64,000 bases of DNA from Zygnema cylindricum (lineage: Eukaryota > Streptophyta > Zygnematophyceae > Zygnematales > Zygnemataceae). This document shows positions 1-64,000 of this stretch, piece by piece. A model generated the notes under the pieces. The model saw only the letters and a list, made by a program, of their open reading frames with translations. It did no database searches and was not told the origin of the DNA. Numbering within the stretch: the stretch's first letter is position 1; each line of letters starts with the position of its first letter. Where the stretch lies: positions 732,696-796,695 of the forward strand of contig JBBHKE010002640.1 of assembly GCA_037447655.1 (NCBI GenBank), read 5' to 3'. Position numbers and translations under genes: made by a program.

Positions 1-1
1 A

Positions 2-1207
2 GCCTTTTTGCATGGAGAATTAGAAGAGGAGATCTTCATGCGACAACCCGAAGGGTTTGTGGAAGAAGGAGAGGAGAGTAAGGTATGCCGGCTGATGAAA
101 TCTCTTTATGGTTTGAAACAGGCGCCCCGACAGTGGAATAAGAAGCTTGATGAGTTTCTTACCGGTCTAGGATATATTCGGATCAGCTCAGATCACTCAA
201 TCTATGTTTTCGAAGATGAGGAAGGTTTTATATTTATTGCAATTTATGTTGATGATTTGCTTGTTTTAAGTAAATCAATGGAAAAAATTAATAAACTGAA
301 AACCGATCTTAAGGGGAGATTTGAAATGAAGGATATGGGGGAAGCAAAATATATTTTGGGAATTCAAGTAGAGAGAGACCGAAAAAGAAAAATTATAAGA
401 TTGACTCAAAAGGAAGCAATAGGAAACATGCTTGAAAAATTTCAAATGGATAAAGCTAATAGTTGCACAACTCCAATGGAATTGAAGAAGGGAAGTGAGG
501 GGAGTGAGGAAGAAGGAGTCATAGTCTTAGACGAGGAATTATCTCATGAAGAACAGAAGTTCATGCAGACTATTCCTTACAGGCAAGTAGTGGGAAGTCT
601 AATCTATTTTATGAATTGTACCCGGCCGGATTTAGCTGCAGCTGTAGGAGTGCTGAGTAGAAGTCTAAATGCTCCCACTAAGAAGGATTGGGAGGCAGCT
701 AAGAGAGTCCTTAGATACTTGGTAGGAACTAGAGATCTATGGTTGCATTTGGGTGGGGAGAATACTGACATCACTACTTGGAGTGATGCCAGTTATGGTG
801 ATGCTCCGATGAGGAGATGTACTTCTGGATATGTATTATATGTGGGTGATGGGGCTTGCTGTTGGAGTAGCAAACAGCAAAAGGTTATTGCTCAGTCCAC
901 CATGGAGGCTGAGTATATGGCCTCTTGCTCTGCTGTAAAAGAATTGATGTGGGTCAAGTCTTTGCTTGGTGAGCTTGGTCACCTTAAGAGTGGTGTGCAG
1001 AAAATATTTTGTGATAATCAGGCAGCAATCGCTATTTCTGCCAATCCTAAACACCATTTTAAAGCCAAACACATGGACATCAGACTCAGCTTTGTTAGAG
1101 AGAAAGTAGAAAACAAAATAATCAGTTTAGAGTACAGACCAGATAGTGAGATGGTAGCAGATATGATGACCAAACCAGTGCCTTCCCCTAAGCTAATTTT
1201 CTGCTAG
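2..1207 (+). CDS. Copia Pol C-terminal part: reverse transcriptase and RNase H (partial)
   Basis: This is the C-terminal part of a copia polyprotein, open from the window edge and free of stops for about 400 codons. The reverse transcriptase active site YVDD is at residues 80-83 counted from position 8, preceded by the copia motif SLYGLKQAPRQW. RNase H follows with its acidic residues in TWSDASYGD (about 258), TMEAEYMA (about 299) and CDNQAA (about 335). It copies element RNA and removes the RNA strand inside virus-like particles. Compared with A2, a TAG replaces the codon after IFC and removes about ten terminal residues. Otherwise this is the best-preserved RT/RNase H in the window. Confidence 0.9.
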   Translation, partial: AFLHGELEEEIFMRQPEGFVEEGEESKVCRLMKSLYGLKQAPRQWNKKLDEFLTGLGYIRISSDHSIYVFEDEEGFIFIAIYVDDLLVLSKSMEKINKLKTDLKGRFEMKDMGEAKYILGIQVERDRKRKIIRLTQKEAIGNMLEKFQMDKANSCTTPMELKKGSEGSEEEGVIVLDEELSHEEQKFMQTIPYRQVVGSLIYFMNCTRPDLAAAVGVLSRSLNAPTKKDWEAAKRVLRYLVGTRDLWLHLGGENTDITTWSDASYGDAPMRRCTSGYVLYVGDGACCWSSKQQKVIAQSTMEAEYMASCSAVKELMWVKSLLGELGHLKSGVQKIFCDNQAAIAISANPKHHFKAKHMDIRLSFVREKVENKIISLEYRPDSEMVADMMTKPVPSPKLIFC

Positions 1208-1253
1208 GAGAAGTGTGGTCTGAAATTAAAGATTGACTAGAAAATAAAGGGAG

Positions 1254-2302
1254 TGTAGAAATTAATGGTTTTTAAGTATTTTCTAGGTCTGAATAGAAAT
1301 AAAGAAGTCGAGGCAGTCTATCTCTAACTTCTCTCTCCAACTCTCAAACTTGTCGCAGTCACTGAGAAATTGGAGAGGAAGCTAGAGCCATGGCTACCTT
1401 GGCTATCTTGAGGTTTACGGGAATTTTATATTAGGGTTTATTTCTTTAATTAAAAGGTATGTGCCGGCGGCAGGATTTGATCCTTGTACCTACCGGCCGT
1501 CAGACCGGATATAGCCGCTAGCCTTAGCCGTTTAGTCTAGCGGTAGTGTTACGTAGCATATAGTTTGATATTTATTTAAATATGTATACGTGCGATAAAC
1601 CATTTAACTGAAATGAATAACGGGATACATAGATCTAGTAATATATAATGTACGACTTACGGTACGGACACAAATCAGTACCGCGCATTTGTTTTGTAAA
1701 TGAAACAAATACCGCGCATGTATTTATTACGGCTACGATTAAAGCCGAATTTAATCGGACGGCCGGGATTAGCGCCGAGATCGCGGAGGAAGATTTCGGC
1801 GGTTTGTGGCCATCGCCACATCGGATGACGCGTGGCAAAATTCCGTTGGATTGTGGAAACTCCGGAGATTATGGCACCGAATCCGGATTTGACATGTGTC
1901 GACATTTTGGCCATGTCGTACAATGTCCGTACATAAAGTACACCGGCAGCTGTACTTTTGCGTGCGGAACTCAATTCTGATTGGTTCCGTACATCAGTAG
2001 ATAGAGTCTGTGAGAGAGATAGGACTTAGAAAAATTAGAAGATAGGACCCTCTCTCCCAGAGAGCTTCTGTACAAAAGGTCAACTTTGACCCTCCATAAC
2101 TTACTGCTCAGGGGAGCAAATTCAGAGATTCTTTTTGCTATCGACTCAAGGGAAGTCTTGTCTTCACAACGGTGAAGTTGGTCAGAGTTTTTGTCTACCA
2201 GGGTGGCAGTTATTTTTGCTTAAACACAAAGGGGTCAGGATTATCCTAGAGGCTTCTTGGAAGCTGTCCACTCTGAGGACTTATGGAGGTCTCAGAGTTT
2301 CA
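1254..2302 (+). repeat. 3' LTR of element A1
   Basis: The LTR starts TGTAGAAATTAATGG right after the polypurine tract and ends GAGTTTCA. It aligns along its length with both LTRs of A2. It holds the tRNA-like module (1470-1543), the GTAC-rich hairpin (1927-1967), a probable core promoter (GTACAAAAGG near 2070) and the GACTC hairpin (2143-2157). The terminal ATGGAGGTCTCAGAGTTTCA would be the first codons of gag in a 5' LTR. Confidence 0.9.
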
Positions 2303-2777
2303 AAAGTTAGCATTAATACTTGGAGTGATGCTAGCTATAGTGATGTGCATAGGAGGAAGTCTACAACAGTATATGTCATTCTGATTGGAAGTGGAACTTG
2401 TAGTTGGAGCAGTAAACTTCAAAAAGTCACGGAGCAATCAACTATGGAGCCGAATACATGGCTGCGAGCGCAGCCTTAAAAAAGTTGCTTTGGATTAAGG
2501 CATTTGTTCAAGAATTGGGGTTTATACAACATGGAACACAAATAATGTGGTGCGACAATCAAGGAGCCATTTCTGTAGCTACAAATCTAAGTCACCATTT
2601 TAAGAGTAAGCATATCGACATTCGACTACATTTGGTACGAGAAAAAGTATTTTCAAGAGTGGGGAAACTTTGTTTTTTGCCTGATGAGAAAATTGTTGCA
2701 AACATGTTGACAAAAGCCCTTCTATCTCTAAAGTTGGAGTTCTGCAGAAAAGCATGTGGTCTAAGTGAGTAAGTCAT
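2303..2777 (+). pseudogene. Copia element B RNase H remnant
   Basis: The sequence resumes directly after the A1 LTR with RNase H coding DNA (TWSDASYSD, WSSKLQKV, WCDNQGA, HHFKSKHIDIRLH). A one-base deletion at about 2448, in the TMEAEYMA motif, shifts the frame, so two overlapping open stretches carry the domain. It ends at the usual copia C-terminus (CGLSE). Only the last part of Pol is present because A1 separates it from the rest. Confidence 0.85.
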
Positions 2778-2797
2778 CTAAATATTAAGGGGAGTAA

Positions 2798-3419
2798 TGA
2801 AAAGTAAACTTTAGTAAATCTTAGAAATTAGAGTCTAGGACTTAGAATATTTTTGGAATACCAACTATTCAATATTCACCAAATTTGGTGTAGAATTTTT
2901 GCAGTATCTACATGAATAGTTATCTTTAAGTAAATTAGTGTATAGGGTCGCTAATGAATGTGGACGTGAGAAGAATCACCCGGATTTTTAGGGTATAGAT
3001 ATTGTTAGTGGACAATTATGGGCCAAACACTTAGATTTTTGTCAATATGTTGTCTAGTGAACCCTGTACATACGTTTTAGATGTTTTCTAAATCTTTTGA
3101 GTATTTAGTTCAATTAGGATTGATCAATTTGATACAGAATGTACATTCTACACAGAGTTTAAGAAATGAGAGCACTAAGTGCACTTTAAGGTGTTTTTCA
3201 ATTCTATTGTCCTTATTTTTGCTGTGGAATATGTTTGTCTGGTTGTAAGACCTCTCACACTTAAAGCTACATATCTTACAACATAAATCTCATCAAATAG
3301 GTATAACTCTTTGGGTTTGCTAGTGCTGCCATGTCTACTAATGACTCAGTCCCTAGTGGTGCAAGTGTGACGCCTATTGGGAGTGGAACATAGCCAAGTG
3401 AGAATACCCATGAATTTCA
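2798..3419 (+). repeat. 3' LTR of element B
   Basis: It follows the purine tract AATATTAAGGGGAG and starts TGAAAAGTAA. It ends ATTTCA, where the 40-bp tandem array begins at once. It matches the LTR at 11287-11969 (minus strand), so the two define one family. The last part encodes the beginning of a Gag (ATG at about 3331, with a stop further on), as in the other families. The motif GGACTTAGAATATTTTTGG lies at 2838-2856. Confidence 0.8.
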
Positions 3420-6400
3420 AAAGGAATTGTTATCTAAATTACACAAACTGTTAAGGCTAATAGGAATTGATATCTAACTTCCACAAATTATTAGCGATAA
3501 CAAGAATTATGACCTAACTTACAAAAACATTTAGTGATAACAGGAATTGTTACCTAAATAACACAAACTGTTAGCGATAAAATATTGTTACCTAAATTAC
3601 ACAAATAGTTAGCGATAATATGAATTGTTTACCTAAATTATACAAACTGTTAGCGATAACAAGAATTGTTAACTAAATTACACAAACAGTTAGCCCTTAG
3701 AGGAATTATTACAAAAATTACACAAACAGTTAGCGATAACAAGAATTGTTCTCAAATTTCACAAACACTTAGCGCTAACAAAAATTGTTATCTAGCTTAC
3801 ATAAACAGTTAGAGCTAACAATAATGGTTACCTAACTTACTCAAATTACTAGCGCTAACAGGAATTATTATCTAACTTACACAAACTATTGGCGATAACA
3901 AAAATTGTTATCTAAATTACACAAACAGTTAGCAATAACAAGAATTGTTACTCTTGTTACCTAAATTACAGAAATAGTTCGTGATACAGGAATTCTTACC
4001 TAAATTACACAAACAATAAGCGATAACAAGAATTGTAACCTAAATTACACAAACAGTTTGCGATAAGAGGAATTGTTACCTAAATTACACAAACTATTAG
4101 CGATAACAAAAATTGTTACCTAAATTACACAAACAGTTAGGGATAACAAGAATTGTTATCTAAATAACACAAACTGTTAGCGATAACAAGAATTGTTACC
4201 TAAATTAGACAAACTGTTAACAATAACAACAATTGTTACCTAAATTACAAAAACAGTTAGCACTAACAAGAATTGTTATCTAAATTACACAAGCAATTAG
4301 CAATAACAAGAATTGTTACCTAAATTACACAAACAGTTAGCAATAACAAGAATTGTTATCAAATTTCACAATCAGTTAGCGCTAATAGGAAATTGTTATC
4401 TAAATTACACAAATTGTTAGCGATAAAAAGAATGGTAACCTAACTTACACAAATAGTTAGACCTAACAAGAATGGTTACCTAACTTACTCAAGTTGTTAG
4501 TGCAAACAAGAATTCTTTTTGAACTTACACAATATGTTAGCGATAACAAGAATTGTTATCTAAATTACACAAATACATAGCGATAAGAGGAATTGTTACC
4601 TAAATAACACAAACAATAAGCGATAACAAGAATTGTTACGTAAATTACAAAACAATTAGCGATAAGAGGAATTGTTACCTAAATAACACAAACAATAAGC
4701 GATAACAAGAATTGTTACCTAAATTACACAAACAGTTAGCGATAACAGGAATTGTTACCTAACACAAACTGTTAGCGATAACAAAAATTGTTACCTAAAT
4801 TACACAAAGAGTAAGCGATAACAAGAATTGTTACCTAAATTACAAAAACAGTTAGCGCTAACAAGAATTGTTATCAAATTTCACAAACAGTTAGCGCTAA
4901 CAGAAATTGTTATCTAAATTACACAAACTGTTAGTGATAATAAGAATAGTTACCTAACTTACAAAAACTGTTAGCGATAAGAGGAATTGTTGCCTAACTT
5001 AAACAAATTGTTAGCGCTAACAAGAATTGTTACCTAACTCACACAAACTGCTAGCGATAAGAAGAATTGTTACCTAACTTACACAAACTGTTAGCTCTAA
5101 GAAGATTTTTTTTCTAACTTACACGAACTATTAGCGATAACTATACTTGTTACCTAAATTACTTAAACAGTTTGCGGTAACACGAATTGTTTCCTAAATT
5201 ACACAAACAGTTAGCTATAACAAGAATTGATACCTAAATTACCCAAACAGTTAGCGATAACAATAATTGTTATCTAAATTACATAACAGTTAGTGAATAA
5301 AAGAATTGTTACCTAAATTACACAAACTGTTAGCGGTAAAATGAATGGTTATCTAACTTACATAAACTGTTAGCGATAAGAGGAATTGTTACCTAACTAA
5401 CACAAATTGTTAGCGTTAGCAATAATTGTTACCTAACTTACACAAACTGTTAGCTCAACAAGAATTTTTTTTCTAACTTACACAAACTGTTATCGATAAC
5501 AATAATTCTTACCTAAATTACTCAAACATTTAGCAATAACAAGAATTATTACCTAAATTACACAAACAGTTAGCGGTTACAAGAATTTTTACCCAAATTA
5601 CATATACAGTTAGCGATAAGAGGAATTGTTACCTAACTTACACAAACTCTTAGCGCTAACAAGAATTGTTACCTAACTTATACAAACAGTAAGGGAGAAG
5701 AGTAATTGTTACCTAACTTACACAAGCTGTTAGGTATAACAGGAATTCTTTTCTAACTTACACAAACTGTTAGTGATAACAATACTTGTTACCTAAATTA
5801 CTCAAACAGTTATTAATAACAAGAATTGTTACCTAAATTACACAAATAGTTAGCGGTAATAGGAATTGTTACCTAAATTACACATACAGTTAGCGATAAG
5901 AGGAATTATTACCTAACTTACACAAACTCTTAGCGATTACAAGAATTGTAACCTAACTTATACAAATAGTTTGGGATAAGAGGAATTGTTACCTAACTTA
6001 TACAAACTGTTAGCAATAACAAGAATTGTTACCTGAATTTCACAAATAGTTAGTGCTAACAGGAATTGTTATCTTACTTACACAAACAGTTAGAGCTTAC
6101 AAGAATGGTTACCTAACTTACACAAACTGTTAGCGCTAACAAGAATGGTTACCTAAATTACACAAACAATTAGCGATAACAAGAATTGATACCTAAATTA
6201 CACAAAATAATAGCGATAACAAGCATTGTTATCTAAATTACACAAATAGTTAGCGATAACAAGAATTGTTACCTAAATTACACAAACAGTTAGCTATAAC
6301 AAGAATTGTTACCTAAATTACAAAAACTGTTAGCGATAACAGGAATTGTTACACAAATTACACAAAAAGTAAGGGAAAACAGAAATTGTTATCTAAATTA

Positions 6401-6752
6401 CACCTAACAAGAATTCTTATCTAATTTACACTAACTGTTAGCAATAATAGGAATTGATATCTAACAAACACAAACAATTAGCGATAACAGGAATTGTTAT
6501 CTAACTTACACAAACTGTTAGCGATAACAATAATTGTTACCTAACTTACACAAAAAGTTAGCGATAACAGAAATTGATATCTAAATTACACAAACTGTTT
6601 GCGCTAACAAGAATTTTTACCTAAATTACACAAACAATTAGCGATTATAAGAATTGTTACCTAAATTACACAAACTGTTAACGATAACAGGAATTGTTAT
6701 CTAAATTACACAAGTTTTTTACGCTAACAGGAATTGTTACCTATTTTACACA
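3420..6752. repeat. Minisatellite array, about 40-bp unit, roughly 80 copies
   Basis: The whole stretch is degenerate tandem copies of a unit like TTAGCGATAACAAGAATTGT followed by TACCTAAATTACACAAACAG. The unit length is about 40 bp, and 3333 bp gives about 83 copies. Variants swap GCGATAAC with GCGCTAAC, ACCTAAAT with ATCTAACT, and AGAATT with GGAATT. Each unit holds two short inverted repeats, GTTA-GCGA-TAAC and TAACAA-GAA-TTGTTA. There is no coding potential. The array runs exactly up to LTR ends on both sides. Confidence 0.95.
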
Positions 6753-7749
6753 GGTTGTTCTACAACCAGAGTTGCAGGTGGAGGACTACCGATAGTAGTA
6801 GATTTAGACATAGACTTCAGTAAAAGCTACCAGAAATCTTATCAAACTGCCAACTTTGATATAGCACAGAAATCACTTAATATGTTCAAATAACACCAAA
6901 ATATATACTAATACAGTAACATATGTCGTTTGTCAATTTCCAAAATTGGAGCTCAATTGAACTATTAAACCATAAGATGTAACACTTGGAAGTTTCCCAA
7001 AAACTGTCCCTTAGAGAGTGAGATCTCAATATTGGATGGTTACAAATTTGGCTAAGTCCCAACTTTATACTCACAAAGAATATCTACTGAAAACTAACTA
7101 ATCAGATGTCTACACCTAGAACAAGAGTATTGTAGTATACTATGAAAAGGTACCGATCAGTACGCTATTTGTACTGTGAGTACGTCTAAACCCTATTTGA
7201 CAACTAGACAAAAATATACTTAGTGGAACACTACATTCTAATCCGCTAAGCAAAAACTATTGTATTTCACATATGCAAATAGATTCCCGTACAGTAGTGT
7301 TCAAGGTGCTTAGTCAGCAATGGATGCTAGTGTCCAGCCGACTGTTGATCAAGTGCTCTAAGTCACCCGAGGTTGTACAAATTGATGTGTCGTTTTGTGG
7401 TCCCAAGTGAATCTTGTCCGTTCACTCCATTCAAATCCACGGTCGTCGTTGAATGTTGTACCGCTATTCTTGCGGACAATCGGTTGAGTCTCTGTCCGTC
7501 CTATTTTTCAACAATATTCGTTCGATGTGTGACGCATGGTAAAGTGTGTCGGCGCCTTTCTGTAAAACCTGTATGATGTTCATTTTCTGACACGTGTCCC
7601 TGCAAAAGTACAATACACTCAAAAGTACTACTGCTACTATCACACTAAATGAGATAAGTATTACAACTTACCTAGACCAAAAATATTCTAAGTACTCGGT
7701 CTTTTATCACATCTCTGTTTAGTGAGTATTAAGATTTCTTATTTCAACA
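6753..7749 (-). repeat. 3' LTR of element C
   Basis: On the minus strand it starts TGTTGAAATAAG after the purine tract TTTAAGGAG and ends GTAGAACAACC, right at the 40-bp array. Near its end it encodes a Gag start (MSKSTT, then VVEQ) like the LTR ends of E and F. It does not match the LTR at the other end of this element (11287-11969), apart from a short shared box at about 7676-7695. Confidence 0.75.
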
Positions 7750-7771
7750 CTCCTTAAATCTTTAGACTCAC

Positions 7772-10705
7772 TTACTCACTCAACCCAATAGACTTTCTGC
7801 AATACATAAACTTAGGAGCTGGAAGAACTTTAGTCAGCATATCAACCACCATCTTTTCATCCGGTAAATAACTCATTTTTATCCCTCTTGCAAGCACATT
7901 TTCTCTCACAAAGTGTAGTCTGACATTAATATGTTTGCTTTTAAAATGATGATTAGGGTTAGAAGCAATGGCACTTGCTGCTTGGTTGTCACACCAGATA
8001 ACTTGAGGACCGGTTTGCATATATCGAAGTTTTTCCAAATTGGCCTTAACCCATACGAGTTCCTTGAAGGCAGAACTGGCTGCCATATATTCCGACTCCA
8101 TCGTGAGCTGAGTTGTGACCTTCTGCTATTTGCTTGCTCAGAAGTAAGTTCCATTCCCAATTTTCAGAACGAAATCGGTTGTTGATTTCCGGCTTGGCAT
8201 ATCTCCATAGTTGGCATCGCTCCTAGTTTGCAATTTTACCTTTCCTCCTCCGAGTATAAGCTTGAGGTTTTGGGTACCTGCCATGTATCTTAGAACCCTC
8301 TTTGCTACTTCCCAATTTGCTCTTTTAGGATTATGAAGGATCCAACTTAAGACTACTACTGCTGCAGCGATGTCAGGCCTCGTACAATTCATAAAATAAA
8401 TAAGGCTTCCCACTACTTGTCTATATGATTTTGTAGCCATAAACTCTTCTTTCCCTGACTATAAGCTTTCACTAACCATTATGCCTTAGTCTGATTCACT
8501 CCCCTCCAACTTATGTTTAACTTCCATGGGAGTTACAGATCCCTTCACATCCTTCATCTCAAATTTTTGAAGCATGTTCCCTATAGCTTCTTTTTGGGTT
8601 AGCATAATCAATCTGTTATTTCTATTCCTTTCAACTAGTATGCCCAAGATATATTTGGCCTCACCTAGGTCTTTTATTTCAAACTTAGACCTCAAAGCTG
8701 CTTTAATACGGTTTATTTCATTTATGGATTTACTTATTAATAAAAGATCATCCACATATACAACGATATAAAGAATCCCATCCTCCCCTTGTAAGACATA
8801 GACTAAATGGTCTGAACTAATTCTTTTGAATCCTAGACCAGTCAGAAATTCATCTAACTTTTGATTCCATTGTCTTAGGGCTTGTTTAGCCCATACACAG
8901 ATTTTATCAGTTTGCAGACTAAGTTTTCTTTCCCTTTTTCCTCATACATTTCAGTCTGCTACATATAAATAGTCTCTTCAAACTCTCCATGCAAAATGGC
9001 TGTCTTAACATCCATCTGTTTTTTTTCCATTTTTTCTATAGCAACTAAACTTAACAAAATTATGACAGTAGGAAATGTGACGACTGGGGAGAACGTTTCC
9101 TCAAAGTCAATACCTTCTTTCTGGTTGTACCCTTTGGCCACAAGTCTGGCCTTATACCTTTCAATAGTGTTGTCCGGATTCAGTTTGACTTTGAAGACCC
9201 ACTTGCTCCCAATGGCTTTCCTCCTTGGGGGCAGGTCCACCAACTCCCGAGTTTGTGCCTCCATAATCGACTTTATCTCGTCGTTGACCGCCTCAATCCA
9301 ATGGTTTCTCTCCGGTGATGAGAAGGCCTCTTTGATGGTCATAGGCTCCTCTGATGTTGTAGAAAAAGCAAAGTGAGAACCGGTTTGCAGACGACTGCTA
9401 GATCTTCTTCCCCCCAAAAAATTTGAGGCTAAAATGGTCGGCAATCTCCGATTTCGTGGTGCTGAAACTGCCGCATGATCCGAAGGTGTAGCAGTCAGTT
9501 CCTCCGGAGTTCGATGCAGTGAAGAAGCATCCGTAGCAAGAACAAGCGGTGTAGTAGCAGAAGGTGTACTTATGGGAAAAGATGGCACCGGAAAAAAACA
9601 CCTGTTGTTGGTGGTGAAAAATGACATACTCATGTTTCTTGTTTTCTGTTGGTGTATCTGTTGCTTTGAACAGATCAACCGAATCCTGTTCATATTTAAT
9701 CTGAATATTCCGAGACACAAAAATCTTTTGTTTATCTAAGACGTACACTCTATATCCCTTTGCATTATCATCATAACCGAAGAGAATTCTTGCTAAGCCT
9801 TTGGCTTCCATTTTCCACTTATCTGGTGAGTTATCTAAAATAAAGCACTTACTTCCAAAAACTTTAAAGTGACTAACATGTGGGACCTTCCCTGTCCACA
9901 GTTCATAAGGTGTAGAGCTTACAGATCTGGATGCAACTCTATTCTTTATATAGACCACACAGTTAAGTGCTTAAGCCCAGAATTTCAGATCTATACCCTT
10001 GTCTGCAAGCATGGACCTAGCAATCTCTGTGACTGTCCTGTTTATTCTTTTCAAAACTCCATTCTGCTCAAGAGTATATAGAACAGTCAGATTCTGACTT
10101 ATACCCTCATCAAGTAGAAATTGCTTAAATTCGTTAGAGGTGTATTCACCTCCATTATCCGATCTTAACGCCAAGAACGGAGTTCCTTGTAGTTTCTCCG
10201 CCCAGACCTTGTAGTATTTCAAGTGAGTGAATACTTCACTTTTGTTCTTCATAAAATAAACTTTCGTGTACCTGGAGAAATCATCAGGGAATGTGACCAT
10301 ATACTGAACTTCTCCAGGCGATGCTACTTGGGATGGTCCGAGAACATCTGAATGAACGAGCTGGAGAACTTTTGTGGATCTGTTTTCGGTCTCCACTGGA
10401 AATGGCAATTTATGAATTTTGCCTAGTGAGCAGCCATCACATGTTTTCACAAACTGGGATGTGAGAGAAACACCTTTAACTTTTTTAGCATTCACCATCT
10501 TTTTATGACTTTCATGATTAATATATCCTAACCTCTTATGCCATAATTCATTCTTAGATGACACACTGTGAGGGATTGTTTGAAAAGCCTTGATGAAACT
10601 CGCTTTGTTGCCATCCAGGCCTGAATGAACCAATTTCATTCGCCTTTTTGAGCTTTGGACATTACTTGTAACCATGTTCTTTTTTAGAACAATAAAAACA
10701 AGCAT
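7772..10705 (-). pseudogene. Element C integrase, reverse transcriptase and RNase H (broken)
   Basis: Read on the minus strand from 10705. A zinc-knuckle remnant is followed at once by the integrase zinc region (ELWHKRLGY, CDGCSLGK), the integrase core (HSDVLGP, RSDNGGEYTS, EQNGV), reverse transcriptase (SKWVFKVKLNPDNTIERY, then the DD of YVDD near 8755) and RNase H (WCDNQAA, HHFKSKH). Stops and frameshifts fall near 9960, 9400, 8950, 8480, 8440 and 8130. The protease, which should lie between zinc knuckle and integrase, is missing, so an internal deletion removed it. Closest in the window is element E. Confidence 0.85.
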
Positions 10706-10836
10706 TAGAAGACCTTGCCCATTTTGCCTCTGACTACCCTGATTAAACTGGTTCTGATACTGGTTAAACTAGTTTTTTTTTCTGGTTAAACTAGTATCTG
10801 TTTTGTTAAACTTATTTCTCCTCTCTACATAAGTAT

Positions 10837-11286
10837 TCAAAGCTCGTCTTTCTTTTCACCATCAAGAACCTTACTTGTAGACTCTTCTTCTAATATAAGA
10901 TTGTAAGCTAACTCAAAAGTCCAGCTAAACTTATTATGCCCTTTTAAAGCTACAAACACTCCCCTCATATGACTAGGGAGACCTCTTATAGGCAAAGCAG
11001 CTTGGTGAAACTTTGGAAAAGTTCCACTAGCCGAAAAGTGTGCATTAATGAGTTCCCTAAATTTATCGCAATACTCGACCATTGATATATTGGAGTATTT
11101 GTAGTCCCAGATCCGACTAGCCACCAAGAGCTCTTCTTAAACGTTTGCCTTTTCATAAGAAGTTTTCAGCGAAGTCCAAATCTCGCTCGCCTTTTTCATC
11201 TTGAGCCGAGACATAACCATAATTTCTAAAATGCAAAGAATCAAGTTGTTTTTGGCAAAGGAGTTCTTCTTCGCCCAGCTTGATTT
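10837..11286 (-). pseudogene. Element C Gag fragment
   Basis: The minus strand encodes a central copia Gag segment: KKASEIWTSLKTSYEKANV, a stop, then WDYKYSN and the conserved GLPSHMRG and EEESTSKVL stretches, as in E and F. The N-terminal Gag region and the primer-binding site expected next to the LTR are absent. The LTR end at 11287 runs straight into out-of-frame Gag sequence. Confidence 0.75.
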
Positions 11287-11969
11287 TGAAGGTCATGGGC
11301 ATTAAGACTCGGCTGTGATCCACTCCCACTAGGAGCCACACTTCCACCAGCATGAGAAGGTAGAGCACTAGGGCTAATAGGAGCACATGCAATAGGAGCT
11401 AAGGCATTATCAGACATGTTAGCGGAAGCAAACCTAAAGAGAAATGCCTAAAAGACTAGATCTAAAGTGTAAGATATGTAACTCCAAGCGAAAGAGGTAT
11501 TTCAACCAAACAAACATGTTCTACAAGCAAATTAGAGAAAATAGAGCATAAAACACCTTAAACTGCACTCAGTGCTCTCATTTCCTTAATTCTTGTGTAC
11601 AATGTATATTCTGTATTGAAATGATCAATCCTAATTGAACTAAATACTCAAAGATCTAAAAAACATCTAAAATATCTAGAAAACATCAAAAACGTATGTA
11701 CATGGTTCACCATACACTTTACTATCAAAAATCTAAGTGTTTCGACCAGAATTGTCCACTAACAATATCTATACCCTAAAAATCCGTGTGATTCTTATCA
11801 CGTCTACATTCATTGGCGGCCGTACACACTTATTAACTTAAAGATATCAATTCGTGTAGATACTACAAAAAATCCACACTAAATTTGGTCAATATTGAAC
11901 AGTTGGTATTCCAAAAATATTCTAAGTCCTAGACTCAAATTTCTAAGACTTATTAAAGCTTACTTTTCA
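11287..11969 (-). repeat. 5' LTR of element C (family B type)
   Basis: On the minus strand it starts TGAAAAGTAAG and ends CATGACCTTCA. It matches the element B LTR (2798-3419) along its length. Its last part encodes a Gag start (MSDNALAPI to NAHDLQ), a piece of which recurs in inverted form at 23731-23855. The 5-bp flanks of element C do not match at its two ends. Confidence 0.8.
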
Positions 11970-12285
11970 ATAAACTTGTCGTTAGGGGAACTGCAATTAC
12001 ATATAACCTGCGATTACATGTTGTCGGTTACTAAAAAATAAAATAATCGTATTCATTTTAGTATTCTGTATTGGTGAATTTTTCTTCGTGATAATTACGA
12101 TGATCGATATTATGAATCATCGAGCGACAGATTCCGCTACGTGTACACCGCAAATCAAAATTAAAGTAATGAAAAAATTAGATTACAAAAACAAAAAAAA
12201 CAATTAGAGTAATGAACGCTAATTTATGTGATAGAGCTCTTTCAACTATGAAGTTTACTCTAATTTATTTAAGTACTCTAAATTG
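11970..12285. other. AT-rich spacer between elements C and A2
   Basis: No coding region or recognisable repeat is visible. The last five bases (AATTG) nearly match the five bases after A2 (ATTTG) and are its probable target site. Confidence 0.6.
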
Positions 12286-13336
12286 TGTAGAAATAAATAG
12301 TTCCTTTTTATGTATTTTCTAGGTCTAAATTAAAATACAGAAAGAAGCCGAGGCAGTCTACCTCTCCAACTCCCACACTTGTCGCAGTCACTGGGAAGTT
12401 CGAGTGGAAGCTAGAGCCATGGCTGCCTATGCTATCCAGAGATTTACGAAAAATAGATTAGTTTATTTACCGGTTTATTTACTAAAAGGATTGGTGTCAG
12501 AACCAGGATTTAATCCTGGTACCTACGGAATGATAGATAGCCGGTAGTCGGTAGTCATAACCGTTAAGTCTAAATCCAACGATACATAGTATAGGGTTTG
12601 AAATTTATTTAAATATAATTACGTTAGATAAATCATTTAACTACAACTGTGTACGGGATACATAGATCCAATTATGTAAAAGTACAGATTAAAGGTACGG
12701 ACAAGGAACAAGTACCGCGCATTTGTTTCGATAGCGAAACGAATACCGCGCAGGTATTTATTACGGCTACGATTAAATATGCATTTAATCGGACGGCCGG
12801 AATGAATGCCGAGATCGCGGAGGAAGATTTCGGCGGTTTGTGGTCATCACCACACCGGATGACACATGGCAAAAAGACATTGGATCACGGCATCTCCGGG
12901 GATTAAGGGAGCGAATCTGGATATACCACGTGTCGACATTTTGGACATGTCGTACACTATTCGTACAGAAAGTACACCGGCAGCTGTACTTTTTCTGTAC
13001 GGAGGAGTAATATGATTGGTCCGCACATTAGTAGACAGAGTTTGTGAGAGAGATAGGCTTTAGGAAAAATTGGTAGATAGGACCCTCTCTCCTAGAGAGC
13101 TTCTGTACAAAAGGTCAACTTTGACCCTCCATAACTTACTGCTCAGGGGAGCAAATTCAGAGATTCTTTTTGCTATCGACTCAAAGGAGTCTTCCCTTCA
13201 CAGGGGTAAAGGTGGTTAAATTTTTTGTTTGCCAGGGTGGGAGTAATTCTTGCCGAAACTCAAAGGGGTCAGGGTTATCCTAGAGGCTTCTTGGAAGCTG
13301 TCCACTCTGAGGACTTATGGAGGTCTCAGAGTTTCA
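12286..13336 (+). repeat. 5' LTR of element A2
   Basis: It starts TGTAGAAATAAATAG and ends GAGTTTCA. Structural modules: T-arm-like hairpin CCAGGATTTAATCCTGG (12503-12519), GTAC-rich hairpin (12962-13001), GACTCAAAGGAGTC hairpin (13178-13191). The gag ATG is at 13317, twenty bases before the LTR end. Confidence 0.9.
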
Positions 13337-14458
13337 GGTAATGGGCCCACCCTCTATGGTACCATCTTTAATGGGACTGGATTCATATACTGGGAAAGTA
13401 TGATGACACACGCTCTATGCGAGAAAAGTTTTTGGGGGATAGTGAGTGGACGAGTGGGGTGTCCATCAAGTCTTGGAATCCCTCCAGGGTTTGAAAGAAG
13501 CGGATTCACAAAGAAAGCAGGTCCATCTTCAACGGAGGAGACAAAGGCAGGAGAGGTGGTGGACAAAGGAGAGGAGAAAGAGACAACCACACCAATAGCA
13601 ACTGGTTCAGCATTCATGTCACCTATTCCGAGGAACGAGGAGAATGATACTGAAACCTGGGACTTCAACAATATGGTGGAAAATCACTTCATCCTCCGCC
13701 ATCTTACTCAAGGACTTGCATGTCCTGATTTGCAGGTAGAAAGGGCATCCGATCTGTGGATGGCTCTCATAGAGATGTACCGAAGTGGTACGATTCAACA
13801 ACAACAGTTGGCTGATCAGAAAGTTAAGGAATATGTATACAAAGGGGGGAAGATGTTGGATTTTTGCAATGAGCTTGCTACACTCTTCATGGAGCTAGAG
13901 AGTGTGGGAAAAGATTTTAGTGAAAAAGAAAAGGTTAACTGTTTACTGATGAAGTTACCTGATGAGTTCGAGAACATAGTCAACCGTGTGCAGGACTTGC
14001 CGGACTCAAGGTGGATATGGAACTCAGTGGTAGGGATGATTCTTGTTAGGGAGAATACGATTGAGATCCAAAGGGGAGGAAAGAGTGGGCAAGCCTTGGC
14101 AGCTGGGACCGATTGGAGGAACAAGGATTCCCGAAGACCGGTCGAAAACTATGGGGGGAGGGAGCAAAAAAATCAGACTGACGAGTTCGGACCAAGGGCT
14201 CCTAAAGGTTTATGTCATTTTTGTAAGAAACCGGGGCACTATATGGCGGGGTGCACTAAGCTAACCGAGCTTCGGTTAAAGGAGGGGCAAAGCGGTGGAA
14301 CCCCGAGAGGAAAGAAAAAGGCCCTTGTGACACAGGTGCATGAGGCAGAATCCGAGGATGAGGACGATGAGCTCTTATTGGATGAGGGAGTTGGAGGCGA
14401 AAAACGAGGTCGAAATTCCACGAAGGTTGAAATGTGCTTATGGTGGATTGAAAGGTGA
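13317..14458 (+). pseudogene. Element A2 Gag
   Basis: Gag forms the virus-like particle and packages element RNA. The start is taken at ATG 13317 inside the LTR because the first codons (MEVSEF) read across the LTR end into VMGPPS, as in the other families. A one-base deletion about 30 bases after the primer-binding site, seen by comparison with element D, shifts the frame. The rest is open to 14458. Conserved parts are the N-terminal FNGTGFIYWESMM, a helical region ending in EIQRGGKS, and the zinc knuckle CHFCKKPGHYMAGC (CX2CX4HX4C), followed by an acidic stretch ESEDEDDELLLDEG. Copia Gag is normally fused to protease, but here the frame ends before it. Confidence 0.85.
13337..13351 (+). promoter_or_regulatory. 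Primer-binding site of element A2, internal tRNA-iMet type
   Basis: GGTAATGGGCCCACC directly after the LTR, 14 of 15 bases complementary to the plant initiator tRNA-Met anticodon arm. Confidence 0.8.
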
Positions 14459-16038
14459 AGCAGGCTCGATCATTCAGGTGCCTCCATGCACATGTGTAAG
14501 GATAAGCATCTGTTCACTAAGATAAGAAAGATTCCCACCGTAGAGATAGAGTACGGGGATGGGAGGATAGTCACTACTACTCTTGTAGGATCGGAAGATC
14601 TGAAAGTGTTAGTAGAAGGAAAGACATCCATAGTTACATTCTCCGATGTATTGTTTATTTCGGAGCTGAACAAAAACCTCATCTCTACATCTGTATTAGA
14701 TGATAAGGGTTTTTTTACTAGCACTAGGGAAAGAGTCTTTACTGCTAGTTTTGAGGAAGAGGTCTATTTCATTGCTGAGAAAGGTAGCCAACGGATGTTT
14801 TGGCTGATTTTAAGAAATGAAACAAAGAAACTTTATTATGCTGGTGTTCATGATATTATGATGTGGCTAAGAGGCTTGGGCATGTGAATCTAGATAAGTT
14901 AAGAGAGATGAAGAAGATGGGAGTGGTGGAAGGGATTCAGTTCAGTGAGAGTGATAATATAAGTGATTGTAGTGGATGTGCTCAAGGTAAAGCACACAGA
15001 TTACCCTTTCCCAAAACAGCCACTTATAAGGGAGAAAAAATTCTAGATTTAGTACACACAGATATTTGGGGACCGACTAAAGTGACCTCACCGGGGGGGA
15101 AGAGATTTATGATGACTATCACTGATGATTGGTCTCGGTATTCCAGGGTGTAATTTTTGAAAAACAAGGCAGAAGCTCAAGATTATTTTAGAGAATATAA
15201 AGCATGGAGCCAAAAACTCCATGAAACCCCAATCAAGAGATAAGGAGTGACAATGGTGGAGAGTATACTTCTAACCAGTTTGAGGATTTTATGAGGGAAG
15301 ATGGAGTCCAACACCAAAAGACAGTTCTAGAAAAACCCAGAACAGAATGAGGTAGCTGAAAGATTAAATAGGACACTAAGTGATAGTGCTAGAAGTATGT
15401 TGTCGGACAAGAAGATAGGAAAAAGGTTTTGGGTGGAAGCAATGAACTGTGCTAATTACCTCAAAAATAGAGTTCTTACTTCAGCTATAAAAGATCAAAC
15501 ACCTTATGAGAGATGGACAGGTCGGAAACCAGACATATCTCACTTAAAGGTTTTCGACAGTCAAGTATTCAGTCTACATACAGATCGGTCTAATTGGAAG
15601 CTAGATCCTAAAGGAAATCCGCGATACTTATTAGGATATGATGAGGATGTTAAAAGATATAGAGTCTATGATCTAAAGAGGGAAGATATAATCTTAGTGA
15701 AACATCTAGTAGTTATGGATGAAGGAAAGTCCGTGGATCTCTTCAAGTATACAAAGTCAGTAAAAATCAGATTTGAGTCAGAAAATTCCGATGACTTTGA
15801 ACTTCCTAATTATCCAGGTTTTAGAGAAGATGACATTCTTGTAGGTACAAATCAGACCGAAAATAACTCGGCGTCGGAAACTCCAGTGACAACTCTACCC
15901 GAAGTGGAAGACGTGGTGGAAACTTATTCGGAATCAAGGGACAGGGGAGAAGCCGAGATTGTTCGAAAGAACCCACGAGAACCATCTATTCCGCCCACAG
16001 ATTTTGAAGGGGGAAGGAGAAGTAGCAAAAGATTGTAG
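14459..16038 (+). pseudogene. Element A2 protease and integrase
   Basis: The protease core ends in HSGASMHM, so the catalytic Asp of DSG is replaced by His next to an Asp. Integrase follows with the zinc region (LGHVNLDKLREM, CSGCAQGKAH) and core (HTDIWGPTKV, TDDWSRYS). Breaks occur at 14880, 15153 and 15240-15390, the last covering the second Asp and the Glu motif. The integrase C-terminal region is open from 15397 (RFWVEAMNCANYLKNRV to SHLKVF). The linker before reverse transcriptase is acidic and carries the copia motif FEGGRRSSKRL. Confidence 0.85.
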
Positions 16039-16107
16039 GAAAAACATGTTAATAACAAGGTAACAAAACTATTTCATCAAGATAAACCTCAAACTTATGG
16101 GGAGGCG

Positions 16108-17672
16108 ATGACTTGCCCAGAAAGAAACCGGTGGAAGACAGCCATAAATGAGGAGATGGCCTCAATTATGGCAACTCATACTTGGGAGCTGGTGGACTGT
16201 CCACCTAACCGAAAACCAATCGGTTGTACATGGGTTTTCAAATTAAAACTGAACCCGGATAACACCATTGAGCGTTCCAAAGCCCGATTAGTGGCAAAAG
16301 GAATTACACAGAAAGAAAGAATTGACTATGAGGAAACCTTTGCCCCGGTGGTCAAATTTCCCTCCGTCCGCATACTTCTCAGTCTAGCAGCAGCAGAAGA
16401 CATGGAGGTGCACAAGATGGACATCAAGACAGCCTTTTTGCATGGAGTATTGGAAGAGGAGATCTTCATGCGATTACCCGAAAGATTTGTGGAGGAAGGA
16501 GAGGAGAGTAAGATATGCCGGCTGATTAGATCCCTTTACGGTTTGAAACAGGTGCATCGACAGTGGAATAAGAAACTTGATGAGTTTCTTACCGGTCTGG
16601 GATATATCCGGATCAGCTTAGATCACTCAATCTATGTTTTTGAAGATAAGGAAGGTATTATATTTATTGCAATTTATGTGATGATTTGCTTATTTTAAGT
16701 AAATCAATGGAAAAAATTAATATACTGAAAACCGATCTTAAGGGGAGATTTGAAATGAAAGATATGGGGGAAGCAAAATATATTTTGGGAATTCAAGTAG
16801 AAAGAGATTGAAAAACAAAGATTATAAGATTGACTCAAAAGGAAGCAATAGGGAACATGCTTGAAAAATTTCAAATGGATAAAACTAATAGTTGTACAAC
16901 TTTAATGGAGTTTAAGAATGGAAGTGAGGGGAGTGAGGAAGAAGGAGTCATAGTCTTAGACGAGGAATTATCTCCTGAAGTACAGAAGTTTATGCAGACT
17001 ATTCCTTACAAACAAGTAGTGGGAAGTCTAATCTATTTTATGAATTGTACCCGACCGGATTTAGGTGCAGCTGTAGGAGTGCTGAGTAGAAGTCTAAATG
17101 CTCCCACTAACAAGGATAGGGAGGCACCTAAGAGAGTCCTTATATATTTGATACGAACTAGGGATCTATGGTTCCATTTGGGTGGGGAGAATACTGACAT
17201 CACTACTTGGAGTGATGCCAGTTATGGTGATGCTCCGATGAGGAGATGTACTTCACGATATGTATTATATATGGGTGATGGGGCTTGCTGTTGGGGTAGC
17301 AAACGGCAAAAGGTTATTGCTCAGTCCACCATGGAGGCTGAGTATATGGCATCTTGCTCTGCTGTAAAAGAATTGATATGGGTCAAGTCTTTGCTTGGTG
17401 AGCTTGGTCACCTTAAGAGTGGTGTGCAGAAAATATATTTTGATAATCAGGCAGCAATCGCAATTTCTGCCAATCCTAAACATCATTTTAACTCAGCAAG
17501 ACACATGGACATTAGACTCAGCTTTGTTAGAGAGAAAGTAGATAGCAAAATAATCAGTTTAGAGTATTGACCAGATAGCGAGATGGTAGCAGATATGATG
17601 ACCAAACCTGTGCCTTCCCCTAAGCTATTTTTCTGCAAGGAGAAGTGTGGTCTACAATTAATGAGTGACTAG
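16108..17672 (+). pseudogene. Element A2 reverse transcriptase and RNase H
   Basis: Reverse transcriptase runs from CTWVFKLKLNPDNTIERS through the first catalytic Asp region (KMDIKTAFLHG). It breaks in the YVDD motif, where one base is missing at about 16680, so the catalytic Asp pair is out of frame. A stop lies near 16810. From 16830 the frame is open through RNase H (TWSDASYGD, TMEAEYMA) to a stop at 17568; the third RNase H Asp reads FDNQ. The purine tract ATAAGGGGAG precedes the LTR at 17686. Confidence 0.88.
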
Positions 17673-17685
17673 AAAATAAGGGGAG

Positions 17686-18747
17686 TGTAGAAATTAATGG
17701 TTCCTTTTTAAGTATTTTCTAGGTCTAAATTAAAATACAGAAAGAAGCCGAGGCCGTCTATCTCTAACTTCTCTCTCCAACTCCCACACTTGTCGTAGTC
17801 ACTGGGAAGTAGGAGTGGAAGCTAGAGCCATGGCTGCCTAGGCTATCCAGAGATTTACGGGAAATAGATTAGTTTATTAACCGGTTTATTTACTAAAAGG
17901 ATTGGTGGCAGAACTAGGATTTGATCATGGTAACTACGGAATGATAGATAGCCGGTAGCCGGTAGTCATAACCGTTAAATCTAAACCCAACAATACATAG
18001 TATAGGGTTTGAAATTTATTTAAATATAATTATGTTGGATAAATCATTTAACTACAACTGCGTACGGGATACATAGATTCAGTTAAGTAAAAGTACGGAT
18101 TAAAGGTACAGACAAGGAACAAGTAATGCGCATTTGTTTCGATAGCGAAACAAATATCGCGCATGTATTTATTACGGCTACGATTACATATGCATTTAAT
18201 CTGACGGCCGGAATGAATGCCGAGATCGCGGAAGAGGATTTTGGCGGTTTGTGGTCATCGCCACACCGGATGACACGTGACAAAAAGACATTGGATCGCG
18301 GCATCTCCGGGGATTAAGGGAGCAAATCCGGATATACCACGTGTCGACATTTTGGACATGTCGTACAATATTCGTACAGAAAGTACACCGGCGACTGTAC
18401 TTTTAATGTACGGAGGAGTAATATGATTGGTCCGTACATCAGTAGATAGAGTTTGTGAGAGAGATAGAACTTAGGAAAAATTGGTAGATAGGATCCTCTC
18501 TCCCAGAGAGCTTCTATACAAAAGGTCATCTTTGACCCTCCATAACTTACTGCTCAGGGGAGCAAATTCAGAGATTCTTTTTGCTATCGACTCAAAGAAG
18601 TCTTCCCTTCACAAGGGTGAAGGTGGTTAAATTTTTTGTTTGCCAGGGTGGGAGTAATTCTTGCTGAAACTCAAAGGGGTCAGGGTTATCCTAGAGGCTT
18701 CTTGGAAGCTGTCCACTTTGAGGACTTATGGAGGTCTCAAAGTTTCA
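17686..18747 (+). repeat. 3' LTR of element A2
   Basis: It starts TGTAGAAATTAATGG and ends AGTTTCA, and matches the 5' copy with scattered substitutions. The GTAC-rich hairpin is at 18373-18412 and the GACTC hairpin at 18589-18602 has one substitution. The flank after it is ATTTG. Confidence 0.9.
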
Positions 18748-20089
18748 ATTTGGCACGCTAATATCCTCTACTGTAAATAAGGTATTCGTAAAGAATTTGG
18801 CAAAGCATATTGTTTATCGTCACTATGACGTTTGCACTCCATGGTTTGTTAAAACGTAGTTACATAATAACGGCCTGTATTAAATCATTATTTGTACTTT
18901 TTAACTTAATAAAGTACAATTTTGCACAATCGGAGGTTGATCGTACTCCACATTTTTTAAAATGAACATATATTAGAGTTAAAAAAGCTTATTAAAATTT
19001 ATCTTAAATATAATAATGAAAATATTAGAATCATTTACACTATTTCATGTGGTAAAGTCGAAATTTCGAGCGCCCGAATTAGAGTAATTTACTGTAATTA
19101 TAATTCGCGGTAAAGTGTACTGTAACAGTAACAGCAGACCGAACTTGTTTGTAATGGGGTATTTAAGTGTTATGAATATAGAGTACTAAATTGGGTGGAC
19201 CTGCGCGAAAGAATCTTGCGATTTAGAGTCCTATTTAAAAAATATATAGCGATGGGTGTATTTAGGTGACAGTTAGGGGTCAAAATAATAGGTGGGTAAC
19301 ATTGAAACAAGTTAAGGGTCAAAGTAGTCGCGGAATTTAAGGCGTACGTCTATAAAGTACTAATAGTGGTATGGTACCTATTATGGTTCATTTCGTAAGA
19401 TTTTTAGTACGAAACATCATAATTCAAATTTGTAAGTTTTGTAGGTAGTTTCGCAAGTTAAATTCGCGATGCACGATCGTGCGAAGTCGCGTTTTGATTT
19501 GCCTGCACTTTTGCACGTATATGCTACGTAGTAAAATGTAGTGTTTGATTGGTTAGTAAATGTTACGTAGTTAGTGGGAGATTTCGCACGCTTTTGCATT
19601 GGTCAGTCCGAGTCCTTGCTAATCAATGATAGGCCCAGGTAAAAGCCTGTTCAACGGAGCTTTGACTCTGCCTTGGCGAGTCCAGGGCGATGATGGATAT
19701 ATAGTGAATTGTAAGACGAGAGTAGACATCTTTTCCTTTGGAAAAGTTTGTGGTAATTCCAACTGATCTTGGTCTTGAGCAATTATAACCAAATTGGAGC
19801 ATTGGCATTTTGGCATTGAAATCTCTTACAAACTAAGTATTGTTTTAGTTGTTAAGAGATAGAATTATTAAGAGTGGAGAGTAGAGGAAAACACTTTAAT
19901 AAGAAGGGTTGAGCCACGAGGGCAAGCGACCAAGCTAATGTAATGTGGACAGAAGCTTGTTCTAATTTAAAGTTTATCCTTATGTGAGTGTTTTCCAATG
20001 TGGATGTGTATTTTCCAATGTGTGGAATGTGTGGTTGAAATTGATTGAAGTAATAGGATTTTCTGAGATGTTAGAAATCCTATTACATA
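18748..20089. other. Unassigned DNA, probably including the 5' LTR of a gypsy-type element
   Basis: There is no supported gene. The right part lies just before a tRNA-Met primer-binding site at 20090 and ends TTACA (20087), as an LTR would. A TATA-like GGATATATAG is near 19695. I could not place the LTR start, and the left part (18748-19400) shows nothing recognisable. Confidence 0.45.
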
Positions 20090-20102
20090 TGGTATCAAAG
20101 CT
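20090..20102 (+). promoter_or_regulatory. Conventional tRNA-iMet primer-binding site
   Basis: TGGTATCAAAGC differs by one base from the common plant retrotransposon primer site TGGTATCAGAGC, complementary to the 3' end of initiator tRNA-Met. It lies 2 bp after a CA dinucleotide that could end an LTR. It marks the gypsy-type element and contrasts with the internal tRNA site used by the copia elements here. Confidence 0.7.
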
Positions 20103-20871
20103 TTGGTTAGAAACCAATGAGAAGTTTGCTCACTCGAATATCGACTGTTGTGACCGGTGAGGGTGCTCTAACCTGTGTCTGTAGAACCACAATGTGAAGT
20201 GGTAGGGGATTGGAGGGAAACTGAGTGATCACACTGCTAGCGGCCGCTGGTTAGATGTGGGGCGTGCTCAGGTCCTAAGGACTAAGGCGGGGTGGGTACT
20301 GTAGCCACCGGTGAAACTCACTCCAATTAACTAAAGGCCAAACAAACTTGCCTTCTCCTAGAAATGATTCATATGTAGAGGGAGGGCTTGAAGCCATGAA
20401 GGGTGACGATGTGAGGATTAGAGAAGAAAAGATTTTGATGTAGCGGGAAATGGGAAATTTGCTAATGGTGGAGAAGGAAAGTAGAGTACTTTACTTCTTA
20501 AAAAGCAAAGGAGTCCAGAAAATGACTTAAAACTTTTTAAACCCTAAATTGTTACCTTTGAGAACTTTTCAATTTTGTTGTTGGAAAATTAATGGTTGAA
20601 CCTTACCTTTAAGAGCTTTCATTTTCACCGTTGCAAAATTTGTGGGGAAATCCTTACCTTTTTGCATGAATGTTTGGGAAATTGAAGAATTGAATTTCCA
20701 CTAACCTACTTTCAATGTCTTATTGATTTCTCAGATTTTGATCTTTTTAAAAGGATTTGTTGAGGAGAAGAAGTCTTAGATTGGAGCAATCAGAGAACTT
20801 CAAACCTGCAGCAAATATCTTAGGGAAATTATATGTCATCTTTCTTTTACTCGATTTCATTTTTTGTGATA

Positions 20872-21300
20872 ATGGAAAATTCAGCAGGGAAAAGTGACAT
20901 GGAGAATGCTTTGAATGTTTTGAATAAAGGTAGTGTGAAATTGGTCAAAACATTTAATAATCATGTTGTTGCTGTGGATGAAACAATTTATGAGTTGAAA
21001 AGCGAATTGAATGATGTTAAAGAAAATAGAAATGTTTCAAATAAAAAATTAGATCAGATAATTAATTTATTTCACACCAGAAATGACGTTAAAGACCAAA
21101 AGGGTGAGAGTAGTAAGAGAAATGCCAGTTTTAGGGAAGATAATCACGATAGACCTAAGAAGATAAGGAATCTCAAATTGTCTATCTGTGAAGTACCATC
21201 ATTTGATAGTAAGTAGATTGATCAGTTAGATGCTTGGATTTTTCATATGGAGTATTATTTGGAATCTAGAAAAACTTGATCAGATGATTTACTTCTCTGT
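20872..21300 (+). pseudogene. Ty3/gypsy-type Gag N-terminal fragment
   Basis: The open stretch begins MENSAGKSDMENALNVLNKG, with a likely coiled-coil (VDETIYELKSELNDVKEN) and a basic region. It then shows the motif typical of plant gypsy Gag: LKLSICEVPSFDS, a stop at 21214, then LDAWIFHMEYYLES. A run without the stop would read into the Gag core, but element D begins at 21307 and cuts it off. An upstream in-frame ATG at 20833 is possible. Assignment rests on this motif and the primer site upstream. Confidence 0.6.
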
Positions 21301-21306
21301 TAGTCG

Positions 21307-22332
21307 TGTCAGAGGAAATTAAAGTTTCTAGAGTATTTTCTAGTTTAAATATGTTAGTATAAAATAAAGAAAAGGACGCGGCCACACTTCCTCTTCTCTC
21401 AGCCTGTACTCTACCTATAGTCACTTCCAAACAATAGAAGGTTTTGGTCCATAGGCAGCCTTAACAAAGGCAGTTGGTTTTAAGTAGGTTACTAAAAATA
21501 TACACGGCGGATCGAGATTTGATCCGACTCTGGTTCGTCAAGTTGAGGATAGCGGTCAGCTTTATCCTATAAGACTAGGACCAATGCTAAGTGATAGAGT
21601 ATGTGATAGATATATATATATTTATGGAGGATCAAATCCATTTAACTAAAACTGTATACGGCATGCATAGATACAGTTTTATGAAAGTACAAAGTACGAT
21701 TCTATTTTGAAACGGATACCACGCATTTTGTTTCGGCAATGAAACAAATGTTGCGCAAGTATTTATAACGGCTAAGATTGCGTCTCGCTGCAAATCCAAC
21801 GGCGCACATCATCGTTGAAATCCCGGAGTGGTCACTTTGGCGTTTTGTGACATGGCATGACCTGGAGCCACGTGGAGAGATGACATTCGGTCATGGGAAT
21901 TCCGAAGAATGAACGGACGAGTGAAAAGCAGACACATGTCCGCTTAATAGCCTTGTCGTACATAGGCCGTACAAAAGGTACACCGGTAGTAGTAATTTTT
22001 GGTACGGAACACTAATCTGATTGGTCCGTACTTCAGTGGATAAAAGTTATTAGAGGGAATCATGACTTAGAAAATTTTGGTAGGTAGTCACCTCTCCCTT
22101 TGAGAGTTTGTACAAATTGGCATTTTTCACAGCCTCATAACTTATCGGTTGGTTGGCCGTTTTCAGTGACTCTTTTTGCTACGGACTCACGGGAGTCCAC
22201 GCTGCATAGTGAAGGAGTCAAATTGTCATTTTGCCTTCATGGACAGCAATGGTTGTGGCTTCAAGTGGGTTAGTTAAATACTATCTAGAGGCTTCCTGTA
22301 TTCTGTGGTCCAATGGAGGACACAAAATTGCA
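21307..22332 (+). repeat. 5' LTR of element D
   Basis: It begins near TGTCAGAGGAAATTAAAG and ends AAATTGCA. It carries the T-arm-like hairpin (21508-21526), the GTAC-rich hairpin (21967-22007) and the GACTCACGGGAGTC hairpin (22184-22197). The gag ATG is at 22313, inside the LTR. Confidence 0.85.
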
Positions 22333-23300
22333 CGTTATGGGCCCACCCTCTAGGGTGCCCACCTTCAATGGATCTGGGTTCATTTATTGGGAAGCCATGA
22401 TGATGGGAGCTTTGTGCGAAAAACGATACTGGGGTATCGTTTGTCGATAAGTGAAACGTCCACCTTCGGGAACTCCACCAGGATTTGGAGGAGTAAGGTT
22501 TCCTACAGCAACGGCTGCCTTAGCGGAGGAGGCAAATGATGGGGACAGATGTGTGTCTGAAAAAGAGAAAGGGAAGTAGACACCCCTCACTCCTATTGCC
22601 ACTGTCCCAGAATTGGCGACCGTGATAACCGCGGAGTACGATACTCAATTGTGGGAGGATGTGAACATGGTTGCCAATAACTTCATTCTGAGGCACCTCA
22701 CTCAAGCTTTGGCCACTCCTCATCTTCACATTTACAAGGTGGAGGAGTTGTGGGTGAGTTTGGTGGAGATTTATAGGGCTAGAACTATTCAGGAGCTCTA
22801 GTTGGCTGAGCAAAAGATAGGGAGTTACACTTACAAAGGAGAAAAGATGATAGATTACTGTAATGATCTTTCTTGTTTCTATATAGAGATGGAAAGTGCC
22901 AAATGGACAGGTACAATGAAAATGAAAGTTAACACCCTTATCATGAAGTTACCAGATGAGAACAAGAACATAGTGTACCGAGTACAGGAAATGGCTGATA
23001 GTTCATGGAAATGGAACACAGTGGTCAAGATGATACTTGTGCAGGAAAACACAATGGAGATTAGGAGAGGAGGAAAGAGCATTCAAGCTCTAGCAGCAGG
23101 AGAGGACTGATGGGGGAAGGACCCGTAGAAACCGTACAAAGGGGAAAGAGATCATTCTGGAGGACCGAGGCCCCCAAAGGGTATTTTTCATTTTTGCAAA
23201 AAGTCGGGAAACTTCATCGTAGACTGTGTGAAGCTGTAGGAGCTGAGGCTCCAAAAGAACCGTGGAGGGGGTTCTTCCGGATGGAAGAAAAAGGCACTTG
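22313..23300 (+). pseudogene. Element D Gag
   Basis: Begins in the LTR (MEDTKL, then HVMGPPSRVPTFNGSGF across the primer site). Stops or frame changes lie at 22450, 22578, 22799 and 23108. Recognisable parts are FIYWEAMMMG, the helical core VNTLIMKLPDENKNIVYRVQ and the zinc knuckle region near 23190-23225, read in another frame as HFCKKSGNFIVDC. Confidence 0.85.
22333..22347 (+). promoter_or_regulatory. Primer-binding site of element D, internal tRNA-iMet type
   Basis: CGTTATGGGCCCACC directly after the LTR, 14 of 15 bases complementary to the plant initiator tRNA-Met anticodon arm. Confidence 0.8.
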
Positions 23301-25195
23301 TGGTTACAAATGTGACAGGAGAAACCAAGGATGAGTCTTCTCAAGAGGATAATGAGCTTTTTCTTAACGAGAATCTGGAGGAGAAGAAGATCCCTCGTAA
23401 ACAAAAATGTGCCCTTGGAGAAATTCGAGAGGCTCCACAAGAAGGATGGATCATCGACTCAGGTGCATCCATGCATATGTATCGTGATAAGGAACTCTTC
23501 ACTAAGCTTAGAAAGATCCTTACTGTAGAGATAGAGTATTGGGATGGGAGAGTGGTTACTACAGATCTAGTGGGATTAGTAGATCTGAAAGTCTTAGTGG
23601 AGGGTAAGACTTCTATACTTACATTCTTAGATGTACTTTACATTCCTCAACTGAGTAAAAATCTTGTCTCTACGTTTGTGTTAGATGACAAAGAGTTTGA
23701 TACCTTCACTAGAAAGGGAGTCATTACTGTTGAAGGTCATGGGCATTAAGACTCGGCTGCGATCCACTCCCACTAGGAGTCACACTTGCACCAGCAGGTG
23801 GAGCACTAGGGCTAATAGGAGCACTTGCAACAGGAGCTGACCCATTATCAGACGTTCCTAAGTTGATGATTTGGCATAAGCGGTTCGGGCATCTACATTT
23901 TGATAGGTTAAGGGAAATGAAAAAGCTTAGGGTAGTAGAAGGCATTCAGTTTGGGGATAATGAAATGATGGATGATTGTAGTGGCTGTGCTCAAGGTAAG
24001 GCTCACAAACTTCCCTTTCCCAAAGCCGCCACATATAGAGGTGAGTAAGTATTAGATTTGGTCCACTCAGATATTTGGGGACCTGCAAAAGTACCTTCGG
24101 TTGGAGGAAAAAGGTTTATGATGACAATAACCGATGACTGGTCTAGATACTCTAGAGTATACTTTCTAAAAACAAAGTATGAAGCATCAACTTACTTCAA
24201 AGAATATAAAGCATGGAGTGAGAAGTTGCATGAAACCCCTTTTAAGAGGATAAGAAGTGATAATGGGGGAGAATATACCTCTAACTAGTTTGAGGAATAT
24301 GTGAGAGATAAGGGAGTACAGCACCAAAAAATTGTACCATATAACCTAGAACAAAATGGAGTAGCTGAGAGGTTGAATTGAACACTAGGAGATAGTGCAT
24401 GCAGTATGTTGGCCGACAGGAAAATAAGAAAGAGATTTTGGGCAAAGGCAATAAACTGTGCCTACTACATTACAATAGAGTCCATACCTCAATTGTAAAG
24501 AGATTGACACCTTATGAGAGATGGGTTGGAAGGAAACCGGATATTTCACACCTTAAAGTGTTCGGTAGCCAAGTTTACAGTCTTGACACGAATAAGGAAA
24601 ATGTGGAAATTAGATGTTAAGGGAAAACCTAGATAGTTTGTGGGATATGATGAGGATGTTATAGGGTATAGAGTCTATGACTTAGCAAAGAAGGATATCA
24701 TCCTGGTCAAACACCTAGTTGTCATGGATGAAGGAAAGTCATTTGATCCCTTCAAATATACAAAGAAGATAAAAATCAGATTCGAGTCCCAAAGTGAGGA
24801 GAACTTGGTCGTTCCTGAAAGAGACATGAGTGAAACCGTGATTGCAGATTTAAGGGAGATCCGAGATACAGAAGACTCATCGGAAACCTCACATACTCTT
24901 ATGGACCTCGAAGAGATAGAAGAAGAGGGACCAGAACCGGCTTCCATGGAAAGGGGGGCTGATGAGAAAGTGAGAAGAAACCCAAGACTTCCATCCATTC
25001 CAGCTTCAGAGTTTGAGGGAGGAAGGAGGAGCAGCAAAATGATACGAGAAAAAAAGGTCGCTCATAAGGTAACTAAGCTATCTCACCTAGATGAGCCTCA
25101 GTCTTACTCGGAGGCAGTGAATAGTCGTGAGAAAGAAAGATGGATTAGAGCCATAAATGATGAGATGGCTTCTATCATGGAAGCAAATACTTGAG
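23300..25195 (+). pseudogene. Element D protease and integrase
   Basis: Protease has the active site IIDSGASMHM (near 23455). Its coding sequence is interrupted at 23731-23855 by an antisense Gag patch. The integrase zinc region (IWHKRFGHLHFDRL, CSGCAQGKAH) and core (HSDIWGPAKV, TDDWSRYS, RSDNGGEYTS, EQNGVAERLN) follow, with stops at 24046, 24286 and 24378 and a frame loss near 24470. The linker ends in the FEGGRRSSKM motif at about 25010. Confidence 0.85.
23731..23855 (-). repeat. Antisense patch of family-B LTR/Gag start inside element D protease
   Basis: On the minus strand this reads MSDNGSAPVASAPISP through to LNAHDLQ, the Gag start encoded at the end of family-B LTRs (compare 11287-11420). 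One edge coincides with the LTR end sequence TTCA. It replaces protease coding sequence still present in element G, and the frame resumes at FPKLMIWHKR-like sequence (VPKLMIWHKR). Confidence 0.8.
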
Positions 25196-26675
25196 AACTA
25201 GCGGAATGTCCTCCAGACAGAAAACCTATAGGGTGTAAATGGGTATTTAAACTAAAAATGAACCCAGATAATACTATTGAGAGATATAAGGCTCGATTGG
25301 TAACGAAGGGGTTCACCCAAAATCAGGGGATTGACTATGAGGAGACCTTTGCTCCAGTTGTTCGGTTCCCATTAGTAAGGATTCTCCTCAGTCTGGCTGC
25401 AGCGGAAGACATGGAAATCCACCAAGTGGACATTAAGATTGCTTTTCTTAATGGTGAGTTAGAGGAAGAAATTTACATGAGACAACCCGATGGGTTCGTG
25501 GAAGAAAGAGAAAAGAGCAAAGTGTGCAGGCTCATAAAGTCCTTATATGGACTGAAGCACGCTCCCCGACAGTAGAATAACAAACTAGATGAGTTTCTTA
25601 CCGGTCTAGGATATATTTGTATCAGCTCTGACCATTCTATCTATATGTTTAAAGATGAGAATGGTATCATTTTTATCGCAATATATGTGTATGATCTGCT
25701 TGTGTAGAGTAAATCTTTGGAAAAGATCAATAAGCTAAAGAAAGATCTTAGGGGCAGATTTGATATGAAGGATTTTGGGGAGGCAAAATATATTTTGGGG
25801 ATCAAAATGGAGAGAGATAGGGGGAAGAAGATTATCCGACTTACTCAGAAAAAAACAATAGGGAATAAATGCTTGAGAAATTCTAGATGGAAAATGCTAA
25901 CAGTTGTACCACGCCTATTGACTTGAAAAAAGTAAGTGATGGGAGTGTAGAAGGAGGAGTGATGATCTTAGACGATCAGATGAGTCCAGAGGAGAGAGAG
26001 TTTATGAAGTCAATCCCTTATAGACAGGTCGTAGGAAGTTTAATCTATTTTATGAACTGTACCAGGCCGGACATAGTCGCAGCAGTTGGAGTACTCAGTA
26101 GGAGTCTTAATGATCCTAGGAAGAGAGACTGGGAGGCAGCCAAGAGAGTCATGAGATATCTGGTTGGAACCAGAGAATTATGGTTGCATTTAGGAGGGGA
26201 GCACACTGATATCACCACTTGGAGTGATGCCAGTTATGGGGATGCACCTATGAGAAGATGCACTTCTGGATATGTTTTGTATGTGGGGGAAGGTGCTTGC
26301 TGTTGGAGCAGTAAGCAACAAAAGGTGGTTGCTCAGTCTACTATGGAGGCTGAGTATATGGCGTATTGTTCTGCTGTAAAAAAACTAATGTGGGTGAAGT
26401 CATTGTTGCAAGAACTGGGATATATGAAGCAGGGAGTGCATGAAATCTTTTGCGATAATCAAGTTGAAATCTTAATTGCTGTCAATCTAAAACACCATTT
26501 CAAAGCAAAACATATGGACATAAAATTGAGCTTCGTAAGAGAAAAAGTTGAAAATAAATTTTTAAATCTTGTGCATAGACCAGATGAAGAAATGGTGGCT
26601 GAAATGATGACCAAACCTGTGCCCTTTCCTAAATTAAAATATTGTCGGGGAAAATGCGAGTTGAAAGAAAATTAA
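25196..26675 (+). pseudogene. Element D reverse transcriptase and RNase H
   Basis: Reverse transcriptase runs from CKWVFKLKMNPDNTIERY through DIKIAFLNGELEEEIYM to SLYGLKHAPRQ, then a stop at 25576. The active site reads YVYD instead of YVDD and is followed by a stop (25707). A frame change lies at about 25865-25890. RNase H is open to 26675 (TWSDASYGD, TMEAEYMA, CDNQVEI). Confidence 0.88.
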
Positions 26676-26699
26676 AATTAGACTAGAAAATAAGGGTAG

Positions 26700-27738
26700 T
26701 GTTGAAATTAATAGATTTTTAGAGTATTTTCTAGGTTTAAATATGTTAGTATAAAAGAAAAGAAAAGGACGAGCAGCGTGCCTCCACCTCTCATCTCTCT
26801 AGCCCCCATACTTGTTGTAGTCACTAAAGGATAGAGAGGGTGGTTGATCCATGGCTGCCTTAGTTCAACATGCAGTTGTTTTTTAGTAGGTTACTAAAAA
26901 TATACCTTACTGATCCGGGATTTGATTCCGGTAACTGCGGTTCGTCAAGTTGGCCGATAGGTCAACTTTATCCTACAAGACTAGGACCAATGCTAAGTGA
27001 TATAGTATATGATAGATATATATATATTTAGGGAGGAACAAATCCATTTAACTAAAACTGTATACGGCATGCATAGATACAGTTTTATGAAAGTACAAAG
27101 TACGATTCTATTTTGAAACGGATACCACGCATTTTGTTTCGACAGTGAAACAAATGTTGCGCAAGTATTTATAACGGCTAAGATTGTGTCTCCCTGCAAA
27201 TCCAACGGCGCACATCTTCGCCAAAATCCCAAAGTGGTCACTTTGGCGTTTTGTGACGTGGCATGACTTGGAGCCACGTGGAGATATGACATTCGATCAT
27301 GGGAATTCTGAGGAATGTACGGACGAGTGAAAAGCGGACACGCGTTCGCTTAATAGACTTGTCGTATAAAGGCCGTACAAAAGTTACACCGGCAGTAGTA
27401 CTTTTTGGTACGGTACAGTAATCTGATTGGTTCGTACTTCAGTAGATAGAAGTTATTAGAGGGAATTAGAACTTAGAAAATTTTGGTTGGTAGTCACCTC
27501 TCTCTTTGAGAGTTTGTACAAATTGGCATTTTTTACTGCCTCATGACTTATCGGCTGGTTGGTCGTTTTCAGTGACTCTTTTTGCTACGGACTCACGGGA
27601 GTCCACGCTGCATAGGGGTGCAGTCAAACTGTTATTTTGCCTTCTTGGATAGCAGTGGTTGTGGCTTGAAGTGGGTTAGTTAAATACAATCTATAGGCTT
27701 CTTATATTCTGTGGTCGAATGGAGGACGCAGAATTGCA
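26700..27738 (+). repeat. 3' LTR of element D
   Basis: It starts TGTTGAAATTAATAG and ends GAATTGCA. It has the perfect T-arm-like hairpin CCGGGATTTGATTCCGG (26915-26931), further stem-loops to 26986, the GTAC-rich hairpin (27373-27413) and the GACTC hairpin (27590-27603). The next base belongs to element G. Confidence 0.88.
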
Positions 27739-29849
27739 CCTTAACATCTTCGTCATATCCTAGAAAGTATCCAAGTTTTCCCTTAGCATCTAGTTTCCAG
27801 TTTTTCTTATCCGTGTCAAGATTGTAAACTTGGCTACCGAACACTTTAAGGTGTGAAATATCTCGTTTCCTTCCAACCCATCTCTCATAAGGTGTCACTC
27901 CCTTTATAGTTGAGGTAACGACTCTATTCTTTATGTAGTTGGCGCAGTTCATTGCCTCTGCCCAAAATCTCTTTCCTATTTTCTTTTCTGCCAACATACT
28001 GCATGCACTATCTCCTAGTGTCCGATTCAACCTCTCAGCTACCCCATTTTGTTCCAGGTTATATGGTACAGTTTTTTGGTTCTGTACTCCCTCATCTCTT
28101 AGATATTCCTCAAACCGGTTAGAGGTATATTCTCCCCCAAAATCACTCCTTATCCTCTTAATGGGGGTTTCATACAACTTCTCACTCCATGCTGTATATT
28201 TTTTGAAGTAAGTTGATGCTTCAGACTTTGTTTTTAGAAAGTATACTCTAGAGTATCTAGACCAGTCATCGGTTATTGTCATCATAAACCTTTTTCCTCC
28301 AACCGAAGGTATTTTTGTAGGTCCCCAAATATCTGAGTGGACCAAATCTAATACTTACTCACCTCAATATGTGGCGGCTTTGGGAAAGGGAAGTTTGTGA
28401 GCCTTACCTTGAGCACAGCCACTACAATCATCCATCATTTCATTATCCCCAAACTGAATGCGTTCTACTACCCCAAGCTTTTTCATTTCCCTCAACCTAT
28501 CAATATGTACGCACCCTAACGGCTTATGCCAAATCATCAACTTAGGAACACCAACATAGTAAGCATTCTTCTTTTCATTACCCAAGTTAAGCCTAAACTT
28601 TCCTTGGCTACCCTTATCTGCCGTGAAGTAAACTTCATCCCCATACTTAGCTGTAAAGACTCCCTTTCTAGTGAAGGTACCAAACTCTTTGTCATATAAC
28701 ACAGACGTAGAGAAAAGATTTTTACTCAGCTGAGGAATGTAAAGTACATATGAGAATGTAAGTATAGAAGTCTTACCCTCCACTACAACTTTCAGATCTA
28801 CTAATCCCACTAGATCTGTAGTAACCACTCTCCCATCCCCATACTCTATCTCTACACTAAGGATTTTTCTTAGCTTAGTGAAGAGTTCCTTATCAGGATA
28901 CATATGCATGGATGCACCTGAGTCGATGATCCATCCTTCTTGTGGAGCCTCACGAATTGCTCCATGGGCATATTTCTGTCTACGAGGGATCTCCTTCTCC
29001 TCATGATTCTCGTCAAGAAGAAGCTCCCCATCCTCATGAGAAGACTCATCCTTAGTTTCTCCTGTCACTTATGTAACCACAAGTGCCTTTTTCTTCCATC
29101 TAGAAGAACCCCCTCCATGGTTCTTTTAGAGCCTCAGCGCCGACTGCTTGACACAGTCTGCGATGAAGTGTCCCGGCTTTTTGCAAAAATGACAAATACC
29201 CTTTGGGGGCCTCGGTCCTTCAGAATCATCTCTTTCCCCTTTGTAGGTATTCTTTAGGTCCTTCCCCCATCGGTCCCCTCCTGCTGCTAGAGCTTGAATG
29301 CTTTTTCCTCCTCTCCTAATCTCCATTGTGTTTTCCTGCACAAGTATCATCTTGACCACTGTGTTCCATTTCCATGAATTATCAACAATTTCTTGTACTC
29401 GGTACACTATGTTCTCGTACTCATCTGGTAACTTCATGGTAAGGGTGTTAACTTTCATTTTCATTGTACCTATCCATTCGGCACTTTCCATCTCCATTTT
29501 CAAACAAGAAAGATCATTACAGGAATCTAACATCTTTCCTCCTTTGTAAGTGTAACTCACTAGCTTTTGCTCAGCCAACTGGAGCTTCCGAATAGTTCCA
29601 GCTCTATAAATCTCCACCAAACTCATCCACAACTCCTCGGCCTTGTAAATGTGAAGATGAGGAGTGGCCAAAGCTTGAGTGAGGTGCCTCACAATGAAAA
29701 TCTTGGCAGCCATGTTTACATCCTCCCACATTTAAATATCGTTCTCCGCGGTCTTCACGGTCGCCGATCTTGGGCCTGTGGCAATAAGAGTGAGGGGTGT
29801 CTCCTTCCCTGTCCTCTTTTTAGACACACTTCTGTCCCCATCATCTGCC
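27739..29849 (-). pseudogene. Element G, truncated copia Gag, protease and integrase
   Basis: Minus strand, same family as D. Gag core (about 29790-29130) ends with the zinc knuckle CHFCKKPGHFIADC. Protease has IIDSGASMHM. The integrase zinc region (IWHKPLGCVHIDRL, CSGCAQGKAH) and core follow, with the second Asp motif as RSDFGGEYTS (Asn to Phe) and the Glu motif EQNGVAERLN. Stops fall at about 29128, 29070 and 28350. The open integrase reaches YDEDVK at about 27745, where the D LTR cuts it. The Gag N-terminus is cut by the E LTR at 29850. RT, RNase H and both LTRs are missing. Confidence 0.88.
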
Positions 29850-30594
29850 TGTTGTCTTTTTTTTTTGGAAAGCTTTCAGTCTCAGAGCACTGCAGCTGCT
29901 TTACAGACAAAGCAGTGCAGATGCTATACAGCAGAGCAACGCAGCAGCAGAGCTGACAGAGCAGCGCAGCTGCTATATAGCAGAGCAGCGCAGCAGCACA
30001 GCAGCGAAGCTGCAACACAGACAGGACAACGCAACCACGATTATATTTGATATAGTCCGTACGGACAACGCAGCCTCTGATATTCTTAAAGTGATTCTGT
30101 ACAGGATAGAGCAAATGCGATAGATACGATTCTAGTCAACGTAGTGGGTAACTCAGTGGTAGCTTAGTGATAGCTCAGTGGTAGCTTAGTGATAGCTCAG
30201 TGGTAGCTTGACAGATTAGTGGTAGCTTGGTGGTTTGATGTACCTCTCAAGTACACTGGTGTTGCCAGTTCAACAGAATTATAAGACTTAGGACTCAGAA
30301 CATATTATGTATCCAGACTTCCAAGTAGTAAAACTGCAGACAGTTTTTGGGAAACTTTTGAGTATTAAAACTTGAGTGTTGTCTGGTCAATTATGCTGAA
30401 ACTTTGGGAGTTATCACTGTTTATGCTACTCTATATTCTGATAGAGTTTTGTGAGGTTTGGATGCTTGTATAAGAGTTGGTAGCACTTAAGAACAGTTGT
30501 TTGGATGGATTCTTGATAGCTTTTGAGAGTGTATCATGTCTACTTCTACTATTACTGTTGCTCCTCCACCTGCACTAGTGGTTGTAGAACAACA
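29850..30594 (+). repeat. 5' LTR of element E
   Basis: It starts TGTTGTC plus a T run and ends GTAGAACAACA. Two internal simple repeats stand out: GCAGC-rich DNA at 29885-30020, and 22-bp copies of TAGCTCAGTGGTAGCTTAGT (plus GA) at about 30150-30238. The gag ATG is at 30536, so 59 bases of coding sequence lie in the LTR. Confidence 0.88.
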
Positions 30595-33000
30595 GGTTAT
30601 GGGCCTGTCATCAAGAATTCCCATCTTTTCCGGGGATAAGTATGTTTACTGGGCGGATATGGTGGAGACACATTTTGAGAATGTCAATCTTTTAGATATG
30701 TTGGATGGTTCGCTGGATGAATCTGATCCGTCATGGTCTAAGAAAAATACGCAATCTCGTTCTATTCTGGAATTTTGTATATCTGAAGACTTAGCTATGT
30801 GACGGATAAAAATGAAAAAAGCAATTGATATCTGGAAATCACTTAAAAGTGATTATGAAAAGGCCAATGTCCGAAAGAGCTTCTAATGGCTGGAAAAATT
30901 TGGGACTATAAGTATACTGGCGGTACAATGGCTGAATATTCTAACAAATTTCGTATCCTTGTAGATGCACATGCTTGTGCAGGTGGGGTGTTTCCTCCTT
31001 TTCAACAGGCAGCATTGCTCATGAGGGGTCTCCCTCGTAGTATGAAAGGAGCATCTGACATGCTCAAACAAAAAGATAAATCTAGCTGGACTTTACAGTT
31101 AGCTATCAATATTTTACTAAAAGAGGAAGCTACATCTAATATTCTCAATGTTGAGCAAGTACAGGCTTTTAATTCAGAATTTGAGAAAAAGGGACAATTT
31201 AATCAGCAGAGGAATCAGTTTCATCAGTTCAGACAGTTTAATCAAGGTGGAAATAGACAATCCAACAATGCATGCTTTTATTGTAGTGAGAGAGGTCATG
31301 GATACAAATTCTGTCCTAAACTTAAAAAAGCTAACGATACAGGTTTATACAGGCCGGGATGGCAACAAAGCCAGTTTTACAAAGGCTTCACGGGGCCTAC
31401 ACCTCGTGGAAATGCACTGTTTTCGGCTTCTTCGTCTCTCCAAGACGAGACTTTGACGGTTTCTACGGAGGTCGATACGGATCTATTCGCTATGGCGGCT
31501 GCAATGGAGGGCGCGAAGGACCCCGGATGGATAATGGATACAGGAGCATCAGCCCACATGTGCTGGAACAAGGCCATCTTCAAAAATATGAAATCAACGC
31601 CGGAGAAAAATATTTATTATGCTTGTGGAATGAGTGTCCAAACTCGTGCTGTGGGTGATGTGTCCTTACTAGTTGATGTAGAAGGAAAAATAATTGAAAG
31701 GACTCTTCACAATGTCTTATTTGTGTCTGACTTTAAGAAAAATCTGTTTTCTACGTCGTTGGTAGAGAGCAAAGGCTTTGAGGTTAATTTGAAAAATGGT
31801 CGGCAGGTTGTTAGCAAAAATGGCAAGGTTGCGGTTACATGTACTAGAGATAGTAACAAGATTTATCGCATGGATGTGGCTAATACCAAGGAGAATGATG
31901 TTTTGTACTCCGGTGTTTTGCACTCAGATGAGTTGTGGCATAAAAGATTAGGCCATGTTAATTATGATAGTTTGAGGAAAATGGTCATTGCTGGAAAAAT
32001 AGAGGGTGTATCAATCACAGATGGGCCGGTCAAAACTTGCGATGGTTGCGCTTTAGGCAAAATCCACAGATTGCCATTTCCTAAGGAGTTTGAGCATCGG
32101 TCAACGAAACTTTTACAACAAATTCATTCGGATGTCTTTGGTCCGGCGAAGGTTCCATCTGCCGGAGGGATGAAATATATGGTCACCTTCACAGATGATT
32201 TCTCCAGGTTTACAAAAGTTTACTTCATGAAGAAGAAGAGTGAAGTGTTTGGTCACTTCAAACATTATAAAACATGGGCTGAAAAACTTCATAATTCATC
32301 TATTTTGCAGCTCAGATCAGACAATGGTGGTGAATATACATCGAAGGAATTTGAAACCTTTTTACTCTAGGAAGTCATTAGTCATCTATTGACTACTCCA
32401 TATTCACCGGAACAAAATGGGGTGTCGGAGAGACTGAATAGAACTCTCACGGAGAGCTCTAGGTCAATGCTCGCAGATAAAAATGTGGATCCGAAATTCT
32501 GGGCTGAGGCTCTAAATTGTGCAGTTTATATTAAGAATAGGATAGGATCAAGATCGGTAGAAACTACTCCTTACGAGATATGGACAGGTAGCAAACCAGA
32601 TGTTAGCCATTTCAAGGTCTTTGGTAGTCAATGCTTTATATTGGATACGTCTACAGATAGATGGAAAATGGAACCGAAAGGATTACCGGGTATTCTGTTA
32701 GGATATGATGATCACTCAAAAGGTTATAGAGTCTTTGTGTTTGAAAGGCAGAAAATAGTTGTAGCTAGAAACATCATTGTTAAAGATGAACTAGACTCCA
32801 TAGAATTATTTCAAATGACAGAGCAGCAAAAGCAACAAAAAATACAGGAGTATGTCATCTTAGATTACATGCAGGAAATTGTCCAGCAGATTCCACAAAC
32901 TCCGGTAATAACTCCGGAGTTAGACTCTCTCCAAGTTCCTCACCAACTTCGGGTCCAGACAGACCATCAGCGCAATCAGGAAGACACGGATCGGAACTAG
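30536..33000 (+). pseudogene. Element E Gag, protease and integrase
   Basis: Gag starts in the LTR (MSTSTITVAPPPALVVVEQQ) and continues as VMGLSSRIPIFSGDKYVYW. A stop lies at 30800 and a frame change near 30880. From 30886 a long open stretch holds the zinc knuckle CFYCSERGHGYKFC, the protease site IMDTGASAHMCWN, the integrase zinc region (ELWHKRLGHVNYDSL, CDGCALGK) and core (HSDVFGPAKV, RSDNGGEYTS). A stop at 32368 precedes the Glu motif EQNGVSERLN. The C-terminal part (SHFKVFGSQCF) ends at 33000. A short repeat CAATCAGCG occurs in the linker at about 32965-33060. Confidence 0.9.
30595..30609 (+). promoter_or_regulatory. Primer-binding site of element E, internal tRNA-iMet type
   Basis: GGTTATGGGCCTGTC directly after the LTR. 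The first 11 bases match the complement of the initiator tRNA-Met anticodon loop and stem exactly. Confidence 0.75.
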
Positions 33001-33162
33001 CGCAATCAGCAAGACACGGATCGCAACCTGCACAATCAGCGCAATCAGCGCAATGCGCGGCATCCAACGATCTCAGCCTCAGAATTTCCAGGGGGGAGAA
33101 GATCAAGCAACCGCCTGCAAGCAAGCTCTCACTTTGCCTACTCGGCAGTCTCAGGGGAGCCC

Positions 33163-34734
33163 TTGACCATCCAAGAGGCCTTCTCATCACCAGAGCAGAA
33201 TCACTGGATTGAGGCGGCAAACGACGAAATGAAGTCGATCATGGAGGCTCAAACATGGGAGCTTGTGGACCTTCATCCGGACCGAAAAGCGATCGGCAGC
33301 AAATGGGTATTCAAGGTGAAGTTAAATCCCGATAACACCATTGAACGCTATAAGGCCAGACTTGTGGCGAAGGGATATAATCAAAAGGAAGGAATCGATT
33401 TTGAAGAAACATTTTCTCCGGTTGTAAGATTTCCAACTGTTAGGATTTTGCTTTCCCTAGGTGCTATAGAAGATATGGAAATCCATCAGATGGATGTAAA
33501 AACGGCCTTTTTGCATGGAGAACTAGAAGAGACCATTTACATGCAGGAGCATGAAAAGTATGTGGAACCAGGAAAAGAGCACTTAGTATGCAAGTTGCTA
33601 AAATCTTTGTACGACCTAAAACAGGCCCCCAGACAGTGGAATATAAAGCTTGATGAATTCTTGAGTAGTCTAAGATTTCAAAGGATAAGTTCTGATCACT
33701 CTGTCTACGTTCTAAAGGGTGAAAATGGGATAGTGTATATAGCAGTATATGTAGATGATTTGCTATTAATTAGCAAATCAATGGCTGAAATTAACAAAAT
33801 CAAAACTGCTCTAAACTCACAGTTCGAGATGAAAGACCTCGGTGAGGCAAAATATATTTTGGGTATCCAGGTAGAGAGGGACAGAAATAAAAAAATAATG
33901 AAATTGACTGAAAAATAGGCTATTCGAAACATGTTAGATGAGTACGGAATGCGGGGGGCAAAAGGATGTTTAACTCCAATGAAGTTTCGGCAGAAGTTAG
34001 ATGGAGAAAAGACAGAACCAGGTGTCATTGTTAGCGAGAATTTAGAGTCAGGGGAGAATGATCATATGACAATAATACCTTATAGACAGATAGTGGGAAG
34101 CTTAATATATTTCATGAACTGTACCCGTCCTGACATTGCTGCAGCAGTCGGGGTACTGAGCAGGAGTCTAGAAAAACCGAGAAAATCTGATCTTGATGCA
34201 GCAAGGAGAGTCTTAAGATATTTGGCAGGAACTAAAGATCTCAAACTCACTCTAGGGGAAGGAGAAGTCAAGTTGCAAACATGAAGTGATGCAAGCTATG
34301 GCGGCATGCCAAGCCGAAAATCCACCACGGGATTCGTTCTACAAATTGGGAACGGTACTTGCTGCTGGAGCAGCAAACTTCAAAAGGTTACAGCACAGTC
34401 GACAATGGAGTCAGAATATATGGCAGCAAGCTCGGCCCTCAAAGAACTCTTATGGGTAAAATACATATTACAAGAACTAGGATACATGGAAGTTGGTCCA
34501 CAAGTGATCTAATGTGATAACCAGGCTGCCATTGCCATAGCTTCTAACCCGAGTCATCACTTCAAAAGCAAGCACATGGATGTACGATTACACTTTGTAA
34601 GAGAAAAAGTGTTCTCTAGAGTGCTTAAATTATGTTATTTGCCAGATGCAAAAATGATTGCTGATATGCTCACTAAAGCCCTTCCTGCTGCTAAGCTGAA
34701 GTATTCTAGGGACGCAGTGGGATTAAGTGAATAG
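33163..34734 (+). pseudogene. Element E reverse transcriptase and RNase H
   Basis: Reverse transcriptase is intact through YVDDLLLISKS (about 33750), then a TAG stops it at 33916. RNase H follows from 33931. Two of its Trp codons are stops: the W of TWSDAS at 34281 is TGA, and the W of WCDNQA at 34510 is TAA. Otherwise the domain is clear to GLSE at 34731. The purine tract TTTAGGGGAG precedes the LTR. Confidence 0.9.
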
Positions 34735-34894
34735 TTGAATTGCTGCACTGCTATACTGCCACTCTGCGATAAATCCACCATTGTGAGGTAGTGGGACTGG
34801 GTGACTTGCTAATTGCTATATTGCTATGCTGCGATGCTGCGCTAGTTTATCACCGCAGCTGCGCCGGGATACTGAGTCTAAAGCTTTAGGGGAG

Positions 34895-35660
34895 TATTGT
34901 CTTTTTGGAAAGCTTTCAGTCTCACAGCAGCGCAGCTGCTTTACAGACAAAGCAGCGCAACTGCTATACAACAGAGCAACGCAGCTGCTATACAGCACAG
35001 GAGCTGCTATACAGCAGAGCAGCGCAGCAGCAGAGCAGCGCAGCAGCGAAGCTGCAACACAGACAGGACAAGGCAACCACGATTATATTTGATATGGTCC
35101 GTACAGACAACGCAACGTCTGATATTCTTAATGTGATTCTGTACAGGATAGAGCAACTGCGATAGATACGATTCTAGTCAACTTAGTGGGAACTTAGTGG
35201 TAACTTAGTGGGTAGCTCAGTGGTAGCTCAATGGTAGCTTAGTGTAGCTCAGTGGTAGCTCAGTGGTAGCTAGTGGTAGCTTAGTATTAGCTTGGCAGCT
35301 TGACGTACCTCTCAGGTACACTGGTATTGCCGGTATAACACTAGTATAAGACTTAGGACTCAGAACACATGATGTATCCAGACTTCCAAGTAGTAAAACT
35401 GCAGACAGTTTTTGAAAAACTTTTGAGTATTATATCTTGAGTGTTGTCCGGTCAATTGTGTTATAACTTTGGGAGTTATTAGTGTTTACGGTACTCTGTA
35501 TTCTGATAGAGTTTTGTGAGGTTTGGATGCTTGTATAAGAATTGGTGAGCACTTAAGGACAGCTGTTTGGTAGGATTCTTGATAGCTTCTGAGAGTGTAT
35601 CATGTCTACTTCTACTACTAATGCTGCTCCTCCACCTGCACCAGTGGTTGTAGAACAACA
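34895..35660 (+). repeat. 3' LTR of element E
   Basis: It starts TATTGTCTTTTTGG (first G mutated to A compared with the 5' copy) and ends TAGAACAACA. It has the GCAGC-rich segment at 34925-35060 and the GCTCAGTGGTAGC repeats at about 35210-35290. The Gag start codons (MSTSTTNAAPPPAPVVVEQQ) sit at its end and run into unrelated sequence at 35661. Confidence 0.88.
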
Positions 35661-36715
35661 AACTGGCTGTGCTTTTATCTGTACGGTCCGTACATATATC
35701 GTCAATAGTTATCGATATTGGTGTTATCGCCAATAATAACCGATAAATTCGGTTATTTATCGGCGATAACACCGATAACGATATATCGTACCAATATATC
35801 GATTATCGCCTGCCCGAAAAAAAGGCTCATATCAGTTATCGACAAATCCTTACCGATACACAACACTAGTATTTGCTAAAAACTGAAAATACAACGTTGA
35901 GTTTAATACTCTACCAGAATAATGACACGTTTTTGTCGCCCCGTATTTTTTGGCATATGATCAGAAAACGATGTTGAGATAATTTTTTTTACTTTGATTT
36001 GTTTAGCTGGTGATGACACATATCGTTCGTAAGAAAAATTCGAGGTTATAACCGTGTAACATGAGAAAGTTTCCGTCATTATCCTAATTTCGATTCATGG
36101 TGCAGTTCTGAAGGGATGACGCAATATTGCATATTGACTATAGTGCAAAGGTCGCAAAAGTCGAAATTTTAGATAACTGAACCCGACCTTTTTTTTTTTT
36201 TCAAAATCTGAGTACCCGATGCCCGACCAGATTATGTCACGCTCCAAAATTGTTAACCGTTACCCGAAACGCGTTTACAAAAAAAAAGGTTAACCGAAAC
36301 TCAATTTCTCGCGACTACCCGTACCAGAATAAGTACAGAATTAGTGGCACATCTCCCTTATACCTTCCACGATACCAAAAGTACAAAATACAATAATTTT
36401 GGATACTATTGACAGTACAAAACCTTCAATTTTTCTCGTTTTTTGCTTAGCCAACCGTAACCGATTTTTTTTTTTTTTCGTGAACACTACACTGTGTATC
36501 GCTATTATTGTTAATAAATTGTTCGCCACTTATAACATATTTTTTCTGTACACACTTAACCAATTTTCAATTTGAGACCGCCAATCATGAGCTGAGAATT
36601 TTACTTCTCCATCGTAACTGTGAGATCCATAATCCGACATATGTGTACGGAAAAAATATGTGATAAGCGGTGAAAAAATCATTAACACTACAGTAATAGC
36701 CATTCGCGGTTTACT
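35661..36715. other. Noncoding spacer between elements E and F
   Basis: AT-rich with poly(T) runs and no supported gene. The one clear structure is the long palindrome at 35711-35782. Confidence 0.6.
35711..35782. repeat. Long imperfect palindrome
   Basis: Arms of about 33 bases around a TAAAT centre. GTGTTATCGCC and GGCGATAACAC pair perfectly, and the inner ATAACCGA and TCGGTTAT also pair. The outer arms have a few mismatches. It could be a hairpin or the remnant of a small foldback element. Confidence 0.8.
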
Positions 36716-36720
36716 GTTAG

Positions 36721-37590
36721 TGTTGTTTTTCAGAAAGTTTTAGTCCTCTCTATGCCTCAGCTGTGAGGGAGAGAGAGTTGTTCAGGACTTAAGTTATTTT
36801 TGGTTGAGTTCGTTTCAGCACTTACCAAAATTAGTGTGACAGTGAAGTTGGGAGTTCACGGTTCATTCACACTTGGGACACGCGTCGTCACTTGAGAGAA
36901 ATGCGTGAGTATGTCCTCCGTGGACGTACGGAAATTCGGCAGGACCACGGGAATTCGTGAAGTCAATTCTACGGTCCCAAATCCTCTAATCGGACGGTTG
37001 ACAGCCGGCGCCAACAAATACTGACGAGGCGTGACTAGATCACTATCGGCGAGACTGGATCACTATCACTTTACGTTGTCTGAACTTCGGTGTAAATATT
37101 TGGTAGAACAGAATTTTGTATGTAGTGAATTAGTTGTTTAGTGTTGAGAATGTGGTTTATGACATACCTTTAGTACACAGGTATACTCACAGTATTTGTT
37201 GTGTTAGAATGTTAGATGTACGGCTGGAATGCCTCCGTACAGCTTAGTGTAGTTTCGGTGTATAGAAGTAGGACTTAGTGAATTTGATTCATTAGGAACA
37301 AATGATATGAAAACTGTACACTTAGTTTTATGTAATTTCATTTCTTCATATCTCACAGATCTGTGAGCAGAATTCACTGAAATTTTGTGTGTGCGTTCCT
37401 TTGTATGTTATCTACACTGTGGTAAATTTTCAGAACCCTAAAAAACCCGTTTTTCTGAAAGTTATAGTCTGTCAAAGTTGTTGTTGAGCCATCGGTATTT
37501 GTGGAAGCTTCCTCTTTTGATTTGTTATACGATGACTACTGCTGCATCTTCTTCTTCATCTTCAGTGCCGGCAGTTGTCTCAGAACAACA
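36721..37590 (+). repeat. 5' LTR of element F
   Basis: TGTTGTTTTTCAG to TCAGAACAACA, 870 bp. The gag ATG at 37532 leaves 59 coding bases inside the LTR. Confidence 0.95.
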
Positions 37591-38400
37591 GGTCACGGGC
37601 CCGCCTTCACGAATTCCGGTCTTTGATGGACGGGAATATCTGTATTGGGCAGATTTGGTTAAGTCTTACTTCAAGCAAGTGGAACTTATTGATGTGTTAA
37701 ATGGATCACTGGCAGAATCTGATGCCAGCTTTGATCAGAAAAATGACCAGGCTTTGCATTTAGTAAAAGCTTATGATATCAAAAGAATTGCATAAGACAT
37801 ATATTAATGTTACAAAGGCATCAGAATTGTGGGATGCATTGAAATCTTCTTATGTTAAAGCTAGTGACCAGCATGAGATTATAACTGCTGGTCAGATCTA
37901 TGAGTATAAGTACACAGGTGATAGCATGGTGGAATACACTAATCGGTTTCGAATGTTACTGTCAGAAAATGCATGTTTTGGGGGGACTTTCTCCCCTTAT
38001 CATCAGGCCATGATTCTCCTAAAGGGGCTTCCTAATGAATATAAAGGAGCCTCAGATGAAATGAAAAAATTGTCTAAACCTCTTTGGAATTTGCAAACAG
38101 CTATAGAGTTTATCTTGGCAGAAGAGGCTACTCAGACAGTTTTAGGATTTGGAAAACAAGCTGTAGCATTTACGGCTCAGTTTCAGAGAGAAAGTAGATA
38201 TCAAGGGAATCAGTTTAATCCTCGGTTTGAGAAATGTGTTTATTGCTATACTGATGGTCACTCCTTCAGAGCTTGTCCTTTGTATATAAAAGCTCTTGAA
38301 ACAGGTACCTTTCGGAAAGGATGGAGACACCGCGGACCTCCCATTTCCGAAAAACCTCCGAATAAAATTGTTGCATTTTCGCGGAGGATACGGAATTGAA
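37532..38400 (+). pseudogene. Element F Gag
   Basis: Gag starts in the LTR with a Ser-rich run (MTTAASSSSSSVPAVVSEQQ). It crosses the LTR end into VTGPPSRIPVFDGREYLYW, and a frame change comes at about 37785. An upstream in-frame ATG at 37478 exists, but 37532 matches the start in element E. The second part holds the Gag core (YEYKYTGDSMVEYTNRF, GLPNEYKGASDEM) and the zinc knuckle CVYCYTDGHSFRAC. A TGA at 38397 ends the frame. Confidence 0.88.
37591..37605 (+). promoter_or_regulatory. Primer-binding site of element F, internal tRNA-iMet type
   Basis: GGTCACGGGCCCGCC directly after the LTR. It matches 12 of 15 bases of GGTTATGGGCCCACC, the complement of the plant initiator tRNA-Met anticodon arm. 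All three differences are transitions. Confidence 0.65.
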
Positions 38401-40155
38401 GAAGAAAACAACCGAGGAAACGACACCTGATGTGCTCAGTTTTCCAAAAACTGATGACAAAGAGTTCTTCGCTCTTGCCAAACTCGACATGATGGAAGGG
38501 AAAAAGGACCTCGGATGGATAATGGATTCGGAAGCTCTTCACACATGTGCTGGAACAAGTCTTGGTTTAACGAGATGTCTTCTATTCCTTTACGTCAGAT
38601 CTTTTATGCTTATGGCTATGCCGTTGAATCAAATGCAAAAGGAAACATAGATCTGGATTGTGTGATAGATGGACAGGTTGTTAAGAGAACTTTGTATGAT
38701 GTCTTGTATGTTCCAAAGTTTAAGAAAAATCTGTTTTCTACGTCTGTAGCTGAAAGCAAAGGCTTTGAGGTTCTCCAAAAAAATGGCAAGAAAATAGTGA
38801 GCAAGAATAGAAGAGTAGCTCTAGTAGGAACTAGAGGCCCAAACTTTTTGTACCGCATGGACCTGGCTAATAAAATTGATTTTGCGTACTCCAGTGTCCT
38901 ATGTGATAATGTTTTGTGGCATAAAAGACTTGGTCATGTGCATCATGAGAGACTTACTAAGATGATAAAGCATGACATGATAGAGGGAGTCAAGCTTGGT
39001 CAACAAGAGTCTCATGTGTGTGATGGTTGTGCTCTCGGAAAGCTTCACAAGCTTCCCATATCACAAGTTTCTGATCACCGAGCCACAGATGTTCTTGGTA
39101 TTATTCACTCTGATGTTTTCGGCCCTTCTAAAGTTCCCTCTCTGGGTGGCAGCCGCTTCTTTGTCACCTTTACAGACGATTACTCCCGGTATAGTCGCAT
39201 ATACTTTATGAAGGAGAAGAGAGAAGTCTTCACTCACTTTAAGCACTACAAAATCTGGGCGGAGAAACTTCACGGCAAATCTATTCTTGCTTTGCGGACG
39301 GATAATGGTGGAGAGTATGTATCTCATGCTTTTGCTGGTTTTTTGAAAGAAAATGGAATCTCTCGTGAATTTACTGTTCCGTACACACCACAACAAAATG
39401 GTGTTGCCGAGAGACTTAATCGGACTTTGACTGAATGTGTTCGATCTATGATGGCCGATAAAGAGGTGGATCCAAAGTTTTGGGGGGAAGCTTTTCATTG
39501 TGCTTCCTACATCAGAAATAGAGTGGAAACCCAGGCTGTTAGGGGTAAGACACCTTATGAAGTTTGGACAGGCAAAAAGCCAAATGCTAGTCATTTTAGA
39601 GTTTTTGGTAGCAAATGTTTTATCTTGGATAATCTTCCTAATTGGAAGCTTAGTCCAAAATCTATACCTAGCGTCTTTTTAGGCTATGATGATGAATCTG
39701 CATGTTATAGAGTGTATAATCCTCACAGAGGATGTCTTCAAACAGCCAGGAATATTCAGATTAAAGAAGAAAGTCAATCTGATAACGTTTTTAGCATAGA
39801 TGCAGCTGAAAGGAAAGAGAAAATACAGAGTATATCATTCTTGAGCAGGTACCTTTTACTCCATCCTCTTCTACTTCTTCTACCTCTCTCCCAAATGCCT
39901 CTGGGCCGTCTAATACTCCTTCTGGAGCTGCTCCTTCTGTCGATGCTCCTCCGAATACACGCCTTTTGCGGCAATCCAGGGAACCAACCGTTCCCGCGTC
40001 AGATTTTCCGGGGGGAAGTAGGCAAAGTAGCCGCCTTCGAGGCGACCGAGTTGAGAGTGCTTTTTCTGCAAGCACAGGGGAGCCGCTTACTATTCATGAA
40101 GCTTTTTCCGTTCCTCAAAAGGATCATTGGATCTCAGCTGCAAATGAAGAGATAA
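38397..40155 (+). pseudogene. Element F protease and integrase
   Basis: The protease active site is disrupted: after WIMDS, in GGATTCGGAAGC, one base is missing at about 38530 and the frame shifts inside DSG. From 38515 the frame is open through the rest of protease and all of integrase. The zinc region is VLWHKRLGHVHHERL and CDGCALGK. The core is HSDVFGPSKV, RTDNGGEYVS and QQNGVAERLN, so the DDE triad is complete. The C-terminal part (SHFRVFGSKCF) is followed by a frame change near 39840, so the linker reads in another frame up to FPGGSRQSSRL (about 40005). Confidence 0.9.
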
Positions 40156-41657
40156 AGTCAATTATGGAAGCCCAAACTTCGGAACTTGTGGAGCTCCCAC
40201 CGAACAGGAAAGCTATCGGTTGTAAGTGGGTCTTCAAATTAAAATTGAATCCTGATAATACAATTGAGAGATATAAAGCTAGACTGGTTGCTAAGGGATT
40301 TAGCCAAAAGGAAGGAATTGACTATGAAGAGACCTTCTCTCCTGTGGTTCGCTTTCCTACTGTTAGAGTTTTGCTATCTCTTGCTGCAATAGAGGATATG
40401 GAATTGCATCAGATGGATGTTAAGACAGCTTTCTTGCATGGTGATTTGAGGAAGTAATTTATATGAAGCAACCAGAAAAGTATGTAGAAAAAAGGGAAAG
40501 AAAATCTGGTCTGTAAACTGTTGAAGTCCCTTTATGGTCTTAAACAGGCTCCGAGGCAATGGAACCTGAAATTTGATGAGTTTTTAACCAATCTTGGCTT
40601 TACCAGGATCAGTTCAGATCACTCAGTCTATGTAATGCAAGGTGATGATAGAGTGATTTATGTGGCAGTTTATGTAGATGATTTGCTAGTGATTAGCAAA
40701 TCCATCAATGAGATTAATAAAATAAAATCAGCTTTGAATTCCCAGTTTGAAATGAAAGACTTGGGTGAGGCTAAGTATATTCTAGGAATTCAAGTAGAAA
40801 GAGACAGGAAACAGAAAATTATTTATTTAACTCAAAAGGAAGCAATCAAGAACATGTTAGAAAAGTTTGGCATGTTAGACGCAAAGGGGAGTGCCACTCC
40901 TATGGAATTCAGGCAGAAATTGGAGGGCAAGGAAACGGATGGTGGTGTTTTGGTTGATGATTTCTTAGATTCAGGGGAGGCAGATTCTATGTCCTCCATT
41001 CCTAACAGGCAGATTGTCGGAAGCCTCATTTATTTCATGAACTGTACTCGTCTTGACTTCTCAGCAGCGGTTGGAGCCTTGAGCCGAAGCCTGCAAAATC
41101 CAAGGAAGTCGGACTATGAGGCAGCAAAGAGAGTTCTTCGTTATCTTACAGGACCTCGAAATCTTAGACTCTCTCTCGGTGGAGGGGAAGTCAAAATTCA
41201 TACATGGAGCGATGCGAGCTACGGAGATATGCCCAGCCGACGCTCCACCACTGGATACATTTTGAAGATCGGAAGTGGAACGTGTTGTTGGAGCAGCAAA
41301 CTTCAGAAGGTAACAGCTCAGTCTACCATGGAGGCTGAGTACATGGCTGTCAGCTCGGCAGTTAAGGAGTTACTTTGGGTAAAGTCTCTTCTCCAAGAGC
41401 TTCTTTTTATGCAATCTGGACCACAGATAGTGTGGTGTGACAATCAGGCAGCAATCGCTATTGCATCTAATCTTAGTCAACACTTTAAGAGTAAGCACAT
41501 TGATATCAAGCTACATTTTGTAAGAGAAAAGGTGATGGGAAAAGTCCTGAAATTGAGTTATTTACCGGATGAGCAAATGGTGGCTGATATGATGACGAAA
41601 CCCTTACCTGCTCCCAAATTGAAGTTCTGTAGAGAGGCATGTGGACTGAGAGACTAG
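39966..41657 (+). pseudogene. Element F reverse transcriptase and RNase H
   Basis: Reverse transcriptase runs from CKWVFKLKLNPDNTIERY to TAFLHGDL, then a frame change at about 40447-40500. It resumes at SLYGLKQAPRQW and reaches YVDDLLVISKS (about 40670). RNase H is complete (TWSDASYGD, TMEAEYMA, WCDNQAA, HFKSKHIDI) and ends at CGLRD, 41657. The purine tract TTTAGGGGAG is just before the LTR. Confidence 0.92.
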
Positions 41658-41680
41658 CAGAGTCTAAAGCTTTAGGGGAG

Positions 41681-42550
41681 TGTTATTTTTAAGAAAGCTT
41701 TAGTCCTCTCTATGCCTCAGCTGTGAGGGAGAGAGAGTTGTTCAGGACTTAAGTTATTTTTGGTTGAGTTCGTTTCAGTACTTACCAAAATTAGTGTGAC
41801 AGTGAAGTTGGGAGTTCACGTTTCATTCACACTTGGGACACGGGTTGTCACTTGAGAGAAATGCGTGAGTATGTCCTCCGTGGACGTACAGAAATTCGGC
41901 AGGACCACGTGAATTCGTGAAGTCAATTCTACGGTCCCAAATCCTCTAATCGGACGGTTGACAGCCGGCGCCAACAAATACTGACGAGGCGTGACTAGAT
42001 CACTATCGGCGAGACTAGATCACTATCACTTTACGTTGTCTGAACTTCGGTGTAAATATTTGGTAGAACAGAATTTTGTATGTAGTGAATTAGTTGTTTA
42101 GTGTTGAGAATGTGGTTTATGACATACCTTCAGTACACAGGTATACTCACAGTATTTGTTGTGTTAGAATGTTAGATGTACGGCTGGAATGCCTCCGTAC
42201 AGCTTAGTGTAGTTTCGGTGTATAGAAGTAGGACTTAGTGAATTTGATTCATTAGGAACAAATGATATGAAAACTGTACACTTAGTTTTATGTAATTTCA
42301 TTTCTTCATATCTCACAGATCTGTGAGCAGAATTCACTGAAATTTTGTGTGTGTGTTCCTTTGTATGTTATCTACACTGTGGTAAATTTTCAGAACCCTA
42401 AAAAACCCGTTTTTCTGAAAGTTATAGTCTGTCAAAGTTGTTGTTCAGCCATCGGTATTTGTGGAAGCTTCCTCTTTTGATTTGTTATACGATGACTACT
42501 GCTGCATCTTCTTCTTCATCTTCAGTGCCAGCAGTTGTCTCAGAACAACA
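41681..42550 (+). repeat. 3' LTR of element F
   Basis: TGTTATTTTTAAG to CAGAACAACA, 870 bp, followed by the duplicated target GTTAG. It ends within the Gag start codons, which then run into non-element sequence. Confidence 0.95.
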
Positions 42551-42554
42551 GTTA

Positions 42555-43338
42555 GGGTGCGTCTCCATGTGTCTAAATAAGGGATTTTTCCTGTCGTTTA
42601 TCTGTAAAACTTAGAGCCATACTGCGTAAGTTTCAATTGTATAGAAAAATATAAAAAATAAAAATTGCATTTTGCGTCATCATCGAATTTAGAATGTACT
42701 AAATGTTGTCGTCTTGTATTTTTCAACCCACGGCCACACCAAAAAACGTCATCTTCAAAATTTTCTTTATAACACAGGGAAGATGTGTTTTAAAACAAAG
42801 TATTTTCAAAAACAAATAGGAACACGTATTCGCACGTGTAAATAATTTCAAACAAATTTCAAACGAATTCAAGCGACGACGAAAGGTTCAGTATTCGTTA
42901 TTTTTTGTCTGTTAGCGTCCATCAAAGTACACAATTTGTTTTTGTTTTGTCGCGTTTGTTCAGTACGGATTTTTCCATTCCACGGGTCTGAAAATTTCGA
43001 TGCCATTTGACGAAATCGTGAGAAATCTCTAACAGCGCCCCATCAAGTCCAACACGTCGCCTCTCTCACGCAGCCTCGAATTCTCCCCTTCACACCACTA
43101 TTTGCGGCGCCTCTCTCACGCAACCTCGCATTCTCTCCTTCACACCACTATTTGGTGTGTCATCGCAAATTGTACATTGTCGACATCCGTCACGGGCATT
43201 GTCGACGTATACAATCGTCACGCCTTTAAGTGACAACTTCGTTTGGTACACATAGGGGCACCCGAAAACCGGGTCCGTCGGATCTGCGCTAAAAAACAAA
43301 GTAAATTCTCTAAGTTTCAAGTACATGGAGACGCACCC
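42555..43338. mobile_element. Non-autonomous TIR transposon, copy 1
   Basis: A 784-bp element with perfect 16-bp terminal inverted repeats GGGTGCGTCTCCATGT and ACATGGAGACGCACCC. TTA precedes the left end, and the right flank is TAG. It has no coding capacity. The inside contains two tandem copies of about 50 bp (CTCTCTCACGCARCCTCG type) at 43060-43163. Two related copies lie at 43361-43560 and 60035-60514. TTA next to the ends is the target preference of PIF/Harbinger elements, so this is a candidate MITE of that group. Confidence 0.85.
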
Positions 43339-43360
43339 TAGTTTTAGTATGAAAAACTTA

Positions 43361-43560
43361 GGATATGTCGCTATGTACTTGTAACTTAGCGAACTTACTT
43401 TGTATTTTAGCGCAGATCCGCCAAACCCGGATTTTAGGTGTCCTTATGTAACTTGTTACTTAAGGGTGTGACGACTGTATACGTCGACAATGCGTGTGAC
43501 GGATGTCCGCTGTACAATTTGTGATGACGCATCAAATTGTTAAAAATTTATGTGGACGCT
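43361..43560. mobile_element. TIR transposon copy 2, partial and inverted
   Basis: It starts GGATATGTCGCTATGT, preceded by TTA, and runs in the opposite orientation to copy 1, so the two form a diverged inverted repeat centred near 43350. Shared blocks include TCTGCGCTAAAA, GCATTGTCGACGTATACA, GACATCCGTCAC and ACAAATTGTACA (given on the copy 1 strand). The far end is not recognisable. Confidence 0.75.
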
Positions 43561-44646
43561 GCATAACCTACCGTGACATTTGTAGACGAAAAGGTTATTG
43601 ACACTCTGCCCATGGAGCCCATGGAGGATGTCCATGGCTAACAGGGTGGCGTTTCCGATACCTTTCCTATACGATATGCTCATTGGCAATTTCCAAGCGC
43701 GAAAAATCTTTGTTCAACTTCATCCACAAGCTGCATAGTGAGGTAAGCTTCTAACGTGGCAACTCGCTCTTCGATTCCACGTTGGCATCAATGCTTCACA
43801 ATCTTTTTTCCCTCCCTCACTATCTCATTTTTTTTCCTGAATAACTCATTTTCCTCCTTCACAACCTCATATTTTTTCCACTCTATCTTATATTCCTCCC
43901 ACACTATCTCATCTTCCTCCCTCAAAATCTCCTCTTCTTCCCTCACAATCTTATCTTGATGGGAAACAAAGATGGTGTCAGAAAGACAACGAAAATTTTG
44001 TGAACTTGGTGAGAAAATTGGTCAACTGGATGTGAAGACAGACCCACGTGGAGCGGTGAGATTTTTTTAGAGAATATAGGCTCCGGCTTTAGTTGGTCTT
44101 GAGTGGCTCTTGGAGAAATTTCAAGTGGTCTTTGCAGGAGAAGCGGTACAGGTGGCACTTTTGGTCCATTAGGAGCAATTAGCGACAACTTTGGGGTCTC
44201 GAGAGCAATTGGCAATAATAGAATTTGTAGGAGCTTTACTGGCCATTCTGAAAGTGAGTTATTTTTTACCGTAGAGTTTCAGAAATGAATTTGACATTTT
44301 ATCAAATTTATAACTAAATTTGAATAGAACATTTCATCTACTCAGAGAGAGTTACACCTAGATTAGTTAGTGGAGATTACATTGCCAACCCTCTATTAGA
44401 GTTAGTAACTCTAATACAAGTGAGGGATTTTTGACCCAAAAGAGGCAACCAAGCTTTTTATGGGTTTTCAAAGGTTTTTGATGGCAAAACTACCATCAAA
44501 TGAACATTTTTCTTCCGACTATTGTGAACAAGTTTAGACTGTGAACAAGTTTAGACCGTGAACGACACAGGGCTTGTGGCGAAATTGAGAGCTTAGCACC
44601 ATTTTGCCCAAGTGAAGTCCAGCAAACAACGTTCAGTCGGGTATGT
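43561..44646. other. Spacer with a short CT-rich tandem repeat
   Basis: At about 43800-43965 a unit like CCTCCCTCACAATCTCATCTT of about 30 bp repeats five or six times. I see no supported gene or further known repeat in the remainder. Confidence 0.6.
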
Positions 44647-45088
44647 AAAGAAGTCATAATCATCTAAAACATTTGCAATTACTTTTGTAAAATTGCACAT
44701 ATGTATGCATAAATAACTGTATATATATGCACACATACATACATACATACATACATACATACACGAATACACACAATATATATATTCATACAAACATACA
44801 TATATATACATACTTAAATGTATTAATATGAATTTGAAACAGAGCACTAGAATATTCTGCTGAAATGTTTCTAAAGAAGTCATAATCATTTAAAACATTT
44901 GAAATTACTTTTGAAAAACTGCACATATGTCTGCATAAATAACTGTATATATATGCACACATACATACATACATACACGAATACACAAAATATGTATATT
45001 CATACAAACATACATATATATATATATACATACTTAAATGTATGAATATGAATTTGAAACAGAGCACTAGAATATTCTGCTGAAATGT
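44647..45088. repeat. Tandem duplication of about 220 bp with ACAT microsatellites
   Basis: The block starting AAAGAAGTCATAATCAT at 44647 recurs at 44873. Each copy has an (ACAT)n run (44732-44762 and 44960-44975), a TATATA run, and ends with AGAGCACTAGAATATTCTGC. That end is also the start of the neighbouring minisatellite unit. Confidence 0.88.
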
Positions 45089-46440
45089 GGGCTGACTTAA
45101 AATATACGGCTAAAATGTGGGTTGAACTTGTATAATTGTGATGAATGGTGGGCTGAACAATGTGGGATGAACTTGTAATATTCTGCTGAAAAGTGGACTG
45201 ACCTAAAATATACTCTTGTAATGTACGCTGACCTAAAATGAACTCTTGTAATGTGGGCTGGCCTAAAATGTACTGCTGAAATATGGGCAGAACTTGTAAT
45301 AAACTGCTGAAATATGGGTTGAACTTGTATTGTGGAGTTACCTAAAATATACCGCTGAAATGTTAGCTGAACTTGTAATATTCTGCTGAAATGTGGGCTG
45401 AACATGTAACTGAATGTGTAATATTCTGCTGAATATGGGCTGAACTTTAAATACTCTGCTGAAATGTGGGTTGAACTTTTAACTGACCTAGAATATTCCG
45501 CTGAAATGTGGGTTGAAGTTGTTATATTCTGCTGAAATGTGGGCTGAACTTCTAATGTGGGTTGACCTAAAATATATTGCTAAAATGTTGGCTGGACTTG
45601 TAATTTTTTGCTGAAATGTGGGCGGAACTTGTAATATAATGCTGAAATGTTGGCCGAAATTGTAATATTCTGCTAATATGTGGGTTGAACTTGTAATGTG
45701 TGGGCCGAAATTGTAATATTCTGCTAATATGTGGGTTGAACTTGTAATGTGTGGGCCAAACTTGTAATATTCTGCTTATATGTGGGTTGAACTTGTAATG
45801 TGGGCTGACCCATAATATACTGCTGAAATGTGGGCTAAACTTTAAATATTCTGCTGAAATGTGGTCTGAACTTGTAATATTCTTTTAAAATGGGGGCTGA
45901 ACATGTAATTGAACCTAGAATATTTTGTTGAAATGTGGGCTAAACCAGTAATATTTTGCTGAAATGTGGGCTAAACCAATAATATTCTGCTAAAATGTGG
46001 GTTGAATTTGAAATATTAAATGTGGGTTGAACATTGTGGGGTGAACTTGTTATATTATGCTGAAATGTGGGTTGAGCTTTAAATATTCTGTTGAAATATG
46101 AGTTGAACTTGTAATATTATGTTGAAATGTGGACTGAACATGTGACTGAACCTAGAATATTATGCTGAAAAGTGGCCTAAACCTAGAATATTATGCTAAA
46201 ATGTGGGTTGAACCTGTAATATTCTGCTGTTCTACTGAACTTGAAATATTATGCTGAAATGTGGGTTAAACTTTTAACTGACCTAGAGTATTTTGCTGAA
46301 ATGTGGGCTGAACTTGAAACTGAACCTAGAATATTCTGCTGAAATGTGGGCTGAACTTGTAACTAACCTAAAAAATACAGCTGAAATGTGGGCTTAACTT
46401 GTAACTGACCTAAAATATACAACTGAAATGTGGGTTGAAC
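45070..46440. repeat. Minisatellite, about 31-bp unit, roughly 40 degenerate copies
   Basis: Degenerate copies of TGTAATATTCTGCTGAAATG plus TGGGCTGAACT fill about 1.37 kb. Some copies carry CTGACCTAAAATATAC variants, giving longer units. The array ends about 55 bp before the first transposase-related coding stretch, so it may be subterminal repeat sequence of that transposon. Confidence 0.88.
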
Positions 46441-46493
46441 ACATCATCCCCTACTCTCCTATCCCATATATTCAGTCCCTCTTTGACATTTGA

Positions 46494-48061
46494 GTGCTTA
46501 GCATTAAAAGGTTTGCACAATTTTGCAGGATGGCTTTCCAAAACAAAGCTCCTTGCATGGCAATCATGAAGCAGATTGTCACCACCGCATTAACAGCGGT
46601 ACTACAAATGTTACACAAAATACTCTTGTTGTCAATTTTATACAACCGACATAACCAAGGAAATGTTCGAGATGTAATCGCGGACGTAATGCCGAAAATC
46701 ATACGAGTGCTTCTCCAACAAATATGTAGTTTGCAACCCAATGAGGATGGACAATACTAGGTAGTACGAAAAACACTGCACTGGGTTAACCAAATAGGGT
46801 TAACCAAATATTGTCGCAGTATAGTAATAAGCGTTTTCGACATCTCTTCCGGCTTACAAAAAAAACTGTTCGTTTTCTGGTGAATGAACTACAAACCGAG
46901 CTTAGGACTAAACCACCTTGTGGACTTCAACGCATCAAAAATAAAGAAATTAATTGTGGAAAAGTAAATGTTAATAACACTTATGAGATTGGGGCATCAA
47001 GGGGGTATCGTACGTCTTGCGGAACAGTTTGGTATCGGGAATTCAACCGTGGGCAAGGTTTTCAATAAAGTTATGTTGGCCATTGCAAGAAAGCTTCATT
47101 AGTGGATTAGGCGGCCCATAGAAAATGAGGTACAAGACATCAATTTTTTTTTTGAGAAAGAAAAATGAATACCAAATTGTGTGGGTGCAATAGATTGCAC
47201 TCATATAGAAATTACCTTAGGAAAGGGTTTTTTGTCAATCGACTATTTTGACGCCAAAAAGAAATATTCTACAGTAGTGCTGTTGTAGATAATAAGATGA
47301 GATTTATTGACTTCAATTTGGATTCTTGTGGCTCTATGCACGATTCAAGGATCTTCAGGCGATCCAAATTGGGAATGAATTTCGAGAGACGCATGAATAC
47401 TAGCGGGGAAACGTTGCAATAGGAAAATAGTACAGTGTCTCAATATCTTGTTGGAGATATCGCATATGCTTTCCACCCCAATCTCGTTATACCTTACCCA
47501 GGTTTAAAACTATCTACTTCTCAGAAAAAATTCAATTTCCAACATTCTGCAGCAAGAATGGTGGTGGAAAGAGCCTTCGAGAAATTGAAGGCACAGTGGA
47601 GGCATCTTCTAAAAATCTACCATCCGAAAAAGAAGACGTTGGTGGCGTGTATTCTTGCAGCATGTATTCTCCATAATATTTCTATCGCAAGAGGTAAACT
47701 AGACATCGATTAGGAATTTGAGTTTAAAAAAGAGCAAGCTAATGCCTTGAAAGGCGTTCGCGAAAGGGCTTCTTGTTCGTCTCCAGAATGACAACTACAG
47801 CAAAGTGGGGATGTTGAAAAACGACCGGAAGCTTGTTGTTCTGCTAAAATCCAAGGGGTTATAATAAAGGATGTGTTATGTGGTTACGTCTCGTATGGAG
47901 GCACTAATCCCCTAAATGAAAATGCAACCTATGGTACCGTAAAGGAAGAAGAACGAGAAGAAGAAAGGGTGACAGGTGAAAGCGATGGAAAAGAAGATTC
48001 TAATGATGATGGGAGTGACGAAGATATGAGCGATGGAGTGGATATTGATGTCGATGAGTAA
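46494..48061 (+). pseudogene. PIF/Harbinger (DDE_4, HARBI1-like) transposase, decayed
   Basis: The sequence carries the landmarks of a Harbinger transposase across several frames. An N-terminal region has FRHLFRLTKKTVRFLVNEL (about 46840). The first catalytic Asp lies in VGAIDCTHIEITLGKGF (about 47180), followed by NKMRFIDFNL and SMHDSRIF (about 47330). The second Asp is in LVGDIAYAFHPN (about 47450) and the Glu in MVVERAFEKLKAQWR (about 47565), then ACILHNI. An acidic tail (SNDDGSDEDMSDG) ends at 48061. Stops and frameshifts occur at 46758, 47067, 47166, 47280, 47420 and 47711, so it cannot be active. The family cuts and pastes DNA at TTA/TAA-type targets with help from a Myb/SANT-like partner. 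Confidence 0.85.
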
Positions 48062-48959
48062 TAGAGTTGATGATGTTACTTTAGGGGTTTAGTTTTTTTT
48101 TGTTTGTATTTTGTTCACTTTCTTTTTTTTGTTGTTTTTTAGAACATGAATATTTTTTCGAGGATGTTACATTGGGATTTCATATTGATTAATTTATTTA
48201 CTTTTTGAGGGTTTTCAATCTTAAACACATAAGTTGCCCAATTTACTCATTCCTGACCATACCCTTATACAATCTTTGCATGCTGTCTTTAAGTGTTATA
48301 TGTATGCTCAAACAATGTTTTTGGCCTTTTGAGATACTTAAGACTTTGACGTAAGAATTCAACATTGGTGTGTTTAGAACGCCAATCTCAAAAATATAAT
48401 AAATATTAAAATATTAATTCAACAACTGATATGTATGTGTTAAAAAATTGAAGCCATAAATATTCATATCTATTAAATACTACAATATCATATAACAAGG
48501 CGAACGCGAAGTCAAAGTATTGATAAACACCCTCAAACATTTGACCATGTGCTAAATTTGGGATGCCAAACGATAAAAACAAAAAAAAACATTTATTGGA
48601 ATAAAATCTTAAGGATAAAATACTTAAACAACAAATACGAGTTGCACACGATGATATATATGTATACAAAATATAACATTTATATTAATGGAAAAAACTA
48701 TTAATAACTTCATGAACGGGAATATAGTTCAACTTTCAACAATTCATTATTTTTCCATGTGAACAAAAACAAAAGTTTTATAATAAAAACCATTTAATCC
48801 AAGTATCACCTTCTACACCTCAAAAAGCAATAAGATGCTTTGATTTTCCAGACAAGGGACACAAAACATTCCAAATTGAGCAACCACCCTTGAACCTTAA
48901 CCAATCATGTTAGGCATTTTTTTGTATAATCACGAAAAAATCTTACACACCTAAATCTA
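48062..48959. other. AT-rich spacer between convergent Harbinger genes
   Basis: Poly(T)-rich noncoding sequence between the transposase and the convergent ORF1. No other feature is supported. Confidence 0.6.
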
Positions 48960-50091
48960 TCAAAAATCATCCATTCATAATTTTTTCGGTGGTGGCCGTA
49001 ATTGCAGTTATCACTACATTGACAATCTTGTCAATGGCTCCAACTATTTTTTGATTCTGTTGAAATTGTTTATCAAGCAATTTGTTCTAGTTCTCGAATT
49101 GCTCGTTGTTGGATTCCTTTTGTTGTTGAAATTGTTGGTTGTTAGATTTTTCAATAGTTTTATCCATCTTTTCGTAAATTTTTCGAGCGATAAATACGGG
49201 ATTGTCATGCTGACCTTGTTTTCCGGCTCTTTTTCTTTCCCTCCCGTTCATAAACTTTTCTCCACAGTGTGGAGACCCAATATTTGCTCATTTTTTTTCA
49301 CTTCTTTCCTCTTCTCCCACTGTTTTTCCTTTCTCAAATGTAGCCTCTTCCGAAGGTTTCCCTCTCGCATTAATTCCATCTTCGCTTCCTCCAAAACTTT
49401 TTGGGTTAATATCCAAAATAAATGTATCTTCGTCGTCCTCATTCTCTGTGTTAACCCTTGAAAATAAATCACCAGTATACCATGTAACTTTTGGGTTTAT
49501 AACATCTCTTCTTGAGATCCAATTATCCATCTCGTCATTCAGAAATTGCGAAAAAGAAGTCGGCAATCCGTTTTTTGATCTTTCTTTTTTGGTCAATCAG
49601 AAATAAAGAGCAACTCCGGATTTAGAACCGTAGTCCCTAATTTTTTTATAATCATTAGACATATTGTTCCACTTTTTTTCACAAGAGCTCCAATCCCTTT
49701 GAACTCCTCTCTCTTTTAATGCTTCTTAGATGTATTCTAACTTATCCACTTTCGACCCAAATTTAACTTAGCGCTTTTCTCGGGGCTTTGTAAAAATTCT
49801 TCTTCTTTAGCATCGTTCAAAATCCCCATTTCAAATAGCTCCCAGTTTATGTTTCAATTTCTTGGGCTTGAGTTCTTTTTTTCCGATGATAACCCTTTAT
49901 CAACTACTTTGCTCCTTGTTGATTTTTTTTCTTTTTGGTGGACTCATGATGTATTTTTGGGGTAAGGAAACCGTTTGGGTGGGAGATAATACAGAACTAG
50001 AGGCAACTACAGGCTGAGTAGGTAAGGTAACCATTAGGTTGTTGTACAAAAAAAAGAATGGCGCTCTGAAGGTGTTTAGAAAGGGATCTAG
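48960..50091 (-). pseudogene. Harbinger ORF1 (Myb/SANT-like partner), main part
   Basis: On the minus strand, after a basic run PPKRKKINK (about 49940), comes a Myb/SANT or trihelix-like segment. It reads RGVQRDWSSCEKKWNNMSND, then YKKIRDYGSKSG, a stop (49602), then LPTSFSQFLNDEMDNWIS. An acidic region and a Gln/Asn-rich likely coiled coil (NNEQFENQNKLLDKQFQQ, about 49080) end near 48970. Stops and frame changes lie near 49905, 49730, 49600 and 49290-49180. In autonomous PIF/Harbinger elements such a protein binds DNA and assists the transposase. Order and convergent direction relative to 46494-48061 fit that pairing. Its 5' part is separated from it by element H. Confidence 0.7.
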
Positions 50092-50096
50092 GTTCT

Positions 50097-52121
50097 TCTT
50101 GAAAAGAAAAAAATATTATTTACTTCTTAATTTAGATTCTAGAGTGAAGAGAGAGAGAGAGTCACCATCGCCATAGTCAGAGAGAGTTAGAAAGAAAAAG
50201 ACACACAGCTAGACAGATTGATAGATTGCCAAAATGTTGCCCTCAACCAGAACTAAGGTCTACGAATTATTACATAGACGTACGCCTTAACCATTATGGC
50301 GTTAAAGAAACGATACACATATTGAGTTCGTTATGTATTTAAAGTGTTACGCAAAACGTCACTTTCATTAAAACATACTAAAATTGACGAAACGACATCA
50401 GCAGGACGCGAATCTAACCGTGTAAAATGCATGATCGGAAGGACGTCGTCGCCCCCGCCAAACCCGAATAAATCTTTGGCGGCTTTTGAACATAGCGGCG
50501 CGATGTGCCACGGGGCGCCAAATAATTAGACGCCAGAAACGATAGGAGGAGGAACGATGGCTGCCATGTTGACAAGTGTCAACCAGAAAGCCATGTTGTA
50601 GAATGGCAGTACAAGAAGTACAATTGGCCACTATACCTTCTTGTACTATACACCCTTTTCATTGGCCGAGGGTAGAGTAGTATGTTAAAATATGTGTATT
50701 TTCTAGGTCTTAATTTATTCTACTTTGTCAAATAGGCTGTCTAAGTCATCTATATTTGTCGTAGTCATCAGAAGACAGAGATACCGATGGCTACTTAGGT
50801 AGTCAAGAAGACAGAAAGGAGGAAGGACAGGAGTTATTCTGGGCGGCACCAAAATGTATACGGACAGATCAGGGTTTGATCCTGGTCCGTCGGGTTTGTT
50901 GCCGTACAGATAAAGCCTTTCGCCTTTTCTGCTAAATGTAATGAAGATCGAAAAACGTATAGGGTTTGAAAAGTATTTCAAGTCGTTCACACCGGTATCA
51001 TCCATTTAACGGCGAAACCAAACTACATGTACATAAAAGGAAACCGCACGAAAATAATACGGGGCGCACGAAACAAAAGTCGAAGATATTTGTTTGACGG
51101 TCGAGATTAAAAATTGGAAATATAATCGAACAACTCACATTTCAGCCGGTTGTACGGAATGACAATTTTGGCGTTTTTTGGACGCGTCGACATCAGATGA
51201 CACGTGGCAATATCCTAGAGGATTTCGGGATCTCCAAAACGCGAGATGACAAGTCTAGATGTGACAAATGTCACATTGTGGCTGTGTTGTACAAGGACCG
51301 TACAGAAAGTACTCCGGCACCTGTACTTTCGTGTACCGTACAGTCATATTATTGGTGCTTACCTGACTACTGGGGGGCTTAGAGAGGGGTTTTAGGACTT
51401 ATAATATTTTTGGTAGGTAGCCGCCTCTCCCAAAGAGCATCTAGTATAAAAGGCAAACTTTGGCCAGCCATAACTATCAATTTACTTGACCATTTTAGTG
51501 ATTCTTTTTGCAGCGGACTAAGGGGAGTCTACGCAACACAGGGTTGTAGTCACTCAGAGTTTTTGCCTTCCAGGGTGGCTGCATTTCTAAGGGAAAGTCA
51601 AATTGGGTGAATGTATCCAAAACTCATATTCTAACTTTGCATTCTGTGGTGGAACTGAGCACACAAAAAGTCTTATTTCACTAGGGTGGAGCTATAATGG
51701 GTCTCTGATTATCAAAAGGTCAGTCATTTGGGTTTATATCAACTTGGAGTCGGCACTATCTAGATAAGCTTCTTTTGGATCTGCGATTTTTGTGGGCAAT
51801 GGAGCACACAGAGTTTCATAGTATGTAGTTCTGAGTAGGAGTTAAGGGACTTAGCGTGTTTGAGGCGCCTCCCTCTAAGTGACCTTTTGTATTTATAGGC
51901 CATCTTTGGCCTGCCATAACTTACTACTGAGGGGAGCAAATTCAGTGACTCTTTTTGCGTTTGACTTAGGGGAGTCTTGTCCTCACAAGGGTGAGGGTGG
52001 TCAGAATATTAGTGTGCCTGAGCGGCACTTATTTAGTGGGAAAGTGAAAGGGTCAAATATTATCTTAGAGGCTTTACATAGGTTGCTCATTATGTGGGTT
52101 AATGGAGACCATAGAATTTAA
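50097..52121 (+). repeat. 5' LTR of element H, split by a nested solo LTR
   Basis: Parts 50097-50682 and 51824-52121 match the 3' LTR (56582-57489). It starts TCTTGAAAAG where the 3' copy has TGTTGAAAAG, and ends TTTAA where the 3' copy has TTTCA. The antisense D-arm-like hairpin is at 50284-50300 and the GACTTAGGGGAGTC hairpin at 51963-51976. A TATA-like GTATTTATAGG is near 51888. The gag ATG is at 52102. Confidence 0.9.
50683..51818 (+). repeat. Solo LTR (1136 bp) nested in the 5' LTR of element H
   Basis: It starts TGTTAAAATATG and ends CACAGAGTTTCA, flanked by perfect 5-bp duplications TAGTA (50678-50682 and 51819-51823). It resembles family A LTRs in its modules: T-arm-like hairpin with CGGAC/GTCCG outer stem (50861-50889), GTAC-rich hairpin (51298-51338), motif GGACTTATAATATTTTTGG (51395-51413), TATAAAAGG (near 51453), and GACTAAGGGGAGTC (51516-51529). 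It ends with ATGGAGCACACAGAGTTTCA, a would-be Gag start. Confidence 0.93.
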
Positions 52122-53370
52122 GGTTATGGGCCCACCCTCTAGGGTACCCATATTTAATGGATCTGACTTTTTTATTGGGATATGATGATAGAGGGAGAAC
52201 TTTTTGTGAAGCACCTATGGGGGATAGTGTCCGGGCAAATTTGATGCCCACCTTCACCTAGGTTTGGAGGAACACATTTTTCTGGCACCTCCGTCACAAA
52301 AGTTGTAAAAACATCAGCCACCATCACAAACAATGAAGAGGAACAGGAGGAAATAATCATAGAAGGAGGAAAAAATGAGTTGTTTCTCGAGGGAATCCAT
52401 TATACAAAACGATACCGGCAGCAGCACCACTAGCAATGGTTACAAGGAGTCAACACCACCAGGAATGGTGACAAGAAGTCAGACCGAACAGTCAAAATAT
52501 GAAAATTAGAACTATAAGGACAAAGTGGCTAAACTCTTAATTATAAAAAGTGTAGTGAAGGGTATTGCCATTCCCCTTATGCATGTTAGATCTTCCTCTC
52601 AGATTTGGGTATCACTAGTAAACAAATATAAGAGTGAGTCATTGCAACAGCAACAGTTGGTAGAAAATAAGAGTTCAGCTTATACTTACAATGGAGGAAG
52701 TATGAATGATTATTGGAATGACTTAGGAGTATTATATGGAGAACTAGAGAGCGCATGTAACTCATGGTCTAAAGACAAGGAGTAAGTACACTAATAATGA
52801 AACTACCTGAAGAGTATGAGAATAACATTAATCGATTGCAGGATCAAGGTGATAGCAATTGGAATTTGGATGATATAGTGGGGATGCTTTTAGTGAAAAA
52901 GAGTACCATAGAACTTAGGAGAGGAAGTCCAAGTGATCAAGCATTGGCTGCAGGATCTGATTGGCGAAAGCGTGATGAGGAAAAGGGAAAGGATCCCTAT
53001 TGAAAATTTAGAGGAAAAGGACAAGGAGGTGGCAGATATGATGGACAAGGGAGAGGAGCTCTAGGAGGTGGATTATGTCACTTCTAAAAAAACCGGGACA
53101 TTATATAGCATATTGTGTCAAGCTTGCATATCTCTGACTGAATGATGGTCAAGGTTCCTCAAAAGATGGAGGAAAGAAAAGGGCTTTTCTGACTCAAGTT
53201 CATGACGAGGAAGAAGATGACGTAACTGAACTAGAAGAGGAGCTTGATGAGCTTTTTCTTAAACCAAAAACAACTGAGAAGCATGCAGACATTCTACGGA
53301 GACAAAAGTGTGCTTTCGGAGGTAAGAGGGATCTACCTGAGGATGAGAGGATGGGTAGATCATAGACTCA
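52102..53370 (+). pseudogene. Element H Gag and protease start
   Basis: Gag starts in the LTR (METIEF) and crosses into KVMGPPSRVPIFNGSDF, then breaks at about 52190. Later stretches show the Gag core (QQQQLVENKSSAYTYNGGSM, MKLPEEYENNINRLQDQ, IELRRGSPSDQALAAG) and a damaged zinc knuckle near 53085-53120. Stops lie at 52507, 52783, 53000 and 53085. The region ends with the protease site IIDSGASMHMC read at about 53357. Confidence 0.82.
52122..52136 (+). promoter_or_regulatory. Primer-binding site of element H, internal tRNA-iMet type
   Basis: GGTTATGGGCCCACC directly after the LTR, complementary at all 15 bases to the plant initiator tRNA-Met anticodon arm as I know that tRNA. Confidence 0.85.
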
Positions 53371-55035
53371 GGGGCCTCAATGCATATGTGCAAGGATAAG
53401 AGTTGGTTTACTAAATTAAGAAAAATTCCAACAGTTGAGATAGAGTATGGAGATGGTAGAGTAGAAACCACAAGTCTTGTTTGATCGGTTGATTTAAAAG
53501 TTCTAGTTGATGGAAAGGCTTCAATTGTAATACTCTCATATGTTTTTTATATTCCACAGCTTAGCAAGAATCTAGTCTCTACAGCTGGTCTAGATGAAAA
53601 AGAGTTCGAAACCGGAACTAAGAAAGGAATCTTCAGAGTTAGCTTTAATAATGAGGTTTATTTCATAGTTGTAAAGGGTAGTCAACGAATGTACAGAATT
53701 CTACCTTGCAATGAAAACGGTGTTCTCTACTCGTGTGGAAGTGATATGATGCTTTGGCATAAGAGGTTAGGGCTTGTGAATCTAGATAGATTATAGAAAT
53801 TGAAGAAAAAAAGAATAGTGGATGAAATTGAGTTTGGAGATGATGAGACCTTAGATGATTGTAGTGGGTGTGCCCAATGGAAGATTCATAGACTTCCATT
53901 TCTAAAGGCATCCACATTTAGAGGAGAGAAAGTATTACATCTAGTTCACACTGATGTTTGGGGACCAGCTAGGTATGCTTCCCATGGGGGGAAAAGATGG
54001 ATGATAATTATTACAGATGATAGGTTTAGATACTCTAAGGTTTTTTTTCTTAGATATAAGTTTGAGGTACTAATATGTTTCAAAAAATACAAATTATGGA
54101 GTGAAAAATTACATGAAACCTCAATAAAAGAGATAAAAAGAGATAATGGGAAAGAATACACCTCAAAGGAATTTGAAGAATTTATTAAAAAAGAAGGAAT
54201 TTATCATGAGAAAACTATTTCTTATTATCCGTAACAAAATAGAGTAGCAGAAAGAGTGAATAGAACTTTAAGAGATATGTCCAGAAGTATACTAACTGAT
54301 AAAAGAATACGATTGCAGTTTTGGGCTGAGTCTATGAACTATGCTAACTTCATCAAAAATAGAGTGCTAACTTCGGCAAATAAAGAAGAAACTCTGTTTC
54401 AAAGGTGGACGGGAAGAAAACCAAATTTGTCTAGTTTGAGAGTGTTCGGAAGTCAAATCTACAGTTTGGATTCCGATTAGACTAAATGGAAGTTAGAGGG
54501 AAGAGGGAAACCAAGATATCTTGTAGGATATGATGAGAGCACAAAAAGATATCGAGTGTATGACTTGAAAAAAAGAGATATCATTTTGATAAAACACATA
54601 GTGGTGATGAATGAAGTAAAGTCTATAGATCCATTCAAATATAACAAAGAAGTCAAAATCAAATTTGAATCGGGTTTGTATTTCTTCTTTGATATGGGAA
54701 ATGAAGAAAAAGAAGACGGGGAGAAGGAAAAATCTGCAGATGTGCCAAAAGAGAAGGACGAAAAAACAACATCCGAGGTAACACCACAATACGAAGTGGA
54801 AACCGACGAGGAACTTGATCAAACACCAAAATTCAAAGATAGGGTAGATGAAAATCTTCCTAAACGAAACAGGAGGAAGCCTTATATACCCGCGTCAGAT
54901 TTTGAAGGAGGAAAAAGAAGTAGTAAACGGCTTCAAGAAAGACATGTAAATAACAAACTCACAAAAATGTCTCAACCAGAAGAACCTCAGACATACTTAG
55001 AGGCTATAAATACCCCAAAAAGCAGTCGCTAGATC
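53371..55035 (+). pseudogene. Element H protease end and integrase
   Basis: Protease continues through IEYGDGRVETTSLV with a stop. The integrase zinc region follows (MLWHKRLGLVNLDRL, CSGCAQWKIH). The core has HTDVWGPARY and KRDNGKEYTS, where the usual RSDNGGEY has lost Ser and Gly. Stops lie at 53794, 54233 and 54478. The third motif reads QNRVAERVNRTL with the Glu kept. The linker ends with FEGGKRSSKRL at about 54910. Confidence 0.85.
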
Positions 55036-56568
55036 ACACCCATAAATGAAGAAATGGCCTTTATCATGGAATCCAATGCATTGGAGTTGGTAGATTGTCC
55101 ACCGGAAAGAAAACTGATTGGATGTAAGTGGGTTTTTAAGCTTAAACTAAACCCAAGTAATACCATTGAAAGATATAAGGCTAGGTTGGTTGCTAAAGGT
55201 TTTACTCATAAATAATGAATAGACTATGAAGAAACCTTTACACCTGTAGTCAGATTCCCTTCTATCAGAATCCACTTAAGTTTAGCCGGAGCAGAGGATA
55301 TGGAAATACACCAGATGAATACTAAGACCGCCTTCTTACACGGAGAGTTGTAAGAAGCAATCGACATGAGGCAAGCGGAATGATTCGTGGAAAGTGGAGA
55401 AAAAAGCAAGGTGTGCAAACTGATAAAATCACTTTATGGCCTTAAGCAAGCCCCGCGGCTATAGAACATAAAATTGGATTAATTCTTGACATGTTAGGGA
55501 TACATTAGAATAAGTTCAGATCACTCCATATATATAATTGAGGATGAAAAATGAGTGATATTTATTGCTATTTATGTGGATGATTTGTTAGTATTAAACA
55601 AGTCTTTAGATAAAGTTAACAAACTTAAACAAAATTTGAGAAGTCGGTTTGACATGAAAGATCTCGGCGAAGCAAAATACATTTTGGGGATTCAAATGGA
55701 GAGCGATAGAGGGAATTGAATTATAAGACTTACTCAAAAAGAAGTTATCGGTAATATGCAAAAAAAGTTTCAAATGGAGAAACAAAATGGGTGTACCACT
55801 CCCATGGATCTAAAGAAAGTATCGCAAGGGAGTGACGAGGGAGGGATATTGATTTTGAATGATAAGATGGATAAGGAAGAAAAGAGGTTTATGGAAGGAA
55901 TTCCTTATAGGCAAATTGTAGGCAATTTAATTTACTTTATGGATTGTACACGTCCGAACATAACTGCGGATGTAGGCGTTCTCAGTAGAAGTCTAAATGA
56001 ACCTAGGAAAAGGGACAGGGATGCAGCCAAAAGAGTGATGAGATATTTGGTGGGAACAAGGGAATTATGGTTGAATTTGGGGAGAGAGCACACTGACATC
56101 ACCACTTGGAGTGATGCCAGTTATGGGGATGGGCCTTTGAGACGATGTACAACTAGATATGTGTTGCAAATTGGATCTGGTGCATGCTGTTGTAGTAAGA
56201 CACAACAGAAAGTAGTTGCTCAGTCCACTATGGAGGCTGAATACATGGCTTCATGTGCTGCAACTAAAGACTTAATGTGGGTAAAATCTCCACTCGAATA
56301 ACTTGGGTTCATGAAATCTGGGACCCAGAATGTCTTTTGTGATAATCAAGTTGCTATCTCTATCGAAGCTAATCTAAAACACCATTTCAAAGCTAAACAT
56401 ATGGATATAAGACTAAGGTTTGTCTAAGAGAAGGTTGAGAATAAAATAATTAAACTTGTTCATAAAAGTGATAAAGAGATGATTGCAGACATGATGAAAA
56501 AACCGGTACCTTCTCCTAAGTTAAAATTCTACAGAGAAAATTGTGGACAAAAATTAAAAGTTGACTAA
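55036..56568 (+). pseudogene. Element H reverse transcriptase and RNase H
   Basis: Reverse transcriptase begins near CKWVFKLKLNPSNTIERY (about 55115) and retains YVDDLLVLNKS (about 55575). It has many stops (55214, 55350, 55380, 55462, 55480, 55552). RNase H is better kept from 55756 (TWSDASYGD, TMEAEYMA) to 56300, then stops at 56299 and 56426. The third RNase H motif CDNQVAI is intact. Confidence 0.87.
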
Positions 56569-56581
56569 GAATTAAGGGGAG

Positions 56582-57489
56582 TGTTGAAAAGAAATAATTA
56601 ATATTCAATTCTTAATTTAGACTCTAGAGTGAAGAGAGAGAGAGAGAGAGAGTCACCATGGCCGCTGCCATAATCAAAAAGAAATAAACACACAGGCAGA
56701 CAGATTGATGGATTGCCAAAATGTTTCCCTAAACCAGATTTGAACTAAGGTCTACAAAGTACTACATAAACGTACGCCTTAACAATTATGGCGTTAACGA
56801 AACGATACATGCAATCAATTCGCTATGTATTTAAAGTGTTACGCAAAACGTCACTTTCATTAAAACATACCAAAATTGACAAAACGACATCTATAGTCAA
56901 ACGGCGCTCGCGGACGCAATTCTAACCGTGTAAAATACACTATCAGACAGACGTCGTCGCCCCCGCCAAACCCGAATAAATCTCTGGCGGATTTCCAACA
57001 TAGCGGCGTGGTGTGCCACCTGGCCCCACATCATTAGATGCCAGAAAGGATGGGAGGAGGAACGATGGTTGCCATGTTGACAAGTGTCAACCAGAAGACC
57101 ATGTTGTACAATGGTCGTTCAAGAAGTACAGTTGGCCACTCTACCTTCTTGTACTATACACCTTTTTGATTGGCCGAGGGTAGAGTATTAAGTAGTTGTG
57201 AGTAGGAGTTAAGGGACTTAGTGTGTTTGAGGCGCCTCTCTCCAGGTTACCTTTTGTATTTATACGCCATCTTTGGCCAGCCATAACTTACTGCTCAGGG
57301 GAGCAAATTCAATGATTCTTTTTGCGTTTGACTCAAAAGAGTCTTATCCTCACAAGGGTGAGTTTGGTCAAAATATTTGTGTGCCTAGGCGGCACTTATT
57401 CAGTGGGAAAGTGAAAGGGTCAAATATTATCCTAGAGGCTTTACAATAGGCTGCTCATTCTGTGGGTTAATGGGGACCACAAAATTTCA
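56582..57489 (+). repeat. 3' LTR of element H
   Basis: TGTTGAAAAGAAATAATT to AAAATTTCA, 908 bp. The antisense tRNA-like module spans 56733-56792, with D-arm-like GCCTTAACAATTATGGC (56776-56792). The GACTCAAAAGAGTC hairpin is at 57330-57343. A 14-base (GA)n run follows the start. Confidence 0.92.
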
Positions 57490-57702
57490 GTTCTTGAAAA
57501 CCAGGGGAGGAAAAAGGGAGCTACCTTGAATAAAGGGAGAATAATTGGCATTATTTAGGGGAGAAATTGTAGGGAGAGATAAAGAAGATGATGGTGAATG
57601 CAATAAAGATGGTGATGTATGAAGGGGTTTTGTGTTCACGAAAGGAACATTTGTTTCGTTTGTGTGCATATTTGTTGTGTTTTCCATCATATTTTTAGAC
57701 AT
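57490..57702 (-). pseudogene. Harbinger ORF1, N-terminal part, cut off by element H
   Basis: On the minus strand an open stretch from ATG at 57702 (MSKNMMENTTNMHTNETNVP) runs to the target duplication of H at 57490. Conceptually removing H and one copy of the duplication keeps the frame open into the sequence below 50091 and up to its basic PPKRKK region. The Ser/Pro/Asn-rich composition gives no domain hit I can recognise. The link rests on frame continuity, so the start codon is uncertain. Confidence 0.6.
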
Positions 57703-60034
57703 ATTTCTTGTGAGGGAAAGAAGAGTGTGACACGCAAAAAGAATGTAAAGGTTAATGATGAAGGAAAAGAAAACAAAAGGAAAGCTCTCTCTCTCCTCTC
57801 TCCTTCCCTCTCCCTCTCCCTCTCTTTCTCCCTCTACCTCCCACCCTCTCCCTCTCCATCTCCTCACTTTCTCTCTCTTTAAAGTATTATATGCAAATAG
57901 ACATGTATTGATACCTTTTTCCCTCTCTTTTCTATAGAACCATATCACCATTTTATACTTATTATCATTTTTTCCTTCCATGTAGGAACGAAAAGCATTT
58001 CAGTAGACACTTGTGACGGATTTTTGACTATCTCTCTCACCTCAAAAAGCACACGAACACACTAACAAGGGTGGTGTGTACCAAAAATAAAAATTAGTAT
58101 TAACATACCTTTCTCGACAGATTTCCCCACTTTTGTTTGTCAAAACTGTAAATTATTCCCTTATGTTTTACTGATTCAAAGTGGTCAATTTTGTTTTCAA
58201 GCGGTGACAGAAGAGTCATTCAAAACTATACAGGTTGAAAAAAATTTCTCTCCGACCTCACCAGCGATAAAAACGATAGCTGTAAAAATGTTAGTTTCAC
58301 ACTTTTGTGAGAAACTCTTAGAAAAATTAACGAGTAGTTTTAGTTTTACACTTTTTTCTGAAAAAAATAACAAGTAATGTCATTTTAGTGTTAGACTTAT
58401 TTCGGAAAGAAAAAATACATCGTTCTATCTTGGAAAAATTTCCCAACATTTTGTCTGAATACAAAATTGACGCATCTGTGAGAAGGCATGGTGGGAGACC
58501 ATAACATTACAGTGACGGAGAGGGAGAGAAGGTGAGCGATGGGAAAGGGGAGGGGGAATAGGAGGGGATGGAGGATGGTTAAGGAAAATTGTTGGGTCAT
58601 TTGAACTAGGAGAATGAAACCGTCCCTTTTGACATTAGTTATTCAAAAAAATAGGAATGAAGAGACCACTTAAATATAATTATAGAGGGGTTGTAAAGTG
58701 CTTTCACTTTAACCAAAAGAGGAGGAAAAAACTGAAAAACTTTTAAAAATAAGCATACTTATAAAAATAAGCAACACAACTTTATGTTGTTGAATCGATT
58801 TCAAAACCACTTAAGTATAATTACGGAGGGGTTATAAAGTGCTTCACTTTAACCAAAAAAAGAGAAAAAACTGAAAAACTTATAAAAATATGCATATTTA
58901 TGAAACTAACCAACACAGATTCAAATTGTTGAATCGATTTCAAATGGATCCTGGTTTTCCGTTAAATTAAAAATTAAGTAGAAGATAGGCATTTTTTTCA
59001 CAAAATCAACTAAACTGTTGTACTTGATATAAAAGAGAAAGGGGAGGGGGAAGTAGGGCTAAAGAAGTTGTCATGTTAGATAGGTATATACTAGTCTAAA
59101 GAAATATTAACATCTTATTGTAAGTACAAGCTATAAACAACTGACATTATAGGCATATCGACAAAAACCTACAACTAAACTGTTGGTGCCCATCACCATT
59201 ATCGTATAAAGACTAATTCAGTTGCGAGTTTTTCTAATTGAAAATCTTAAAATAGTGGTGTTAAAGAAACTCTTTAAAGGGCCGTAGTATAATCCACTAC
59301 AATCTCCCTACCCTAAAAAGTAGGTACCATTCTAATTCCACATTTTTCATTTTTTTACAGCTTTTGAATTAGTAGTTCCTTTACAGTAATGATGATGATA
59401 AGTGTACATCTTTGGATTTTAGAGAAGACTTTTCAATCATATATGGGAGATTACATTTCAAAATTGAATAAGAGGTGACGGGAAAGAAAAGTGTGTTGCA
59501 AACAATTATGTTTAGAGGGCAACATACATAACAAGAGCAAAAAATAAGGTTAACAAACTTATGCCATTGTATTTCAAATTTCACATAGTCACATGTGAGA
59601 TAGAGCACATTCAATTTAAGAAAATGTATGTTAGACACAGAAATCTCTTCCTCTCCCTTCCTCGCTCCCCCTCTCCCTCTCTCTCTCTTTTTGTCTCTCT
59701 CCCCCTCTCCCTCTCTCTCTCTTTTTGTCTCTCTCCCCCTCCCCCACTCCCTCTCCTATCTCTGTCCACGCCTCCCATTTTTCCTCTCCCTCTCCTTCTC
59801 TCCATCTCCTTTACACCCTTTGCCCCTCTCACTGGCCTTCTCCCTCTATAACTATTGTGTTTTTACTTTTAATGCTAAATAAATGCTTAAGTACCTCTGG
59901 CAGTGGTCAGAAAACATCACTCTGTTTGTTTTTTCCCCCTTATTACCGCTGGACTAGGGCCGCCTAATGAAAGACTGTGGAAGAGTGAAAGTGGAAAGGG
60001 TGGTAGAGTTTGAAAGTGCGGCGAGTGCGAGTTG
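57703..60034. other. Intergenic, AT-rich with CT-rich low-complexity tracts
   Basis: CT-rich tracts lie at 57785-57880 and 59640-59850; the second contains two copies of a TCTCTCCCCCTCTCCCTC block. The other strand of these tracts gives spurious Arg/Glu-rich open stretches. I see no supported gene. Confidence 0.65.
58665..58944. repeat. Tandem duplication of a 140-bp unit
   Basis: The block starting ACCACTTAAATATAATTA at 58665 recurs at 58805. Both copies contain AGTGCTTTCACTTTAACCAAAA-type sequence and end TTGTTGAATCGATTTCAAA. The copies are diverged by substitutions and small gaps. Confidence 0.85.
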
Positions 60035-60514
60035 TGGCTTCTGAGATTTTTCACTTTTTCGTGAAATAGCTTCTGATTTTTCAGACCGTGAAACAGAAAT
60101 TTTCGTACTTAACACAACGCGACAAAATAAAACAAATTATGTACTTTCATGGACACAAACGGACAAAAAATAGTGAATTCTATACTTTTCTTTGTCTTTG
60201 GAAATCGTGTGAAAATTTTCGAAAATTACGGCACGTGCGAATCTACGTTCCCATTTCTTTATAGTAAATCCCTAATTTTAAAACACATCGCGCATGTGTT
60301 TTAAAGATAAGGTTGAAGATGACTTTTTTTGTTGTCGAAGTGGGTCGAAAAACACAAGACGACAAATTTTTGTACATCCTAAGTTCGAGGATGACTCAAA
60401 TTGTACTCTACAAATTTGCGATTCCTTCGTACGGTTGGAACTTAAGCAGTACGGCGCTAAGTTTTACAAGAAAACGACAAAAAAACCCTTACTTATGCAC
60501 ATGGGGACATACCC
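60035..60514. mobile_element. TIR transposon copy 3, truncated, reverse orientation
   Basis: The minus strand matches the first 480 bp of copy 1 (42555 onward). It starts GGGTATGTCCCCATGTGC, with TTA flanking at 60515-60517. Shared blocks include GTAAAACTTAG, TTGTCGTCTTGT, AGTCATCTTCAA-type, GATGTGTTTTAAAA and ATTCGCACGTG. Homology fades near 60035 and no second inverted repeat is seen. It lies about 0.8 kb upstream of the aldolase gene. Confidence 0.8.
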
Positions 60515-60735
60515 TTAGTTTTTGAAGTATGGAAAAATGAACATGCGTTTATCTCGAAGTTTCACGTAGTGTACGGACAGATCTCTTTGTACACATGCAT
60601 TTGATGCTAAAGATTCGGTTATGACACGAAGGCTTCAAAAGTTCAAATGTCGTCATGAACAGAATCCCCAAAATCAGAAGCATGTGTGAACATTATTATA
60701 TTCCAACTTTTTTCCCATGAATAACGGCCACATGT

Positions 60736-60741
60736 CACGTG
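60736..60741. promoter_or_regulatory. G-box (CACGTG) upstream of the aldolase gene
   Basis: ACATGTCACGTGTGA contains a perfect G-box about 590 bp upstream of the start codon. G-boxes are bound by bHLH and bZIP factors in light-responsive plant promoters. Function here is inferred. The region 60520-61331 is otherwise the promoter and 5' leader, with a CT-rich stretch before the ATG and no convincing TATA box. Confidence 0.4.
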
Positions 60742-61331
60742 TGAACGACACTTTTCGAATCGTCCAATGCCATCTACAGCCACAAACCTCGGCTTATGGA
60801 TTCCTGGTACCGTCAATGACCTGCTATGAAAGCACACTATTGTTCAAACATCCGTATCACATGCCCATCCAATACCCCTGGAGATAATCACCGAGAACCC
60901 TCCGATTCATTGAACGCAAGATCTGAATCGTAGATTGTTGCCGACACTCCTGTTTAGGATTTGCCATGTCAATTCTTCACACGTGCATTCGCTCACTCAA
61001 GATTCCGCATCCGCTTTCCCTTTGCACATGTCACCAACAAGCGCAACGACAGCCTCATACTGCTTCCCCCCCCTTAGGCACCCTACAATAAAATCGATGG
61101 TCGTCATTTCTCGCAGCATCAAACGGACGGTTGAGATATTAGCTAATCCGATGAGTTATTTCTTGCCACTATCCGAACGGACGGCCAAGAGTGTTCCGTC
61201 CTTTCTGCTCGTTTCTCCCTTCGTGTATTTGATCAGCTGTTGCTTAACTAGCTTTCGTCAGTTGAGCTTCATCACTCTACTGCTTCTTCACTCATCCAGA
61301 CTCCTACTAGTCTATTCCACATCTTTAAGCC

Positions 61332-63223
61332 ATGGCTTCCCTTGCACTCAAGCAGGCTGTCTGCCTTGGAAGCAGCGAGTTCACTGGATCTGCCTTGAAG
61401 ACCGCCGCACCAGCCAAGGCTGTGCAGAGCGTCTCCTTCACCATCAAGGCAGCTGGATATGATGAAGAGCTCAAGAAGACAGCTGTAAGTTCCAGTGCTT
61501 CACCAGCTGCAACTGTCCTTTATGCAAAATAGGATCCTTTTGCTGTGGTGTTGACCTCTGAAATATTTGAGGTGTTGACTTTTTAAGTGTTTGGATCTGC
61601 TTACCATTGATGGCTCTTACAAAACGAAAAAAATGGTTACTTCTAGTATTACAGCTTTGTATCACCGTTTAACGGTAATGTTGGTTCTATGTTTTTTTGT
61701 AATCATCTCAGAAATCCATTGCCTCCCCTGGACGTGGTATCCTTGCCATGGACGAGTCCAACGCCACCTGTGGTTTGAGGCTTGCCTCCATTGGCCTTGA
61801 GAACACCGAGGCCAACCGACAGGCATACCGTACCCTTCTCGTGGCCACTCCCGGCCTTGGCGAGTACTGCTCTGGAGCTATCCTCTTCGAGGAAACTCTT
61901 TTCCAGAACACCATTGATGGCACCTCCATGGTTGATGCCCTCAACAAGAACAACATGATCCCCGGTATCAAAGTTGACAAAGTACGTATTAGGACGAACT
62001 CTGGATAATTTCATGCTATTTCACTTCGTTTTTTCTGCAGTACAAGAGAAGCAATAGTTTTGTGTCCTTGCCGTGCTTACTGTGGCACTTTTGGTCCCAT
62101 GAACTGCAGGGTTTGGTGCCATTGGCTGGATCCAACAATGAGTCCTGGTGCCAGGGTTTGGACGGTCTTGCTTCTCGATGTGCTTCTTACTACAAGCAGG
62201 GTGCTCGTTTCGCCAAGTGGTATGCAGTTGCTTCTTCACATTTTTCTTATCTGCATTGCCTTTCTGGATCTCTAAAAGCATCTTTTAGGTTGCAGTTGCA
62301 TGTTGTGGTTCAATCGGTAATGTTTTTGCTGATGAATGTAATATCCTCGTTGATTTTTCAGGCGATCAGTTGTGAGCATTCCCAACGGCCCATCTGAGTT
62401 GGCTATCACTGACTGCGCCTGGGGACTTGCCCGATATGCTGCCATTGCCCAGGTACTAATTCTGATTCAGAAATGGCTTTTTGATTCGAGCTTATTTTTG
62501 TAAATCATCTCAGTTCATTGGAAGTTAAGCTCTAACTGTGACTTATCTTTTGCAGGACAACGGACTTGTGCCAATTGTTGAGCCCGAGGTTCTTTTGGAT
62601 GGTGACCACGGTATCGAAAGGACCTCGGAGGTTGCCGAGAAGGTGTGGTCCAAGGTGTTCTACTTCCTCGCTGAGAACAATGTCCTCTTCGAAGGTATCT
62701 TGTTGAAGCCCTCCATGGTTACCCCTGGTGCCGAGTGCCCAACCAGGGCCACCCCTGAGCAGGTCGCTGAATACACTTTGAACCTCCTCAAGAGACGGGT
62801 GCCTCCTGCCGTTCCCGGTATCATGGTAAGATGATTTCTCTAAATGGCTTTTGCGTATACCCGCTAGATTTCTGATACTATTTTCTTATTCACTTCCATG
62901 TATTCGTCAACTTTTGCTGATTATATTTTTCATGTCTTGTGCAGTTCTTGTCCGGAGGACAATCCGAGGTTGAGGCCACCCTCAACTTGAACGCCATGAA
63001 CCAGTCCCCCAACCCATGGCACGTGTCTTTCTCATACGCCCGTGCTCTTCAGAACACCGTGTTGAAGACATGGAAGGGACAGCCCGAGAACATCGAGGCT
63101 GCACAGACCGCTCTTTTGATCCGTGCCAAGGCTAACTCCCTTGCACAACTTGGAAAGTACTCCGCTGAGGGAGAGGCTGAGGAAGCCAAGCAGGGCATGT
63201 TCGTCAAGGGATACTCTTACTAG
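61332..63223 (+). CDS. FBA: Plastid class I fructose-bisphosphate aldolase, six exons
   Basis: It catalyses reversible cleavage of fructose 1,6-bisphosphate, and of sedoheptulose bisphosphate, in the Calvin cycle and plastid glycolysis. Exons: 61332-61484, 61712-61981, 62110-62219, 62362-62452, 62556-62825, 62945-63223. All introns are GT/AG, and the product is 390 residues. About the first 40 residues ([20 protein letters not shown] onward; Ala/Ser-rich, few acidic residues) look like a chloroplast transit peptide. Active-site residues visible: Asp65 (AMDES), Lys141 (KVDKG), Lys177 (FAKW), Glu217 and Glu219 (VEPEV), Schiff-base Lys259 (ILLKPSMV), C-terminal Tyr390. The residue after ATCG is Leu70, where I expect Lys in plant and animal aldolases. 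Many codons end in C or G, unlike the transposon DNA around it. It is the only apparently functional gene here. Confidence 0.95.
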
Positions 63224-64000
63224 ATTCAGCAGACTAAAAAATGTAGGGTTGCAACGCGGTTTGTGTAGTTTTGTACAATTTGATTTACTGCACCGGTACT
63301 ATTGCAGGTGTGAGGTTAATTTTCCCTAGGATGTGATTGAAATCTCCCTAACTGGGGGAAATTATTCAGGCATAGGTAGAGGATCCTTTAGATAGGTAAA
63401 CAAAGGAAAAACTTTATGTCGGCGGCACTATTAAGAACGAGAGCATTTTCTCTTTTACAATTTACTTTTTGGTGGTGGCAATGTGGGTAATGTGAGCATT
63501 CATCTTTTTCTTGTCTCCATTCTCCTTCATATATTTTTTATAAATGTAAGTGATACAAAAGGTGTGTCACATTTTCTTCTTGTTTCCATTGTCCAAGGCA
63601 GCAATAATTCGACGCTGTTTTATTATCATAACGTTTTTTTTACAATAGTCAAACATCGAGATGAATATACGTCCATGATTTTTCGGTGTGTGACAGTTTT
63701 TGTATTCAATTCAATTGTTAGAAACGCCTAAAGTACGTTACATTTTTTTTTTCTGATAATTGCATGTGACACAAGTAGCATCTGGAAACATTTTATGGGG
63801 TATTTCAGCACCTTCTGTAATCCAAAGGATTTGTTAGCTTTACGGAATAGGAAATTTTGTCGGTTTCTATCACTCGAAACCGACAAATAATTAAAGAGGG
63901 TTTCTATGAAACTCAACTGACCTAAACTACCAGTAAAAAAAAGTGTCTACTCCGAAAATCAGCGGTTCTACCAAATATGCCTTTAAACTGGCAGTAAAAC
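63224..64000. other. 3' flank of the aldolase gene
   Basis: This holds the 3' untranslated region and AT-rich downstream DNA. I cannot place the polyadenylation site. A perfect 12-bp inverted repeat with an 8-base loop lies at 63856-63887 (TTTGTCGGTTTC and GAAACCGACAAA). No gene is supported. Confidence 0.6.

Follow-up and report, generated by a model that had tools for sequence, protein, structure and literature searches.

The five Copia elements of the window, by which we mean the whole 64,000-nucleotide stretch of the Zygnema cylindricum genome that was analysed, are almost certainly Ty1/copia LTR retrotransposons that use half a tRNA as primer (hemivirus type), here a cut initiator tRNA-Met (iMet). 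Read from sequence, the case draws on the position of the primer sites, their abundance, exact complementarity to the host tRNA, constraint acting at the level of the DNA, and a set of tRNA–LTR chimeras that begin at tRNA base 39. In the mechanism that we propose, a nuclease would cut iMet after base 39 of its 72 bases (40 in standard numbering), within the anticodon stem; the enzyme may well belong to the host, RNase P being a plausible candidate. The 5′ half would then pair through its anticodon arm with the 11–15 bases directly behind the 5′ LTR, so that its new 3′ end could prime minus-strand DNA at the LTR edge, and chimeras could arise when plus-strand DNA ran on into the attached tRNA half. 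The mechanism as such is already known, plants included; what stands out here is how clearly and how abundantly it is seen.

Primer sites at the LTR edge and the host tRNA

When the window was scanned for the 15-mer GGTTATGGGCCCACC with up to three mismatches, five sites were found, at 13337 (one mismatch), 22333 (one), 30595 (three), 37591 (three) and 52122 (none), and no further match besides these; shuffled controls gave a mean of 0.62 matches and 0/100 reached five. All five sites begin at the first base past a 5′ LTR (Table 1). The LTR edges were set by comparing the last 25 bases of each 5′ LTR with the end of its 3′ LTR in the same register, and the mismatches over these 25 bases number one in A2, E and F, three in D and four in H. 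The original prediction had placed five such sites directly behind Copia 5′ LTRs, and the mismatch scan, the shuffles and the LTR end register confirm it. Target duplications of 5 bp flank F and H, and four of five bases are kept in A2 (AATTG/ATTTG), while none was seen at the LTR edges of D and E; F is the best preserved of the five.

Table 1. Copia elements of the window: LTRs, primer binding sites, probable Gag start codons and open frames (window coordinates)
Feature	Position	Strand	Remarks
A2 5′ LTR	12286..13336	+	3′ LTR 17686–18747; self-BLAST 92.8%, LTR end register
A2 probable Gag start codon, within LTR	13317..13319	+	inferred from translation; 20 bases before site
A2 primer binding site	13337..13351	+	14/15 match
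D 5′ LTR, eroded 5′ end	21315..22332	+	3′ LTR about 26700–27738; self-BLAST 87.5%, end register
D primer binding site	22333..22347	+	14/15, first base C
E 5′ LTR	29850..30594	+	3′ LTR 34895–35660; self-BLAST 85.5%, end register
E primer binding site	30595..30609	+	12/15; 11-base core perfect
F 5′ LTR	36721..37590	+	3′ LTR 41681–42550; 870 bases, 98.4% identical, TSD GTTAG
F probable Gag start codon, within LTR	37532..37534	+	59 bases before site
F primer binding site, drifted form GGTCACGGGCCCGCC	37591..37605	+	12/15
F open frame: Pol beta-barrel domain, GAG-pre-integrase, integrase core	38515..40155	+	Pfam
F open frame: RVT_2 (Copia reverse transcriptase)	40521..41657	+	Pfam
H 5′ LTR, interrupted by additional DNA	50097..52121	+	3′ LTR 56582–57489; TSD GTTCT
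H probable Gag start codon, within LTR	52102..52104	+	inferred; 20 bases before site
H primer binding site	52122..52136	+	15/15

The ordinary plant primer site, TGGTATCAGAGC, is absent with up to two mismatches from all five LTR boundaries (0/5), as had also been predicted. In the window it matches at this threshold only at 12492 and 20090, and shuffled sequences give more matches than this. The second of these (20090–20101, TGGTATCAAAGC) had been put forward as an ordinary tRNA-Met site in a gypsy fragment; the near match to the ordinary site stands, but the gypsy label could not be confirmed, the open reading frame behind it having no Pfam match. Nor did 20090 show similarity to the 60 Gag-anchored stretches described below. 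For the five elements themselves, the LTR pairs, a Copia-type Gag (Retrotran_gag_2 was detected by Pfam in F and A2) and the order of domains in F, with the rve domain ahead of RVT_2, place them in the Pseudoviridae (Ty1-copia). Among the best 120 of 3,986 matches, the top match to the integrase region of F is an oomycete protein with 41% identity, followed by animal, plant and unnamed proteins; F pol had no match in viral contigs and the F LTR region none in plasmids.

Other repeats lie in the window. Tandem repeats with units of about 40 and 31 bases form long arrays from 3379 to at least 5744 and over 45062–46387. A pol-like end, a polypurine run and a 3′-LTR-like repeat occupy 2304–3420, with an inverted second copy at about 11286–11973. 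A large inverted copy of a Copia internal region (22530–24661 / 27742–29850, 91–93% identical) has one arm that adjoins the end of element D's 3′ LTR, and nested inverted repeats at 43182–43507 (arms of 96 and 73 bases, 80–81% complementary) are possibly a hairpin or a folded-back element.

Across the host assembly (352.8 Mb), the exact 15-mer occurs 5,974 times (3,019 + 2,955), against six (3 + 3) for the reversed pattern, and its first 11 bases, the core, occur 8,815 times (4,499 + 4,316), against 32 (16 + 16). LTR boundaries were sought in 20 exact-site loci of 8 kb, taken from 100 places listed. Four of the 20 have LTR pairs 96.9–99.7% identical that end at the site and are flanked by 5-bp duplications (L011 GTCAT, L016 TCAGC, L018 GCAGC, L024 GTAAA), and L020 and L021 have shorter LTR pairs, also ending at the site. 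The other 14 loci showed no pair of LTRs that ends at the site within the 8 kb, which we count against the half-tRNA reading; in five of them (L009, L010, L012, L013, L027) a repeat of the upstream part extends to the end of the 8-kb stretch. In the A2 family, 20 stretches drawn from 150 scored Gag matches carry the exact 15-mer in 14 cases, one mismatch in five and two mismatches in one.

The 150 scored Gag matches of this family are at least 93% alike to A2; dozens of them share identical scores, many have a frame of 1,454 codons, and the family is a recent burst. The base of the site most often changed is the first, in 4 of the 20 A2-family copies (L134, L143, L147 and L151; three to C, one to A), and element D likewise has C there, so constraint at this position is possibly loose.

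The partner of the site was sought in the host with a 31-base iMet pattern (bases 9–39, up to three mismatches), which gave 18 genome matches (14 + 4), eight of them exact, and none in controls. Eight of the 18 run on as tRNA genes or pseudogenes, and ARAGORN called tRNA-Met in 6 of 10 loci cut out around such matches. The host iMet gene examined has 72 bases, and the 15-mer is the exact complement of its bases 25–39 (standard numbering 26–40), which bears out the original reading of the site as the reverse complement of the iMet anticodon arm. The LTR edge lies at zero spacing to the site, so base 39 would be the last base of the primer. Predicted pairing with the anticodon arm is strongest in H (−31.8 kcal/mol), followed by D (−28.8), A2 (−27.7) and, with equal values, E and F (−23.3), against a mean of −10.0 and a best value of −18.0 kcal/mol for 300 shuffled 15-mers. 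Counts of 8-mers gave no consistent signal of a second, Ty1-like pairing box to the remaining tRNA.

Gag lineages, reading frames and a drifted site

A search for Copia Gag (PF14223) gave 15,356 candidates at first look, and scores were obtained for 150 of them. For 60 of the 150, picked without regard to the primer site, 531 bases around the Gag start were read. One Gag motif, that of the GYGP lineage, is found in 42 of these 60 Gag-anchored stretches; 39 of the 42 have the exact core of the half-tRNA site and three have it with one mismatch, while an ordinary site of the TGGTATCAGAGC type was found in none (0/42). Among the remaining 18, 17 carry the site TGGTATYRRAGC, which is of the ordinary TGGTATCAGAGC type, and none the half-tRNA core. 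The site types in this sample are sorted by Gag motif, which argues that two priming types coexist and that the type follows the Gag lineage. In two of the four GYGP-lineage elements tried for an LTR boundary the site lies at zero spacing, behind LTRs of 394 bases that are 100% identical (C1680; duplication CTCCT, in a CT-rich repeat) and of 468 bases that are 99.8% identical (C1887; duplication TTACC). A homology search with the Gag start of one copy of the GYGP lineage found nothing at an E value of 1e-5.

In both lineages a reading frame passes through the site. In the five window elements it reads VMGPP or variants of this, and an upstream ATG lies within the LTR, 20 bases before the site in A2, D and H and 59 bases before it in E and F. 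In the GYGP lineage, GYGP or a peptide near it is read through the site, in the Gag frame, in 40 of the 42 stretches chosen by Gag motif; in stretches chosen by the first 10 bases of the site, 38 of 41 sites are in the Gag frame and an in-frame ATG lies upstream in 35 of 41, mostly 18 bases before the site. As judged from these frames, Gag appears to start inside the LTR and to run through the primer site, a layout that is that of Ty1 rather than of copia.

It is conceivable, then, that the 15-mer owes its conservation solely to the Gag peptide that it encodes (VMGPPSR), itself conserved, and the presence of VMGPP or its variants through the site in all five window elements, behind an ATG inside the LTR, is what such an account would expect. 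We nevertheless regard it as highly improbable. The DNA that encodes VMGPP in one lineage is read in another frame in the second, as GYGP. In the 42 stretches chosen by Gag motif the codons of the site are fixed (GGT in 41, TAT in 42, GGG in 42), whereas the conserved tyrosine just downstream is TAC in 31 and TAT in 8 (Fisher P 3e-15 for tyrosine at the site vs downstream, a guide only, the sequences being related). The same codon contrast in 16 representatives picked by site gives P 3e-6, although the claim on codons and frame uses only the 42 Gag-motif stretches, sets picked by 10 of the 11 core bases being circular for this purpose. In element E the PP of the peptide is changed to LS, yet the 11-base core is intact, and in a third group a Copia Gag accompanies a different, ordinary site. 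Conservation of Gag had been named from the outset as a possible sole explanation of the match; it fails to explain the site and was rejected as sole cause on the strength of the two frames, the site codons and the lineage split. Against the half-tRNA reading we count that bases 12–15 of the site vary in the GYGP lineage and include kept bases that are not those of the tRNA.

Element F presents a related difficulty, since its family was amplified despite mismatches to iMet, and this too counts against the half-tRNA reading. Its site, GGTCACGGGCCCGCC, has 150 exact genome copies (control 0), and the pairing with iMet, as read from the two sequences, would contain two C·A mismatches and one G·U pair. 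A sample of 20 of 152 F-family Gag matches, read without regard to the site, has the exact F form in five, a form one mismatch off in nine, an eroded site in three and no site in one; the canonical 15-mer is present in one (L125, 83% Gag identity) and an intermediate step in one (L124). At least five members (C89, C249, C777, C900, C1071) combine the exact F site with a 1,428-codon frame. The finding of canonical, intermediate and spread forms indicates that the F site arose by drift away from the canonical 15-mer and was then amplified.

No tRNA gene matching the F site was found by exact 16-mer, and no such variant is present among the 18 iMet-like matches; it is possible that an F-matching tRNA gene is missing from the assembly. 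The primer site of retroviruses is re-copied from the tRNA. The F drift and the non-tRNA bases at positions 12–15 in the GYGP lineage are both evidence against the whole site being routinely renewed from the tRNA in these elements. We tentatively suggest, while thinking it rather doubtful, that F escaped correction of its site in one of two ways: through an edited or unassembled tRNA variant, in which A35 and A37 would be read as G and U28 as C (standard numbering), or through inheritance from RNA alone, in which case half-tRNA elements would take the site solely from their own RNA. Whether half-tRNA elements repair their primer site is a question that can be put to the test with the F subfamily.

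Chimeras of tRNA and LTR

Ten of the 18 iMet-pattern matches depart from the tRNA exactly after base 39. In the orientation of the element they run from an LTR end into the site and on into further tRNA complement. The sequence before the joint was examined by aligning its last 40 bases to known LTR ends and to shuffled sequences. Six loci (L036, L153, L154, L155, L157, L159) have alignment scores of 24–38, where the best shuffled score is 9; L033 (12 vs 8.5 shuffled) and L034 (13 vs 6.5) are weaker, and L156 (8 vs 10.5) and L158 (3 vs 4.5) failed. The alignment showed no recognisable LTR before the joint of L156, and this locus, together with the weak scores of L033 and L034, is counted against the half-tRNA reading. 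By BLAST, L158 matches the window repeat at 2795–3420 over 626 bases, to within two bases of the joint, and that repeat sits after a polypurine run and pol-like sequence, as expected of a 3′ LTR; the sequence joined in L158 is thus probably an LTR end as well.

The tRNA copy extends to base 1 in L033 and L036, to base 8 in L034 and L153 (in L153 with one mismatch) and to base 11–12 in the other six chimeras, the iMet pattern being able to detect only chimeras that reach about base 12, with shorter ones invisible to it. A changed base lies inside the 15-base site of L154, L157 and L158. Beyond the tRNA piece, L153 and L155 continue into inverted LTR sequence, L154 and L158 into a second, direct part of the LTR, and L159 into sense integrase-region sequence; L157 continues into antisense A2-like internal sequence, which is found on its other side too, and nothing clear was seen in L033, L034 and L156. 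This variation between the ten loci was counted against one common mechanism. The most informative locus is L036, which is 91% alike to L024 in the LTR and 95% on the Gag side, with the last 25 LTR bases in common. Where L024 has 22 bases behind the site, L036 has instead 24 bases complementary to the tRNA, ending at base 1, the mature 5′ base of the tRNA, and the element is rejoined at CGAT.

The L154 chimera (G000:C697:22794–22824) and the F-family copy L124 share GGTTACGGGCCCACC, one step towards the F site.

Sequence of the tRNA past the 15-base site is unexpected in element RNA, so the ten loci are best understood, as far as sequence can tell, as products of copying a primer whose last base was 39. 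The genome contains LTR elements as well as tRNA genes, and insertion of elements near tRNA genes is known from other organisms, so the chimeras might instead have come from insertion of elements at base 39 of tRNA-iMet genes, or from DNA recombination between a site and a tRNA gene; the LTR–tRNA unit of L157, which is flanked on both sides by similar A2-like antisense DNA, could be taken in that sense. This is very unlikely in our judgement. Beyond its tRNA stretch, L036 continues with its own Gag side in the proper order, 95% alike to L024, and not with the flank of a tRNA gene; the tRNA copies of L036 and L033 stop at the 5′ base of the mature tRNA and lack the leader that precedes it in the tRNA genes examined; and the inner breakpoints vary (base 1, 8 or 11–12) whereas the joint at base 39 is constant. 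Still less credible, to the point of being nearly excluded, is that the elements prime from another tRNA or prime themselves, with an incidental match to iMet. The failure to find an exact tRNA partner for the F site speaks for such a primer, but the sites have 11–15 bases complementary to iMet in numbers far above the control, and the fossils contain iMet sequence past the site.

Read as copies of a half-tRNA primer, the chimeras would replace what had been deduced from 11–15 bases with a physical record that names the priming tRNA and the point at which it was cut, and the genome offers both thousands of sites and at least six clear LTR-end chimeras that begin at tRNA base 39. With the fossils of this genome, the distance that plus-strand DNA runs into the half-tRNA could be tested base by base. 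They also suggest a computational assay, in which any genome could be scanned for LTR ends with over-long tRNA complement. A search of titles and the openings of abstracts, partial in its coverage, found no report of tRNA–LTR chimeras as evidence of priming.

Relation to known half-tRNA elements

It had been left open by the original prediction whether half-tRNA priming was new for plant elements of this kind. It is not: half-tRNA-Met sites in plant Copia elements were reported in 2019, in the Osser and Bryco lineages and part of Gymco-II (Neumann 2019, REXdb; PMC6317226). In the available part of that survey about 2% of the plant elements have half-tRNA sites and 5-bp target duplications predominate. 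The elements described here resemble these lineages in being Ty1/copia elements with a site behind the 5′ LTR complementary to half of tRNA-Met, a likeness seen in the type of site. The same part of the survey does not give the scale of copies, a Gag frame through the site or tRNA–cDNA fossils, and to that extent half-tRNA priming of plant Copia has previously rested on short site matches. Bianca, another plant Copia, also has a half-tRNA primer, but from a different tRNA, tRNA-Ile, and its pairing needs an edited anticodon base (PMC6317226, available part); by analogy, this is a possible parallel to the drifted F subfamily.

In the ICTV classification Hemivirus is set apart by the use of a short tRNA segment (PMC8515867), and here the site complements tRNA bases 25–39 at zero spacing and the fossils begin at base 39, a correspondence seen at the level of sequence. 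An ordinary full-tRNA-Met Copia is a poor description of these elements, as the TGGTATCAGAGC-type site was found in neither the five window elements nor the 42 GYGP-lineage stretches. As far as the accessible text of these sources goes, Drosophila copia and yeast Ty5 likewise use an iMet cut in the anticodon region (PMC1181622, PMC5371799, PMC10886601, PMC8515867), hemivirus priming starts at the 3′-OH of nucleotide 40 (PMC1181622), the equivalent, in standard numbering, of base 39 in our 72-base host tRNA, and RNase P is named for Ty5 (PMC5371799). The present elements differ in their host and in a Gag that appears to start in the LTR and to cross the site. Copia and Helenus elements of rust fungi have sites in the anticodon-loop region as well, tRNA-iMet included, but in fungal hosts and with several tRNAs, according to the part of that report available (PMC10886601).

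The tRNA and PPR genes of the assembly agree with a host from the green plant lineage, a plant or streptophyte alga. One PPR protein had 32% identity to the best of 120 matches listed, with Spirogloea accessions apparently among them, and a search for the RuBisCO large subunit gave no match. Elsewhere in the assembly, a cluster of many PPR-repeat matches was seen at about 10,500–99,100 of G000:C185, including an open frame of 2,240 codons.
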